Shown: positions 1-64,000 of the stretch, one piece after another
How the letters are laid out: every line of letters starts with the position of its first letter
Position numbering within the stretch: the stretch's first letter is position 1
NCBI RefSeq assembly: GCF_026151205.1
Contig: NC_087077.1
Span: forward strand, 12,312,983-12,376,982
Direction: 5' to 3'
DNA: 64,000 nucleotides
Source of the DNA: Bolinopsis microptera
Taxonomy: Eukaryota > Ctenophora > Tentaculata > Lobata > Bolinopsidae
Notes under the pieces: model-generated
What the model was told of the DNA's origin: nothing
The model's input: the letters and a program-made list of their open reading frames with translations, nothing else
The model's database searches: none
Program-made: the position numbers and the translations under genes

Positions 1-1319
1 ACTATGCATGTTGAGTTGCGATTTTTCCAACTGACTGATCGGAAAGTGAGGCTATATCGCACTCCTTTCTCGACAGAGCCCTTCTCTATTCGGTGAGAGA
101 AGAAGTCCAGAGATCGCCGAGTCATTCGGTACATTGATCTGTCACTGCAGTCTAACTTGAGACTGTCAGTCTTGGAGCTTCTGTCAGCAAACAAGATCCC
201 ACAAGATTCACCCACTGTGATCGTATAAATTGACGATTCGGAGTGGATTGTGATCTCATTATCTGAGTGTTCTGGCAGAAAGCTCTCCTAACCAACGTAT
301 CGATTGACCAAGCAGGAGTTGATAACTTGTGCTGCTCCTTTCTTCTTCAGCTCGGGAGAGCTCTTGTAGAACTCTTCAGCCTGCATCTTATTGATCGAAT
401 CCACTAGGGGTTGCAAGGCTTCAGGAATGATAGGCGGACTAGTGGTCGCTTTTGACCCTACATAAGAATATGGATGGCCAAACGATTTCACTGAGTGACC
501 ATTCTCATCATTAAATTCAGTGGCTGTTAGGAAGTCAACAATCGGCTGCGCAGCGTGTTCATCAATAAAATCGTTGATAATTATTGCCGGGACCATACCG
601 GATGGGACTGCAGGGGGCTCAAACACGTGAAGAGAAGGAGGAGGAGGAGGAGGAGGCGTAGCAACATGTTGTGGTTGTGATGTGGCCGTGGTTGTTATGC
701 TCTCGAGTTTCTCTGATAAGGCCTTCAGCGTTGAATTGGTCTTATCTTGTTGCAGATTCAAGTGCGTGAGACCTGTGTTGATGTCTGATAAGGCCACCAC
801 TCTCTCAGCAATCAGATTGTAGCTGCTACTGATTCTGTCGGTGTCTGCAATCAGGGAAGTAAGTTTATCCTCAAGGGAGGTTATCTGTTTCGTAAGGGAA
901 GCATTGTCATCTGATAAGTTAGATATCCTCAGTATTAGACTGTCAGTTTGTGTATTGTTGCGGGCTTCAACTCCCGGTGGGTTGAAGCAAAAGGGCACAT
1001 CCAGTCGATAAGCTGTCCAACAAAATTCTTAGTGATACCCTTAAGGTTGGAACAGTTGCTGTGCCATTCCTGGGTGCAATTGGTACAAGAAAGAATCCAG
1101 GCCTCTGGGTCGTGCTTTGGCACATGGGCATTTCATAGGATTTGCTGGGGAGGCCGGCTTCTTCTTGTCCTTCTTCTTGTCCTGTACTTTAGATGGCATT
1201 CCGCCGAGGCTAATTCGTTGTTTGCTGATAGGTTTGGGCATGGTGTAGAGAGGCAATGGGAGCCAGGATCCAAGTCTTGTCACCTCGGTTTCCCGCCTGC
1301 ATGAAGTATTCACTTCCAA
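1..1319 (-). pseudogene. Decayed transposon ORF: PHD-like zinc finger plus AlkB-like 2OG-Fe(II) oxygenase
   Basis: Reading leftwards, the frame gives a Lys-rich segment, a PHD-like Cys/His cluster (CTNCTQEWHSNC), a heptad-rich coiled coil, a polyproline run from the GGA/GGC repeat near 640-655, then an AlkB-type dioxygenase core. After codon VNRYVG there is an in-frame TAG at 288-290. The same frame then continues with an HSD iron-binding motif, a downstream SHRIEKG histidine and RYSLTFR, the usual 2OG-binding arginine end, up to base 1. Two further breaks are visible: a frame change near 1110-1125 between the first CxC and the rest of the PHD finger, and a one-base loss near position 990 at the last zinc-binding Cys. 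PHD plus AlkB on one ORF is seen in proteins carried by some invertebrate retroelements (family knowledge); no reverse transcriptase is visible beside it. I infer a dead mobile-element protein rather than a host repair enzyme. Confidence 0.7.
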
Positions 1320-2770
1320 TGGCTACAAAGCAACAGGTATGTATTTGAAGGCCGTGCAGTACATCGCAGAAGCATTCCTCGATAAGGAAATCGATCCAGA
1401 CGAGCGTGCTTACAAGGCATGGTGGGCAAAAACATTTTTCGTTACTTGGAAAGAGAATACTTACTCAACTGTCAGCATAACGAATCAGACGTACCTTGAT
1501 CTTATATGTACTTGTGACGGTCTTGTTTTGTATTTAACTCTGCTGAAGAAGCAATTCCCTAATGCTGAAATCGTCATTTATTACCTTGGAAAGTTGGAAG
1601 TGATCAGAATGAGCAGCTGTTTGCATTTATTCGGGTTTCTTTTTCATCTGAGGCATCATGTAGCCGGTGGGCCCGACATGATACGACATATCTTGACACG
1701 TCGGGGTTTGTCGGGATTTGTCAGGGTTTGTCGGGGTTTGTCGGGGTTTGTCAGGGTTTGACGGGGTTTCCGGTTTGTCGAGCCTGGAGGCTTTCTTTTT
1801 TTTTTTTTTTTTTTTGAGTCTCCCAACAAAAAGCCGAGACGGAGTCATCAAGCTTTACGTGGAAAAACACTATACAAGAAGGCCTCATGTAGCCGGTGGG
1901 CCCGAGGCAAAACCCCTCGACAAACCGTTTGTCGGGGTTTGTCGGGGTTTGTCGAGCCTGGAGGCTACATGATGCCTCATCTGGTCGCTCAAGAAATATG
2001 GATGCGATAACTATGGCCCATGGAATGGAGAGAAAGAATGTGTACTGTGCTTTATCATTACATGAAGACACATTTGCAATTGCACATGCACGTGGAAGTA
2101 CAGTTTTGCATCCTACAGTTCACCTCAAAAAGGTTAAATCTACAGGCCAGAAAGCAGAACGAGTGAAATGGACTGGTGGTATGATAAGCCTAGGCAAGTT
2201 GGCAAAAACGCTGGACAGGGCATCGAGGGACTGCATTCGAGAAGGGAAAAGAAACAATTTCCCTGTGTTCGCCGCAGTCGCAGATCCTGAAGAACAGAGT
2301 GGGAAGCCAATCGTCCGCGTCCATGGCCAAGTACTTTCTTTGGAAGCTGTAGATGATGAAGCTGGATGCCTCTAGGATGAGGACGACTTAGCTTATGAGG
2401 TAGAACCTGAAGTTGATGATTGTGATGATAGAGAAACGATATCAACAGATAAATATGGAACACTATCCTTCCGGCCTTTTGAGAAACTCACGCTCAATGG
2501 AGGAAGAAGCACTTTATCAACAAAATCTCGTCTTTCAAGATTCAAGGGGGACGCGTTGCGGATGTTCAACAGTTTTGAAAGCTGGCAGTACAGAAACTCT
2601 TAAAGTCTTCAAATCTCAGCAGGAATTTGCAAAAGGAGTGGTTAGATTTATTTCTTATAAGTCATGCCCGATGAAGTACTACTGCCAGGAGCATAGCCTA
2701 ATCAATGGATCTCCTAATGTTTGGCTACTCGTCGAAGACAAATACATCAGATGCGTTGTTCCTTGATGAC
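1270..2770 (+). pseudogene. Unidentified ORF interrupted by a MITE
   Basis: An open frame from about 1295 (in-frame Met at 1339) runs to the MITE at 1651 and contains the run ERAYKAWWAKTFF. On the far side of the MITE a related-looking frame resumes (about 1984-2375, containing KNVYCALSLHEDTFAIAHA) with a further shift and stops. A third stretch to 2770 is only patchily open. I do not recognise the family; the pattern of a short acidic and aromatic-rich frame, no clear introns, and frameshifts suggests a defunct transposon protein or captured gene. Function is unknown. Confidence 0.35.
1651..1977. mobile_element. MITE with 15-bp terminal inverted repeats and CATCTG target duplication
   Basis: The left end AGGCATCATGTAGCC (1651-1665) is exactly inverted at the right end (1963-1977). 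CATCTG flanks both sides (1645-1650 and 978-983 of the same kilobase), a 6-7 bp target duplication. Inside are tandem GGGTTTGTCG-type decamers (about 1704-1770 and 1928-1955), a T run at 1796-1815 and a second internal CATGTAGCCGGTGGGCCCG copy (1887-1905), so it looks like a nested or internally duplicated element. It splits an open reading frame. Confidence 0.75.
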
Positions 2771-3122
2771 ATTCAAAATCGTTGTGTTGTCAATGTTTGT
2801 ATTCTGTACATTTTGAACATCTCACAATTTGCTTTTCTTGAATAGTCAAATGTTTGGTATATGTTTGATATAATACATTTCTATTTTCTTTATTTGTCAT
2901 ACGAATCTTTGACTTTAACGATCATTCCAAGCGTTATAAAGCATGAAACATGTCTCTTATTCAAGTACTAATAAAATTTGCGAATTTAAAGTCATCCTAA
3001 AGGTCAAATATGAAGACCTAAATTCATGGCATAAATTGGCATAAATGGAGAATTGGCCAAACAAAATTTCCATTTATGCCATGAAATTTCTATGCCATTT
3101 GATGAATTCTATGCCATTGGTA

Positions 3123-3149
3123 CCCCCCCCCCCCCCCCCCCCCCCCCAT
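3123..3149. repeat. Poly-C run (about 27 C)
   Basis: Uninterrupted C homopolymer just 5' of the two-exon gene at 3207. A likely length-variable site. Confidence 0.9.
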
Positions 3150-3206
3150 AACGATCTATCAGGTTACCAGGTAATATGAAAATTGATCCTTTAAAAATTT
3201 GTTCAG

Positions 3207-4041
3207 TGTACGAGGTGTAGTGAAAGAAAGAGCCGTAAAGAAGAGAGAAGAATTGGAACTATTTGTGACGAGCTCTGAACTGTATCAGAAGAGGGCACTG
3301 TCAGCCCGCCAAACATTGCAAAACAAACCTGACCTCTCTAATCTCACGGATATAAAGAAGCAACTCAAAACGGCAAAACGCCAAGTCAAACTTTCTCAAA
3401 TAACGGTAAACCATAAAAATGTTAAGTAATGATAGCAGTGTCACATTGATGGAGATCGTATTTATGTAACTCTGTTCACCGATGACTCTTACCGTTTTTT
3501 AGTTGAGCACTAATTATTAGTGATTAATAAAAACTAATTATCAGTGATTAATAATTCGTTGGAATGTTATAAGGCAATTTTAATAACTCACTCTTCGTAG
3601 GACGATGATGAAGATGAAGAGTCGAGTATGAGAGAAAGTATGATAAATCTCCACAAGCTCTACAAAACAGAGGAAACAGAGTTTGCCAATCTTCTAGATC
3701 TCGCCCAAACAACACACCCTGAATTACTGATACAACACCCCCAGCTAAAAGCCATGTCCCAAGGTGACCACTTGTTGAAGACCAGCTGGGAGCTGCACGA
3801 GTTTGTCTTGCCTGATACCTCCGCGTGTATAAACAGTCAGGGTCTCAACGTGTATTGTGGGTTCTACAGTGACCTGGAGCCTGTTTACTTTGTGGAGCGT
3901 GCTCTGCAGACTGTGGAGGGCCGGTTAGAGGAACACGCCCTCCAAATCATCAGAGAGACTTTGTCTGACAACTGTTTTGCAGTTATCATCAATAAAAAGA
4001 GCCTCCGAGTGTACGGCGCCACTACCCAGCCCCCTATTTAA
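3207..4041 (+). CDS. Unidentified gene, last two exons (acidic, coiled-coil-prone)
   Basis: Exon at 3207-3420 (acceptor TTGTTCAG, entry phase 2) and exon at 3601-4041 (acceptor TTCGTAG, phase 0), ending in TAA. They join in frame across a 180-bp AT-rich intron with donor GTTAAGT. The first exon is basic and heptad-like (KKREELELFVTSSELYQKRA). The second opens with an acidic patch DDDEDEESS and then has a helical stretch and a compact C-terminal region with HEFVLPDTSACINSQGLNVY and CGFYSDLEPVYFVERALQTV. The upstream exons are not found. Codon use and splice-phase agreement argue for a real gene, but I do not recognise the family and assign no function. Confidence 0.6.
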
Positions 4042-7000
4042 AGCTCAGGGACCACTTTTGTGAGTTGTGACGCGGAATTGCTTTATCACTCTATTCTCCG
4101 GGGAGGGGCAGCTGAAATTAACATTGATCGTTTTATTGGACACTGATGTCGAATCAATGAAACAGATTATCCACATTCCACATAGCATGCGTTATTGCGT
4201 TGTCAGTTGTAGGCGATAGCTTTTTAGATTCAAGGAGACATGTCCCCACATGTCCATTTAAAGATTTTGGTAAAATTTTCCTTGATGGTTTCGTGACATT
4301 TTTGGTTTTAAGTTTAGGTCAGCGTTTACACAACAAGTTCTAAGTTACTTTTGGTCACGTGATAGCTACCCGAGTGTAGAGTGATTAACGATCAGCGTTG
4401 TAACAAGAACTTTCTTACGATTTTTACTTTAAATAAGTTCTTTTAACTTTGAATAGTGAATTTCAATTTAATTTAATTCTGTGTTTTTACCAGTTTAAAA
4501 TGCATATTTATTTGAATGTGCTGAATTCGAAGATAAATTTATGTTCCAGTTTTTAAAAAACAGATTCCATCGTTTGAATTTGTCTTTACTGTTTACGTGA
4601 AAGAAGTATAATATTAATAGAAGTGGCTCTGATTTACGTGGTCGTCCGCGTCAGCTGGACATAAGTGATAGGTCTGAAATATTCGACATTTTATTTGAGG
4701 ATAGTTCACAAATTTAGTCAACAAATCCTCGATTGACGATGCTACCGGAATAGAAGCAGAGCAAGTAATGCACGTCGAAGTTTTAATAACGGGTGATACT
4801 TCATCATTCATACGGCTCTATTTGTCTTAAATTATTTCGCTCTCGCAACATAACTAATTTCATTCGAATTTTTACGGATGATTCTCTTGAAATATTTGTT
4901 CCATATCGGCGCGCGTCTTGGTAGGTTATAAACCTACAATTTACAACTGTTTTGCAGCAGAAAAATGGCCTTTTATGTTTTATTAACCACAACCCGAATT
5001 TGCTTTTTAATAGCCTGTCACGTGACTACTTACCTGAGGACCCCAGGCTATATATTATGCTCATTAACATAATAGATTTGGCGGAATGACAGGCTGAGCG
5101 CGGCCCAGTAAGTGACTACAACCCTTTTCTCCGTACACTATAACTCCTCATGGAAGTGATTAGATGCTCCTAATTAGTTAACCTACTTGATAATCCGACC
5201 AAAATTGGACGGGAAGATCAGTTTCTAGGCACCTCTACAAAAGATGTAGATTGATAACCTTACAAGACACGCGCCGAACTGGACCCTTCGACGGTCTTCA
5301 TGTTGCATATATGATATATCAATGTTTGGAAAAAATGTATTACGAGTATCACCCGCACAGTAATTCATTATTTGTTATTAAAACTAAATATATTTAATAC
5401 ACTCCTGCGCGCAGTGTTGTGACCTCCCTTCGTCGTAATTAGCTCGTATTCAGATTGAACAATTTTGAAGTCAAATAAATGTTGTTTCTTTTAGACTTAA
5501 ATAAACAATATGGATGTAGTCCGAAAGTAATTTGTCTACTAAATAACATTTTGAAACTATGAACAAAATTGGCGAAAATTTGCCGTAGATTTGACCAAAA
5601 AACTACGCGCAGAACTAAATATTTCTTCATAGACGCGTGAAAATTTTTGAGTTTAACATTGAATATTTTAGCTTGGTTATTGTAATACTTAATTTTCAAG
5701 TCTCTATCCGATAACTAAATATTTTATCTTTACGACAGTATAAAATTTGTTTGTATATTTGCTAAATTAAAAAAACAGTAGGAATAGAAACGTCGAAGGT
5801 CTTGCGCTTATTTCAGTCCCAAAATATACTCTAATCATAAACTTCATAAAACCCACTGAAAATGATGTCTACAGGCATATTAAGCCCTTACACCTTCCCA
5901 AATCATTTAGCAAGGATTCAGAGCCAGTTTTTAAAATTAGCTTTCGAATATCATTGTTAAGACATAAAACTATAAATAAATGAGTGCCTTTTTCTCTTTC
6001 GTCTCGATAGTTTCTCTTTCATTTTAACATTATACATTAGTAAAAGCAATCAGCGATCTTTATTAATCATTGAAGGAGTAGAGTAATTGGTCCTCGTCAA
6101 TGTTTAGTGTCTGATTACAGTTTCGGTCCGACCTCCACAACTGAAAAGATATTGGGGGTATTATCAGTTATGTAAATGGAAAAATTATATTTGCATCATA
6201 AAACTATGAAAACATTGAAACTAATGTTTTTGAAGGCTCGCCTATTCGTTTAAGCAATCAAATAGTCAGTGCATGCACAGTAAAGAACAGTTGAAGGCAC
6301 CGGGAATGTTTCAAATATAACCTCTGTCTACTATCAAGTATCAGACCACACACTCCACTGTCCACTATGTACTATAATGTACAATGGCAATTAAAATGTG
6401 TTCCCGGCATTTTAAAATGCGCGCATCTTGCGCCGTGACCATGACGGTCACAGCGCATGCTGGTGAACGGAGGTAGGCTGGTGAACGAGTTATTGGGACA
6501 AAATTGGAACATTTTGGAACATTGGTTACATCGGTTGTAGACATGCAGTGATTCCCAAACTTGGTTTGAGTGGTCCTAGGACCAATCTAAACGCTTTCCG
6601 GCCAGTTTTAAACCGTTCTGAGCACTTTTAGTTTTAGGAGAATATTAATTTTTGTTCATTTTCGTGCATTCCATGAACCTGGGTAATTTTCATGCTCATT
6701 GGAATTTAGAAGGTAAAATAACTCACATAACAGTGCTCCCGACAAGTTTCACGGATATAGTGATTGAGTTTCTAGTCACCTAGCCTCTTGGCCTGAAAGA
6801 TTTCTTGTTCGGCAGGGTGACTGCTTGAACGTCAACTTCAACCTTTCCCACTGTGCACTGCATCGAATCGAGGTAGAGTTGTTAACTGAAATATTGCATT
6901 CAGTCTAGCGACCTTTAAATCTGGGTCAAACTTAGTATTTCTGAAAGTTTCGCAAAATTTTATTGATTACAGAGGGTGTGTCACGCCACTCTCTCCTTAA

Positions 7001-7075
7001 GATCTTGCAGATGTTAGCACCATACCGTACCTGTTCATTATAATAGCCCTAGACTATTGCATGAGACAAGCCTTA
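4042..7075. other. Gene-free AT-rich stretch with fragments of dispersed repeats
   Basis: No supported coding exon. It holds a palindromic GTAGGTTTATAACCTAC-type motif (about 4919-4936, recurring near 12355), a CCCCAGG/GACAGGC repeat fragment near 5020-5110 related to ones near 18400 and 37700, and the left 43-bp inverted repeat at 5400-5440. The short ORFs here are chance frames. Confidence 0.5.
5400..5440 (+). repeat. Left partner of a widely spaced 43-bp inverted repeat
   Basis: The sequence starting ACACTCCTGCGCGCAGTGTT is found inverted at about 11774-11813. The two copies point towards each other and enclose about 6.3 kb, including the reverse-transcriptase remnant and the satellite. 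They could be the termini of one large element or two solo ends of a MITE family. Confidence 0.7.
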
Positions 7076-7079
7076 AGCA

Positions 7080-7400
7080 AGCACCCTGAAATAGGATTTA
7101 CCATTAAAAGCCTTATATAATGCCTAATAGGAGTAGGAGAGTCAAGGTGGAGTAGGAGAGTCAAGGTGGAGAAGATATCGGTCACTGGTTTTGTGGATGA
7201 CATTGCTCTGATAGCAGATACTGAAAAGGAGACAGAGACGCTGATGCAAGAGATAGAAAGGGTTGCTGCCACAGTGGGACTTAGAATGAATGAAGGGAAA
7301 AACTAAATTCATTACTCAGAACATCGAGAACCCTGATACCATCAAGTCTCTGGGTAACCATGCTGAAAGAAAGCCTGTCTCTGAAGAAGGAGAGACGATA
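7080..7400 (+). pseudogene. Non-LTR retrotransposon reverse-transcriptase remnant
   Basis: The frame around 7160-7300 reads TGFVDDIALIADTEKETETL, the [F/Y]xDD catalytic block of a LINE reverse transcriptase. It is followed by a typical helix and GLRMNEGK, then a frameshift at about 7303. A 20-bp unit (GGAGTAGGAGAGTCAAGGT) is duplicated at 7131-7168 just upstream. Only this palm fragment is present, so it is a dead fragment lying directly beside the satellite. Confidence 0.75.
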
Positions 7401-7483
7401 AAAACGTGATACGATACGGTATGTTGAAATAAAGCCAGTCTCTGAAGAAGGAGAGATGATAAATACGTGATACGAAACGGTAT
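7365..7483 (+). repeat. Short direct duplication at the edge of the satellite
   Basis: The segment from GCCTGTCTCTGAAGAAGGAG to ACGGTATG (about 7371-7424) recurs at about 7434-7486 with few changes. The second copy leads directly into the first satellite monomer. Confidence 0.7.
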
Positions 7484-10345
7484 GCGAAAGCTATGTAGTT
7501 GATCAGACTTAAAGTTACGTGTTCTTAAGAGGGTGAGAGGTTCTTTAGTAAGGCCGACTGATTAAATGAGGCTCTGAAATGAACAGGAATCTAGCAATAA
7601 TAGCATGGAGAGTGGGGAAAATCAAAACGCGGAATAAATAATCTAACTCTAAGTTAACGATAAACTGGTACAGAAATCAAAAGTCCGAACAAGGAGTCTA
7701 GGAGTAGGAAATAGCTGTGAACCAAACAAACAGAATGGCACCCGTGCATGATATATTAAAATATGTACCGTTCTAGGATGCCTCCGCAAACTTTTGCTCC
7801 TCTGTAAATGCACGTGTTAGTGCTGTAGCGAAAGCTATGTAGTTGATCAGACTTCAAGTTACGTGTTCTTATTAGGGTGAGAGGTTCTTTAGTAAGGCCG
7901 ACTGATTAAATGAGGCTCTGAAATGAACAGGAATCTAGCAATAATAGCATGGAGAGTGGGGAAAATCAAAACGCGGAATAATAATCTAACTCTAAGTTAA
8001 CGATAAACTGGTACAGAAATCAAAAGTCTAGGAGTAGGAAATAGCTGTGAACCAAACAAACAGAATGGCACCCGTGCATGATATGTTAAAATATGTACCG
8101 TTCTAGGATGCCTCCGCAAACTTTTGCTCCTCTGTAAATGCACGTGTTAGTGCTGTAGCGAAAGCTATGTAGTCGATCAGACTTCAAGTTACGTGTTCTT
8201 ATTAGGGTGAGAGGTTCTTTAGTAAGGCCGACTGATTAAATGAGGCTCTGAAATGAACAGGAATCTAGCAATAATAGCATGGAGAGTGGGGAAAATCAAA
8301 AAGCGGAATAAATAATCTAACTCTAAGTTAACGATAAACTGGTACAGAAATCAAAAGTCCGAACACGGAGTCTAGGAGTAGGAAATAGCTGTGAACCAAA
8401 CAAACAGAATGGCACCCGTGCATGATATATTAAAATATGTACCGTTCTAGGATGCCTCCGCAAACTTTTGCTCCTCTGTAAATGCACGTGTTAGTGCTGT
8501 AGCGAAAGCTATGTAGTTGATCAGACTTAAAGTTACGTGTTCTTAAGAGGGTGAGAGGTTCTTTAGTAAGGCCGACTGATTAAATGAGGCTCTAAAATGA
8601 ACAGGAATCTAGCAATAATAGCATGGAGAGTGGGGAAAATCAAAACGCGGAATAATAATCTAACTCTAAGTTAACGATAAACTGGTACAGAAATCAAAAG
8701 TCTAGGAGTAGGAAATAGCTGTGAACCAAACAAACAGAATGGCACCCGTGCATGATATGTTAAAATATGTACCGTTCTAGGATGCCTCCGCAAACTTTTG
8801 CTCCTCTGTAAATGCACGTGTTAGTGCTGTAGCGAAAGCTATGTAGTCGATCAGACTTCAAGTTACGTGTTCTTATTAGGGTGAGAGGTTCTTTAGTAAG
8901 GCCGACTGATTAAATGAGGCTCTGAAATGAACAGGAATCTAGCAATAATAGCATGGAGAGTGGGGAAAATCAAAAAGCGGAATAAATAATCTAACTCTAA
9001 GTTAACGATAAACTGGTACAGAAATCAAAAGTCCGAACACGGAGTCTAGGAGTAGGAAATAGCTGTGAACCAAACAAACAGAATGGCACCCGTGCATGAT
9101 ATATTAAAATATGTACCGTTCTAGGATGCCTCCGCAAACTTTTGCTCCTCTGTAAATGCACGTGTTAGTGCTGTAGCGAAAGCTATGTAGTTGATCAGAC
9201 TTAAAGTTACGTGTTCTTAAGAGGGTGAGAGGTTCTTTAGTAAGGCCGACTGATTAAATGAGGCTCTAAAATGAACAGGAATCTAGCAATAATAGCATGG
9301 AGAGTGGGGAAAATCAAAACGCGGAATAATAATCTAACTCTAAGTTAACGATAAACTGGTACAGAAATCAAAAGTCTAGGAGTAGGAAATAGCTGTGAAC
9401 CAAACAAACAGAATGGCACCCGTGCATGATATGTTAAAATATGTACCGTTCTAGGATGCCTCCGCAAACTTTTGCTCCTCTGTAAATGCACGTGTTAGTG
9501 CTGTAGCGAAAGCTATGTAGTCGATCAGACTTAAAGTTACGTGTTCTTATTAGGGTGAGAGGTTCTTTAGTAAGGCCGACTGATTAAATGAGGCTCTAAA
9601 ATGAACGGGAATCTAGCAATAATAGCATGGAGAGTGGGGAAAATCAAAAAGCGGAATAAATAATCTAACTCTAAGTTAACGATAAACTGGTACAGAAATC
9701 AAAAGTCCGAACAAGGAGTCTAGGAGTAGGAAATAGCTGTGAACCAAACAAACAGAATGGCACCCGTGCATGATATATTAAAATATGTACCGTTCTAGGA
9801 TGCCTCCGCAAACTTTTGCTCCTCTGTAAATGCACGTGTTAGTGCTGTAGCGAAAGCTATGTAGTTGATCAGACTTAAAGTTACGTGTTCTTAAGAGGGT
9901 GAGAGGTTCTTTAGTAAGGCCGACTGATTAAATGAGGCTCTAAAATGAACGGGAATCTAGCATGGAGAGTGGGGAAAATCAAAACGCGGAATAAATAATC
10001 TAACTCTAAGTTAACGATAAACTGGTACAGAAATCAAAAGTCCGAACACGGAGTCTAGGAGTAGGAAATAGCTGTGAACCAAACAAACAGAATGGCACCT
10101 GTGCATGATATATTAAAATATGTACCGTTCTAGGATGCCTCCGCAAACTTTTGCTCCTCTGTAAATGCACGTGTTAGTGCTGTAGCGAAAGCTATGTAGT
10201 CGATCAGACTTCAAGTTACGTGTTCTTATTAGGGTGAGAGGTTCTTTAGTAAGGCCGACTGATTAAATGAGGCTCTAAAATGAACGGGAATCTAGCATGA
10301 AGACTGGGGAAAGTCAAAAAGCGGAATAAATAATCTAACTCTAAG
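7484..10345 (+). repeat. Satellite array with alternating 344/330-bp monomers (674-bp higher-order unit)
   Basis: Monomers beginning GCGAAAGCTATGTAG start at 7484, 7828, 8158, 8502, 8832, 9176, 9506, 9850 and 10185 (last one truncated). Spacings are 344, 330, 344, 330, 344, 330, 344 and 335. The 14-bp difference is presence or absence of CCGAACACGGAGTC-like sequence. Linked variants alternate too (TTGATC..AAGAGGG against CGATC..ATTAGGG), so the recent amplification unit was the dimer. The 335-bp copy lost about 9 bp (AATAATAG). No ORF. Confidence 0.93.
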
Positions 10346-12386
10346 TTCTCCACTACCTGAATATTGATCGGGAACAGGTTAGCCGCGTATGTGGAAAGAG
10401 TGAGTTAGATTATAGGTAACAACGGGTAGTCTCAAGCTACCCGTCTTTGCACCGTAACTTAGCCATCTGATCTAGAAGAGGAAGGGAGGTTATCATCTAC
10501 ACATACTGTATTAGGAAGTTAATCGTGTCCTAGCTACAGATCATACCTTATTAAGAAATTTATCCGTATCGTATCCTGAAAAAAATACCTTATTAGGAAG
10601 TTTATCGTGTCCTAGAAACAGGCCATATAACAGAATTATCACTTTCTCCTCCTCCCAATCCACAGTATTCCGGAGTTTCTGCAACGTCACTAAAACTGCA
10701 AAACATTGTAAGTTCATATGTAGATTCTATAAAAGGTTTGAATTAAAGCAGAGAGGTTAATAAGCACTTATCATATTTAGATTATATGTTATAGTTCAGT
10801 CAGTTTTTTTTGAGACGCCTCCATGAACCACCACGGGGCGACCTGCCCAGTAGTAAGAGCTGCCCAGTAGTAAGAGCTGCAGGAAATCACAAAAGCAATG
10901 AGGAATGTTGAAATTAAATGACTTTTGTCATTTATGGGTGCTTGTATAATAATTTTACCGCAAGATTTTGATAATCTTTGTAATAAACTAGTGCAATGAT
11001 TGGACAAGTCACAATCAACAATGATAAAAGTGTTTTATATAAAATAACCTAAAGCGAGAATGTCGTTAGTTAACTATAAAATACAGTACCAAGCGATGTA
11101 TTAAAGTAACACAATTATACTCGTTCTAATTGATATTAGCTTACTTTGATTCAACGAAACCTACCTTTTATCTGCTTTCGTGAAATTCAAAAGTGATGTT
11201 AAAGTAACACGAGCCCTTTAAAGCTTGCAGGGGTTCCTCCTATTATCGTTGATCAATTATGTACCAAGTACACTATGTAATACAGCAAAGTCGTCAGTCG
11301 ATAACTGCTGTTAAAGCCATGAAAGTTCAAAGCGAGTGCAGAAACAAGAAATGGCGCGAAATCATAATGTTCAAGCCACACGTACAACGTATGATCTGCA
11401 TTATGCTCCTTCATCAACTAATTCTAGTTTTAAACGATTTTGACACGCTAAAATGCGCGCGTGGATTTGCGCGGCGCGTAGAAAAATTTTAAAGCTGTCG
11501 GATAGAGGTTAATAAATTTTTCTACTGTCAACACAGCCCAAGTTATTCATGTTTTAATATCAAAAAATGTCCGATTTTTTTGTATTATTTTTAACTAATT
11601 TCCTTTTCAAATCGCTGCCACATCAAAATTATTTTACGAAAGTACATTAAATTTTCACAGAAAGCAAGCTCAATCGTTTTAGAACTAAATTAAAAAAGAA
11701 TTTAATATAAAAATGTTAAAACTTTAAAATTATCGATGGAATAAATTGCCAACGTCCAAATATGTGTAAAATACGACGAAGGGAGGTCACAACACTGCGC
11801 GCAGGAGTGTAATATAACTAATTACGGAAGAGGGGGGTAAAAATTTCAAAAATTGATTACGTAATATATATATGTGAACGATCAATAGCAAAAGATTTTA
11901 TACCGATTCATAAAGTTTGAAAGAATAACGAAATTACTGCAATGCGCGCGCAATATGGGGAGTGCGCTTTCTGTGGATATGAGATATATACTAGTACATA
12001 ATAGTCTTATAATTGCTCTAACCATGAACTTTTATCACGTCGTGACCCCCACGGTCGTTTCACTAGGTGACGATACAGGGGGAGCCCGGAGCCGCGCACT
12101 CGTGCGCACAACGTATGACAACCATGAACCAGAGCCCTCTCACGTCGCTTTCAGTAGCGCGATTGTTGAAGGCACTATTTTAAGCTTGTGAAACAATGAA
12201 CAAGCGCGTCAGATCACACAGTACGCTTAGACTCGAATGGCAATGTGAAGTTTTATAAATATATATGTTATATAAGCAGGCGCAAGTTAAAGTATTACGA
12301 CTTTTTATTTGTCATACTATTAAATTGGATGTGCTTTCTGTGGAGATATAGCTTGTAGGTTTATAACCTACCGGTCCTCCCAGGAA
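10346..12386. other. Gene-free stretch
   Basis: No supported exon. Beyond the right 43-bp repeat and a truncated MITE end there is only AT-rich sequence with CG-rich patches of the CGCGCGC type (about 11455-11485, 11945, 12090) that resemble parts of the foldback element to the right. A 20-bp direct duplication (TGCCCAGTAGTAAGAGC) lies at 10846-10878. Confidence 0.45.
11774..11813 (-). repeat. Right partner of the widely spaced 43-bp inverted repeat
   Basis: Reverse complement of 5400-5440 with essentially no mismatch. It is followed at 11826-11880 by a fragment (GATTACGTAATATATA.. GTGAACGA) of the MITE seen complete at 38847-39021. Confidence 0.7.
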
Positions 12387-13372
12387 ACCCTACCGGCTGG
12401 GGTATATCTCCAAAAGTAAAATAAATAGAACCTTCCGGTTTTCAACAAAATGTCCGTCTCGTAAATTTAAAGTTGGCTCCCCAGGAGGCAGGAGCACAAT
12501 TTGGGACAACTTAGATTTTGAATTAAACCAAAAAGTTTGATTTTGGGCTAAATAAAATATCACAGCTTTTAAACTTTGCGAAGTAATGTCGTTGTCATGA
12601 CTACTAGGCTCAATGCAGCGTGCGAAAGGTAAACTTGACGTGACGCGCGACGCCATACGTGCTGTTGAAAATCTATCACCTCTAGCAAGCCCAGCAGGCG
12701 GTAAGGTTTTCTGGGCTGATATTTTACGAGTATCACCCGTTAGATATAGATATAGCACGCGCCTTAAATAACGTTGCAAATTTATCTGATTTCAACTCAC
12801 AACTTTACAGTGCACTAGCTGTTGACCATTGTTAATGGTCTGGCCCGGCGCGCGCTACTTCGTAGCACTTGCCATCGTGAAGAAAGCGGCGCGCGCTACT
12901 TCGAAGAAATTTAGACGAGTAACATCCGTCAAGGTTTCCCAAAAAATGCTTAACGGGCGTTACTCGTCTAAATTTCTTCGAAGTACAAAGTATAGCGCGC
13001 GCCGCTTTCTTCTCGAATCTGCGCGCGCCCGGCCAGACCATTCCCAGAAAACCTTACCGCCTGCTGGGCTTGCTAGAGGTGATAGATTTTCAACAGCACG
13101 TATGGCGTCGCGCGTCACGTCAAGTTTACCTTTCGCACGCTGCATTGAGCCTAGTAGTCATGACAACGACATTTCTTTGCAAAGTTTAAAAGCTGTGATC
13201 ATTTATTTAGCCCAAAATCAAACTTTTCGGTTTAATTCAGAATCTACGTTGTCCCCAATTTGGCTCCTGGGGAGCCAACTGTAAATTCACGAGACGGAAA
13301 TTTTGTTGAAAACCGGAAGGTTCTATCTATTTTACTTTTGGAGATATACCCCAGATGGTAGGGTTTGCTGGG
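12387..13372. mobile_element. About 1-kb foldback element with long inverted arms
   Basis: The left arm (about 12387-12715; landmarks GGGGTATATCTCC, ACCTTCCGGTTTTCAAC, CTAGCAAGCCCAGCAGGCGG) is inverted in the right arm (about 13045-13372) with roughly 90% identity by eye. Nested between them is a second palindrome (about 12838-13035) made of GCGCGCGCTACTTCG and TTTAGACGAGTAAC arms around AAAATGCTTAACG. The whole insert can fold into one long hairpin. The overlapping frames of 129 and 151 residues on opposite strands are simply the two arms read in opposite directions, not a protein. Confidence 0.85.
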
Positions 13373-13980
13373 TTAACATGACAATGGTCGAGTGATTTCT
13401 CAAATGTCTAGTTTGTAGTTTAGTTTGCAAGCGTGTATACTTAATAGTAAGGGAATACAAATTTTTTTAAATACAAATTTTACCTGGATATTTGATATTA
13501 CATAGTTTGGTCTTGGCAACCCTACAACATATAATATCCAGGCAATCAAATTCTTCTTCGGAATTTCGCTGGATTGTACAACTTTCGTCTTGGTAGATTC
13601 CAAACACAAGGAAATTTTCCTTTTGGTTGGTAATATACTCAATGATGGAAGTATAGTGTATTGGCTATGCCCCGCTTACTAGTTTAGCTCTTTCTAGTCC
13701 CCTGCTACACGGCATGTAAACAGGGATTGGCTAGTTAGAAGCGGTCCGTGTAGGCCTTACACTGTGCTTTCAGCAATACTCATAAGAGCATTTGCAAACA
13801 TTTTTTTATATTTCAGTGGAAGGAGATTTGTAGGCCTATATAATAATGCTCATATCCTTCTATTGTAGCGCGATGCACTACTGGGTCGCGTCGCGCATCA
13901 AATAATTCTTCTCGCAACCACCGGTAGATCGGCGAGATGCACCACTGTGCCTCACCGAGCTGCGAAGGATTGACATCAGA
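13373..13980. other. Gene-free spacer
   Basis: No exon recognised. It is AT-rich on the left. The right part (13860-13980) is GC-richer and could be further decayed retroelement sequence linked to the next feature. Confidence 0.4.
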
Positions 13981-14337
13981 CATCGTGAATCAAATTCTTC
14001 TAGCAACTTTTGATTTCGCATAATCAATACGGTCCTGAAAGTTCAATAAGTTGTCTATTATGAGACCTATGTATTTCTGAGATTTGGTTTCTTCTTATCT
14101 TCTTCTATTTATGTGAAGACATTCATTTTCCAAATCAAGAGGGATTGACAGCCTGTCAAGATTAGGACATTTGTCGAATACTATGAACGAGGACTTTGAA
14201 ATATTTAGTCTCAGCTTGTTAATTCTAAGCCATTCATACAAAATGTTCATATCTTCAATTACATTGATACATGTTTCGTATCCAAATATCGGCGGTGCGC
14301 GCTTCGCGCGCGGAAAGTGGCATGCAACGTATGTCAA
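13981..14337 (-). pseudogene. LINE reverse-transcriptase C-terminal remnant
   Basis: On the minus strand the frame contains EDMNILYEWLRINKLRLNIS followed by KSSFIVFDKCP, the thumb-side block found after the YxDD motif in CR1/Jockey-type LINEs. A second frame then gives KYIGLIIDNLLNFQDRIDYA to about 13990. A frameshift near 14095 separates the two. It is a truncated dead copy. Confidence 0.7.
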
Positions 14338-14577
14338 CTATTACATTGTCGTTTAAGCCTCTAGAAATATTATATTAATATTTTTGTTTTATGAACCGGG
14401 CAAACTAGCAAAAAACATTTTGTGAAATTTAAAAAAATTATTCGGATATATATTTATGGATTGATTGTGTAATGAATTGGTGATTAATAATAAAATTGTG
14501 TTTTCTTTAAAAAATTGTCTTTTCTCAAAAAACCAAAATATTTAATCTTAAGATCATTTCAATAATTGAATATTCGT

Positions 14578-15061
14578 TTAAAAGCAGTGGCGATATACAA
14601 TTCTTCCATGAACCGTAATATCCACACATTGCTCAATACAAATTATTCGGGCTAAGAGACGTCCTGCAATTGTGTATTGACCAGTTGTTCCACTAACTGT
14701 AACTCGAGCTAGTGTATCACCGCATTGTCTTACTGCTACCGCACTTCTGTCTACATCATTGTGCAGATAAAACAGCTCTCCTTCTTTGTAATAACTGAAT
14801 AAGAAGTTATAAAACTTTTGTTCTGAGATTCTGATTTACCATACTAAAATTATTGACCCTTATCAAGGATAATATAATCTTTCTTTCTTTGTATGCAATT
14901 GCATCACAGATTCATTATACTATTGTGTTGTCATGAAACCATCTATGCAATTTTATTAAATTTGCTTATATCTCATAAAAACCTCATCATAATGGTCATT
15001 GAGAATTGTTTGGCTGGGTTGACTGTTGCACGTAACATATCTACTTCGTAATCCATCGTGT
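14578..15061 (-). CDS. SRCR gene exons 22-23: unrecognised C-terminus
   Basis: Exon 14983-15061 (phase 1 to 2; weak donor GTTTTT) and terminal exon 14578-14794 (72 codons, stop TAA 14578-14580). The last exon is fully open with a balanced composition ([20 protein letters not shown]) but has no start codon, so it is missed by ATG-based ORF finding. No membrane segment or GPI-type tail. Family unknown. Confidence 0.6.
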
Positions 15062-18000
15062 CTGTAATTGTAGATTATTATAATTCAATTTAAGTTTACT
15101 GTAAAGCGAAATTTAAGGAAAGCAGATTGCACAAGTAATGACTGAGAAATTTATGAAATTAAATGTAACCAATAATTTGGGTCCCTGTTATTTACAATCA
15201 TCTAATTTAAAGTGTATACTATAATTTTCATAATAATTGAATCTACCATTAAAACAGTAGACAGAGGCCAACTCGTGAGGAGCACACAGCAACACAGAGG
15301 AATTGCTGTTGTTGTTGTTGAGGTAGGCCCTATCTCGACATTGTCTTGTTCTTGCATCACAGTTTAGTCTGGTTGATACGAAGTTGGTTCCATTTCGAAG
15401 AAGCTGAGAAGGTCCCTTCCTCCCTGTCTCCCACCCAAAGTGAGAGCACAATATTCCTGCTGTTACATCTGTAAATCCATCGTCACAGACACCTCCGTAA
15501 GTCTCCATTTCAGGTTCAATCTTTTCCACTACGTGCAATCCTCTTGGATCACGTTGGGTCAGTTTGAACAGATCGGTTATGTTGCTTATCAAATCTGGAG
15601 GAGGAGCGAAAATATGAGGTTTTGTGGGTTATCTTACATGATATATTACATTATTTTGACTCTGTTTGGTATGTATATTATCGAAAGGAGCTTTTAACTT
15701 TCTTCTTTCTATATTACAGAATATTATATCTTTGAATATAACTCTAGTACCAAGTTGCTAACTCAAATTATATCAAACAGAAGTTTACCTGCATCAGGGC
15801 CACACCTTATGAAAATATCCTCAGAGTGATCGCAGTTATGTTCCAAGGAATATGTGCAGCCACTTGTAATATCATCAGTGTCGTTTAAATTACAGGCAAA
15901 GTCGTCCAAGACAATGTCATAGCCCAATTCACTGAATTTGGTTAAAATTTTAAAACCAATTTAAACCACACAAACAAACCCAAATGAAACAACACAATAT
16001 GTACAAACATGAAGACAACGACAAACATTAAAACACACACTTACAAACACACTCACATGTATAAATAAATGATAGACTAAGCCTTCAAAGAGGCAGTTTT
16101 TTAATTAATTAAATTAAATTTGTTATTCAAAACTCAAAATGACCTTGTTGATGGAAGACCTTGTGGATTTAAAGTAGCGAAAATATCTTCATCTTTAAAT
16201 CCAAGTTGTCTACATACAGCAGCGATGGAATTCTGGTTGAAGCTATCATCACAAACAGTACCATACACAAATTCACCACCTGTAATTTGTTGATACAGGA
16301 ATGTGATAGAATTTTCAACATGGAACAAATATCTCAAAGTGGAATATGGTTACAGTTCAGGCTAGGTAGTGCTATGCTAAGGTTTAGGGTTATGGTTAGG
16401 ATTCATGTGGGATTCCGTTCGGCAGGCTTCTTGGATACTACCAATAATTTATTGTTGGTACGATTTTGAACCAGGTTGTATAAAAAGTTAGAATACCTAC
16501 TTTTCAATGTGCAAATATCTTCCTTTGATTCAAATCCTTGAAGTTTAACTTTAAAGCAGAAAATCAACCTAAGAATCCTTAACACATAATAAATACAGTA
16601 ATTCTTAAGTGTTAACAGCCTTGTACAGTTTGTACTCACTCGGCATTGTGATAGAGGCTAGGAGCAGGCCAGAGGTGGCTCCACTTAAGTTGCTGTCCAT
16701 GTCTATGATCTCAAATTGTATGGTGACATTATATAGATCTGTAGCCTCATCCGATCCATCACCTGAACACGTTTAATTATTATATTTGTGATAATGATCA
16801 TACGCTATTGAGGCAGAAGGGGGGAGGATCCCAGGTTAACCTAATCTCCCACAATAAGGCAAGTGTTGTCACCAACATCATGTTATGTAATTTAAACATA
16901 GTGAGTACTATTATTAGATTAGTATAATAGTTGAAGAAGAATATCCGTAATCATGTTTAAATGACATGTTTATTGTTTACCTGATTCACAAGAAAGGAAG
17001 ACATCCTCGGAGTGAGAACAGTCGTGACTGGTCATGAAAGAGCAGCTGTCCCATTCTTCAGTAGGGCACGCTACTTCGTCAAGTGTTATATTATAGCTGC
17101 TTTGTATATCCCATATTGAACCTGAACTCCATTCTCGGGACCCTGTAAAGTTCATCTCTCTGCATATTGCTGCAGCAGTGTTATTATCGAATCTATCATC
17201 ACAGATAGTGCCACCGTGGTGTAGGATAAGATGAAGGCCATCTTCTCTGGTCTGCTGTCCATTAGAATCAACAAGCTCAAATAGACTTGCATTCCTTCCA
17301 GAGTGTTCTTCTTCTGTTAGAGAAATGTACGTTATTACAATCCATCCACATTACGTTCTTGAGACAGTTATTAAATTAGTTGTTTGTGAAAACTTTGATC
17401 ATTGAGATTAATAGTATTGACTTAGTTGTGGCACTTGAGGGAAAAAAATTCAGTTGAGAAATGGGACTTTTAGACATTACTCCTCAAACTAGGGGGCTTA
17501 AAATATCTTTTTTTATTTAGGCAGCAGCTTCCTTTTAATTAGAACTTTAAGCAATATTATTTTGTATAATACATATTATATAACGAAATCTTGAATAAAA
17601 ATAATTGTAATATGTATAATCAAGTACCAGATTGGCCGTCACTTATGCATGTAAGAAAAACGTCTTCACTGTGACCACAGTTGTGTAAACTTGAGTAAGT
17701 ACAGCTGGACCAAGTGTTGTTCCTGCAGGACACATCATCTAATGCTATACTGTACTCTTCCTGAAGCGGATATCTGGAACCAGACTCATATGAGGATCCA
17801 TTGGCTTGGTAACCCAACAGAGAGCAAATTGCATCAGCAGCATTTTGATCAAAGTTGTCATCACAGACCGTGCCATCGTTGTAGATAAGTAATCCAGATC
17901 TACCTCCATCCCGAGCATTCTCTCCACTTGCGTCTACCAAATTGAAGAGAGCTTCAGCAGAGTCTGAAAATGTGATTGACCTAATTAGTGACCTAATTAG

Positions 18001-21000
18001 TGACCTAATTAGTGACCTAATTAGTGAACTACAGGGTGTTTCAAGACTCGTGTCCAAATTTTGAATGGCCGTTAAAATCTAACAAATAGGTCAAACAGTT
18101 CGATTTTTGTTTAAATTATAGATAAACTAGAAAGCCCGTGATCACACGGAGAAAGGTAATAGTATTCTTTGGTAGTCAGTTTTTATCGCATCAAAAAATA
18201 TCCGTCACAACCGAATAATTACAGCCCATTAAAATTTAGTTCGCATTGAACACAACGTAATTACCACAAAACCGATAAAAATGACGTTAAAACAATCATT
18301 GCACGTGCACGTGCGTGAAATAACCCCCGTTACTATCATATACCTATACCTATTTCTCATCTATTTGCACGTGGGCAGTCATATGTACTGGGCGCCGTGC
18401 TCAGCCTGTCATTCCGACAAATTTCTATTCGGCGGAATAGCCTAGGGTCCCCAGGTAATGATATCACAATATTAACCCACCTGTATCACCAACTCTAAAA
18501 CCCACTGTTTTATCCCAATCAGGATTAAACTTGATGAATTCTACTGTACTAGTCACCCACTCTGAGGACAAACAATCTTCTTCATCAGATTCATCAAAAT
18601 TCATTTCTGCCACCAATACTCCGTTACACTTGATTGAAATACTTTCCAATCCCTGCTTAATGAATGTCCAAATCCTCACGTCATTTTTGGCGTCGGGTAG
18701 ATCTTGCAGCGGTGCGTCATTTTGGCACTCGGCAATGTAGAAGATAGGAGTATTACTTAATCGCACTACAATTCTTGCAAAATCGCTGCCTCTAATTTGC
18801 CCAACTTCAAAAAAGATTTCATCATCACTTCCTATCGAGGAGGTTGTCTTCACTTGAAAAGGTGTATCCTCCCAGGAGTGTGGAAACCAAACATCTTTTT
18901 GTTGAGTTTCCCAAGTCTCTCCTGAAAACAAAATAACCGAATTATTAAAACACTAGAAAACCCGTGGTCACAGGGAGGAAGCTAATAGTATTTTTTGTAA
19001 TATCAACAAAAACGATAAAAAATGCCGAATTTTACAATCTTTGCACTTGCACGTGCGTGTAACAACCCTCGTTACCATGGTTAGTGGTTACTACGCAAGT
19101 TCATATTTTTCGTTTGTTTTGCACGTGGGCGGTCGTACAGACAGACAGCAGAAATAATTCTCCGAATAGAGATTATTACATTTTAAAATACATATCAAAA
19201 ATAACCCAAATATTTCATCAACTTTCCGAACCAAGTAATTAGCTTAGTTGCCACCCTTTGGGTACTTTTAGCCATGTGTTCCATCAACAAATTAGATACA
19301 TCGAATTTAAATCTCTTACCGCGAAAACATGTCAGGTGGACATCTTCAGAATGACCACAGTTGTGCACTTCCGTATATGTACAATTTGACCAGCTCTGAT
19401 CTTGACAGTCGATATCATCAAGGTTTATATCTAACTCTTCCTGCATTTCAAACATCGGTCCATTTTCCCAGCCTGTTGATCTGGCATAATTCATTTCCTT
19501 GCAGATAACATCAGCAATATTGTCACTAAAACCATCATCACATACGGTACCCCCATTATAGGTCAGTAGACCCGGACCAAACCTCATGGCATTACCATCT
19601 TCATCAACCAGTCTAAACCTATTCCACCCAGGTTCCTCTATGTCAGGTTCCGGGACCTCTGTGACGGGACCTACAGTGTACTTACTATAAGTAAATAACA
19701 ATGGGTATTTTTAAAAGACATCTTTTAAAACAGCACAGCTCAAGAAGATTAAACTGGTTACAGGCCGAGCTAAATTTGCTTTACTAATCAGAATCTGAAA
19801 AGTTTTAAGTAATAATTGGTTTTAAAATACACTGAACTAACCAGGTTCACTTTCGAAGCAAGATCTGTCGGCATATTGCCATTCTGAGTCTGCAAAAGTT
19901 GTGTGTTCTCCAATAATGTAACACCCTGTCACCCCCCAACTGAGTGGACTGATCGCAATACCCTCGCATCTGTAAAATTTGCTTAGTGATAATTCCAAAT
20001 TTATGCAAGTATTTGTTGGCGACGAGCAGACAAGCTGCAATCTCAATTGTCTGGATAAAATGTCACTTTACAGTCCAGATTGGATTATATCATTAGTAAA
20101 ATACAAATAAAAAACCAACCTGCTCTCAGATAAACACAGCTCCACACAATCCTCCCTCCCAGTATATGTTACTTCTTGTATCACTGAGCCACTACTCCTT
20201 CTGTTGCTCATGAAGCAGGAGTCAATATCTGGTTCACCTGATCGTGTATAATCTGGTTCAACGGGTGTTGTGGAATGTGTTGGGTCAGGTCCTGGGTGTG
20301 TTACCTCTGGTACTGGACGATTACACGTCAGGAAAACATCCTCAGAATGTCCACAGTTATGTGTTTCTGAGAAGGTACAGGTGGACCAGCTCGTAGAATA
20401 GCAGTCCACATCATCCAGTGTGATATCATACCCGTTCCGGTCGTCCCTGTTTCCACTAGTATAGTTCGATGGGGATCCTGGATACCCCAATTCTCGGCAA
20501 ATAGCAATTGCAGCATTTGTGCCAAATCCATCGTCACATACAGTTCCTCCATTGTATAAGAGTAAACCTATCTCTCCATCCCCAACGTCATTGCCATCTC
20601 CGTTCACTATTCTAAATCCTTCGGCTGCAGCTTCTTCTAAAACAGCGATTGGTTACATCATAGACCAAACAATTCTTTGAAATTAATTATGTAAGAACCA
20701 ATATACCGATACTTTGCAAAGGCTGATTATGACAAACTGTCTACAAAAATGATAGAAGCTGTACAGACTGCAGATTAAGTGCGTGATAGCTTCTGTAGTA
20801 AAAAAAAGACAGTGAATGGAATTGACATGATGCGCAGTATTGGAAACCATCAACTGTATAAATAAAAGGGAAGATCCACTCAAGTTTATCCTTGAATTAG
20901 TTGTAAAAGCTGGATGAGATGACGAAGAAGACTCGTTAGAAATCTGAAGTAAGAGCTCAAAAAGAACTGCTAGAGTTATTTGGAAGCTACCTAGGAGCTA

Positions 21001-24000
21001 GCGTAAATCGACGAATAAAAATATCTTAAATTTACCTCCGCGACACAGGAGGAATACATCCTCACTATGTGAACAATCGTGGCTGGTTTGGAATTCACAA
21101 GATGCCCAATCGTCACTCACACACTGTACTTCATCCATTTTGATTTCAAAGTCGCTCTGTATGTCAAAGTCATTGCTGTTGCTCCAACTAGCTCCACTTT
21201 CATATCCCATTGCTTTACAGATCGCTCCTGCAGCGTTGTCATCAAAGGCATCATCACAAACTGTGCCTCTGTTGTAAAGCAGTAAACCTCTCTCTCCAGC
21301 CCCAACCTCATCCCCAGATTCGTTGATCAGCGTGAAAATTTCTACTGTCGCATTACCTGGAGATCGTGGGTTACTGTATCTCACTGTATCCGGTATCGTG
21401 TCTAGTCTATAGGTGCAATTACATAATATGTTACATAATATGTTATATAATATGTTAAACAATATGTTACACGATATGTTACATGATAATATGTTACATC
21501 ATTTGCTTTACTTTAAACTTGACGAGCAAGCTACAGACTACAGAGCCTGATAAGCATATTGTTTCTTATCTGAAAGTCACTAGAGCACTTTGTGAGCAGA
21601 GCATTGAATTTAATAAATTTGGGGAATGAGCACCATCACTATTTATTGGGGGTTCTCTTCCTCAACTTGATCTATGATCCTTAAGTATGATCTATGATAT
21701 TGATCACAAGGTATATAGTACAAAGCGTTTGATTTATTTTTTTAGGGTACATTTTCAAAATAAAGTGTTTCCCCCGATTGCAATCAAAGAGTTTGATTGG
21801 AGGACCAATAATTTAAAGTCATGGACATTACCTTGGGCGGCAGCACAAGTAAGGAATACATCTTCAGAATGTCCACAGTTGTGAGATGTGGAATAAGTGC
21901 ACTCCTCCCAGTCTCGGTTTCTGCACGCCACATCATCTAGTGTTATGTTTAGGGTTTCTGCGAATCTGTGAACCTGCCCACTTCTGAAGGTCATTGCTTC
22001 CGGATACCCCAGTTTTCGGCAAACTGCGTGGGCTGCATTAATATCAAAGTTATCGTCACATACAGTTCCTCCATTGTAAAGTAGCAGTCCTTCTTGCCCC
22101 CCTGACACTTGGTTCCCGTCCTGACTCATCTGACTGAACTCTTCCTGCTCCTCTTCCTGCTCCTCCTCCTCCTCCCTATCTGGGAATTGTACGGTTAACT
22201 ATCTCGTTAACAACAAGAAAACACATAAGCTATTAAGAGGTCCATGATGTGTGTAAAATCTAATCTTAAACAATAATCTCAGAACGTGTGTTTGTGCGTT
22301 TTTAATTTCAGAGCGGCTTAATCAAGAAAACGGTAAGAGTTACGGGGCTGGTTTTTATCGGTATAGTGCCGACAAAACTATGAGGAGGCCAAATGATTAA
22401 GGTTTTTTAAATCGGCTGGTGTTAAGTGGTTGAATTGATGGTTTTAAGGGGGCCGGGGGGGGGGGGGGGGGGTCTTCAGCAAAATTCTCTCGAAAAGGTC
22501 TATTCTAGCCGAGATTATTGCCGGTCAAAGGTCAGAGCTTATGTATAATTGTATTGCGTGAGCGATTTTCTAAAAATCGAGTCTAAAAATATATCTTCTC
22601 CTATATTTTTTGAGCAATCACCCTGAAACTTTCAGGATATGTTTTAGGGATCATTTAGAAGAGATAAGAAGTATTGAGCCGAATTTGAGATAGTCAAAAA
22701 TTGAAAATCGCTCACGCAATACAATTACACATAAGCGCTGACCTTTGACCAGCGATTATTTCGACTAGGAACAACAATGTTCCATGGGACCGAAAGCAGC
22801 TGATAGATATCACTCCCCTCTATCAGAAACAACTATAAAATCAATTTCGAGAGAATTTTGATGAAGACTTCCCGGCCCCCTTAAACCACAAATGCAAATG
22901 TTACGTAAAATGGCTCACATTTTCTTCCTCCTCGCTCTCTCTCCCATTACTGAATACTGCATATTATGTAGCGTTGGTTCAAACTTTTGACTAAAATTGT
23001 CGTAAACCAAATTTCATGAGAAAAAATTTTTCGACGACTAATTTTAAAGGAGACCAAAATTTCAGTAGAGCATATATGACATGACTATTGAATATTATTA
23101 AGCTTACATTTCCTACATTGATTATAGGGCTTTATAATTAATATAAGGACATCACTGTTCCTATTGTACAAAACCGTACCAAATTCCTATTGCACTTAAA
23201 GGGTTAGAGCTCCTCTTGGAGATAACATTTTTAATCGATCCATCTCAATGCATGGTCTGTTGAAACGGCTGAAGGATCATATCGACATAAACTAGGTCGT
23301 ACCGACAGAAATGGTAAAGTCAAAAAAGGGTGAAAAAGAAACCGAACAGCGTACTGAAGAACTTAGTGACACAGAGTCACAGACTCTGGATCTGATGTTA
23401 TTGAAATTCCTGAGTAATGCATTGCAGCTTTAAAATCTGTAATCTGCAGCTTAACCTGCTCAGACGGGTGCTCATTGTCGAATTGATAGATCACGTCCGT
23501 CTATGTCCGCTTGTCACATAGAATCCAAAAAGGACAGGACAGGACATTGCCGGATATTGACGAACAAAAGTGGACAGCAAAATTTGCTAAATGTTGCTAA
23601 ATTTTGCTAAATTTTGCTAAATTTTGCTAAATTTTGCTAAATTTTGCTAATGACGGCTAATAACGGCCAGGTAGCGTAGTTGGTTGATCATCGGATTTGT
23701 AATCGTGAGATCGCGAGTTCGAATCCCACTGCCTGCCTAGTTGTGGGGTGAGCGTCGTTGACGCTCTGCTAAGGATCCCGAGTGGTATATGTAGCCCCAC
23801 GGTTCACTCAGCCGAATTCTCGAGAAATCGGGTGTGAGGGTTAAATGAGGAGCTGTGCTTGATCAACACAGCGAAGCCTCGGGCGAAGAAAGTGTGGCAT
23901 AGTGCCTTAACCGTCGCTGGCCTTAGGAACGATCCTTCGGCTTCTTGTAATTTTAACTTCAAGCAATTGTCTAGAAACTTCCATTAACTTGATAAAATTG

Positions 24001-27000
24001 AGAACGAAAGCACTATTAATACAATCACAGGCTGCTGACTTAAAAGAGACTTGGACTCCAAACAATTTTAAGTTACAGTAATTTAATCTAATTGCAGCGG
24101 CACATAACATAATTTAAACTATTGCTATCATTATTGTACTACAGACTGAAAATATCTCAGATCTATTTTGGGCGTTTTTAACAACTTATAGTTGTAATTC
24201 TTAAATATTAGATATCCTAATTTATAACTTTTTAATCAGAGTGAATTAATAATTGATATTTGATAATTTATATATTTGATAGTTTAGTCTGATATTGATA
24301 TTAATATTGATTATATTGATATTGTTATTATTGAATGAAGCTAACTCCAGACATAAATAATACTACTTCTATTAACAAAGGGACTTGGAGTATAAACGAC
24401 CAATTTTGCATAATTGTCTTTCCAACCAAGAATTCAGGAGGCAAGGGTGGGTGCGTAAACTTTATGGTCTGCACTCTCAGATCCTGTATCACCCTGGATT
24501 CATTTCGACGTATTTTTGGTAAAAGTATACATATACTTTCTGGTCACTCTCTTGCTACTCCAAGTCCCCTAAGATATATGGTCTAAAGTTTGCACTAGTT
24601 TAAATATATAAAATATGTTTTTGTCTGCTTTAACTGATACTAAATAAAATTGTTGTTTTCTTGAAATTGTTGTTTTCTTGTAAAGCTCTTCCTTGAAAGT
24701 GCTGGTTTACATTGTAATGCAGGTAATGCCGAAGTAAAATAACAAAGGTGGTCGACTCATTCGATGGCCTTGTTGCGTCGCAACGAATCCTCATAAGATA
24801 AGATAAGATAAGATAAGATAATGAGGCAGGCGGTGATGATTTTTCAAAAAAGTTCAAATTGTATGTGGTTCATTCTGTAGATCCTGTTTTAACTTAAATT
24901 AGGTATATTCGGGCACGAAGTGAGATGTCCAGGACTGTTGTACTTGGATCATACAAGATCCAGATAACCTTGTGACGCATTGAGGCCCTTGAGGCACCAC
25001 TTTGAGGCCCCTGAGGCACCACTTTGAGGCACTGAGGCCCACGGAAAACCATGCACGATAAAAAACACTTGAGCTTAAAAAGGAAAAATGCGTTTTGTAA
25101 TTTACCCTGGTCACAATCAGTTAGGGAACTTGCAGTCCATCCACGCCTTGCTGTTATTTGCGTAGTGCCCACCAGAAAGCACTCTCGGTCAGCCCAATTC
25201 TCGGGACTCACGGCTACTCCTTGACAGCGTGGAGTATCATCACACCATTCCTGACAACTCTCAAAACTCATGAACCGTCTCTGTTTTAATTTCTGGGAGT
25301 CCGGAAACATACCAACATTCTGCTCGTAGCTTGTATAACAGCCTGAAACATATTATAGATACGTTTGCGTACCGTGTCTATATATTATATGATCGCAGTT
25401 TATAATTTAAAATTCAGTAAGAAAACGTAAAAGAAAAAGTCAAAGAATCAGAATAGCATTAGTCCGATTTTGGTTTACATTTTGGTGACATTAAAAAGTT
25501 TGATCAAGTCAACGCGAAGTCATGGACAGAAGTTGAGAAAATGCTTAATGTTAGGTGATTTCCATTCAAATTAATTGAATCATATCGATATAAACTAGGT
25601 CGTACCGACAGAAATGGTCAAGTCGAAAAAGGGTGAAATAGAAACTGAACACTGAACAGTGTACTGAAGAACTTAGTGGTACAGAGTCACAAACTCTGGT
25701 TCAGATGTCATTGAAATTCCTGAGTAATGCATTGCAGCTTAATCTGTAATGCTCAGACGGGGTAGACTAAATTTGTCGTTCTTAAGGGGGCCGGGGGGGG
25801 GGGGGGGGGTCTTCATCATATCTATCAGCTGTTTTTGGTCCCATGGAAAAATATTGTTCTTAGCCGAAATTATTGCCGGTCAAAGGTCAGCGCTTATGTG
25901 TAATTGTATTGCGCGAGCGATTTTCAATCGCGCGCCCTGAAAATCGATGTCTAAAAATCTATCTTCTCCTACATTTTTTGAGCAATCACCCTGAAACTTT
26001 CAGGATATGCTCTAAGGACCATTTAGAAGAGATTGTCGGGCCAGAATTTTGAGATAGGCCTTAGAACATTTTTTATTCAATTTTAAAAATGTTGGACCTC
26101 GTTTTTTGACGATTTTTTCAGGTCCAAGATTTTCAAAATCGAATAAAAAATGTTCTAAGGCCTATCTCAAAATTCTGGCCTGACATTCTCTTCTAAATGG
26201 TCCTTAGAACATATCCTGAAAATTTCAGGGTGATTGCTCAAAAAATGTAGGAGAAGATAGATTTTTAGACTCGATTTTCAGGGCGCGCTATTGAAAATCG
26301 CTCGCGCAATACAATTACACATAAGCGCTGACCTTTGACCGGCAATAATTTCGGCTAAGAACAATTTTTTTTAAAGAGAGGCTGGGCCAAGATAGCCCAC
26401 GAGAGGATAGCATTGAGATGCTCTGCCTACCTCTGGCGTGTGGCAACCTTGGGGAAGGACAATATTTTTCCATGGGACCAAAAACAGCTGATAGATATCA
26501 CTCCCCTCTATCAGAAACAACTATAAAATCAAATTCGAGAGAATTTTGATGAAGACCCCCCCGGCCCCCTTAAGGTAAATGGAATGGAAAATGATCTCAA
26601 AAATTCGAAAAATGTGACTAAAATTGTGGTAACCAAATTTATTGTGAACCAAATTTATTGGCCCTAAGGTATATCATAATTACACTGGCATGTAATACTA
26701 AATAAACATATTAGGGAAGGGAGCGCTCATAACGATCTGTTTGGACCGTATGTAGAGAGTTCATACTTTCATGCGACAATGTGATGCATGTTTTCAAATA
26801 TGCGGGTGTGGTGCGGAGTTAATAAGGGTTAATTTCTATTGATTATTGTTTAAGTTACTATTGTTTAAGATACTATTGGATATGTAAGGGCGCTCTGAAT
26901 AGAATTGCTCACCTAATGTGGGTTTTGACTCAGCGGTAAATACTCCTAACTGTGGCAGTGATATATCCCGGCCTACATAGGCTATTTAAGGGTCCATATT

Positions 27001-30000
27001 GTGTGTAAAGTCTAATATTTATATAATGTCTTTGTCCAATGTTCATGATGAATCGTCAAATCTAACTTTATATCAATTTGTCTGAACACAATTCTGTGAC
27101 AATATCGATAGTTCTGGGTCTTAATAATATTTCTCAAATTTATGCCTACAGTTCAATATAATGTTGCAATGATAAATGTTTACCATCATTAATGCAACTA
27201 AGGAAGACGTCTTCAGAGTGCCCACAGTTGTGAGAAGTTGTGTAGCTGCAACTCTCCCAGCTTCTATCTTCACATCTCACATCATCCAGTGTGATATCGT
27301 ATCGCGATCGGTAGCCTACCTCTCCACCAGACTGCCATTCTGATGAACTAGCATAGCCCATTGTTCTGCAAATAGCATCGGCTGTGATGTCATCAAATTC
27401 GTTGTCACAGACGGTTCCCCCCTTGTAGAGCAACAGCCCAAGTTCTCCGGGTGAAACGTCACCATACTGTCTGACCAGTTGGAACAAGATGATTTGTTCC
27501 GTGGGCTCCACTATTGTCTCTGTTGTTACAGATGGTGACGCGGAAGTGGATTCTTCTGATGTGGTCATGTTTTCTGCATCTGTTGTCATTAGTTGACCTT
27601 CCGTTGTACCTGTAGTTTCATCTTTGGGCGGTGTTGTTGGTTCAGTCGTTTGTTCTGCTGCAAACGTATGATGTAAGGATTTAAAGACCCCTTATAGTTG
27701 ATTTAAAAATACATGTTATGTTGTCTTCGAAATATGTTTAATCTGATGTAGTTTGTATATCTACCTGGACATTCTACTTCATCAGACCCATCACTACAAT
27801 CATCTTTGCCGTCACAAACCCAGCTCCTGTAGATACACCTGTCTGGACACCGGAACTCGTCCTCGATACACTCCGGTACTGCTGTCACCCCTGCAGATTT
27901 CGTCGATTTCAGGTGCCGACAGGACCATAAAAATTAAAAGCAAACATACATTTTTTCCCTTAAAATCGTGCGCTTTCTGCGCAAACAATTGGCTTCAACA
28001 AAAAAAATCAAACATGGCTTCAAATCCAAATTTGAACAAGAGATTTTTCACTTCCTCTCGATAAACTCAATTTACAACCCAAAATAAAGTCTCAAAGGGG
28101 GAAATTTCTCAGGCACCCCTGCAGATTTCGTCGATTTCAGGTGCCGACAGGACCATAAAAATTAAAAGCAAACTTAAATTTTTCCCCTAAAATCGAGCGC
28201 TTTCTGCGCAAAAAATTGACCTCAGCAGAAAAAAATTAAACATGGCTTCAAATCCAAATTTGAACCAGAAATTGTTCACTTCCTCTTGATAAACTCAATT
28301 TTCAACCCAAAATAAAGTCTCAAAGGGGGAAATTACTCAGGTCAGGATTGTAGGCAATGATTATGCCAAACCATTCATTTTTGTAAATTCATTAAACTTT
28401 CAATTTAGCCTAAAACACCCTATTTCGCAAAATTGTACCGGGGGCTGCGCCTCCCAAGCCCCCGCCAATGGGGTCCGCCCCTGGACCCCGCTTGAGGCTG
28501 CGCCCCCAGACCCCTGCCACAGTATGCAGCTTCGCTCGCCGACAGCCCCCCCCCCCCCAAAGAAAAATCCTGGCTACGTGCCTGAGCAAAATATATGTTT
28601 AGGGCTTTTCAGATGATTTGGCTCCTCGACAGATACCGACGTACGCGCCACCCGACTACCATGAGCCTCTTAACGGTCAATATGTAGTTTAGGTTTACCT
28701 GGCCCGTAGGATACAAATGTGCCCGAGGAGAAAAAAAGCAAACCTAAGAGGATTTCTCGGGAACTTAAAAGTTCACCTCAAAACGAAATCTGCACCTATG
28801 ACTTAACTGCTGTAGTCGACTCACTTTGTTCGAGTGTCAGTGTTGTCGGTGTTGGTGTTGGTGTCAATGTCGGTTTCGGTTTCGGTTTTGGTGTCGTTGA
28901 ATCTGTGGAAAGATAGACATTAGAACCACAATTACACTGGGTGATATTCAAATGCAAGTTAAGATCAGTTTCTGAAGCTATTAACACATAAGCTATTTAA
29001 GGGTCCATATTGTGTGTAAATTCTAATAATTATATATAATGTCTTTTTCCATGATGAATCTTCAAATCTAACTTTATATCAATTTGTGACAATATCGATA
29101 GTTCTTGGTTTTAATAATATTTCCTAAATTTATGCCTACAGTATAATATAATGTTGCAATAACAAATGTTTACCATCATTAATGCAACTAAGGAAGACGT
29201 CTTCAATGTGCCCACAGTTGTGAGAAGTTGTGTAGCTGCAACTCTCCCAGCTTCTATCTTCACATCTCACATCATCCAGTGTGATATCGTATCGTGATCG
29301 GTAGCCTACCTCTACCTCAGACCGCCATCCTGATGAACTAGCATATCCCATTGTTCTGCAAATAGTATCGGCTGTGCCGTCATCAAAATGGTCGTCACAC
29401 ACTGTTCCCCCCTTGTAGAGCAAGAGCCCAAGTTCTCCGGGTGAAACGTCACCATACTGTCTGACCAGTTGGAACAAGATGATTTGTTCCGTGGGCTCCA
29501 CTATTGTCTCTGTTGTTACAGACGGTGACGCGGAAGTGGATTCTGGTGATGTGATCATGATTTCTGCTGTTGTCATTTGTTGACCCTCCGTTGTACCTGT
29601 AGTCTCATCTTTGGGCGGTATTGTTGGTTCAGTCGTTTGTTCCACTGCAAACGTATGATGTAAGGATTTAAAGACCCCTTATAGTTGATTTAAAAATACA
29701 TGTTGTCTTCGAAATATGTTTAATCTGATGTAGTTTGGCTTGTTTTATTTTATTATTTTGTTGCGAGTTGTATATCTACCTGGACATTCTACTTCATCGG
29801 ACCCATCACTACAATCATCTTTGCCGTCACAAACCCAGCTTCTGTAGATACACCTGTCTGGACACCGGAACTCGTCCTCGATACACTCCGGTACTGCTGT
29901 AGTCCACTCACTTCGTTCGGGTGTCGGTGTTGGTGTCGGTGTTGTCGGTGTCGTTGGACCTGTGGAAAGATAGACATTAGAACCACAATTACACTGGGTA

Positions 30001-32099
30001 ATATTTAAATGCAAGTTAAGTTTCTGAATCTCTGCTTAGATCTGTTTGTATAACATCAGAGTTGTAGAGTGTGAATTATTGATTAATATGGGCATAATTT
30101 TAATTCTAATTTACCGTTGCAGCCTAACTCATCTACACCATTCAGACAATCTTCCTCTCCGTCACATCTCCAGTGGGAGGCAATACAGCGCTCGGGACAT
30201 CTAAATTGACCAGGGCCACACAAACCTGAAATTAAGCGACGTGTCACATCGTCATAATATGGACATTAGATACGCCAAAGGGTGTGAGCAACGCAGAATG
30301 CAGATACACTCACCGCCAACAGTATCACGTGATATACTTTAAAACTCGTGCGTGTTTCTGCATGCACGATGGAAATGACCAATATTATTATATAATGATA
30401 CGGCACCCCAACGTATCTGAGACTACTGTTATAACTTATTACAGTTATATTTCTTAAATTAGTCACTTATAACCTCTCAACTTACTTGAACTGTCAGGTC
30501 TTAGCAAGAGAGTCATGGAAATTTGTTCTCTGAATCTCGAAGAGAAGCATCGTATATATGTGTTGTTATGGGCTTCTGTGAATTCATAGATTAAGACAGT
30601 TATGGACGTTTTTACTGTTCCATTCTCTAATCGGTAGGAGGATCTTGTGAAGTCGGCCTCTTGCCAGTATGATGGTGAATCACCGATATCATCACCATCA
30701 ATTAACATTTGGAATGTGTCGTCTGCAGAGGGTGCAGCAATAGAGCAAGTTATGGAGGAGGCTCCCCCCACTACTGCAGACTGGAGACTGGGGCCCCGGA
30801 TATGTAACCGAGTTGGTGGTTGCTCGGTTAGTGCTGAAATGATATTTTATTATTTTATATTAATTTCTTTTAAGTATGTATGTTCAACTACAATGAATTT
30901 GTTTTGAATTCCCACAGTAGCAAAACTATTTCAGCCAAACATTAATTAGATTTGAAGCTAAATTAATCCAAAGACCGGATTTAAGTTTAAATTGGCTCTT
31001 GAAAGCTCAATCTTTCTATCAGACCTATTTTGATTTTTTCCGGGGAGACGTTATTTCACAATCATACGTCATTTTCAACAATAAGCGCGTTAACAGAGGA
31101 TACGAGTCACCTAATTTATAATTCAAAAGTTTCTGTTTTTATTTTTTGTATGTTCGTTGTAGGAAAGATATTGGAGCGACATTTTGATCTGTTTTAATTT
31201 TACTAAGTAGTGTTATTATGTAGTGTTCAGTGCGAGTTACAATTTAATTAGCTGTATCTTCGGTTGTGATGGACATTATTTGATGCGATAAAAACTGACT
31301 ATCAAAGAATAGCGAATGCTCTTATATCAGCTTCCTTCCTGTGACCACAGGCTTTCTAGTCTACCTCATAATTTGAAAGTTTCTTTTTGATTGTCTGTCT
31401 GTCTGACCGGCCACGTGCAAATAGGAAGTTGCATATTATGCATAGTAACGAGAGTGGAACGCCCACGTACGTCGTGCACGTGCAATTATTGTTAAAAGTG
31501 TTAGAAAGATATTATGATAGGGTTTGTTGTCATTTCACGTTGTGTGGAGTATTGTATTTTATATTTAAATCGGCTGTATCGGTAATGATGCGATAGATAT
31601 ATTTTGTTGATGCAATAAAAACTGACCATCAAAGAATACTATTAAAGCTTCTTCCCCGTAACCTAAACAACGTGCTATCTAGTATTATATAATATTTCGG
31701 TTTTTACTACCAACCCCTCCCCCCTATTTCCACCCCTGCCCCCTATTTCCACCCTCTCTCCCCCTATTTCCAACCTGCCCCCTATTTCCACCCTGCCCCC
31801 TATTTCCACCCCTGCCCCCTATTTCCACCCCTGCCCCCTATTTCCACCCTGCCCCCTATTAGTATTTCCACCCCTGCCCCCTATTTCCACTCCTGCCCCC
31901 TATTTCCACCCTCTCCCCCCTATTAGTATTTCCACCCCTGCCCCCTATTTCCACCCTCTCCCCCCTATTAGTATTTCCACCCCTGCCCCCTATTTCCACT
32001 CCTGCCCCCTATTTCCACCCCCTCTCCCAGACCCCGTTTGAACTAACCTGGTCGGAACAGCACGGCTGAACACACAAATATCACAAACGAAAGATTCAT
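14578..32099 (-). CDS. Large secreted mosaic protein: Ig, LDLa x3, SRCR x10, PAN-like x2 (23 exons)
   Basis: Reconstructed minus-strand exons: 32048-32099, 30486-30833, 30115-30225, 29780-29959, 29174-29644, 28825-28902, 27765-27890, 27184-27657, 25106-25342, 21832-22179, 21036-21383, 20120-20636, 19842-19969, 19320-19670, 18481-18921, 17628-17963, 16981-17313, 16640-16762, 16144-16279, 15789-15931, 15196-15594, 14983-15061, 14578-14794. Every junction is GT..AG and phases agree throughout (mostly 1-1), giving 5,976 nt, about 1,991 residues. Domain order: signal peptide, Ig, LDLa, LDLa, SRCR, LDLa, SRCR, PAN-like, three SRCR (the third with a second PAN-like), SRCR, unknown domain, four SRCR (one split over three exons), unknown C-terminus. 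No C-terminal hydrophobic segment, so probably secreted. SRCR/LDLa mosaics act in pathogen or self recognition and adhesion (family knowledge); the exact role here is not known. An ATTAAA at 14541-14546 (minus) could be the poly(A) signal. Confidence 0.85.
15196..15594 (-). CDS. SRCR gene exon 21: divergent SRCR-like domain 10
   Basis: Begins like an SRCR ([15 protein letters not shown]), then diverges: no HNCGHSEDV block, a Cys-rich CDARTRQC segment and an Asn/Ser run instead. Read-through gives a stop at 15188; the in-phase donor GTAAATA at 15190-15195 leads to exons 22-23. Confidence 0.7.
15789..16762 (-). CDS. SRCR gene exons 18-20: SRCR domain 9 split by two introns
   Basis: Exons 16640-16762 ([10 protein letters not shown] start), 16144-16279 ([16 protein letters not shown]) and 15789-15931 ([21 protein letters not shown]) join at phases 1, 2 and 1 to give one SRCR domain. 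It is the only one in the protein that is not encoded by one exon. Confidence 0.82.
16981..17313 (-). CDS. SRCR gene exon 17: SRCR domain 8
   Basis: Landmarks [38 protein letters not shown]. Phase 1-1. Confidence 0.88.
17628..17963 (-). CDS. SRCR gene exon 16: SRCR domain 7
   Basis: Landmarks [39 protein letters not shown] 12-bp GACCTAATTAGT tandem repeat sits at 17977-18027 immediately 5' of its acceptor. Confidence 0.9.
18120..18445. repeat. Dispersed intronic repeat (copy 1)
   Basis: From AACTAGAAAGCCCGTGATCAC to the CCCCAGG block. Related sequence recurs at about 18950-19170 and, inverted, around 31180-31400 and 31420-31690 (GATGCGATAAAAACTGAC, GCACGTGGGC and TTGCACGTGC landmarks). All copies lie in introns of the SRCR gene. 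Confidence 0.65.
18481..18921 (-). CDS. SRCR gene exon 15: unrecognised 147-residue extracellular domain
   Basis: A single phase 1-1 exon, so one shuffled module. Alternating hydrophobic strands ([40 protein letters not shown]) with few cysteines suggest a beta-sandwich or lectin-like fold. I cannot assign it to a named family. Confidence 0.7.
18950..19170. repeat. Dispersed intronic repeat (copy 2)
   Basis: Same family as 18120-18445 (CTAGAAAACCCGTGGTCACAGG start; GCACGTGCGTGTAACAACCC core). Confidence 0.6.
19320..19670 (-). CDS. SRCR gene exon 14: SRCR domain 6
   Basis: A Pro/Glu linker, then [37 protein letters not shown]. Phase 1-1. Confidence 0.9.
19842..19969 (-). CDS. SRCR gene exon 13: rest of the second PAN-like domain
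   Basis: Forty-two codons ([20 protein letters not shown], then CFESEPG) aligning with the second half of exon 9. Phase 2 in, 1 out. Confidence 0.8.
20120..20636 (-). CDS. SRCR gene exon 12: SRCR domain 5, Pro/Thr linker, start of second PAN-like domain
   Basis: SRCR landmarks [38 protein letters not shown], then a Pro/Thr linker and a new cysteine module ([17 protein letters not shown]) that is completed in exon 13. Phase 1 in, 2 out. Confidence 0.88.
21036..21383 (-). CDS. SRCR gene exon 11: SRCR domain 4
   Basis: Acceptor GATACAG is chosen because it restores phase 1; the farther upstream AG gives an immediate stop. SRCR landmarks [36 protein letters not shown]. An ATATGTTA(C/A)-type minisatellite (21420-21490) lies in the intron just upstream. 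Confidence 0.88.
21832..22179 (-). CDS. SRCR gene exon 10: acidic linker and SRCR domain 3
   Basis: Starts with a run of Glu codons from a TCC/CTC repeat (22140-22172), then SRCR landmarks [36 protein letters not shown]. Phase 1-1. Confidence 0.9.
22448..22880. mobile_element. TTAA-flanked foldback MITE, copy 1 (433 bp)
   Basis: TTAA at 22444-22447 and 22881-22884. Ends GGGGGCCGGG and CCCGGCCCCC. The arms contain GACCTTTGACC/GGTCAAAGGTC and ACGCAATACAATTA inverted across a centre near 22650. TTAA target preference points to a piggyBac-type transposase acting in trans (inference). It lies in SRCR gene intron 9. Confidence 0.82.
23277..23465 (+). repeat. Dispersed repeat with a short ORF start (copy 1)
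   Basis: Matches 25578-25762. Contains ATGGTAAAGTCAAAAAAGGG opening a 38-codon charged frame; in copy 2 that frame is broken early. Possibly the 5' end of a LINE ORF1. Confidence 0.65.
23581..23650 (+). repeat. 10-bp minisatellite (TTTTGCTAAA)
   Basis: About six near-perfect copies of ATTTTGCTAA immediately 5' of the tRNA-like SINE head. Confidence 0.85.
23665..23905 (+). mobile_element. tRNA-derived SINE
   Basis: The 75-bp head carries a pol III A box (TAGCGTAGTTGG, 23672-23683) and B box (GTTCGAATCC, 23717-23726) at tRNA spacing, with a Thr-like TGT anticodon loop. Several stem pairs fail and the acceptor arm is imperfect. The non-tRNA body continues with GTGGGGTGAGCGTCGTTGAC and GCGAAGCCTCGGGCGAAG. 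I read it as a SINE, not a functional tRNA. Confidence 0.7.
24790..24822 (+). repeat. AAGAT pentanucleotide microsatellite
   Basis: Six copies of ATAAG/AAGAT. Confidence 0.85.
25106..25342 (-). CDS. SRCR gene exon 9: PAN/apple-like cysteine-rich domain
   Basis: Seventy-nine codons with cysteines in [31 protein letters not shown] and TDCDQ. The central CxxxC..CxG(V/I)A(V/I)SP pattern recurs in exons 12-13. It resembles PAN/apple or WSC-like modules; the family call is tentative. Confidence 0.7.
25578..25762 (+). repeat. Dispersed repeat (copy 2)
   Basis: Direct-orientation match to 23277-23465 (CTAGGTCGTACCGACAGAAA landmark), ending just before foldback MITE copy 2. Confidence 0.65.
25786..26569. 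mobile_element. TTAA-flanked foldback MITE, copy 2 (784 bp)
   Basis: TTAA at 25782-25785 and 26570-26573, with the same termini and arms as copy 1 but longer, centred on a second palindrome (about 26050-26170, arms GCCTTAGAACATTTTTTATT). An extra block of about 95 bp (about 26364-26460, GAGAGGCTGGGCCAAGATAG) breaks the right arm and looks like a later insertion. Confidence 0.82.
27184..27657 (-). CDS. SRCR gene exon 8: mucin-like stalk and SRCR domain 2
   Basis: Paralogue of exon 5 (about 90% identical by eye): same stalk, then [36 protein letters not shown]. Phase 1-1. Confidence 0.9.
27765..27890 (-). CDS. SRCR gene exon 7: LDLa half of a transposon-split exon
   Basis: The LDLa repeat ([13 protein letters not shown]) is complete. 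Its only nearby acceptor is CTGCAG at 27891-27896, inside the terminus of the inserted element, giving a 126-nt phase 1-1 exon. Confidence 0.65.
27886..28805. mobile_element. 920-bp transposon insertion with 8-bp target repeat, splitting an LDLa exon
   Basis: ACTGCTGT flanks the insert (27878-27885 and 28806-28813) and occurs once in the uninterrupted paralogous exon near 29893-29900. The ends share an inverted TGCAGATTTCGT-type block (27890-27902 against 28784-28796). An 8-bp duplication is typical of hAT-type elements (family knowledge). Inside, a unit of about 219 bp beginning CACCCCTGCAGATTTCG is tandemly duplicated (27886-28103 and 28106-28340), followed by a GC-rich GGGGGCTGCGCC block (28440-28550). 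No transposase. Confidence 0.85.
28825..28902 (-). CDS. SRCR gene exon 6: stalk half of a transposon-split exon
   Basis: Twenty-six codons of TP/KP-rich stalk after a TTCCACAG acceptor. If spliced at the internal GTGAGT (28819-28824), the phase is 1 and joins exon 7 in frame. Read straight on, the transposon supplies a stop within a few codons. Confidence 0.6.
29174..29644 (-). CDS. SRCR gene exon 5: mucin-like stalk and SRCR domain 1
   Basis: A Thr/Ser/Pro-rich stalk of about 50 residues precedes one SRCR domain with [28 protein letters not shown] and DVFLSC landmarks (six cysteines). Very similar to exon 8. Note HNCGHIEDV against HNCGHSEDV in its paralogue. Confidence 0.9.
29780..29959 (-). 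CDS. SRCR gene exon 4: Thr/Pro stalk and LDLa repeat
   Basis: A low-complexity TPT/TP stalk (GGTGTC-type repeat DNA at about 29918-29958) leads into an LDLa repeat with [13 protein letters not shown]. Phase 1-1. This is the intact version of the duplicated unit whose other copy is broken by a transposon at 27886. Confidence 0.88.
30115..30225 (-). CDS. SRCR gene exon 3: LDL-receptor class A repeat
   Basis: Thirty-seven codons with six cysteines and the calcium box [13 protein letters not shown]. The usual SDE serine is replaced by Val, so calcium binding may be weakened. Confidence 0.85.
30486..30833 (-). CDS. SRCR gene exon 2: immunoglobulin-like domain
   Basis: Phase 1-1 exon of 116 codons. 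It has a B-strand cysteine (SSITCSIA), a SYWQEADF tryptophan segment and an F-strand cysteine (NNTYIRCFS), spaced as in V/I-type Ig folds, plus N-glycosylation sequons. There is one Ig domain only. Confidence 0.8.
31180..31690. repeat. Dispersed intronic repeat, two inverted copies
   Basis: Two tandem inverted copies of the 18.1-kb family, each ending near ..AGTCTACC / ..ATCTAGTATT, in SRCR gene intron 1. Confidence 0.55.
31705..32032 (+). repeat. Pyrimidine-rich minisatellite (CCCCCTATTTCCACCC)
   Basis: About 18 units of 16-19 bp in SRCR gene intron 1, with ATTAGT interruptions. The minus (transcribed-sense) strand is a series of GGGG tracts spaced by TGGAAATA, capable of G-quadruplex formation. 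Confidence 0.9.
32048..32099 (-). CDS. SRCR gene exon 1: signal peptide
   Basis: Seventeen codons from ATG at 32099: [17 protein letters not shown], a compact hydrophobic leader, ending in a phase-1 donor GTTAGT. It lies 0.34 kb downstream of the ApeC-sushi gene's last exon and may be an alternative first exon. Confidence 0.75.
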
Positions 32100-32109
32100 G
32101 ACGTTCAAA

Positions 32110-32440
32110 AAGAATAAATGAGTTTAAAAAATCGTTGGGTAAACTTTACTTAATCAAATTTGTGCACTACCTGAATATGTAACCTTATCAAATTAAAAGC
32201 TAATTCTAGAACCGCGCTCTAATCGAATTTACCTCCAGATCACGAATGGGATAATTATCGTACTTTGCCACTAATCATAATGTTCAGATAAAGTTTTGAT
32301 TTTCGGATGTTCCTCAGAACTTAAGACCAACCATTTCTAATACCAATATTGTTCAATTTTTCAGTTCTAGTTCTTGGTGGGGTATGTTTTAATCCAATAA
32401 AATTTATCAGCAACACAATTATTATGAAAGGTATTTTAAA
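32110..32440. repeat. Upstream segment duplicated at 37105-37935
   Basis: AATCGTTGGGTAAACTTTAC, GTAACCTT.TCAAATTAAAA and CTAATTCTAGAAC.GCGCT (32125-32225) recur at 37110-37205. TAAAATTTATCAGCAAC (32398) recurs at 37890. It lies directly upstream of the SRCR gene ATG, so it may be a duplicated promoter region. Confidence 0.7.
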
Positions 32441-32441
32441 A

Positions 32442-35400
32442 TCAAATCTCACCTCGACAAGAGGGCAGCTCAGCATTCCACAGTTCTTGACTCAAACACG
32501 TGATCCGATCGTAACCCTCCAGTTTGTAACCCTCGTCACAGGAGAAGGTCAGAGTGCTGCCCTCGTTAAACTCTTCTCCCTCAACCTGGCCATGTTCGGG
32601 AACACCTGCAAAATAATATCTTATTACCGATGATTACCGTTAACAGATTGAGAAAGGTGGAAAAGGAGACACGTGCCCCATGTCATCGTTTGATATGAAT
32701 AACCAAACAGCCATCTTTCCAGCCCTACTATTAGTCACGTGATCTAGTATTAATTCTACACCTTTAACAATTCACGCCACAACTCACACGATAACAACTT
32801 AGCACAGCTATCAAGTGAACACACTGGATCAGAATGTGTTCACTCATCGTTATGTTCCAGTATTTATCAAGCAGAAGCATAATAACACATAATGTAGAAA
32901 TCTCTACAGCACAGTGTTATATTTCGTGAAAGTATATGTTATTATCTAGGAGGGATTGTAGGTTGATATAGAATATGCGATGTAACGATTTTGTGTATCA
33001 TGATTTTCATGTATTTGTGTATAAAATATGAATTGAAAACTTATCTCGAGAATAAAACAAGATACTTATTGCTAGTACATACAAAATTTGTAAAATTTCC
33101 AACTGACCAGGGTTGCCGCAATAAGGGATCTTGGTGTAGTAACAGAACTCCAACTTCACATCTCCCAGGTCAGTGACCCCCTCTTGTGGGATTGTTCCGC
33201 CGAATCTCGGCTGAATCTCGGCCGATTCTCGGCTGATATGACTCCAGTCTCTCTCGTCGTTGTCCCAAAGAATATACTCGGTTTCAACCTGCGTCCCTTC
33301 CACTTTCTGCGGTGTAATTTAAACTGTCATAAATTTTGTTTATTCTTTAAGTCATGTTGATATTATGACATTTCGATCATTTAAAGTCTTGACGTGATTA
33401 TATGAAAGAGGTGAAGTATTTTAATGGATATGGAATTATTCTGAGTGGTTATTACTCAACATGAAAAGATGAAAGGTATGACATTAGCATCACAGATAAT
33501 GGCCGCTGTACTGTTTACAGTGCTGACAAAGGGCGCTTCAGGCACTGTGCCCTGATTATAACTTAACTGCTGGTTATTTATTATCGATTACTTGGGCATT
33601 GTGAACCCTTCTAAGGAGAATATTTTACATTGAACTATAAATGATGTATTGGACAAAAGATGATTTCAAACAGGCTATGCCAAGTTGTAGGTGAGCAGTA
33701 CAATGTAAGGAATGATAGTTATTTGGGCCAATTGTACATGTTATCAATACAACAGAACAATGAGGCCAGTTAGTGGGATTGTTTTAGGCTTCACTGCAGA
33801 TACCACTCTAACTTTGAGCTAATAATTTTATTTGGCCAACAGGTTTTGAAACAAACGATGTAACATGTGTCTCAATCTGGAAAAGGGAAAAGTCTGGCTA
33901 CATGAAGGTTGGCAAAAAGATATGATTGTTTAATTATACCCAGATTACAATAAAAATAAGGATCTCTTACCTGACAGTTGTCTCCATATTTTAACAGGGC
34001 GAAATTCCTGCTTCTGGGCAGTTCCACAGGAATGTCTGGATCGCCGGTGGTCATGCAACAGAAGTTCATCTTGGTTTGAGCTGGAAGATCGTACTGACCG
34101 GTAGGCATTATACCCCGCCACGAGTTTCTGAGATATTGAGCAATAACAGTAGGTTATTATTATGTGTATTGATAAGTAAAACTATTTTGAACTGACGATA
34201 ATAAAAGATGGGCGGATCTGTAAAATTCCTGCCTAACATCGCGATCGGTCAAAACTCACAAACCAATCGGTATGTACCTGTTTTGGTTCCTCTCGTCCTG
34301 CCATAGTATCCAACCATCTTCAAAACCATCCGGACAGCTGTTATCAACTTGGTAGAAACAATACTGGCCACTGGGCCATGGGCCTCCCGTCAGGTCTTTG
34401 TCTGAAAAATTGGGCATATTAAGGGAGATTTACTTGCATGGTTGGACAAGATTGAACAAAATCAAATACTTTAATTATATCATTTAGGGAGGAAGGAATA
34501 TAATGTTGGTTATGTGCATTGTGCTATGTGAAATGTGCATATATACATCATAAACTGGTATTGGGCGAATGCCATTTATTTTACAAATCAAATAAAGATA
34601 ACCACGTAACGAACGGAAATGCGTAATGAAATATTAATGAAATATCACGGTTATCACGGTTTTAATACTTTCAACACTACTATATAACAAATAATTTGAG
34701 GCATATGTCACTGAAGATGACGCCTTGCAACATGTTTGACGATAGCCTGTAAATTGATAGTTTGATCTCAGTATTTACAACAAATCATCTAGCTTGATTG
34801 ATTCAAAGGGAGAATTAAATTCCTCTATCACGGTTATCATACCCTTTAAGGTAACAGTTTTACTGCAAAAAGACATATGAATATCCTTTTCAAAGTCCAG
34901 CCGGAGTTCCAGATGCATTGACACGGAGTGGGCGGAGATAGGGTTAGTATCTTCACAGTCGAACACTCGTGTACCTATCTCGAATACGACGTCACTCGAC
35001 TCAGGACAACCTAAAATATAAAAGTTAGAATGATGAAGCTCTATTTGCTGGAGAGCTGGAGTTCAGGTTAGATTCAGGTGCAATATGTTGGGGTGGAATA
35101 GTTTGAACATTTCAATAGGATGAAGACGGGTTTGTTTCATCAATTGGAACACATTGCAGTACTAATATAAATATTTGATTTCCTAGATTATAAGATTTTC
35201 AACTTTCAAGTAAGGAAATAAGAATCATAGCATGCTGAAAAAGAGAAATGTTTCTCCAGAAAACAACTTCAAACAGTAGTTATTGTGACTAAATAACAAA
35301 ATGAAATGAAAAATTTTGCACATGTGACTTTTGAGGCTTGAAGAATTTGGACTTCAAAATTGAGGAGGAAGCCGAAGACCAAAATACTTACAATTCAGTC

Positions 35401-36229
35401 CACAGTCATCACCATTTGTTGTAGAGTTAGGGTCAAATATTATAAACTTTTAAATGATGATAAGGTAGATGAAACAAGTGATGGATATAGTTTGGGCTTA
35501 CATTTGTTGGATCATGGTTTTAGACAAAGGGAGGATTTTAACAAAATTTTTAATGTGTCAATTATCGATAATTCTAGTCCTAAAACTTTAGAAGTTCGTG
35601 AACATGAAAAATATATTCAGCAACTCAAGACTTTAAAACCTTTGGGAATAAACACTATAAATCCTTTTGGCCTTCCCTTACTCCTAACATCTTAATTTCA
35701 ATTATATAACTGTTTTAGAAGTGTTCAGATTTTTAAAGGAATTTTGGGTTTTACTAACTTTTTACAATTTTTAGGCTTATGTCACTGAATATGACGCCTT
35801 GCAACATGTTTGACGATAGCCTGTAAATTGATAGTTTGATCTCAGTATTTACAACAAATCATCTAGCTTGATTGATTCAAAGGGAGAATTAAATTCCTCT
35901 GTTGTAGAGTTATTATTCTACTGTGCAAATAACAGGAACTTTTACAATCCCCACAATCTGGATCTCAGGGCTTATTCTTGACATATTCTTGAACATTTAT
36001 AATTATTACCTGTTCTCTTGTCTTACTCCTGTATTAATAAATTAGTTTTCTTGTATACAAAACATGATCCAAAGGAGCGATTATTATGTTACACTATTTA
36101 TTTACCTTGGACTCGAGTTGAAGGAAGGGCAAATTTTCCTTCGGGCCATCTTGTCTGGGGCCAATAGCCAATTATAGAAGACCCCAATGTTAAAAATAGC
36201 AGAAAGAAAGTGGCTCGTAGCAGTGTCAT
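32442..36229 (-). CDS. Secreted ApeC-sushi protein (six exons)
   Basis: Exons on the minus strand: 36106-36229 (ATG at 36229; hydrophobic leader ATFFLLFLTLGSSIIGY, then WPEGKFALP), 34843-35010 (GCPESSDV.., FCSKT), 34278-34401 (WPSGQYCFY, SCPDGF, ILWQDE), 33971-34127 (MPTGQYDLP, NFCCMTTGD, IPVELPRS), 33108-33306 (YILWDNDE, LEFCYYT, YCGNPG) and 32442-32605. Phases 1,1,2,0,1 all match. The first five make one ApeC domain (apextrin C-terminal: repeated WPxG, FCC, xLP and WDxDE elements). The last completes a sushi/CCP module (SCDEGYKLEGY, CLSQELWNAELPSC). Read-through ends GEI-stop at 32442-32444. ApeC proteins bind bacterial wall components in lancelets and other invertebrates (family knowledge); an immune or matrix role is an inference here. 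Confidence 0.82.
34657..34825 (+). mobile_element. 5'-truncated retroelement copy (169 bp) with 14-bp target duplication
   Basis: Its 3' about 120 bp (TATGTCACTGAAGATGACGC to TTAAATTCCTC) matches 35776-35899. TATCACGGTTATCA occurs at both sides (34643-34656 and 34826-34839). The right-hand duplication abuts the 5' splice donor of ApeC exon 2 (34841-34842). Confidence 0.8.
35430..35899 (+). mobile_element. 5'-truncated retroelement copy (470 bp) carrying a polymerase/endonuclease C-terminus
   Basis: TGTTGTAGAGTTA flanks it (35417-35429 and 35900-35912). The frame to the stop at 35695 ends EHEKYIQQLKTLKPLGINTI and NPFGLPLL, the tail motif (ExxWIxxLKTxxPxGxN) seen at the C-terminus of Penelope-like or related retroelement polyproteins. 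The remainder is 3' UTR shared with 34657-34825. It sits in ApeC gene intron 1. Confidence 0.75.
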
Positions 36230-36609
36230 AAGAGCATATATGCTATAAATCTGAAAAAAAGCGATTAAAAGTTAAATAAAATGAGCTGGATCATAATCAA
36301 AAGAAAGATGTTTTTACAATAAACTGTTTGCTAAAATTGGAATTGGAAGTTCTTGAATTAACTAAGGCAAATACATATTCTTAGTAAATGGTTCAAAGTG
36401 AACCATTTACAACTTTATCACACAACTTTATCACACAACTTTATCACACAGTTTTTCCTCATCAGTCTCCTTCAAACCAAAGATGAGCACATTCCTACAG
36501 CTCTACAGCGATCCTCTTACGATACAGCATTCTGTACTAACCTTTTTCAAACTCTCTTCTGTAAGCACAGGTGCAGTTTAAGACACAGCTTGACTGTATG
36601 TCATCTCAA

Positions 36610-36966
36610 CTTGGACAGTGTCTTAAACGGCGGTCTTGACGGTGGAGTGCACGGATTCCAACTGCTTCGATTTGATTTCCAGAAGTTCAGCCTGCAGCTT
36701 GATAACAGTACTTTGCGATCGGATAAGATGGCTCTTCAACTCTTCCATATCTTTCTTGATATCCAGAAACGTACTTACATGAGCACTGGTAGTCGATACG
36801 CATTATACAAAAGTTTACCTAATACTCCCTTCACTGGCTTTTTGAACGTTTCAACTGAAAACTCTGACTTGTTTTCGCAGTTCGTAGCTTCAGCGAGTTT
36901 ACTGATCCACCCGTTAAAGTCCTCATGCTCTTCAGTAATGTAGGGAGAGTAAAAAATAAAAAACAC
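36610..36966 (-). CDS. Possible small coiled-coil gene (two segments, junction unclear)
   Basis: One open segment (36777-36966) reads EEHEDFNGWISKLAEATNCE and ends near a strong donor GTAAGT at 36773-36778. A second (36610-36766) reads FLDIKKDMEELKSHLIRSQS and continues as amphipathic heptads to a TAA. Both look like protein, but no acceptor makes the phases agree, so this may be a partial or broken gene. It lies 0.4 kb upstream of the ApeC gene on the same strand. The 181-residue frame on the plus strand is its shadow. Function unknown. Confidence 0.35.
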
Positions 36967-37104
36967 AGTTCCAGCACAACGGCAGTTGTAATGTAGCGAT
37001 AAAATAGAGATAAGAGAGCTAGATTATCAAACGTAACAAATTTTTTAAAAATAAATCTACCAAAATTTGCCTTGAAGTGTGAATATTACGAATTCCCCAG
37101 AAGT

Positions 37105-37935
37105 GGGTAAAACTCGTTGGGTAAACTTTACAGTTTAATAAAATTTGTGCAATACCTGGATATGTAACCTTGTAAAATTAAAACCTAATTCTAGAACAGC
37201 GCTTTATTAATCGAATTTAATTTCTAACACCAACATTGCCATGGTTTTTATCTCAGATTTTTTCCCGATCCCTGACTCAAAGTGCCAAAGGCACAAAAGA
37301 GTCAAGGACAAGGGTTAGCGAACGAGGTTTTTTGTATATGGTAGCTTTGCGACCGTCGTGCGTGCGTGCCTGCCTGCCTGCCTGTCTGCCTGCCTGCGCG
37401 GCGTACGTGTCCGATTAGTTATAACTTTATGGAGTTTCTCAGTCCGCAAAGTTATTTTGCGCGATATTCTGAAATCAATTATTATTGGCGTGGGCGCTGA
37501 GCCGATCAAGTAAATCGTTAATTTCACCATACAGTACGTATCCAACTAGGCACTAATTGATAGCATATTATTTCGAGTTAGTATTATAGTATTACCATTT
37601 TGCACAGATCTGTGTCATATCAGGTTGCATAAACAATAAACATATTATGGTTAGCGTTACATAGAAATGTATACGATTTTCAAATTTAATATGGAATTTA
37701 ATGGGCGGCGCTCGGCCTATCACTCCGTCATCTGCATGCTTATAAAGTATAAACAGTAAAGCCTGGGGTCCCCAGGACCAAGGTTGTATGGAATATGATA
37801 AAATACTCCATCGCGGATCGTGAAATTGAGCGGCCATCCACAAAAGATGAGCGGCCGCATTTCTTGTTTTCAGTTCTTTATTCTTATACTATAAAATTTA
37901 TCAGCAACGCAAATCGCAATTATTATTCCCAAAAA
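37105..37935. repeat. Second copy of the 32.1-kb upstream segment, with an insert
   Basis: Collinear with 32110-32440 but interrupted by about 650 bp (about 37245-37885) that includes the TGCC microsatellite and an GGGGTCCCCAGG repeat fragment. Confidence 0.65.
37358..37400 (+). repeat. TGCC/TGCG microsatellite
   Basis: Tandem TGCG then TGCC tetranucleotides. Confidence 0.85.
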
Positions 37936-38846
37936 AATTCTTTCGGGTCTTTTTCACACATTATTAAGTAAGAAGTTCAAGTAAGTAAATCGAGCTTTTA
38001 ATTTATGAGTCTTCGTCAGACCACTTGGTTTCTGTCCGCATAGTGCTGGTTTTTAATTAGTATTATGGTCGACACTCGACAAGCACTCAAGTAATGGGTA
38101 GATAAGACAAAAAAATGAACCTTTACAATTTTTCCAATATCAGGAGCCCATTTACAAGCCTTATTGTAAAGGATTGTTCTTGATTTAGACATTTATATTA
38201 CGAACAGTCGTTTCTACACTAAATTATATGGCAGTTTGTTATTTAGCTTTCAAGCAGTATATTATTTTCTTTTCTATATTGTTTCAGACTTTTGCTTAAC
38301 TTTAAGTCTAGTTATACATTACTTTATCATATTTTATTGAACTAAGGTGTAGTATTGATTCATTTTGTAACGGAGTGTTATATTAACAGGAAACGATGTA
38401 ACAGAGTCGATATATTTTAATGTTGCCATGGGGTGGCAAGTCCCCATACATCGTGGTCCGGTAGTTTCATTGCGTCCTAATATAAAACTAAAAATGTATT
38501 CATCTTAAAAAATGGGATTAGAAAGAGGTACGGTAGATCGGCGTTTGATTGTATTAAAATATTGTGGTCGCAGGATGACAGGAAATGTTTCTTTCTCTGA
38601 AACCTGCCTACCCTGGTATGACACATCAGTGATAACCAGCTCGAACGGTTGATTACGAGTGGCACTTCAATCCACGACCACACGGTCTGATTACTGCAGG
38701 GGGTTCTGTAGGAAATGATTGATTTAATTACAGATTTGACCTTTGGGTCTTATCTTTTAATTATGCTGGTAAAAATACCCGCTTTTTCAATTCGAAAGTT
38801 AATTTTTTAACTCGATGAAAAATCACCTTTTTGCTGACTTTGACGA
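37936..38846. other. Gene-free spacer
   Basis: No exon, tRNA or clear repeat recognised. AT-rich; GGGGTGGCAAGTCCCC (38430-38445) is a short hairpin. Confidence 0.4.
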
Positions 38847-39021
38847 TAAGGGGTCGTTCACAAGTATTGCGTAATCAGCCGAGGGGGGGGGGGGGGGGTT
38901 TCCAAATGATTACGCTAGTGTAATTTTGACACACTAGCTATGTGTAAAACTGATTACGGAGGGGGGGGGGGGGGTTAAAAATTGTCCAAAAATTGATTAC
39001 GTAATAATATGTGAACGACTC
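38847..39021. mobile_element. MITE with GTCGTTCACA..ACGTAATCA inverted ends
   Basis: The left end GGGGTCGTTCACAAGTATTGCGTAATCA is inverted at the right (TGATTACG.. TGTGAACGACTCC). Two G runs (38883-38899 and 38959-38973) lie inside in the same strand sense. A partial copy lies at 11826-11880. Confidence 0.75.
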
Positions 39022-39445
39022 CTAACGAGCTGGTACCGGGCCTCTCGGAGGAAATGAAATGTGTTATGTGCACAGACCACAGAGGTTCACGTGTAGAAAT
39101 GATCACGTAATGTAGAGATAGGTTCACATGATCCCAATCATCTGTAGCCACTCAAATAACCTGTCAAGCGTCTAATATACCCTGTATACCCAGTATCATG
39201 ATCCCAATCCCCAGTATCTGTAGCCACTCAAATAACATGTAAAGCGTCTAGTATTAAAGTCATTATTGTAACGGTATGTTAGAACCAGACAGAAACAAAG
39301 TATGAAGGGTCTGAACGGAATTGTATTGTGATACAATACAGGTTTATTATTTGTACTCAAATAACCAACCAAATGCGATATGAGCTATGATAAGTCATAT
39401 TTCTTGCACAAAACGAGCAAATTAACTTAAAGTTTGGGGGAAATA

Positions 39446-39772
39446 AGAGGCCCGTAATAGAGAGGCCCGGTATAGAGAGGCCCGGTATAGAGAGGTCCGG
39501 AATAGAAAGGCCCGGTATAGAGAGGCCCGGTATAGAGAGGCCCGGTATAGAGAGGCCCGGTATGGAGAGGTCCGGAGTAGAGAGGCCCGGTATAGAAAGG
39601 TCCGGAATAGAGAGGTCCGGTATAGAGAGGCCCGGTATAGAGAGGCCCGGTATGGAGAGGCCCGGTATAGAGAGGTCCGGTATAGAGAGGCCCGGTATGG
39701 AGAGGCCCGGTATAGAGAGGCCCGGTATAGAAAGGCCCGGTATAGAGATGCCCGGTATAGAGAGGTTTGACT
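39446..39772 (+). repeat. 15-bp minisatellite (AGGCCCGGTATAGAG) upstream of ATR
   Basis: About 22 units, divisible by three, so it reads as a pentapeptide ERPGI repeat in one frame. It ends 55 bp before the proposed ATR start codon and may lie in its promoter or 5' UTR. Confidence 0.92.
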
Positions 39773-39827
39773 AGTAAATTTAAATTTCAGTAGGTAGATG
39801 ATAAGGAAATGTTACATTAGTCGATAC

Positions 39828-42800
39828 ATGGAAGAAGATGTCATCGCTTCTGTGAGGCGGGTTCTGCAACAGTTCTTCTCTAATATTGATGAGGGTAGGT
39901 GTTACCATGGTAACCGAGTTTGAACAAGGTTTTATTTACTACTTTAATCCATTATATAAATATCTTATTACAATATTATTCGCCAATTTCATAAATTATG
40001 TAAGGATTTACAGAGGATTATTATACAACATAAGGTATTGTTAACATGACAACGGCTAATGTGACCATATAATAAGGTAATGTTATAAATACATCAGTGT
40101 AGGTTACCATAATATAAGGTAATGTTATAAAATATACCTCAGTAAAGGTGACCATATAAGGTAATGTTATAAATACCTCAGTGAAGGAGAGTGATAAGAA
40201 GTGGTATAACTGCAAGACAGCAGTCAAGCACACGCTAGACTCTCTCAGAAAGCACCCTAAAATCATATTCAAGTGCGATGAAGACAACAGAGCAACTTCA
40301 AAGGGTAGGTGCTAGGATGCTCGGTGTTACCATGGTAACAGAGTCACCCTGAAAATACTGATTAACAGTGTAATTACAAAGAGTGATACCTAGCTAACAA
40401 TGTGTGATACCTAACAATGTATGATAACGAACAATGTGTGATACCTTTAAACAATGTGTGATACCTAACAATGTGTGATACCTAACTATGTGTTTTTGCA
40501 GATTTTTCCCGCTGGTTGTTCATTCAGCTCCTCAGAATACTGTGCGAACCTAAGTGCTCAGAAATACACTGTGATATTCTCAATATGGTGGATACTATTC
40601 TGGTGGACTACAGGTAACAGATGTAGTCTTAATTATTATGTAGGGTTATTAGATTTGTTGTTACTTTTGATATTAACATTGTGTTACCTTGTATCACCTG
40701 TAAAAGCAGTTATAGTATTATAGTTGGTAGTAGTTTGTCAACTCTAAATATTGCAGATGTAAGAATATTAAGCTGTACACTGAGGTGGTGCAGGAGGTAT
40801 TGAGCTGCTTTCTTACTGCAGCTTACATTCGCTACCTCATTGCTGACAACTCTGTAGAAAACTTTCATCAGGTGAGACATTTAATACTAGAAAAAAAGAC
40901 TATGAAAAGATTAAGTTATTTTTAAAACATTAAGTGACTGCCCACGTCCATCTTGGGCAAATAAGGTATCAACGACATCATAGATCAGAATTGTAATTTA
41001 CAAAAAAACTCGCAATATCGTACTATATTCAGCAATACTCATATATAAAGCGAGACGATATATATATATTATATATGGATGGATGGATCCGCACCATTTT
41101 ACTGACACCACGGCATCATTTTAACGCGACTTTCCGCAAAAACTGTAGAAGATATACAACTAAAACTTTTTTCACTGGGTCAAATGCTTTAATGGCCTCC
41201 AAAAAATAAAAAATTGGCCAAGAAATAGGGAGTTTTAGAGTTTTAGAGCCGAAAATTTGGACCCCAAGTGGTGTCAAAAACGCGAATTGAATAGGTAATA
41301 ATTATTTTAGTCTCTTGAGTCTTGACGCCATTTTAAGGTTATACAGGTTACTGCTAGTAAATATAATTATTTAACTTAATCAAATAGTCCAAATTAATTA
41401 AATAGTCTAAATTAATTAAATAGTCTAAATTAATTAAATAGTCTAAATTGATTAAATAGTCTAAACTAAGCAAATAGTCTAAAGAAAGGTTTTTAGAGCG
41501 GTGTGTTGCTGTTTACGGGTAGAGACGTGCTAGTCCAGAGTACAAGTGCTAGTTCTATCAGTCTCTCGGACGAGATGAAATGTGATGCTGCCATATCCGT
41601 CACTCTTCACTTCCTCAACCAGCACTTTCAGACAGGTAACAGTTGATACAGCTTCCACTGGTAACCATTCAGCTCGCAATTGTAAATTAAAATTTCAGTA
41701 ACAACACCACAGGTGAACCTTGGTTATTAGTGCTTATCCAAACAAGTAAAAACGAATCTTTTATGTCATGTTTCCAGGATTTGGACTGGAATTGCCCGCT
41801 TAAAGAACTTCCATCGCGTTACATTACATAATTTTCTGAAACATATATTACATTTACAATAAATTATGCAATATCACAACATTACAATCAACAAAATAAA
41901 TTTAATCACAGAATCTCAATTATGTAATTGATTGTTGGGTTAAATGAGATGGAAAAGAAGAGTAAATAGTCTGATTAATACGATCCCCACCACATTTATT
42001 ATTTCTTACAATGACACATTCTACAGAGTGATGACAATTTGATAGGTGCAAGACGTATTGATTCAATATCTGTAATATTTATACGATATGTTTCTTACAA
42101 TACATTTATACGATATGTTTGTTACAATACATTTATACGATATGTTTGTTACAATATATGTATATTACGTCATGTGCAGGTATTCGTGCGATGTTTGTAG
42201 AAGCAGTGTTAGTCGGAATTGGCCAAGTTGTGGAGGTGTGTGACCCTGTGCTGAAGGGGGGAGCACTGCGTCTAGCCGGTAACCTATTCCTCTTATCTCC
42301 TCCTGATTATCTGACTGCTGGAGTAAACCAAGTCACAGATCTTGCTCTCCACCTCCTCACTTCCTCCCTTCCGTGCTTCCTGTGAGTAATCATGTGTACT
42401 CACACGGCAGGGAGTTTAGTCTCACAGACACTGGACTTTAACTCAATTAAATTTCACGTGATCCTCCTAATTACTGATTATCATCCCTGATAAATATTAT
42501 CTTTTCGAGTCTGAGCATACCAATAATATTAGTATATTATTATTTTGTGAAAACAAAACAAAACACTTCCTTACTTTCTAACAACATCACTGTGTGAACC
42601 AGGGTGCCGGAAATAGTCGACAGTGTGAAGCGACTGTTAACAATCTGCCTGAGTGGAAGTGAGGGAATTGAGGGAAGTGAGCAGCTACCTTGGCGGTACA
42701 CTGAGACTAATATACCCTGGATAAAAGTGGAGGATGTTCTGGACAAACTTGCTGCTGTTTTAGAGAATGACTCTAAGCCGTACAAGGTTTGACATGTTTT

Positions 42801-45800
42801 TATCTTAGAGACTTTAGTACCTTTAGATATTCGTTTGAAATTGCGACTGTATTAGCAGTATCATATCTTTTTAAATAGTCTTAATATGTTAAGACACATT
42901 ATTTGAGAGACCTTAGTAGAATAGTACCTTGCATTAAGACAACATATAATTTAACACGCTTTATTTTACCCTATTACCTTTTTGCGTAATATAATTTATC
43001 TGTATTCAGGAGTGGGCAGTGAAGTGTGTGTGTCACATTTACTCAACTTGGAACCTCACATTGTTTGAAGAGAATAGAAAACCTGCAACACGTGACATTG
43101 ATCTCACAGCACGTGATATTGGTCTCCATAGCAACAGGAACAGGACTGCTGCTCTTCTTCCTCTTCTCATAAATCAGCTACCAGATCTCAATCAGGAGGT
43201 ACTTTATTATATTGTATACTAAACACACTATATACACGTATACATTATACAGTATACACCCTATACAGTATACACACCTTTTGATACGATATCAACATTT
43301 TCAATACTCTGCAAACCTCGGGAAATATCGAAACTTCCGCTCGAAAGTTTTAATATCGTAACCGAAGGCGTTTGATAAATGTACTATATATACTAATATA
43401 TCATACAGGGCTGTGATACAAATATTACATTTTCACGGAGTAAACTTCTTTCAGTTGATAATTCAGACCATCATGACATTGCTACAACCTACCCCCCGCA
43501 AAATATGTATTGAAAAAGATGTGATTTTGCTTTTATTACCACACGATGGGGCGGATAATGTGAGTCCTTTAGTATTATATTTTATAACATATTATTAAGA
43601 ATATTGTAGTATAGTTTATAGTATATCTAGTATATTATGTTATACATAGTTATAGTAGCAGAGATTAGTTGAGTATAATGTGAGTTATTATATCTGAGTT
43701 ACAAAAAATGTTAGATCCTGATTTGAACTCAAATTAATAATAAATTCTTCAAAAGTTGTATATTTTAGGTAATTCAGAACACAAAATCTTCTCCAAAGAA
43801 GAAAAGTTCCAAGGAAGGTTGTTCTGACAAACTTTACAAAGAAATGGTAAGTGGTTGACAGTGAACACTGTAATATTTTTCAAAAACTTCCTTTTTCGGT
43901 TATCTTTTAAACTTGTTCTGCAAAACTTAATAAGACATGTTGTTAAGAATGGGTAGCAAATCAAGTGCTACAAAACACCACTCAACGTTAACTTATCTCA
44001 GGTTAGAAAGCTCGAATCATTGCAGTTGAGAACTCTGGACTCCACCTCCTCCTCCCCTCCCACTCCAGCTCTATCACGACTAGTGGTGGTATGGAGATGT
44101 CTAGTGCACTCTGCTCTGCTCCACCCTGACACACTCCCTCTTATCTCCTCTAAAGTAGAGGGTGTAATGAATACTGTGGAGATGGTGATGTCCAGTGAGA
44201 CCACCCGCTCTCTGTGTATGACCCTGCTCAGTGACACTCTGCTCCTCTTTCACGCTAGTTCTAGCAGTGTTCCTGGGAAAGTGCGCAGTGTCGCTAAAAG
44301 GCTCCTCGACATTAACATTAGTTGTGTGCCAGGTAATTAATAAGAACTTAAGAAGAATTTTAATAATTTCTAACTTATTCTAATTTTTATTAACAGAATT
44401 ACTTACTGACTAAAGTTTTAAATTATCCAAGATGAGATCAAGTCTAGAGTGTTGGGTTGTTACGTGCTGATGGGATCTCACAACGAGAATAATCTCAAGT
44501 ACTTTATAGACCCTGTTATTGGAGGCAAGGTCAGTAATAATTTAACAAAATAAAATCTTGAAATTCGCACTAACTGGTTTGGAAACATATTGGACGTGTT
44601 ATGTTGTTCAGTGTAAAAACGGCTCGTTTTGGCTAATTTATCCACTATTTCAGGGCAAATGGTCGGTGTTTCCTCTGATCCAGCTCTTCTCTCAACTGAA
44701 GAAGACACAAGTGCTAGACTGTATTGAGCTCTTAACTAACTGCAAGAACGGTGAGATTCTCACGGAGGTAGCAGCTAACCTGGACCAGATAGTGCTGTCA
44801 TGTTGTGGGGGCAGGTTGGGTTTTGTTGAGACACAGGGGGTTTACTGTGGAGACCTTGCTACTTGTTTGAGATACACTCCCGATACAAATAAAGGTGGGT
44901 TAAGTTTTCAGTTGAAATTATAATCATTGACATGAATACCTCTGACCTCAGCTTAAATATGGGGTTTTAACACATTTTTGGTAGTTAGGAATTTATTAAG
45001 GCTTACTTCTGGAGCTATTCCCAAAAAGCACCGCCCGTATTCCAAAAACTAACGTGAGTTATGATCAGGGGAAGAGTTACCCGACAAGACGGTGAGGAGT
45101 ATACTAACCTTGTTCAAGGCAGATAACCAGACCTCCTGTATTCTGAGCGGGCTTGATCACGTGACTCTGTTATCCAGACACGTGGACCAGCAGCGGGTAG
45201 TGGACCTCCTTACACCGCTTATACTGCACCCTGACTCTGCTATTAGACACAAGCTGGCGTGAGTACTACTGAATTATTTTAAAGATTTTCAGAGAATATT
45301 ATTTAAATTATATAGGAAATCTGGTATTTGAAAAATATTCTTTTGTTATATTATATTGTCTTTATTATTAAATAATTTATTAGAAAAATGTTCAAACTTT
45401 TAGAGGTTTTGAAACAATCATAGCGCGGCTCAAAAAGCACACTTCGTGTGCGGTTACTTCTCGTGTGTGATGCTTCAGAAGCACACGCTAAAGTTTAACT
45501 GATAGTCGAATGTAATCAGGAATAAAGGATGGTCCGAACTGGGGCTAGCCTCCGTCACCCCATCTCAGACTAAAAGTACTAAACTTACCGAGTCACAGAA
45601 GAAAGTGTTACACAATCTCAAGCTCGCTCTGGACAAATCAGATGATTTCAAAAAATCGGTATCAGTAAATTTAATCTTGATTTACTAGTTCACCATAGAT
45701 TTTAAGACTTGTTTTCATCAAAAGCACCAAAGAATTGCGGGATAAATCGCTTATTTTTGCCGCGCAACTAAACGGTGTCTCTGACTGTCACCCTTTTGAC

Positions 45801-46553
45801 AGGGTCTAGCCAGTGCTATATCTCTAGCGTGTGAAGCTAGGTTCCTCTTCACTAAAGAGCTATTGCCTGCTATTATGTACGGTGTATTGATGGAGGAGGA
45901 CTCCGCAACTCAAGTCTTCGTTATAAAAGGTACTTGTGGTTAATATTATATGCATTTTATTTCATATGTGTATGACGTACGTTGGCTTTAAGTTTTCCGA
46001 ACCTGTGTTTTTAATTTTGTTTTAAGAGGAAAATGGTTGGAGAAACAAGGGTCCAGAAATAATTAAGGCGGAAAAGTGTAATTTAATTATGTTAAATATT
46101 TATTACTGCAGGACTTGGGAAGATTGCGGAAAGTCAAGGACTGAGCTCCAAAACGGAGCTGTTTGAGAGATTTAACGTGACGATTTGTGACATTGCCGCA
46201 AAAAGGATCCTGGAGCAACCTGACGCTATCGTATCTTTTTTAGAGGTTACCCGAATTAGTATTTGGCATATAATTATGTTCTAATTAAAATTTGTCATTA
46301 TCATCTTAATTGAAATTTGAAAGATTGAAATTTGTTGCTTATATCCTAATTATCATTTCTTATAACTTAATAACCCAAGGAAGTGGCAGGAGCCTTCTTC
46401 AGCAGCAACAAACAAACCTCCCCGGCAGCCTATCTTCTAGCCAGGAACGTACAGCACATTTTACCTGCTGTCTTCCACTACGGAGCTCAAAGTGTCAGTC
46501 ATGGAAACATTGCCAGAAACATTCTGCAGACTTTGAGTGACTTCGTGAACCAG
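39828..46553 (+). CDS. ATR: ATR exons 1-18: N-terminal HEAT-repeat solenoid
   Basis: About 916 codons of alternating amphipathic helices; the start [11 protein letters not shown] is chosen as the first Met in frame with the exon-2 junction. This region holds the ATRIP-binding N-terminus in other animals, and conservation is low as expected. Introns are short (83-545 bp) and contain small tandem repeats. The evidence for each exon is phase agreement plus helix-rich composition; the first four are the least certain. Confidence 0.85.
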
Positions 46554-49500
46554 GTAGACTCATACTACAGACTTTGAGTGAGATTGTGAAACTGGCTTTT
46601 GTGTCATGAATCATGTCCAAATGTTGTTGGGAATTATTTGGCATTTGGTTTTAAACGGTTTTTGTAGTCAATAGTGGTATAAGAACAACACAAAGAAGCT
46701 ATAAACAGTTGCAGTAACGTATATAAATAATACGATCATAATGATTATACAATGTGATCTTAGGATGTAAAAAATAGTCTAGTTGCAATAGTAGTATTTG
46801 GTATTAAATTTCTGTCGAATTCCAAAAGTCGAATTATCAAAAAATTATATTATATATAAAACACAAAATTAGCTCCATAAAAATGCAATATCATCTCCTG
46901 GATGATATTGACAGTCTCTACGATCTATAAAGGTGACACTAGAGGTAAGACCCCCTCTGTAGCAATACCACACTGGTTCTGCCCGTTCCTGCTCATCATA
47001 ATATAGCCCCCCTGGCCCCAAGTAGTGCCCCAGCTGTTCTTAACCAAGTAATAAGGGGTTCCCTTATAAACCCCATACCCCACTGCCAGCACAGCGTGAT
47101 CTAGATCCTCAGTGCTGCAGCTCGGCTCATCGTAAACCCCTGACTCGTAGAACTGGAAGGACTCCACACTGGCGTCTATAGCTATAGAGATGGGACCGTT
47201 CAGGGCTAGAGCTAGGGTTAACATCTCCTCCTCTCCTTCAGGAATGTACATGTAACCTGCTGCTCCTGCTACTGCCTGTAGTGCGCTTCAATTAATTACA
47301 TCCAGTATAACACAGAATTTTGACTTTAGACTTACCCGTTCTTCTTTCCTTTAATTATTAGCCCTTGTTAGGGTTATTTTTTAAATTTATATATTTTTGG
47401 AAAGTTTTATTATAATATTATATTCCCTTAAGTTCATCAGCCATAACTCTGATATATTACCTTGTGTGGTTTGAACAGACAGTCTCCATCTTCACCAGTG
47501 TAAGGGTAATCCTCCTCGCTCATCAGCCCTTTCACGCTCATAGTGTAGAGGAAAGCCATATCCATGAGACCCCCGTCACAGCCGTAGTTACCAAACTTTG
47601 TGGAACAGTCCACCAACTGCTGCTCACTAAGATTTGGTAACTTTCCGGTCTTTCTGAATATTTGTCCTTCCAGTGCTCCTGTTAAAAATTGTGGCTTTGC
47701 AGTACTGTTATGGTAACATTAGTGTTTCCATAGCAACATTAATATTATCATTGTGATAGTAGTCATGGTAATGAAAAATTACTGTGTTGCCGTGTTGGCA
47801 TGGTAAAGTGCTTTTATCATGGTTACCTGTTGTTGAGAATGACCAGCAGCTGCCACATTGTCCTTGATCCTTGACTGGAGTGACAAAACATCCCCCACTC
47901 ACATTCCTGAGATCCAACTCTTCTGGTATGGTGAAGTTACTGACAGGAGGCATAAAGAGAGTGCCTTGGTAGTGAACTTTTGGCAGTCTGCCCAGAGAAG
48001 AGGAGGAGTTTGTTTCACGGTCACCATGGAAGCAGGTCCTCTGGTTGTGGAACTCATGGTGAGTGAGATCCCCGTGCTCGTTCATGGCAAGTGTGTAGCT
48101 CTTCTCTCCCGCGTGGTAGCGAGTATTGTGGGACACTATCTTTACCATGTTCTTACTCCACACTCCCTGAAATAGTGTCTTGTAGTGTGTCTCATAGATT
48201 GTTTCATTGTGTCTCATAGGTTGTTTCACATGTGTGTCTTATAATAATGTCTCATAACGTGTCTCACCTGTCGATATTCCCGTTCCCTCCAGGATTGGTA
48301 AACTTTTCCATGTTTTGCAGTCCAGTCTTCGAAACCCTGTTCTGCCCCAACCGTCAACATCACAGCCAGTACAACTAGTACTGTTACTAGTTTCATGCTG
48401 ATTGCTGAACCTTGACAGATGGTAGTGTAGTTATATGTTAACTACTTTTACAGAGTTACAGGGGAGACAATAGTTTATCAGATTACTGGACTACTAAATA
48501 ACACGAGCAAGCAACAAAGTAAATACTAAGGTAGAGTTGTCCAGCAAAGCACTGCATAATGCATAAATACGCATGTAATAAGACTATCTAAATAAAACAC
48601 AGGTAGCATTGTCCTGTTATACACCTCCACTGAGTCCACAACAATAACACAGTAGCATGAAGGAGAGCAGGAAGTAACAGCTTCTTAAATAAGAACAAGA
48701 TAAAAGTGAGATCCTTCTACCAGGAACCAGGGTATCAGATATCTGAACTTCAGGGGGAGTCACAAGACTTTAGTGATGAGATAACTAATAAACAGGAAGT
48801 TGTGATACAGTAACGCAAACACGTACCGAGAGTTAATTCACAGAAATAAAACGTACCAAAGCAATAAATGAGTGAGAAAAAAGCTGAAAGGTTCAAATTC
48901 TGTGTGACCTAAGTCGCACCCAGTGCTACGAAGCTGCTCAACCTAAGAATTGGAGAGGAAGTGTCCTGTTTCACGATTTGAATCATGTTAGAAACGGTAT
49001 TTTTGAAAACGTTAGGTGAGAAGGTCACGCCGCCTCAAGTTCAGCAGGTGATCAGGACGGGTTTTCTACATTGCAAATGAATTCTTGATGGGTGTTTTAT
49101 GGAAGTTTTAGGGGACCGGAATTAGTAGGATGTTAGTTTTAGGGTGGTGTTGTAACTGTCAATGATCTGAAAGTGTTAAATTATGATTCCTTTCAGACGG
49201 TGAAAAGTCTGGTGGTGAAGAATTTCTCTCACATTTTCTGCTACATTGCACGGTTTTCAAAACAACAGGAGTCACCCTTTACCTTCGTTGAAAACGTGAG
49301 TTAGTCGCATTGTATTTAAGTTGTTTTAATATCAATTAAAATTTGTTATTGATTATTTTCTTATTTTATATTAATTATTGTTTATTTACTTATTTCTTTG
49401 TTAAATATTTTCATTAAACTGTTCAGGTGAGTGAGATGAGCTTGTCAGAGTTAATGCAGCATAACGTACAGCCCATAACCAACCAGCTGGCCCTCTACCT

Positions 49501-52500
49501 ATCACGTGACAAAGATGCGGTGGAGTGGGGACTCAACATGCTACAAGCTAACACTGTTGCTAAGGAGACGGTTGCCAGGGAGACTGTTACCAAGGAAACT
49601 GCACGTGACAAAAAGAACAAATCTTCCAGCGGAGACTGTGGGAGGCTAGCTAGTTTGATAGAGCCCAGGTTGTTGGGGATACTAGCCTCTCTAGCTACTC
49701 TACAGCGGGGCAAGTTTACTGAAGAGTCCTATTTGGTGTTGGAGAGTGTTATTGAGCTGATGCAGATATTTCCTCCCACCACCCTCACCAAGTGGAAAAA
49801 CAAACTCCTCTCCATACTTAGGTACTACTCTTTTTACACGTCTTGTTAAATGGTGAGAAAATTCGTCCAAACTTTTCGGCTTAGAAACGTTTAAATATTT
49901 TGGAAATGTACTTCCTGCCCCCGAAAATGTACTTCCGGTAGTATATTTTGACGAGTTTCCATTTTGCGAAGCCTTATCCGGAATTTTTTCTTCGTTATTT
50001 ACAGCAGCTGTGCTGTTAACCCATTAGGGACGATAGGGTCGTTTTTATGACCCACCTTTTCTAGACAAAAAACCAAATTACTAAACGCTATAACGAATCT
50101 ATAGCATATATGCTCAAAATTTATTGGGCTTCATTATATGTAGCCCAATTAATTTTGAGCATATATGCTATAGATTCGTTATAGCGTTTAGTAATTTGGT
50201 TTTTTGTCTAGAAAAGGTGGGTCATAAAAACGACCCTATCGTCCCTAATGGGTTAAATATTCATCACAGATCTGTGATAACGTCTATCACAGATCTGTGA
50301 TAACGTCTAATGTCTATCACAAGTAAGAACATGAACTATAATTATGTTTTATCCCTGTAGGAACGGGTTGAACTGTCCTGATGCAGTGGTAAGACACGAC
50401 GCACTGATTGGGTGGGACACGTTTGTGCGAGTAAGCGAGAAGAAGTGTGTAGGACCTTTACTGGGGGAAATAGTTGCTGTGTTGCTCCCTCACCTACCTA
50501 CCTTCCCTTCTCAAGTCAGTGCTGCTCCATTAACTAATTTAGTTAGTTAGTTACTATCAAAGCTTATCAAAACTTTCTTTGGGAATAGAACTTTGAGCAC
50601 CTCAATCGTGTCTTGTGCTATCCTCAGTGACCTTGCTAGATGATGATTTTCCGTTTTTCAAAGCTTTCTTTGGGAATAGAACTTCCAGTACCTCAGTTAT
50701 GTCTAATGTCATCCTCAGTGACGTGACCTTGCTAGATGATCATTCAAGAAAAATTCAGCTGAAATCTGAAAATGTTTATTCCGTCGATTTTTTTTCGGGA
50801 TATACTGGTTCCAATACCTTGATGGCGACTTTTATCACTCTCACCGACCTCACTGATTGGTCACTGGTCAAAAATTAAGCTAAAACCGCGAAATTTCGGT
50901 CAAGGGGACGGCAGAAAAGCTTCTTTTCAAAACCTCCTTTTATATTCTGATGATTTTCCGTTTATCAAAGCTTTCTTTAGGAATAGAACTTTGAGTACCT
51001 CAATCGTGTCTTGTGCCATCCTCAGTGACCTTGTAAGATGGTCATTGAAGAAAAATTCAGTCAAAACAGTGAAATTTGGGTCGCAGAAAGCTAAAATTCG
51101 AATATGTCCTATCGGGGGGACATATTTAAAATTTTCATTGTATCAAAGTTTTCTCCGGATATACTGGTTCCAGTACCTTGATGGCGACTTGTGTCACCCT
51201 GACCGACCTCACTGATTGGTGACTGGTAAAAATGTCAATCAAACCGTGAAATTTCGGTCAAGGGGACGGCATAAAACCTTCTCTTCAGTAATCTGTAAAT
51301 ATGAAGATGTCACATAAGGTCGTGAAATCTATTTGCTGCATATAATTTCTCTTACATTTAATCTAGACACAAATAACCTCTTAAAATATCTGTTATCTAA
51401 TTAATTAAACGTATCTTAATTAACTAATTAATTAATATGTTTGTTGTCAGGTGATTCAGACAGTGAGGTTCCTGTTGTTAGAGAACGAGAGATGGAGCGA
51501 GGTTAAGAACTTTGTAGGTGACATAGGCTGGCTCACTATCCCTGACCACATGGAGCTTGCGGATGTGAAATTAAAACTACTCTCTCACGGTAAGGTTGAA
51601 CCGCAAGAAGTTCCGTTATTGTTTATCTCAATAAGTTAATAATTAATCAATTAATTAGTAAAATGTAGACTCTAACATCATGTACCAGTACATGCAGGAA
51701 AGAAGGGAGAAGTGATGACGGAGGAGCGGTTTAAGGACAGTTTGAAGTCCCATATTTCGGGAGTTGCTGCAGAGAGTTCAGAAGTTCGGGCACATTCTCT
51801 AACTTCCCTTCAGCAACTTCTCCATACCAACCAGGATATCATTAACCATATGGTGCTAGGTAAGTGCTAAGTTATCATACCAACAAAGATGTCAGTTTGC
51901 CATCAATCAAATAATTAAAGCAGTTCCTACTTATTGTATTTTGACTGTCATACCATCTGGTGATCATCACCATTCTCCATTTATTCGAAAGATTTTATAT
52001 TCTTTTTCTTGTCGAACGGATGACATGCATGGGAAACATTTTCCAATCGAGATATTGTGACTTTCTGATGGGCTGAAAATTTGAGTGATGTCATGTTTCT
52101 TCATCTTCGCAATTTTAAGAGAATTGATGTGTTGTGCCAACAAGTTTTAAGCTAATTGGTTTACAGGAAGTGAGACGGTAGATAAGATGATAACAGAGCT
52201 AATAAGCACCTTGTTATGCGGAGTAAGGGATCCTGACCTTGACATCAGAATCCTCTTCTGTACTTGTTTAGGTAAAAATATAATCATATTAAATATTATA
52301 TCATATTCCTGAACCTGTTTCCCGAGCATATTATGTTTATGGACACGTTCATTGAAGTTTGAGGAAATTGGTAAATTTCTAAAACAGCGTTTTTGACGAT
52401 AGTGGTTTAATTTTAACATATATTAATCTAGCGAGTTCATAAGTTCTGAACATTAGCCACGTGACCCATACTCCCATATGCACAGCTCAAAAATAAAATG

Positions 52501-55500
52501 TATTGCTTTTAGGCACTATTATGTAAAAAATGTCACATTTTTGGGACATTGTTTACCATAGCTGCCCAATTAGCATTTTTTGGTCTAAAATATAGTAGAT
52601 TAGGTCAATCTAACAATTATGATACAATGTAGGCCTAAAGGGCAGTGATCGAACGGCTTTAAGGCAACATTTCGTAAACTTTGTCACACTCAGAATACGA
52701 GACCTCTTTTCTACTGTGAGTTGTCCTCAAAACCCTTTCAACTCATTATTTGATAGTTCTTCTGCCAATCATAGCCCTAAAATATGTTGTTTTGAAAAGT
52801 TAACAAATACATGCACTTGGCTATTGGGAAATGATGTAAATTCTGTCACATTATATGGAATTTGAAATTCTGGGTGAATTTCCGAAATCATTTATTTCTG
52901 ATTTTGGTTTGGAAGGCGTGAAAACTCTATATGAGGACGATACACGGATACAGTTGATTGAAGTATAGGGCAGTTGATGTAAACAGCGTCACACAATGAT
53001 ATGAAATCGTAAATGGACACGTTCATGTTGAAGTTTAAGGATATTGGTAAACCAAAAAAAATAGCGTGTTCAGAAGTTCTGAACATTAGCCACGTGACCC
53101 ATACTTCCATATACACGGCTCAGAAATACAATTTATTGTTTTTAGGCACTATAATGTAAAAAATGTCACATTTTTGTGACTGTGTTAACCATAGCTGCCC
53201 AATTAGCATTTTTGGTTTGAAATATAGTAGATTAGGTCATTCTAACAATTATGATACAACATTTGGCTAAATGGCAGGGATCGAACGGTTTTGAGGTAAT
53301 ATTTCGTAAACTTTGTCACACTCAGAATACGATACCTCTTTTCTACTGTGAGGTGTCCTCAAAACCCTTTCAAATCATTATTTGATGGTTCTTCTACCAA
53401 TCATAGCCCTAAAATATGTTGTTTTGAAAAGTTAGCAAATACATGCACTCATTTGGAAATGATGTAAATTCTGTCACATTATATGGAATTTAAAATTTTG
53501 GGTGAATTGCCGAAATCATTTATATCTGATTTTGGTTTGGAAGGCGGGAAAACTGTATATAAGGACGATGCACGGATAGAGCTGATTCAAGTTAAGGGCA
53601 GTTGATGTAAAAATTGTCACAATAATAATAAGGGCAGTTGATGTAATGAAAGAAAATCTATCTAACTAATGCAATGGCTGATGTGACGAAATTTACATTT
53701 CTTGACCCTCTTTTGAAGAAACATGCCTCGATTAATATTCAATATTCTTCCAGGAATTATTAGTAGGTTATTATTGAGCAAATCAGAACTCAAGTTTAAC
53801 AATTCTGAGTTTAATTTTACTAAGTTACCGAAATGTGACGAAATTCACTTTTCCTGCCCCAACAGTATAATTTCAATGTGATGAAAAATGGGCATGGGTT
53901 TCTATATTTCCTTATCTCTGAATTAATCATTTCAAACTATAATTAGGACTGTTGATGTGAAAGAAAGTATATCTAAATTTTACAATGACGTATGTGACAA
54001 AATTTACATTTCTTGACCCTATTTTGAAGAACCATACCCCGATTAGAATTCAATATTCTTCCAGGAATTATTAGTAGGTTATTATTCAGCAGATCATCAG
54101 AACTCAAGTTTGACAATTCTAAGTTTAATTATACTAAGTTACCGAAATGTGACGAAATTCACTTTTCCTGCCCCAAAAGTATAATTTCAATGTGATGAAA
54201 AATGGGCATGGGTTTCTATATTTCCTTTATCTCTGAATTAATCATTTCAAACTATAATTAGGACTGTTGATGTGAAAGAAAATGTATCTAAATTTTACAA
54301 TGACGTATGTGACGAAATTTACATTTCTTGACCCTATTTTGAAGAACCATACCCCAATTAGAATTCAATATTCTTCCAGGAATTATTGGTAGGTTATTTT
54401 TCAGCAAATCAGAACTCAAGTTTAACAATGCTGAGTTTGATATCACTAATTTACCGAAATGTGACGAAATTTACTTTTCCTGCCCCAACAGTATAATTTC
54501 AATGTGATGAAAAATGGGCATGGGTTTCAATATTTCCTGTATAAATCCATTCCAACTATAATAAGGCCAGTGATATGAAAGAAAATCTACCTAACTAATG
54601 CAATGGCTGATGTGACGAAATTTACATTTCTTGCCCCTATTTTGAAGAATCATACCTCAATTAGTATATAATGTTACTTTATCACCATCACTATGTCGAT
54701 AAATTAGTTATTTTGCCAACACGGAGCAAATAAAGTTATAATTTTTTTTGTGACGAAATTTACAAATTTTTACCCTGTTCAGGTGTTGAAATTTATCCAA
54801 TGTTAACATATCACTGCCATATAATAATTTATATGACCGGCGTATGGTTGAAATATTGTTAATTGATCCATAGTACGTAATATAGGGTTTTTAAGTTGGT
54901 ATACTAATATTTACTCAATTTCACACATGTTGAGATATCATACAAATTTATATGACTAAATTTACCTATTTCTGCCTTCTGTATTTGTATCTGCCTATAA
55001 CAATGAAATATGTGAACAATTCCAAACACATTCAGCTCACAAAATAATGCTAGACTATTCGGCATTTCTTGTCAGGATGTCATAAACATCCCTCATATAA
55101 ATTTCTTAAATGTGTGACGGAGTTTACATGGTGCTACCATTTAAGGAAAAAAGTCGCTAAATATGTAGATAATAGTCATATACAGTTATTCTATGAATTG
55201 GAAATTCGAAAATGTGGTCAAATACGGCAACAAGGGGTCCATATAAACTCCGTCACGTTTTTATAGTGTGACAAAGTTTACAACTCACTGCCGGCTGCAT
55301 TTAAGCGATATCTTATCGTCTGATAAAGATATCGTTATGCGACAAAGTTTATCTAGAGGATGAAACGATTATCTTAGGGTTAGAGGGTTTATATAGTTTC
55401 ATAGTGTGACACATTTTACATCATCGTGCCATTCAGTAGGGTCACTAATATTTACCAATATCCTCAAACTTCAATGAACGTGTCCTTATATATTTTCTGT

Positions 55501-58500
55501 GTAACTGGTATCAGTGATCAGCAAGTTTCCATGACAACCCTTAATTCCAGGAGAAGTAGGAGCAATTGACGGGGGATTACTAGGATCTGTAATCTCAACT
55601 CCAACCTCCCAACACAAAGTATATCTGGAAGGAATAGAGGACGAGAACTTCGGACCCGACCTGCTAGTAGTGCTCTCTAAAGGTTACAGGAACAGCTCTG
55701 ATCAGTTGAGTGAGGACAAGTTCGCGTTTGCTATCCAGGAGGTGTTGTCAGCGTACAGACGGTGTGGGGACCAGCTGTTCTCCAAGTTCAGGGACAGATT
55801 TGATGAGAGTGTCATGGAGATATTGGAACCTCATATTAACTCTAAGTAAATTACATTCTAATGTTTTACATTAAGTTTTACATTAAGTTTAAGTATGAAG
55901 TTATTGTATAAATGATGAAATTATTATGATGTTGGGAATTTTTTAATTTACTACTCAACCCCCAGATACATTTTACAACAACTTCACCCCGACTAACGTT
56001 ACCCCCATTATATTGCCAGGTACATACTAAACCCCTCCCCCGACTAACGTTACCCCCATTATATTGCCAGGTACATACTAAACCCCTCCCCCGACTAACG
56101 TTACCCCTATATTGCCAGGTACATACTAAACCCGCACAACGAGCCCAGTAGAGCTACTCCAGTATTTAAAAGCGAGAAGAAAACAACTTTTGAGGAATGG
56201 CTGTCGTGTTGGACGGGTATACTGTTACAGTTAGTGGTCGAGGGCAGTAACCATGGTAACCAGAGCAGTAACCATGGTAACAATAAACTAGCTTCTCTTC
56301 TTATTCCTCCTCTAAAGATCATCACTTCCACTCAAACTGGTAAAATAACTGTTACCATGACAACACTACTGTTACCATGACAACACTACTGTTACCATGA
56401 CAACACCAGTATTACTAGGAAAACGCTGTTACAATAAAGACATTTCTGTTACCATGACAACTATTTAACTATGACAACACTACTTTCTGTGTTTATCATG
56501 AAATCAGTTTGCTTATCTAACTATTACAGATACGCTACAATTTCTACTGCCAATACTGGTACTACAGATCCTGCTAAAAGGAAGCACATCAGCAGTGGAC
56601 CTGGTACTTACAGAGGTACAGGCAGTCCTCTACGCTACACAAAATAACACTGTAAGTCTAGATCACAGTATCTGCACTATCTCTATTCAGGCTAGTAATG
56701 ACAATGTCACGTGACCAGGCTAGTAATGACAATATCACGTGACCAGGCTAGTAATGACAATATCACGTGACCAGGCTAGTAATGACAATGTCACGTGACC
56801 AGGCTAGTAATGACAATATCACGTGACCAGGCTAGTAATGACAATGTCACGTGACCAGGCTAGTAATGACAATATCACGTGACCAGGCTAGTATTGACAA
56901 TGTCACGTGACCAGGCTAGTAATGACAATGTTACGTGTGTTGTGATGTTACCAGATATAAAATGATTATTTCCAGGTGTTGTGTGATGTAACGAGACTAA
57001 TAGCTCAGACTGTGTTCTCACTTATTGACTACATTGTTATCTGGATCAACAAAAAACGCCAAATAACTACTAAAGGTAAGAGTAGATATCAACTCAGAAT
57101 ATATTGTACGTGAATTTTAACAGTTCGTGTTCCTGCTTAGCTACTCGAAAGAATTAATTACTAAAAGTTACTTAAGTGCTATAAAAAGGATTTAAGTTCC
57201 AACAGCAATGATACTATTTACAGGTAACAGTGCGTCCGTAGCACTGTTAACACGAGTAGAGAACACACTGAACAAGGTGTCTAAACAAGTTATAGCAGTG
57301 TCCGCCTTCAACTGTGGGGCTTACAACAGAGCACTCATGTATCTGGAGTATAAAAACAAGATCACTGATCAGGTATTATAGTTCCATGGTCCTGAACTTT
57401 AACTATTTAGCAGCAGGTGGTACTGGTAATTTCTATTTTTCTCGTTTGATCTCCAGGTACCATTCATATTATATAAACTGTCCCCTATGTCATGTCTCTA
57501 ACTCTGAATCCTTTAAATGTGCCCAATTACTTTACTGAATCTACTCTGTCAGAGGGACTGGGAGCTGCTGCAAAGGATCTACGTTAAAATGAGCGAGTTT
57601 GACGGAGTAGCAGGGGTAACTGCTTCTAGGAACACACCGGCCTCTCTAAGAGAACAGATACAAGGTTAACAATTTGTATATTAGTAAATTAATTTCGTGA
57701 TTATTCACTACTTCATAGTTCATTTTGTTATCATGAACTGTTGCTGCTAACCCCGCTAACCCTGCTAACCCTCAGCTCTAGAGACAGAAGGGAGACTACA
57801 AGAAACTCCTCCAATGTACGAGCAGGGGATAACACAATTCCCAGGGGACAGTTTCTTCGTTCAGGGCATGTTAAAACAACTCCTGCACACTGGGCTAGTC
57901 AGTATTGATTATTATTATTATTGTTAATTAGTTAGATAATTATCATAAGTTAACTAGATAATTACTATTGATTAATAGAAGTAAATATAGATATAGTAAC
58001 TAGATCACAACTCAACCTTTTACCGTGGTTCTTTGTGAATGTTCACGCCATTTTCTTTTACAACACTACAAATTCTTACTATAAAGTTTGTGAATTGTGA
58101 TGATTGAAAATACTCCAGTCACCAGTGTGCTTTTTACTGAGACTAAACTATTCTCAGCACACTTCTCTGGTGGGAGTAGTTAATGATAGGATAAGAGAAG
58201 ATCCAGCTTTAACAGGAGATCTGAATGAATACAGAGTACAAGCTGCCTGGTCCCTCGCCAGGTTGGTTACTTCTTAATGTTTGCTATTTAAGATTAGTTA
58301 TAGTTGATGAATAATGTGAGAAGGTGTTGTTCTCTTGGACTTGAGCAAATATATACTAGATAAACTTACTATTCACTAAATACACTAGTATAGTATATTA
58401 TACACAGAACTAAACTAACTATTTTACCTACAGGTGGGATCTAGTAGATGAGTACATTTCCTCTACACCTCACGATACTTCCTGGGCAGTAGGGGTGGGG

Positions 58501-60686
58501 CGGCAGTTCCTCTCAGCTAGACTTCTAGATAGAGACACTTTCAACTCTTCTCTCCGGGCACTGCGCGCTGAGCAACTTATCCCTTTATCAGGTGAACACT
58601 TTAATTTCAGTTTGAAAAGTTAGCAAAAGTGTCACATTATTATATTATGTACTACTATAACTGATAACACTGAACACTTCCAGTACAATTAGCGGATCTT
58701 AAGTAGCCAATAGACATTATTAACCATAAGTTCCCATTAGTAATCTTTAGTAATCGTTGCGTTACTTACACAGTTGCTGTTATGGAGGGAGGGTGTTACG
58801 AGCGATGTTACGAGAATGTGTTAAATCTGCACATGTTGAGAGATATAGAAGAGTGGGCTAACTCCCTCATATTCAACCAGTCTCCTGGCTCTCAGTCTCT
58901 CACTCTCATTGACAAGAACAAGGAGGTAATATTATTTTATATTCGCTTTTGCAAATAAAAGGATTGTAACTTTGTTTCTTAAATACGTCGGAAAACTTTT
59001 TGCTGATTAAGAAATTGTTATAACAATTAGATTTAAACAGAAATTCCGTTTTCCTTCAATTTTATATCGGGAGTAAAGCTTAGTATTTTTTAACTTTTTG
59101 ATGTGTGTTTCTTCTCAGTTTGAAAGTAGGATGGGAGTAATCCAGGATGGTTGGCGGACACGGGAGCCAGTGTATAACCTACAGCGCGCTCTCCTGCGCT
59201 TGGTGGGGGATGATAAAACAGTCAGTGCAACTCTGGGTACAAGCTGGTTAAACAGTGCTACTTTAGCACGGTCAGTTACTTTCAATTACTACTGTACTTC
59301 TCAATGTTATAATGTGATATTTACTCTTTTCTCCTACTTTATAATTCGTTGAAATAGTGTTTTACAGTAAGGAGATGCTGATACCATGTTGTGATAGTGC
59401 TCTACAGAATGCTAGTCTCTACACCCCACCCAAGTTCAAGGTATTTTGTCACAGACCACCCTGAGAGCCTGAGAATCGGCACTTCATGTTTCTATCTTGG
59501 ATTGTCGTAGTCGGTTGTCCTTAATATCAACTAGCGCTGTGCATAAAAATATTAATTTTAATATTCTGTATCTGTTAGATAGAACGAGCACGCTGGTTGT
59601 GGGACAAACAGTCCAAAGAGGAGGCAATGACATTGCTAGGGAACTATTTATCCGAGATAGAGAGATCACCTGAGAGTATCAGTAAGAGGGGCAGAGCTGA
59701 GGCAAAACTGCTCTACGCTAACTGGAGGGAGCTGACTTCTTATTACGACTCAGAGGATATTCAACATTTGTTCTTGAAGGTTCGTTTTATTGTTTTAAGA
59801 AAGCGACAAACCACTCATCAACTTTTTGTTTACTAGCTCAACCTTTACTGTTTGTGCTTGTGCCAATTGAACTGACTAGTGTTATTCTAGTGTAAATGTG
59901 TTGTTCATACAGGTTACGGATGCAGATCCAAGTTGGGAAGATGCACAGTTTAACTGTGCCAACTATTATTATAAATGGAGCAAAGCTGTTACGCCAGGGT
60001 TCAAACAGACCATGATGCCGCATGTTATCAAACACTACGGGGAGTCCCTCAAGTATGGCTCAAATAACATTTTCCAGAGCTTACCCCGTCTCCTTACGAC
60101 TTGGTTCGATCTTGAAGGTAAATCGCATGTTAATTAAGTCAGCTTATAATTGTGGCAATATAGAAGTCCACATTTTCGAAACCAGGTATTTTAGACGCGA
60201 AAGCCGAAGACATTTAAAGTAGATGATCTCGCGCGCATTGAAGCACCTTCCCGCGATCGAAATGTACTATTTTGGGTCATCTCTTGTTTATTTTGTGAAA
60301 CTTACATTTTAAGGTCAAATAAAGTAAAGGGGAATTTGATACTAAACCAAGCACTTCAACCGATCCTAATTCATCATTTAGTTTACCCCGCATGTTTTAA
60401 TTTCAGGAGCGGATATGAGCCAGAGCACCGCGCAGATGTCCATGTCACAAGCTGCCCACAAACCCAACTGTATACAACAGGCTAACAAGTAAGCACCTTT
60501 TTTTACCCGTTTCAATATCTGCATAAATATGTTTTTGTTAATCGAGTAATACAGTAGTTGGAATACTGAGTTTTAATATTTTGACTTTTCAGGCACATTG
60601 ACGATCTTATAAAGAAACTGCCAACTTATCAGTGGCTCACTGCTCTGTCCCAAATACTGTCTCGTATTTGTCACCCGTCAGCCTCC
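39828..60686 (+). CDS. ATR: ATR checkpoint kinase, N-terminal HEAT to FAT region (40 exons; kinase domain not in window)
   Basis: ATR is the nuclear PIKK that senses RPA-coated single-stranded DNA with ATRIP and phosphorylates CHK1 (family knowledge). Exons: 39828-39894, 40182-40304, 40502-40613, 40757-40871, 41497-41635, 42180-42381, 42603-42786, 43010-43198, 43455-43559, 43769-43846, 44002-44332, 44432-44529, 44654-44894, 45069-45258, 45520-45658, 45803-45929, 46112-46245, 46380-46553, 49197-49295, 49427-49821, 50361-50514, 51451-51589, 51698-51859, 52167-52271, 55551-55845, 56119-56339, 56530-56651, 56976-57075, 57224-57372, 57553-57664, 57776-57897, 58158-58261, 58434-58591, 58774-58925, 59119-59270, 59368-59440, 59579-59779, 59913-60117, 60407-60488, 60593-60686. 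All are GT..AG with matching phases; 6,144 nt, 2,048 codons. Diagnostic matches to animal [52 protein letters not shown]. Human ATR has 2,644 residues, so about the last 400 (end of FAT, PI3K-like kinase, FATC) are missing here. Confidence 0.93.
40381..40498 (+). repeat. CTAACAATGTGTGATAC minisatellite in ATR intron 2
   Basis: Six to seven units of 17-19 bp immediately before the exon 3 acceptor. Confidence 0.85.
41385..41486 (+). repeat. AATTAAATAGTCTAAATT minisatellite in ATR intron 4
   Basis: About six units of 18 bp ending next to the exon 5 acceptor. Confidence 0.85.
46925..48396 (-). CDS. Cathepsin L-like papain-family cysteine protease (four exons), nested antisense in ATR
   Basis: Exons 48268-48396, 47827-48166, 47461-47678, 46925-47275; 1,038 nt, 345 residues, all GT..AG and in phase. 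Residues 1-18 are a signal peptide ([18 protein letters not shown]). An I29 propeptide follows with an ERFNIN-type helix ([20 protein letters not shown]) and AMNEHGDLT. The mature enzyme has the catalytic Cys in GQCGSCWSF, His in [11 protein letters not shown] and Asn in [13 protein letters not shown], and GCDGGLMD in between. Length and motifs match secreted or lysosomal cathepsin L, and every catalytic residue is intact. The whole gene lies on the opposite strand inside the ATR intron 46554-49196. Confidence 0.95.
48992..49047 (+). CDS. ATR: Possible alternative ATR microexon
   Basis: Fifty-six nt between TTAG and GTGATC reading [17 protein letters not shown], similar to the human ATR segment IRTLGKQLNVNRREI. 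It enters in phase 1 and exits in phase 0, so it fits exon 19, but needs exon 18 to end at an alternative donor 46536/46537 (TTGA|GTGACT) rather than 46553. Either arrangement is open. Confidence 0.4.
49197..55845 (+). CDS. ATR: ATR exons 19-25: central HEAT region (UME-type segment)
   Basis: Clear alignment to animal [15 protein letters not shown] against the human NFKYIFSHLVC segment, [10 protein letters not shown] (human QPKLLGILAFF), [14 protein letters not shown] (human DVRIHALTSLKETL) and [14 protein letters not shown]. This is the UME/HEAT block preceding FAT. Exon 25 is separated from exon 24 by a 3.3-kb intron filled by an inverted-repeat element. Confidence 0.92.
50020..50252. mobile_element. 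TTAA-flanked near-perfect palindrome (233 bp) in ATR intron 20
   Basis: TTAA at 50016-50019 and 50253-50256. Arms of about 105 bp starting CCCATTAGGGACGATAGGG are inverted around ATTGGGCTTCATTATATGTA. It is a hairpin MITE with piggyBac-like target choice but different termini from the 22.4/25.8-kb family. Confidence 0.88.
50562..51290 (+). repeat. Degenerate tandem repeats in ATR intron 21
   Basis: Units with TTTGGGAATAGAACTT.GAG and GATATACTGGTTCCA.TACCTTGATGGCGACTT recur at about 50575, 50665, 50970 and at 50797, 51157. Period is roughly 360 bp with shorter internal duplications. Confidence 0.75.
52341..55485. mobile_element. 3.15-kb inverted-repeat element with oriented motif array, in ATR intron 24
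   Basis: 35-bp ends (GGACACGTTCATTGAAGTTT.. at 52341; inverted at 55451-55485) flanked by TTAT on both sides. The left part is two direct repeats of 674 bp (the end sequence recurs at 53015). The right part has three repeats of about 313 bp (GGGCATGGGTTTC at 53890, 54204, 54516). About 20 copies of TGTGACGAAATTTACA or its complement recur roughly every 150 bp. No ORF longer than 75 codons and no transposase. Confidence 0.8.
55985..56135 (+). repeat. ATR: Triplicated 3' splice site before ATR exon 26
   Basis: The unit CCCCGACTAACGTTACCCC(CATTA)TATTGCCAGGTACATACTAAACCC occurs three times (acceptors CCAG near 56020, 56079 and 56118). Only the last copy leads into an open exon. Confidence 0.85.
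56119..60686 (+). CDS. ATR: ATR exons 26-40: FAT domain
   Basis: TPR-like helical repeats: [109 protein letters not shown], ending [11 protein letters not shown] with donor GTTAGT at 60687. The order is the same as in human ATR. Continuing without splicing gives a stop about 20 codons on, so another exon is required. Confidence 0.94.
56338..56480 (+). repeat. CTGTTACCATGACAACACTA repeats in ATR intron 26
   Basis: Three perfect 20-bp units then decayed copies. Confidence 0.8.
56684..56938 (+). repeat. 28-bp minisatellite with CACGTG core in ATR intron 27
   Basis: Nine units of CAGGCTAGTAATGACAATRTCACGTGAC. Each holds the palindrome TCACGTGA (E-box core). Confidence 0.92.
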
Positions 60687-60970
60687 GTTAGTATTTCAAA
60701 ATTATCTAATCATACACTTTCCTTCAACTCCAGTCATCGGTGTTTCTTATAGTTTAAACATTTCAAATGTATCGAATTACGACCTATTGACGATAAAGCA
60801 CTATTTATTGGTCGCCCGGCTTTATTTTTGCTGTTGGGGTAGAAGGTTGAGGGGCAGACTGGACCTAGATATTTGGGTTCTAATATTGACAAGGCGTTAT
60901 GGTTCTGCATATGACTATAAGACTATAAAGTCGATTAAAATAACTTGTGTTGTTTTAAGTTTCGTGATAT
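60687..60970. other. ATR intron sequence after exon 40; no kinase exon seen
   Basis: No frame resembles the remaining FAT, the DFG/HxDHN-type kinase motifs or FATC. Confidence 0.5.
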
Positions 60971-61830
60971 GATGTCAATTATAGCAAATAAATCAGAATA
61001 AATACTGTACAAAAATGACAATACATAGTATCGAATGATATCTTGTTTGCAATCCAATACAAACAAATCCCCATTTCTCGTGTGCCCAAGTCTATATCAC
61101 AGAGTGCAGGGAGGATAGGGATTCTAATGTTGACAAATAACTTCGTGGGGCAGGGAGGGGAGAGAGGGTCTCTTGTTCAGTCGTCTGAGAGATGTGATCA
61201 CTGATTTGACCAATCCCATCTTCTGTACTCTTTTCTTCTGGTTGGAAGGGTGATCTGAGTTGCCAGATGATCTCTCCTCAAGATCAGGGTTCATAGTTGG
61301 TGAGGGAGGTGAAGTGGTAGAGTCAGTACAGTTAGAGCGAGCGAGAAAACTTTGAAAGAGATGGGGATATCTTTCCCGCATAGAGCATTCAGAGTCCTGT
61401 ATCATGACGGAGGGCTCTAAAGAGTCGTCGTCCGAGTTCTGTGTCTCGTAGCTCTCCAGTTCTGAGAGACAGCTACCCTCTAAGATGAAAGTTAGCAGTC
61501 CTATTTTAGAGGTCTCCGTGTTCTTCTCTTCAAAACAGTTGTCAGTAGAGTGGAATAGTATGCTACAATTCACCTGAACTGTGCGGGTACGGAAGGTGGG
61601 CGTCGCAGGTTTGATGGGACTGGGACAAGTTGGAGCGAGGTACTTGGAGCTGAGCAGAGAGATGCGGGCAGATTTAGCTGGAGAGGAGCAGAATTGAGGA
61701 AATGGGAATGAAGGGGATTTAGCTAGAGACATATCAGCAGTTCAGAAAATAGTTCAAGCTAACAAGAAGATTGTTAAATAGTTAGATAGTTGATGAAAAC
61801 TGTAGAGTTTGGACGAAATTTGAATATGAA
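60970..61830 (-). repeat. Left arm of an inverted gene duplication
   Basis: Contains the coding copy 61124-61732 and matching 3' flank (GAGAAATGGGGATTTGTTTG at about 61080-61061) and 5' flank (ACTATTTTCTGAACTGCTGAT at about 61751-61731). The partner is about 62310-63150. Confidence 0.9.
61124..61732 (-). CDS. Intronless gene of unknown function, minus copy (202 aa)
   Basis: Starts MSLAKSPSFPFPQFCSSPAK: Ser/Pro-rich N-terminus, a conserved core KIGLLTFILEGSCLSELESY, a Ser/acidic linker, and a basic helical tail KKRVQKMGLVKSVITSLRRL ending HEVICQH. No signal peptide, no membrane segment and no family I recognise. Compared with its partner it keeps the full frame. Most differences look like substitutions plus a three-codon length change, so both copies are under constraint or recent. 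The lack of introns beside intron-rich genes is compatible with origin by retroposition. Confidence 0.75.
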   Translation of the reverse strand: MSLAKSPSFPFPQFCSSPAKSARISLLSSKYLAPTCPSPIKPATPTFRTRTVQVNCSILFHSTDNCFEEKNTETSKIGLLTFILEGSCLSELESYETQNSDDDSLEPSVMIQDSECSMRERYPHLFQSFLARSNCTDSTTSPPSPTMNPDLEERSSGNSDHPSNQKKRVQKMGLVKSVITSLRRLNKRPSLPSLPHEVICQH

Positions 61831-61987
61831 AAGTTTATCATCTGCTACGTTTTATGTAAACCCTACCCACTCGATCCCGCCTATCTAATCAGACTTGTTG
61901 TGTCCACCCGATCAGCCCAATGATGCGTCATATCGTCATCCTATCCAGTGTGCAGTGTGATCTTGGACCATGGTATCTGGATTTTGG

Positions 61988-62073
61988 AGTGGTTTAGGGC
62001 TGGTATCACGTGACACGTTACTCAGACAGTAAAGTGGTTTAGGGCTGGTTTCACGTGACACGCTACTCAGACA
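61988..62073 (+). promoter_or_regulatory. Tandem 45-bp repeat with CACGTGACAC in the shared upstream region
   Basis: AGTGGTTTAGGGCTGGTATC and what follows to CTCAGACAG is present twice (61988 and 62033). Each unit has one E-box (TCACGTGACAC). It lies midway between the two divergent ATGs. Confidence 0.6.
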
Positions 62074-62277
62074 GGTTGGGAACTCTCACAGTCCATTAAC
62101 CAGACCATTCGTGATTACAGGGCCCGGTGAAAGGTTAGGCCTCTACCGGGTAACCTGATCCTAGTCGCCCTATCAATTAGTTTGGGATCTTTCAGGCACC
62201 CTGGGAATTTCAAACTAATTATGACAGCCGCCAATATACAATCAAGGTAAACAGATAAATATAGTGAGGGCAGTTGG

Positions 62278-62285
62278 TATATAAG
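62278..62285 (+). promoter_or_regulatory. TATA box of the plus copy
   Basis: TATATAAG, 107 bp before the ATG. The minus copy lacks an equally good box at the matching place. Confidence 0.6.
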
Positions 62286-62309
62286 GTAGAAGACGGATAC
62301 CATCTCATA

Positions 62310-63150
62310 TTCACATTTTGTCTACATTCTACAACTTACAATTAACTGTTCAACACAACAAGTCCTTGATACTATTTTCTGAACTGCTGATATGTCTCTA
62401 GCTAAATCCCCTTCATTCCCATCTCCTCAATTCTGCTCCTCACCAGCTAAATCAACCTCCAGCTCCAGACTGCAGTACTCCTCCCCAACTTGTCCCAGTC
62501 CCATCAAACCCGCAACCCCTAACTTCCGTACCCGCACAGTTCAGGTGAATTGTAGCATACAGTTCCAGAGTAACAGCTGTATTGAAGAGAAAAACACGGA
62601 GACCTCTAAAATAGGACTGCTAACTTTCATCCTAGAGGGTAGCTGTCTCTCAGAACTGGAGAGCTACGAGACACAGAACTGTTATGACTACTCTCTAGAG
62701 CCATCTATCTTGTTACAGGACTCTGAGTGCTCCCTAAGGAACAGATATCCTCATCTCTTTCAAAGTTTCCTCGCTCCCTCTAACTGTACTGACTCTAGAC
62801 CTTCACCTCCATCTTCAACTAGGAACACTGACCTGGGAAAGAGGTCATCTGGCAACTCAGATCACCCTTCCAACCAGAAGAAAAGAGTACAGAAGATGGG
62901 ATTGGTCAAATCAGTGATCACATCTCTCAGACGACTGAACAAGAGACCCTCTCTCCCCTCCCTGCCCCGCGAAGTTACTTGTCAACATTAGAATCCCTAT
63001 CCTCCCTGCACTCTGTGTTATTAACTTGAGTTGAAGAGAAATGGGGATTTGTTTGTATTGGATTGCAAACAAGATATCATTCGATACTGTGTATCGTCAA
63101 TTTTGTACAGTATTTATTTTGATTTGTTTGCTATAACTTACATCACGACT
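62310..63150 (+). repeat. Right arm of the inverted gene duplication
   Basis: Mirror of 60970-61830, including 5' UTR, coding region and 3' flank up to TTTGCTATAACTTACATCA. Confidence 0.9.
62392..62991 (+). CDS. Intronless gene of unknown function, plus copy (199 aa)
   Basis: Paralogue of 61124-61732, sharing the same start, core KIGLLTFILEGSCLSELESY and basic tail, differing mostly in the Ser-rich linkers. It has the better promoter (TATATAAG at 62278). Function unknown. Confidence 0.78.
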   Translation: MSLAKSPSFPSPQFCSSPAKSTSSSRLQYSSPTCPSPIKPATPNFRTRTVQVNCSIQFQSNSCIEEKNTETSKIGLLTFILEGSCLSELESYETQNCYDYSLEPSILLQDSECSLRNRYPHLFQSFLAPSNCTDSRPSPPSSTRNTDLGKRSSGNSDHPSNQKKRVQKMGLVKSVITSLRRLNKRPSLPSLPREVTCQH

Positions 63151-63497
63151 TTCCGTATCTAAAACATAGTAAGCGAAACCATAACGATCTTAACAAGACA
63201 AGCCAGGCCTAACATGACATGCCTATCTGAGCGTCTTTATGTTAGGACTATGGTTAGGATTTTGGTTAGTTTTTTCCTGCCAGATCTAACTAAGTATTAA
63301 CGAGCTAAGTAGACGAATTATTACAATTTATGTAGTCATCGCTTAACAATAAACCATTTACAACCAACAAAGAACTTAGTAAGAAAATATATACACATCA
63401 TCTCGTAGATACATAATAAAATGGTCTCTTTTACCCGCTCAAGCTGTCTCTGGAGAGGCAGTATGAAAAGTTAATAATGTTCAATAAAACTGATAAT
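63151..63497. other. Spacer
   Basis: No exon recognised; AATAAA at 63347 could end the plus-strand gene at 62391-62991. Confidence 0.4.
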
Positions 63498-64000
63498 TTA
63501 GCCCAGAAACCAAGCTAACCTAGCTGCGTTGAGATGAAGAGAGGGGTAAGTAAAGGTAGTAGGACGTGTTATAAGAGAGTGTAGGATCCCGGCAGCACAC
63601 TCCTCCTTCTCTCCTACCATCCAGTCAGGCAGCGTAAACAGGGGCATCCTATCTCCCGCTGCTATCTCTCCCAGAGCACCCACTGTCAGTGTTACTGCTG
63701 ACTTCTTTTCTTTCAACTCCTGCTGTAGACTGTAGAAGAAGCCGTTGAGAGCGTGTTTGGTAGCGGAGAGCACTGATAGCCCAGACTTAGGGACCTCTCC
63801 CAGAGCGGATGACGCTACAAATATGTGTCCCTTGCTTTTCTCTAGATGAGGCATGGCTTTTAGCGATATCTCAATGGAACTGAGCAGGTTGACACTGAAG
63901 GTCCTCTGTACGAAGTTGTGGTCGATAGGTCGGCCTCCTTTAACCAGGTAACCCCTAGCTATCTCCTCCTGGTTAAGTATGAGAAAGTCCAGTCCCCCTA
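63498..64000 (-). CDS. 11-beta-hydroxysteroid dehydrogenase-1-like SDR, 3' part (runs off window)
   Basis: Open from base 64000 to the stop at 63498 in one frame. Visible SDR elements: GLDFLILN (strand 4 and the NxAG-like region), FSVNLLSSIEIS (active-site Asn helix), GHIFVASSALGEVP (catalytic Ser strand), then LSATKHALNGFFYSLQQEL where HSD11B1-type enzymes have YSAxKxAL. The catalytic Tyr is Leu in this copy while the Lys is kept. The tail TYPSLHLNAARLAWFLG matches the hydrophobic C-terminal region of HSD11B1-like proteins. The N-terminal Rossmann TGxxxGxG lies beyond the window. Probably an ER-associated dehydrogenase family member, possibly catalytically impaired. Confidence 0.85.
   Translation of the reverse strand, partial: GGLDFLILNQEEIARGYLVKGGRPIDHNFVQRTFSVNLLSSIEISLKAMPHLEKSKGHIFVASSALGEVPKSGLSVLSATKHALNGFFYSLQQELKEKKSAVTLTVGALGEIAAGDRMPLFTLPDWMVGEKEECAAGILHSLITRPTTFTYPSLHLNAARLAWFLG

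Follow-up and report, generated by a model that had tools for sequence, protein, structure and literature searches.

The window, as we call the whole 64,000-nucleotide stretch of DNA that was analyzed, carries on its minus strand a gene for a DMBT1-like scavenger receptor. A 480-residue query that included the predicted splice junction was composed before P0046 came to light, and it matched NCBI protein P0046, entitled "deleted in malignant brain tumors 1 protein-like isoform X2" and assigned to the ctenophore Bolinopsis microptera (NCBI protein search), with 100% identity and 100% coverage, the predicted junction included. Mapping of P0046 onto the window yielded one solution for each of its 21 introns, all 21 of them GT-AG, and a 934-bp intron running from 28824 to 27891 is among them; at the junction site the protein reads TLEQRVTAVPEC. 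The features around this intron are as follows.

14581–30708, minus strand: host gene (DMBT1-like scavenger receptor) as covered by P0046, 1906 aa, mapping as 22 coding exons
29780–29959, minus strand: intact paralogous stalk-LDLa exon, tandem sister of the split exon, which represents the empty site
28825–28902, minus strand: upstream, stalk-coding piece of the split exon, 78 nt, from the P0046 mapping
27891–28824, minus strand: annotated intron, 934 bp, phase 1, GT-AG, from P0046
27765–27890, minus strand: downstream piece (LDLa domain), 126 nt, its first 5 nt (GGGTG) from the element; P0046 mapping and Pfam PF00057 on the joined exon
28819–28824, minus strand: 5' splice site GTGAGT, host sequence older than the insertion, 4.69 bits
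27891–27896, minus strand: 3' splice site CTGCAG, carried by the element terminus, 2.88 bits
27886–28805, unstranded: non-autonomous DNA transposon of 920 bp that interrupts the second stalk-LDLa exon, recognized from its relatives and from the empty site in the paralogue
28806–28813, unstranded: target site duplication (TSD) ACTGCTGT, high-coordinate copy, exact 8-bp duplication
27878–27885, unstranded: TSD ACTGCTGT, low-coordinate copy, exact 8-bp duplication

A protein search found no transcript-derived fragments carrying the junction, and the protein cluster of P0046 holds two member sequences. P0046 begins at a Met inside an open exon (30463–30846), the upstream part of which resembles a Mnemiopsis protein by eye; the model is therefore partly unsure, and its N terminus is probably incomplete or an alternative start. 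Further upstream of the gene model, positions 31667–32041 hold a repetitive stretch that reads as peptide repeats.

An earlier reading of this DNA from sequence only had placed the insert within a single stalk-LDLa exon, between two 8-bp repeats, and had pointed to the paralogous exon as its empty site; the TSD is indeed exact, and the exon is uninterrupted in the tandem paralogue. The same reading had GTGAGT and CTGCAG divide the exon into pieces of 78 and 126 nt, both of phase 1-1, which our mapping bears out, and had the frame restored by removal of the insert, which it is, the open frame being kept with a net loss of 6 nt. The price had been put at about ten residues, whereas those 6 nt amount to 2 residues, SESTT giving way to RVT. 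The spliced exon reads LEQRVTAVPEC, and the change sits in the linker before the LDLa domain. The 934-bp intron consists of 915 bp of insert and 19 host bases, and 5 bp of the insert remain exonic. The same GTGAGT also lies unused in the intact paralogue, as had been claimed, at 29906–29911, where the public model reads through it. Because each piece is phase 1-1, the frame is kept with both, either or neither of them.

A transposon-derived intron gain calls for an empty site and for a mobile family that leaves target duplications. The first is supplied by the paralogous exon together with the Mnemiopsis peptide SESTTAVPEC, and the second by the intron sequence itself. The closest Mnemiopsis proteins (P0047–P0058, isoforms of one gene, with orthology to Bolinopsis assigned by best match) contain this pre-insertion peptide in 12 of 12 cases, and the Bolinopsis form is therefore derived; among 219 proteins compared, the peptide RVTAVPEC occurs in P0046 only. 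A search of the assembly for an empty-site haplotig revealed none, the neighboring-unit query giving long matches at the window locus alone.

We searched the genome that contains the window (G000, 264.65 Mb in 232 contigs) for relatives of the insert. With the insert as query, 40 scored matches were obtained from 417 candidates and 29 other loci were cut out, all 29 of which align from insert position 219–229 to 915–920. A 30-bp terminus pattern, allowing up to 3 mismatches, matched 95 times (76 exactly), and the reversed-pattern control gave 0 matches. Two of these matches are the window copy; of the 93 others, 73 were read and 20 left out. The 8-bp duplication is exact in 53 of the 73 other copies and has no more than one mismatch in 63, a count that allowed offsets from −3 to +7; the 3' end lay within the stretch for 65 copies and was absent for 8. 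Where a TSD was recognizable the offset was 0 in 59 of 63 copies, and +2, +2, +4 and −1 in the remaining four. The terminus matches, with their zero control, and the duplications identify a family of young, non-autonomous DNA transposons of ~670 bp. The 95 matches against 0 and the duplications at 63 of 73 other copies also rule out a chance duplication or an assembly artefact at the window locus. A genome search for copies whose terminus provides an acceptor had been proposed as a check, and the AG is kept in 73 of 73 copies read (72 CTGCAG, 1 GTGCAG). In five copies (L056, L058, L080, L091 and L092) the match to the element stops somewhere from element position 251 to 339, which would fit a stretch prone to rearrangement.

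Comparison with these relatives showed the window copy to be a mosaic.

27886–28113, unstranded: unit 1, the element's left 228 bp; nearest copy L002, 3 of 203 sites differ
28114–28341, unstranded: unit 2, a second, inserted left end; nearest copies L003 and L004, 4 of 227 sites differ
28342–28800, unstranded: remainder of the element, ending in canonical CACCTATG at 28800; nearest copy L002, 6 of 459 sites differ
28801–28805, unstranded: five extra bases, ACTTA, between the canonical 3' end and the TSD, from comparison of offsets with other copies
27892–27903, unstranded: left terminal inverted repeat core TGCAGATTTCGT, overlapping the acceptor hexamer on the gene strand
28783–28794, unstranded: right terminal inverted repeat core ACGAAATCTGCA

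The segment 27886–28113 duplicates 28114–28341 in tandem (228 bp), and a second CTGCAG, ending at 28119, exists for that reason. A search of the genome for the junction between the units, TCAGG/CACCCC, with one mismatch allowed, gave 1 match, which rules out a composite subfamily mobile as such. In the simplest account, an L002-like copy would have received a second left end, either nested or copied into it, and the mosaic ancestry fits nesting or repair within this copy. Private substitutions of the window copy number about 4 over 662 compared sites (four further differences in unit 1 fall where L002 is deleted and stand outside this count), and this small number indicates a young insertion. 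With dS of 0.084 and dN of 0.053 between the paralogous SRCR exons, the exon duplication appears several times as old as the insertion, as far as can be judged from two units that look patchily homogenized. The tandem units (27659–29779) differ at none of 101 sites in the LDLa-SRCR intron, at 29 of 203 in the intron that follows and at 29 of 472 in the SRCR exons, a patchy divergence of the kind that gene conversion would leave. The LDLa piece shows 2 synonymous and 0 non-synonymous differences from its paralogue, and selection on this piece was rejected as proof of use, the insertion being far younger than the duplication; an insertion so young deprives an intact LDLa frame of any value as proof.

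To score the splice sites we used a weight matrix built from 32 introns of the same genome, 20 of them the remaining introns of P0046 and 12 from the related gene P0059. The donor (AAA/GTGAGT) is equaled or undercut by 5 of the 32 true donors and the acceptor (CTGCAG) by 3 of the 32 true acceptors, and on the gene strand of the window ~8% of GTs reach the donor score and 13% of AGs the acceptor score. Both annotated splice sites are thus weak, from which leaky splicing is to be expected, and removal of the insert would probably be incomplete. Two competing sites inside the insert score higher than the annotated ones.

28582–28583, minus strand: competing acceptor AG, 8.33 bits
28693–28698, minus strand: competing donor GTAAAC, 10.06 bits

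Among 16 frame-keeping open GT-AG pairs into the LDLa piece, 28824/27891 is the best, with 7.58 bits against 2.26 for the next. A latent donor as good as this one lies no more than 30 nt upstream of 681 of the 4948 exon positions of the gene (13.8%), and the coincidence of an available donor is therefore not extreme. In the predicted RNA fold the inverted repeats 27892–27903 and 28783–28794 pair with each other (12 bp plus 3, 14.5 expected pairs) and cover most of the acceptor hexamer, and the donor lies in a local hairpin; such folding could help or hinder splicing.

Taken together, we regard a transposon-made intron at this position as probable, and give a probability of about 0.65 to a recent gain in which the latent host GTGAGT and the CTGCAG of the element are used in transcripts. 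A non-autonomous DNA transposon, possibly hAT-like, landed recently in the stalk-coding portion of one of the two tandem stalk-LDLa exons. The host GTGAGT, whose first base lies 11 nt before the duplicated target on the gene strand, would then pair with the CTGCAG at the element end, and the spliceosome would cut out 934 nt, 915 of insert and 19 of host. The protein would be altered solely by the exchange of SESTT for RVT in the linker preceding the LDLa domain. The claim of a recent intron gain made by the sequence-only reading thus stands with respect to the donated acceptor, the prior donor, the frame and the recent date, and P0046 contains the exact junction; use of that junction in transcripts is the part that we infer.

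A less likely but still credible explanation is that the exon is broken, with transcripts mostly skipping both pieces, from the previous SRCR exon to the next, or using one of them, and that the annotated intron is a frame-driven prediction. Skipping would keep the frame, both pieces being phase 1-1, and the weak annotated sites and stronger decoys within the insert would promote it. String comparison shows that eleven shorter predicted Mnemiopsis isoforms among P0047–P0058 are without blocks of 108 to 767 residues present in the longest (one of the isoforms, P0056, also has an insert of 129 residues relative to it), so that leaving out modules by alternative splicing seems usual here. The standing of 28824/27891 as the best-scoring frame-keeping pair means, moreover, that a predictor could choose it without transcript reads. 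Against this, NCBI isoform X2 retains both pieces, and a low-complexity stalk piece of 78 nt would, in our view, hardly find support in protein homology alone.

It is improbable that the insert is instead retained in the mRNA or cuts it short, in which case the protein would be truncated and the allele, which may be polymorphic, null or near-null. Read-through would hit an in-frame TAG no more than 10 nt into the insert, with many further stops behind it, and the insertion is young, with ~4 private substitutions in 662 sites, but the NCBI model runs on through the insertion and no empty-site haplotig was found in the assembly. Excision from the mRNA by 'SOS splicing', the inverted-repeat-guided removal of DNA transposons from mRNA, in place of the ordinary spliceosome is very improbable, for the terminal repeats do pair in the predicted fold but the exact inverted repeat is only 12 nt long, a canonical GT-AG pair is present and annotated, and the term was absent from the papers listed in our literature search.

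Beyond the intron gain that we favor for the window, the family might constitute a ready-made intron in one orientation, with the window copy and two others (L062 and L019) as a nascent introner family, which we consider unlikely. On the gene strand the element has a GT five bases inside its start (CATAG/GTGCAG) and an AG five bases before its end (CTGCAG/GGGTG). Splicing at these own sites would keep the frame because it adds exactly 18 nt (5 + 5 + the 8-bp duplication), although by our reading one of the three frames would meet the TAG. In the window copy the five extra bases would make the element's own donor unusable, leaving splicing to the host donor. The terminal donor of the element counts against this, scoring −0.91 bits, below 32 of 32 true donors (lowest 2.2).

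L062 (G000:C2:18104402-18107102) splits a 185-aa frame in the same orientation, where own-site splicing would add its 18 nt in frame; an uninterrupted, 60%-identical paralogue of the frame lies on contig C11, and a weak GIY-YIG match falls below the cut-off. L019 (G000:C2:20219394-20223079) lies, again in the same orientation, in a likely last coding exon (the frame ends ...KLLDIKTKK stop) in which own-site splicing would keep the frame and no Pfam family scored above the cut-off. L068 (G000:C3:6594376-6597076) sits in the opposite orientation in a degenerate exon among tandem similar exons, one of which, downstream, is uninterrupted; its GH38 match is below the cut-off. Two more copies have Pfam matches above it; L065 falls in a frame for reverse transcriptase, and L051 lies near an exon encoding laminin-EGF. 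None of these five, among the 73 of 93 copies read, was demonstrable as an intron, with Pfam run on 18 spanning frames: 8 of the 14 copies with a spanning frame of at least 75 aa (six, mostly repeats, were omitted) and 10 of the 21 with one of at least 55 aa, a survey that coding exons lacking a Pfam domain could escape. We also looked for frame-keeping rescue by a host donor of at least 3 bits, positioned between 60 nt before the element and 12 nt into it, combined with the terminal acceptor, and among 65 copies in this orientation only the repeat-rich L018 offered it (2 frames).

The event is of a known type and its novelty is modest; its documentation at the DNA level is unusually good. Giroux et al. 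1994, to judge by its title, reportedly described the creation of a new intron by the maize transposon Ds (Dissociation). Ds is a hAT element, and several cases of Ds in exons use splice sites at the Ds ends. The window element would likewise have made an intron, but Ds acts in a plant, in several cases with splice sites at its own ends, whereas the window donor belongs to the host and the element is only possibly hAT.

Gozashti et al. 2022 (PMC9860276) and Yenerall and Zhou 2012 (PMC3443670) already describe transposon-made introns, including those with a carried 3' site, and a 2025 human study cites them without testing them. The Introners of PMC9860276 share with the window case a DNA-transposon copy, with TSD and inverted repeats, that serves as an intron. 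They form families of many introns, whereas here a single annotated intron stems from the element, and its donor, unlike theirs, is an exonic site that predates the insertion and lies outside the TSD. In the same account, Introners occur in only two of the groups of animals and land plants, both of them animals, and the main text of PMC9860276 contains 0 occurrences of "ctenophor-", "Bolinopsis" or "Mnemiopsis". PMC3443670 names, among the routes of intron gain, a transposon that may "activate nearby latent splice sites", a route that the window case would share. In the table of Yenerall and Zhou 2012 (PMC3443670), the 35 gains by transposon insertion are from Oryza, Drosophila, Oikopleura and Zea, with none from ctenophores, and our literature search, which covered listings and the openings of abstracts, found no ctenophore case of a transposon-made intron.

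Clean, recent intron gains in animals are seldom found with the element, the empty site and both splice sites recognizable at a single locus. A newborn intron here, if true, would combine one host splice site with one transposon splice site. The intact tandem exon is a built-in control within the same transcript, and RNA-seq of carriers would therefore yield the splicing efficiency of the newborn intron. The introner reading, if true, would place an emerging introner family in an animal lineage for which the literature that we found has none on record.

The element is possibly hAT-like. The 8-bp length of its duplications, exact in 53 of 73 copies and with at most one mismatch in 63 of 73, is that of the hAT superfamily, for which the TSD consensus is nTnnnnAn. 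Position 2 of the TSD is T in 27 of 62 sites (raw p 0.026 with eight positions considered) and position 7 is A in 28 of 62 (raw p 0.0098, again with eight positions); both occur together in 11 of 62, and the 2-7 pair is complementary in 14 of 62. The most pronounced preference is for G at position 6 (28 of 62). The T2/A7 preference is thus weak and the TSDs lack clear palindromy. A genome search with the hAT dimerization domain gave 150 scored matches from 365 candidates, which are at most candidates for an autonomous partner with the element ends CACCCCTGCAGATTTCG and CATAGGTGCAGATTTCG. One match (G000:C11:13114500-13116187) is separated by 1.7 kb from the end of L002, the nearest copy to that of the window, a closeness that could be chance. 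Near the end of the window, two similar reading frames (61124–61741 and 62383–62991) lie on opposite strands as a divergent pair, and both begin TADMSLAKSPSFP.

Follow-up and report, generated by a model that had tools for sequence, protein, structure and literature searches.

The 3145-bp segment at 52341-55485 of the window (the whole analyzed stretch of 64,000 nucleotides of Bolinopsis microptera DNA) is a non-coding DNA transposon with ~36-bp terminal inverted repeats (TIRs) and a 4-bp target site duplication (TSD), TTAT, in which a regular array of short boxes, nearly all directed toward the nearer end of the element, extends through both arms. With a probability of about 0.5, this is a non-autonomous cut-and-paste element whose arms present a series of binding sites for a single sequence-specific protein, most likely a transposase or its partner. 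A putative protein-binding array is the best fit because of the polarity of the boxes, their clustering only in this element family where checked, and the lower limit on the size of the copies.

The anatomy is as originally predicted: each inverted repeat is bordered externally by TTAT, no gene is enclosed (stop-to-stop frames that overlap the element reach 91 aa at most, so that there is no transposase gene inside), and the host gene is ATR, which is matched by the joined exons surrounding the intron (Table 1). The element with both TSDs occupies 96% of this intron, and its termini are GG..CC. In an Rfam scan, no RNA family reaches the gathering threshold. The predicted repeat unit of 674 bp needs adjustment: the spacing in the left arm is 628-676 bp, and the second copy opens with a degenerate TIR. 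The right arm includes a tandem array of 315-bp dimers. Of the 16 inverted matches in the element region, none is long (21-44 nt), and almost all coincide with or adjoin a TIR or a box.

Table 1. Features of the element and its intron (positions in the window)
Feature	Position	Strand	Basis or remark
ATR intron holding the element	52272..55550	+	splice-site reading and frame; ATR chains matched by the joined exons on either side, E 1.2e-19
Left TSD, TTAT	52337..52340	.	TTAT/ATAA pairing test
Left TIR, GGACACGTTCATTGAAGTTTGAGG...	52341..52376	+	
Left-arm duplicated block	52429..53621	+	spacing ~628-633 bp
Head-to-head box pair, left (52522-, 52542+)	52522..52557	.	core scan; single-strand hairpin z -3.8
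Box, outward	52673..52688	-	core scan
Box, outward	52835..52850	-	core scan
Box, outward	52978..52993	-	core scan
Degenerate internal TIR	53015..53051	+	opens the second left-arm repeat copy
Head-to-head box pair (53155-, 53175+)	53155..53190	.	core scan
Box, outward	53305..53320	-	core scan
Box, outward	53463..53478	-	core scan
Box, outward, last before orientation switch	53606..53621	-	core scan
Right-arm tandem array	53647..54664	+	315-bp dimers of two ~155-bp units
Box, outward, first after orientation switch	53682..53697	+	core scan
Box (10/12)	53834..53849	+	core scan
Box	53993..54008	+	core scan
Box (10/12)	54148..54163	+	core scan
Box	54308..54323	+	core scan
Box	54460..54475	+	core scan
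Box	54611..54626	+	core scan
Box	54749..54764	+	core scan
Weaker box (10/12)	54951..54966	+	core scan
Box	55113..55128	+	core scan
Head-to-head box pair, right (55242-, 55267+)	55242..55282	.	core scan; hairpin z -1.7, not significant
Box closest to the right end	55405..55420	+	core scan
Right TIR	55450..55485	-	
Right TSD, TTAT	55486..55489	.	outside the right TIR

A core scan over 12 positions, with at least 10 matches required, identifies 23 box sites in the element, compared to an average of 0.67 and at most 3 in the 60 first-order Markov resamples that define the chance level; the remaining ~61 kb of the window contains 11 sites, which is about the chance rate. A motif search with up to 3 mismatches yields 20 matches in the window, 18 of these inside the element, with 0.97 expected per window. 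The original count of about 20 copies of a 16-bp motif is thus upheld and is not reproduced by shuffled controls, but the length was underestimated by 10 bp: the full motif, TGTGAC-N4-TTTACA-N8-CC, covers 26 bp, up to the CC at positions 25-26. All but one of the 19 previously listed coordinates lie no more than 7 bp from a site of the same orientation (the exception, 52540, is 18 bp off), and the sites beyond that list include 54951+ and the inward-pointing 52542+, 53175+ and 55242-. Each of these three inward boxes lies 20-25 bp from an outward partner, forming a head-to-head pair.

The boxes are spaced by 138-202 bp (mean 157, coefficient of variation 0.11), and none of 20,000 random sets is equally even, in agreement with the predicted regular spacing across otherwise different units. 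The predicted orientation switch is located between the last outward minus box, 53606, and the first plus box, 53682, and a single central switch with outward polarity is present in 27 of the 31 TIR-bounded copies examined. Flanks of the boxes are less than 40% identical in 212 of 231 site pairs (mean 28.7%, about chance), whereas the motif averages 79% in these pairs, a value inflated because the sites were chosen by similarity to the motif. A clean test of conservation comes from the CC columns, which were not used for picking sites: the two positions agree in 11/12 and 10/12 sites (p 2.3e-8 and 6.7e-7; corrected, 1.1e-5 and 3.2e-4). Between closely related units, the difference is modest. 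Core and other substitutions do not differ significantly in either of two comparisons (p 0.11 and 0.056); pooling them, a choice made afterwards and with the old copy L027 left out, gives 3/180 core against 87/1659 other substitutions (p 0.018). In L027, the core (41/192) and other positions (440/1826) have decayed similarly. When the two left-arm repeats are compared, 1 of 10 CC positions differs, which does not exceed background conservation. Hence, conservation of the motif above the surrounding DNA holds between dissimilar units, and for aligned related ones the substitution tests lend weak support to a possible constraint on the box.

Genome-wide searches (assembly of 264.65 Mb, 232 contigs) detect 974 TIR sites with at most 2 mismatches and 626 exact copies of the box, compared to 0 for either in the reversed controls; the family comprises ~490 copies. 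From 100 places listed, four box clusters that by eye had no exact TIR nearby were retrieved (L022-L025), and all have the family box layout, three of them with a decayed TIR and one with no TIR; no box clusters outside the element family are found among the clusters checked. Ends flanked by TTAT/ATAA form 33 pairs consistent with a TSD and 0 in conflict. Among the 83 exact TIR ends on C1-C3, 69 adjoin ATAT, TTAT, ATAA or TTAA, with TTAA at 4 (genome-wide, 18 TTAA versus 186 ATAT ends), and the family TSD is a 4-bp NTAN.

Non-coding DNA transposons are often reduced to MITEs. Of 74 TSD-matched pairs, a single one is shorter than 2 kb, 53 measure 2.0-3.3 kb and 20 exceed this range. This family is thus not reduced to MITE size, and such a size floor, where reduction is common, suggests that the element interior may matter. 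A 627-bp form retains four subterminal boxes, among them a head-to-head pair, which suggests that an element may be able to insert with an incomplete array, unless the deletion came after insertion. The number of boxes per copy ranges from 4 to at least 38, so that no exact number is needed. Related copies differ in their arrays, which include 111-bp and 152-bp units, a copy with at least 38 sites, and a triplicated centre (L042).

Among the long TIR pairs and lone TIRs that were read (L009-L015, L027, L028, L033, L034, L036, L037, L040-L046), a minority of the ~490 copies, neither an autonomous copy nor a transposase of the family was found. They include 14 of the 20 pairs that are TSD-matched and exceed 3.3 kb (L036, L037 and L040 in part), in which the additional DNA is diverse: reverse-transcriptase domains in six (L009, L011, L012, L013, L014, L036), a transposon bounded by inverted ends of its own in one (L034), internally expanded arrays in two (L040, L042), and, in five (L037, L041, L043, L044, L046), unnamed insertions in which the scanned ORFs have no Pfam match or there is no 110-aa ORF. 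RVT_1 is detected in these six and in L010, with 5 of 7 and 2 of 10 proteins positive in two scanned sets. L033 and L034 contain further DNA transposons as their extra DNA, and L015 and L045 contain unnamed insertions; L027 and L028 are old, decayed copies. Comparison by eye of the TIR places listed with 26 piggyBac and 114 DDE_Tnp_4 matches finds no partner; the one DDE_Tnp_4 match seen less than 4 kb from a listed TIR (C4:746625) is part of a nested long-TIR element. The THAP domain is a proxy for the Kolobok transposase, and none of its 43 matches is within a few kb of the TIR places listed (by eye); two piggyBac and two THAP loci that were read lack the family TIR. Thus, the prediction of a mobile element with a motif array beyond chance is borne out by the TIRs, TSD, box count and spacing, whereas its other part, binding by a protein such as a transposase, stands as the best fit only, with no protein or autonomous copy found in these searches.

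Under the favored reading, the ~26-bp box aimed at the nearer end would be the predicted binding site of a protein that most likely is a transposase acting in trans or a DNA-binding partner of the transposase. This protein would load onto the arms and help synapse or mark the ends, so that the array would promote mobility, and the number of boxes would have grown by tandem duplication of ~110-155-bp units or their dimers. A more elaborate and rather improbable version is a self-packaging transposon, in which each arm would form a nucleosome-scale filament, one 26-bp box per ~155 bp loading the transposon-specific protein toward the end. The array would then be a transposition enhancer and chromatin organizer, comparable to the CENP-B-box satellite but evolved independently in an animal lineage that branched early, and selection on box and spacing would have kept the copies above 2 kb.

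The main rival to a transposon-specific protein is nucleosome-scale packaging, whereby a host architectural or transcription factor would bind one box per nucleosome and the phased arms would silence, insulate or open the element. The nucleosome-sized box spacing is compatible with this possibility, which nevertheless appears doubtful: the ~10-bp A/T dinucleotide periodicity, although higher in the non-redundant part of the element (10.3) than the maximum of 7.7 among 50 overlapping host windows across the 64 kb, is not phase-locked to the box, with 0.86 of jitter controls as strong, and its range in seven other family copies (4.9-8.1) overlaps that in eleven other stretches (1.0-7.6). The 111-bp spacings in related copies and the confinement of the checked box clusters to the family also argue against a host factor. 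There is a parallel in a placozoan Mutator TIR motif that, according to the available part of the report, marks chromatin loop anchors (PMC12221973), but the ctenophore loop-anchor motif is GC-rich, which rules out its identity with the box.

Alternatively, the arms could be neutral satellites, tandem repeats grown by unequal exchange or slippage, with the box being a remnant of an old ~155-bp unit or a recombination aid that binds no protein. The arrays clearly expand, as indicated by the dimers, the shorter units and the largest copies described above, and box loss in L027 proceeds at about the background rate. However, the units of the opposite arms have scarcely anything in common except the box, the polarity is mirrored at the centre, and under neutral descent a single 26-bp segment would hardly persist amid otherwise saturated sequence, so that this explanation seems unlikely. 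A role of the boxes as insertion targets of other mobile elements, namely non-LTR retrotransposons entering the family copies, is highly improbable: several long copies harbor reverse-transcriptase ORFs and, by eye, a few insertion junctions are close to a box, but the junction places differ and several are away from boxes.

A binding-site array is preferred here. Internal tandem repeats of non-autonomous transposons are easily taken for passengers; given that these arms keep the box, its polarity and spacing, and that the copies stay above MITE size, the function of such arrays as cis-elements is directly testable, and the hundreds of copies in one genome make footprinting over many insertions at once possible.

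Among known systems, Spm/En (with TNPA) and Ac/Ds carry many short transposase-site motifs, which are densely packed and restricted to the two subterminal regions; the boxes here, by contrast, recur every ~155 bp over almost the full length of the element. The CENP-B box, a ~17-bp protein box in nucleosome-sized alpha satellite repeats, is bound by a transposase-derived protein; the core of the CENP-B box has 0 matches on either strand of the element, which argues against a satellite of this type. With respect to superfamilies, piggyBac (CC..GG termini, TTAA TSD) does not agree with the GG..CC termini and ATAT-rich TSDs. The TSD length fits the 3-4 bp of AcademX, although membership there would also call for the Academ transposase/nuclease. 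Harbinger has a TWA TSD. Pangu (ANT), NuwaI (CWG) and NuwaII (C|TNA|G), as given in the accessible part of the source (PMC4482050), likewise mismatch the 4-bp NTAN, and PHIS is rejected on these grounds. Kolobok is described, in the portion consulted, as TTAA-specific with RR..YY termini and a 4-bp TSD (PMC9587614); the TSD length and GG..CC termini of the element fit, but its TSDs are mostly ATAT and TTAA is rare, and no transposase was found. A relaxed Kolobok is conceivable, given that TSDs of 3-4 or 4-5 bp are reported there for KolobokP solo LTDRs.

Two further parallels, drawn from the available portions of two papers, are Tetris and Cg_HINE. Tetris, a foldback element of Drosophila virilis, is likewise a non-coding, non-autonomous DNA transposon with variable numbers of tandem repeats as inverted arrays in both arms; however, long TIRs make up its arms (they reach 1,735 bp and contain ~220-bp repeats), and its TSDs measure 8-10 bp (PMC4079207), whereas here the ~36-bp TIR and the box are all that the arms have in common, the TSD is 4 bp, and the lack of long homologous inverted arms excludes the foldback class. 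Cg_HINE of the Pacific oyster, also non-autonomous, has mostly 140-180-bp tandem monomers, some otherwise dissimilar ones sharing two conserved segments, but has Helentron-type ends with a microsatellite and a palindrome, and array inversion is not described in the portion at hand (PMC7492417); the terminal TIR and 4-bp TSD place the present element outside the Helentron/HINE class. In a limited look at the literature on transposon superfamilies, ctenophore transposons and the CENP-B box, in part through partial texts, the family was not found described, which is not proof of unpublished status. Tetris and the oyster HINE are precedents; what is new is two arms of unrelated-looking sequence with one common, outward-pointing box.

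The element lies in an intron of the ATR gene, 96% of which it makes up together with its target site duplications (TSDs); the exons on either side, when joined, match PDB ATR chains with an E-value of 1.2e-19. Among all frames overlapping the element, no stop-to-stop frame exceeds 91 aa. The element is a member of a transposon family: a search of the 264.65-Mb genome for its terminal inverted repeat (TIR), allowing up to 2 mismatches, gives 974 sites and none for the reversed control, and a whole-element search in which 40 of 1036 candidates were scored identifies essentially full-length copies with at least 96% identity in at least 19 places, including this one. TTAT-flanked (n=60) and ATAA-flanked (n=41) ends form 33 pairs that fit a 4-bp TSD, with 0 conflicts. 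On contigs C1–C3, 69 of 83 exact ends carry ATAT (44), TTAT (11), ATAA (10) or TTAA (4); given that ATAT and TTAA are palindromic, pairs of these are uninformative on the TSD.

Features in the window and in other loci of the family
Feature	Location	Description
Element	52341-55485 of window	bounded by ~36-bp inverted repeats starting GGACACGTTCATTGAAGTTTGAGG; TTAT flanks both sides
ATR intron	52272-55550 of window	houses the element
Inverted duplication	61124-61741 (-) and 62383-62991 (+) of window	two very similar ~200-aa ORFs, opposite orientation
Cysteine-pattern ORFs	17600-29700 of window	several minus-strand ORFs sharing a repeated cysteine pattern; presumably resemble scavenger-receptor domains
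L035	C5:18442998-18443632	single 627-bp deletion form; TSD matches; four boxes
Transposon nested in L034	673-4506	second DNA transposon, inverted ends starting AGTACAGTCAAATCCGTC; no Pfam match for the single ORF scanned
Transposon nested in L033	1251-6521	~1.5-kb inverted ends, DDE_Tnp_4 fragment
TIRs in and near L028	C8:17964628, 17967769, 17970882	three, same strand, ~3.1 kb between neighbours; the two within L028 embedded in mostly unrelated sequence

A scan for TGTGAC-N4-TTTACA (at least 10 of 12 positions) detects 23 box sites in the element and 11, about the chance rate, in the remaining ~61 kb of the window; 60 Markov resamples of the element average 0.67 sites and never exceed 3, so that the array is well above chance. 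Comparison of 22 sites (231 pairs) shows, for the 212 pairs with flank identity below 40%, mean identities of 28.7% for flanks and 79% for the box, the latter inflated because sites were picked by similarity to it. Among 12 representative sites (13 minus the weakest), C is present at +25 in 11 and at +26 in 10, in columns that were not used in picking; the box is therefore about 26 bp long and bipartite, extending beyond the 16-bp motif first noted. The original observation that the motif is better conserved than the intervening DNA holds across dissimilar units, where the CC columns are free of selection bias, but not clearly within aligned units. Between two subfamilies (8 vs 11 copies), the 12 core positions differ at 1/120 and other positions at 38/1184 (p 0.11); between the two left-arm repeats, the values are 2/60 and 49/475 (p 0.056), with differences at 5/20 in the 4-bp spacer and 1/10 in the CC columns. 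Pooling these comparisons, a post hoc decision that excludes the old copy L027, gives 3/180 vs 87/1659 (p 0.018). In L027, core (41/192) and other positions (440/1826) show similar decay, and the CC columns differ at 1/32. This pattern fits selection among active elements followed by neutral decay after insertion, although it is weak when taken alone.

The 12 largely non-redundant gaps between boxes (excluding inward partners, gaps copied by recent duplication and the 76-bp gap where the orientation changes; the partly redundant 151-bp gap before 54611 retained) span 138-202 bp, with a mean of 157 and a CV of 0.11 (0.15 for all 19 gaps between outward sites); when 13 sites were placed at random 20,000 times, the spacing was never as even (lowest CV 0.29). 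Boxes point outward, to the nearer element end, in both arms alike, and a single orientation switch is found in 27 of the 31 TIR-bounded copies examined when head-to-head pairs are collapsed. The exceptions are L027, the 627-bp L035, L042, in which the central switch region is present three times, and L045, with an additional site within an insertion. Repeat units differ among subfamilies (315-bp dimers, 152-bp and 111-bp units), and in L040 the array has grown to at least 38 boxes.

By size, 74 TSD-matched pairs (all 33 TTAT/ATAA pairs and 41 ATAT pairs from 100 of 186 ATAT ends) comprise 1 below 1 kb, 0 at 1-2 kb, 53 at 2.0-3.3 kb and 20 longer; five TTAA pairs outside this set measure 2.8, 2.8, 3.15, 3.4 and 4.3 kb. 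The 14 of the 20 long pairs that were read (three in part) contain reverse transcriptase domains (6), a transposon bounded by inverted ends of its own (1), internal expansions (2) or unnamed insertions (5), and no copy among them has a recognisable transposase of its own. Reverse-transcriptase retrotransposons are nested in copies L009, L010, L011, L012, L013, L014 and L036.

On the favoured reading, the array consists of sites for a putative transposon-specific DNA-binding protein, probably a transposase supplied in trans or a transposase partner. The proposal of a protein-binding array, such as transposase sites, is preferred because box polarity tracks the ends, box clusters are seen in this family only, where checked, and all but one of the TSD-matched copies exceed 2 kb; that the boxes are bound and functional is inferred. 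The nucleosome reading of the array is raised, without being established, by A/T periodicity: the ~10-bp A/T-dinucleotide autocorrelation reaches 12.5 in the whole element, and its non-redundant part scores 10.3, more than any of 50 host windows (overlapping, drawn from the same 64 kb; maximum 7.7). This periodicity is similar to the periodic A/T clusters of worm introns. A phase test in the element finds that it is not locked in phase to the box, and seven other family copies score 4.9-8.1 vs 1.0-7.6 for eleven other stretches, with overlapping ranges.

Nucleosome-sized internal repeats in non-autonomous elements are already described for Tetris, a Drosophila virilis foldback (PMC4079207), and for Cg_HINE of the Pacific oyster, where conserved segments within otherwise dissimilar monomers are also reported (PMC7492417). 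Tetris has long inverted arms, whereas the inverted matches in this region are all short: there are 16, each 21-44 nt long, and almost every one lies in or next to a TIR or box. This sets the element apart from foldbacks of this type. Literature searches of titles and abstract openings found no match to two unrelated-looking arms with one outward, evenly spaced 26-bp box; to that extent, this combination may be new. With respect to superfamily, the 4-bp W-TA-W target and GG..CC ends resemble Kolobok termini, but the element fails the TTAA rule (4 TTAA among 83 exact ends on C1–C3); for KolobokP solo LTDRs, TSDs of 3-5 bp are reported (PMC9587614). With AcademX, the element agrees in TSD length only.
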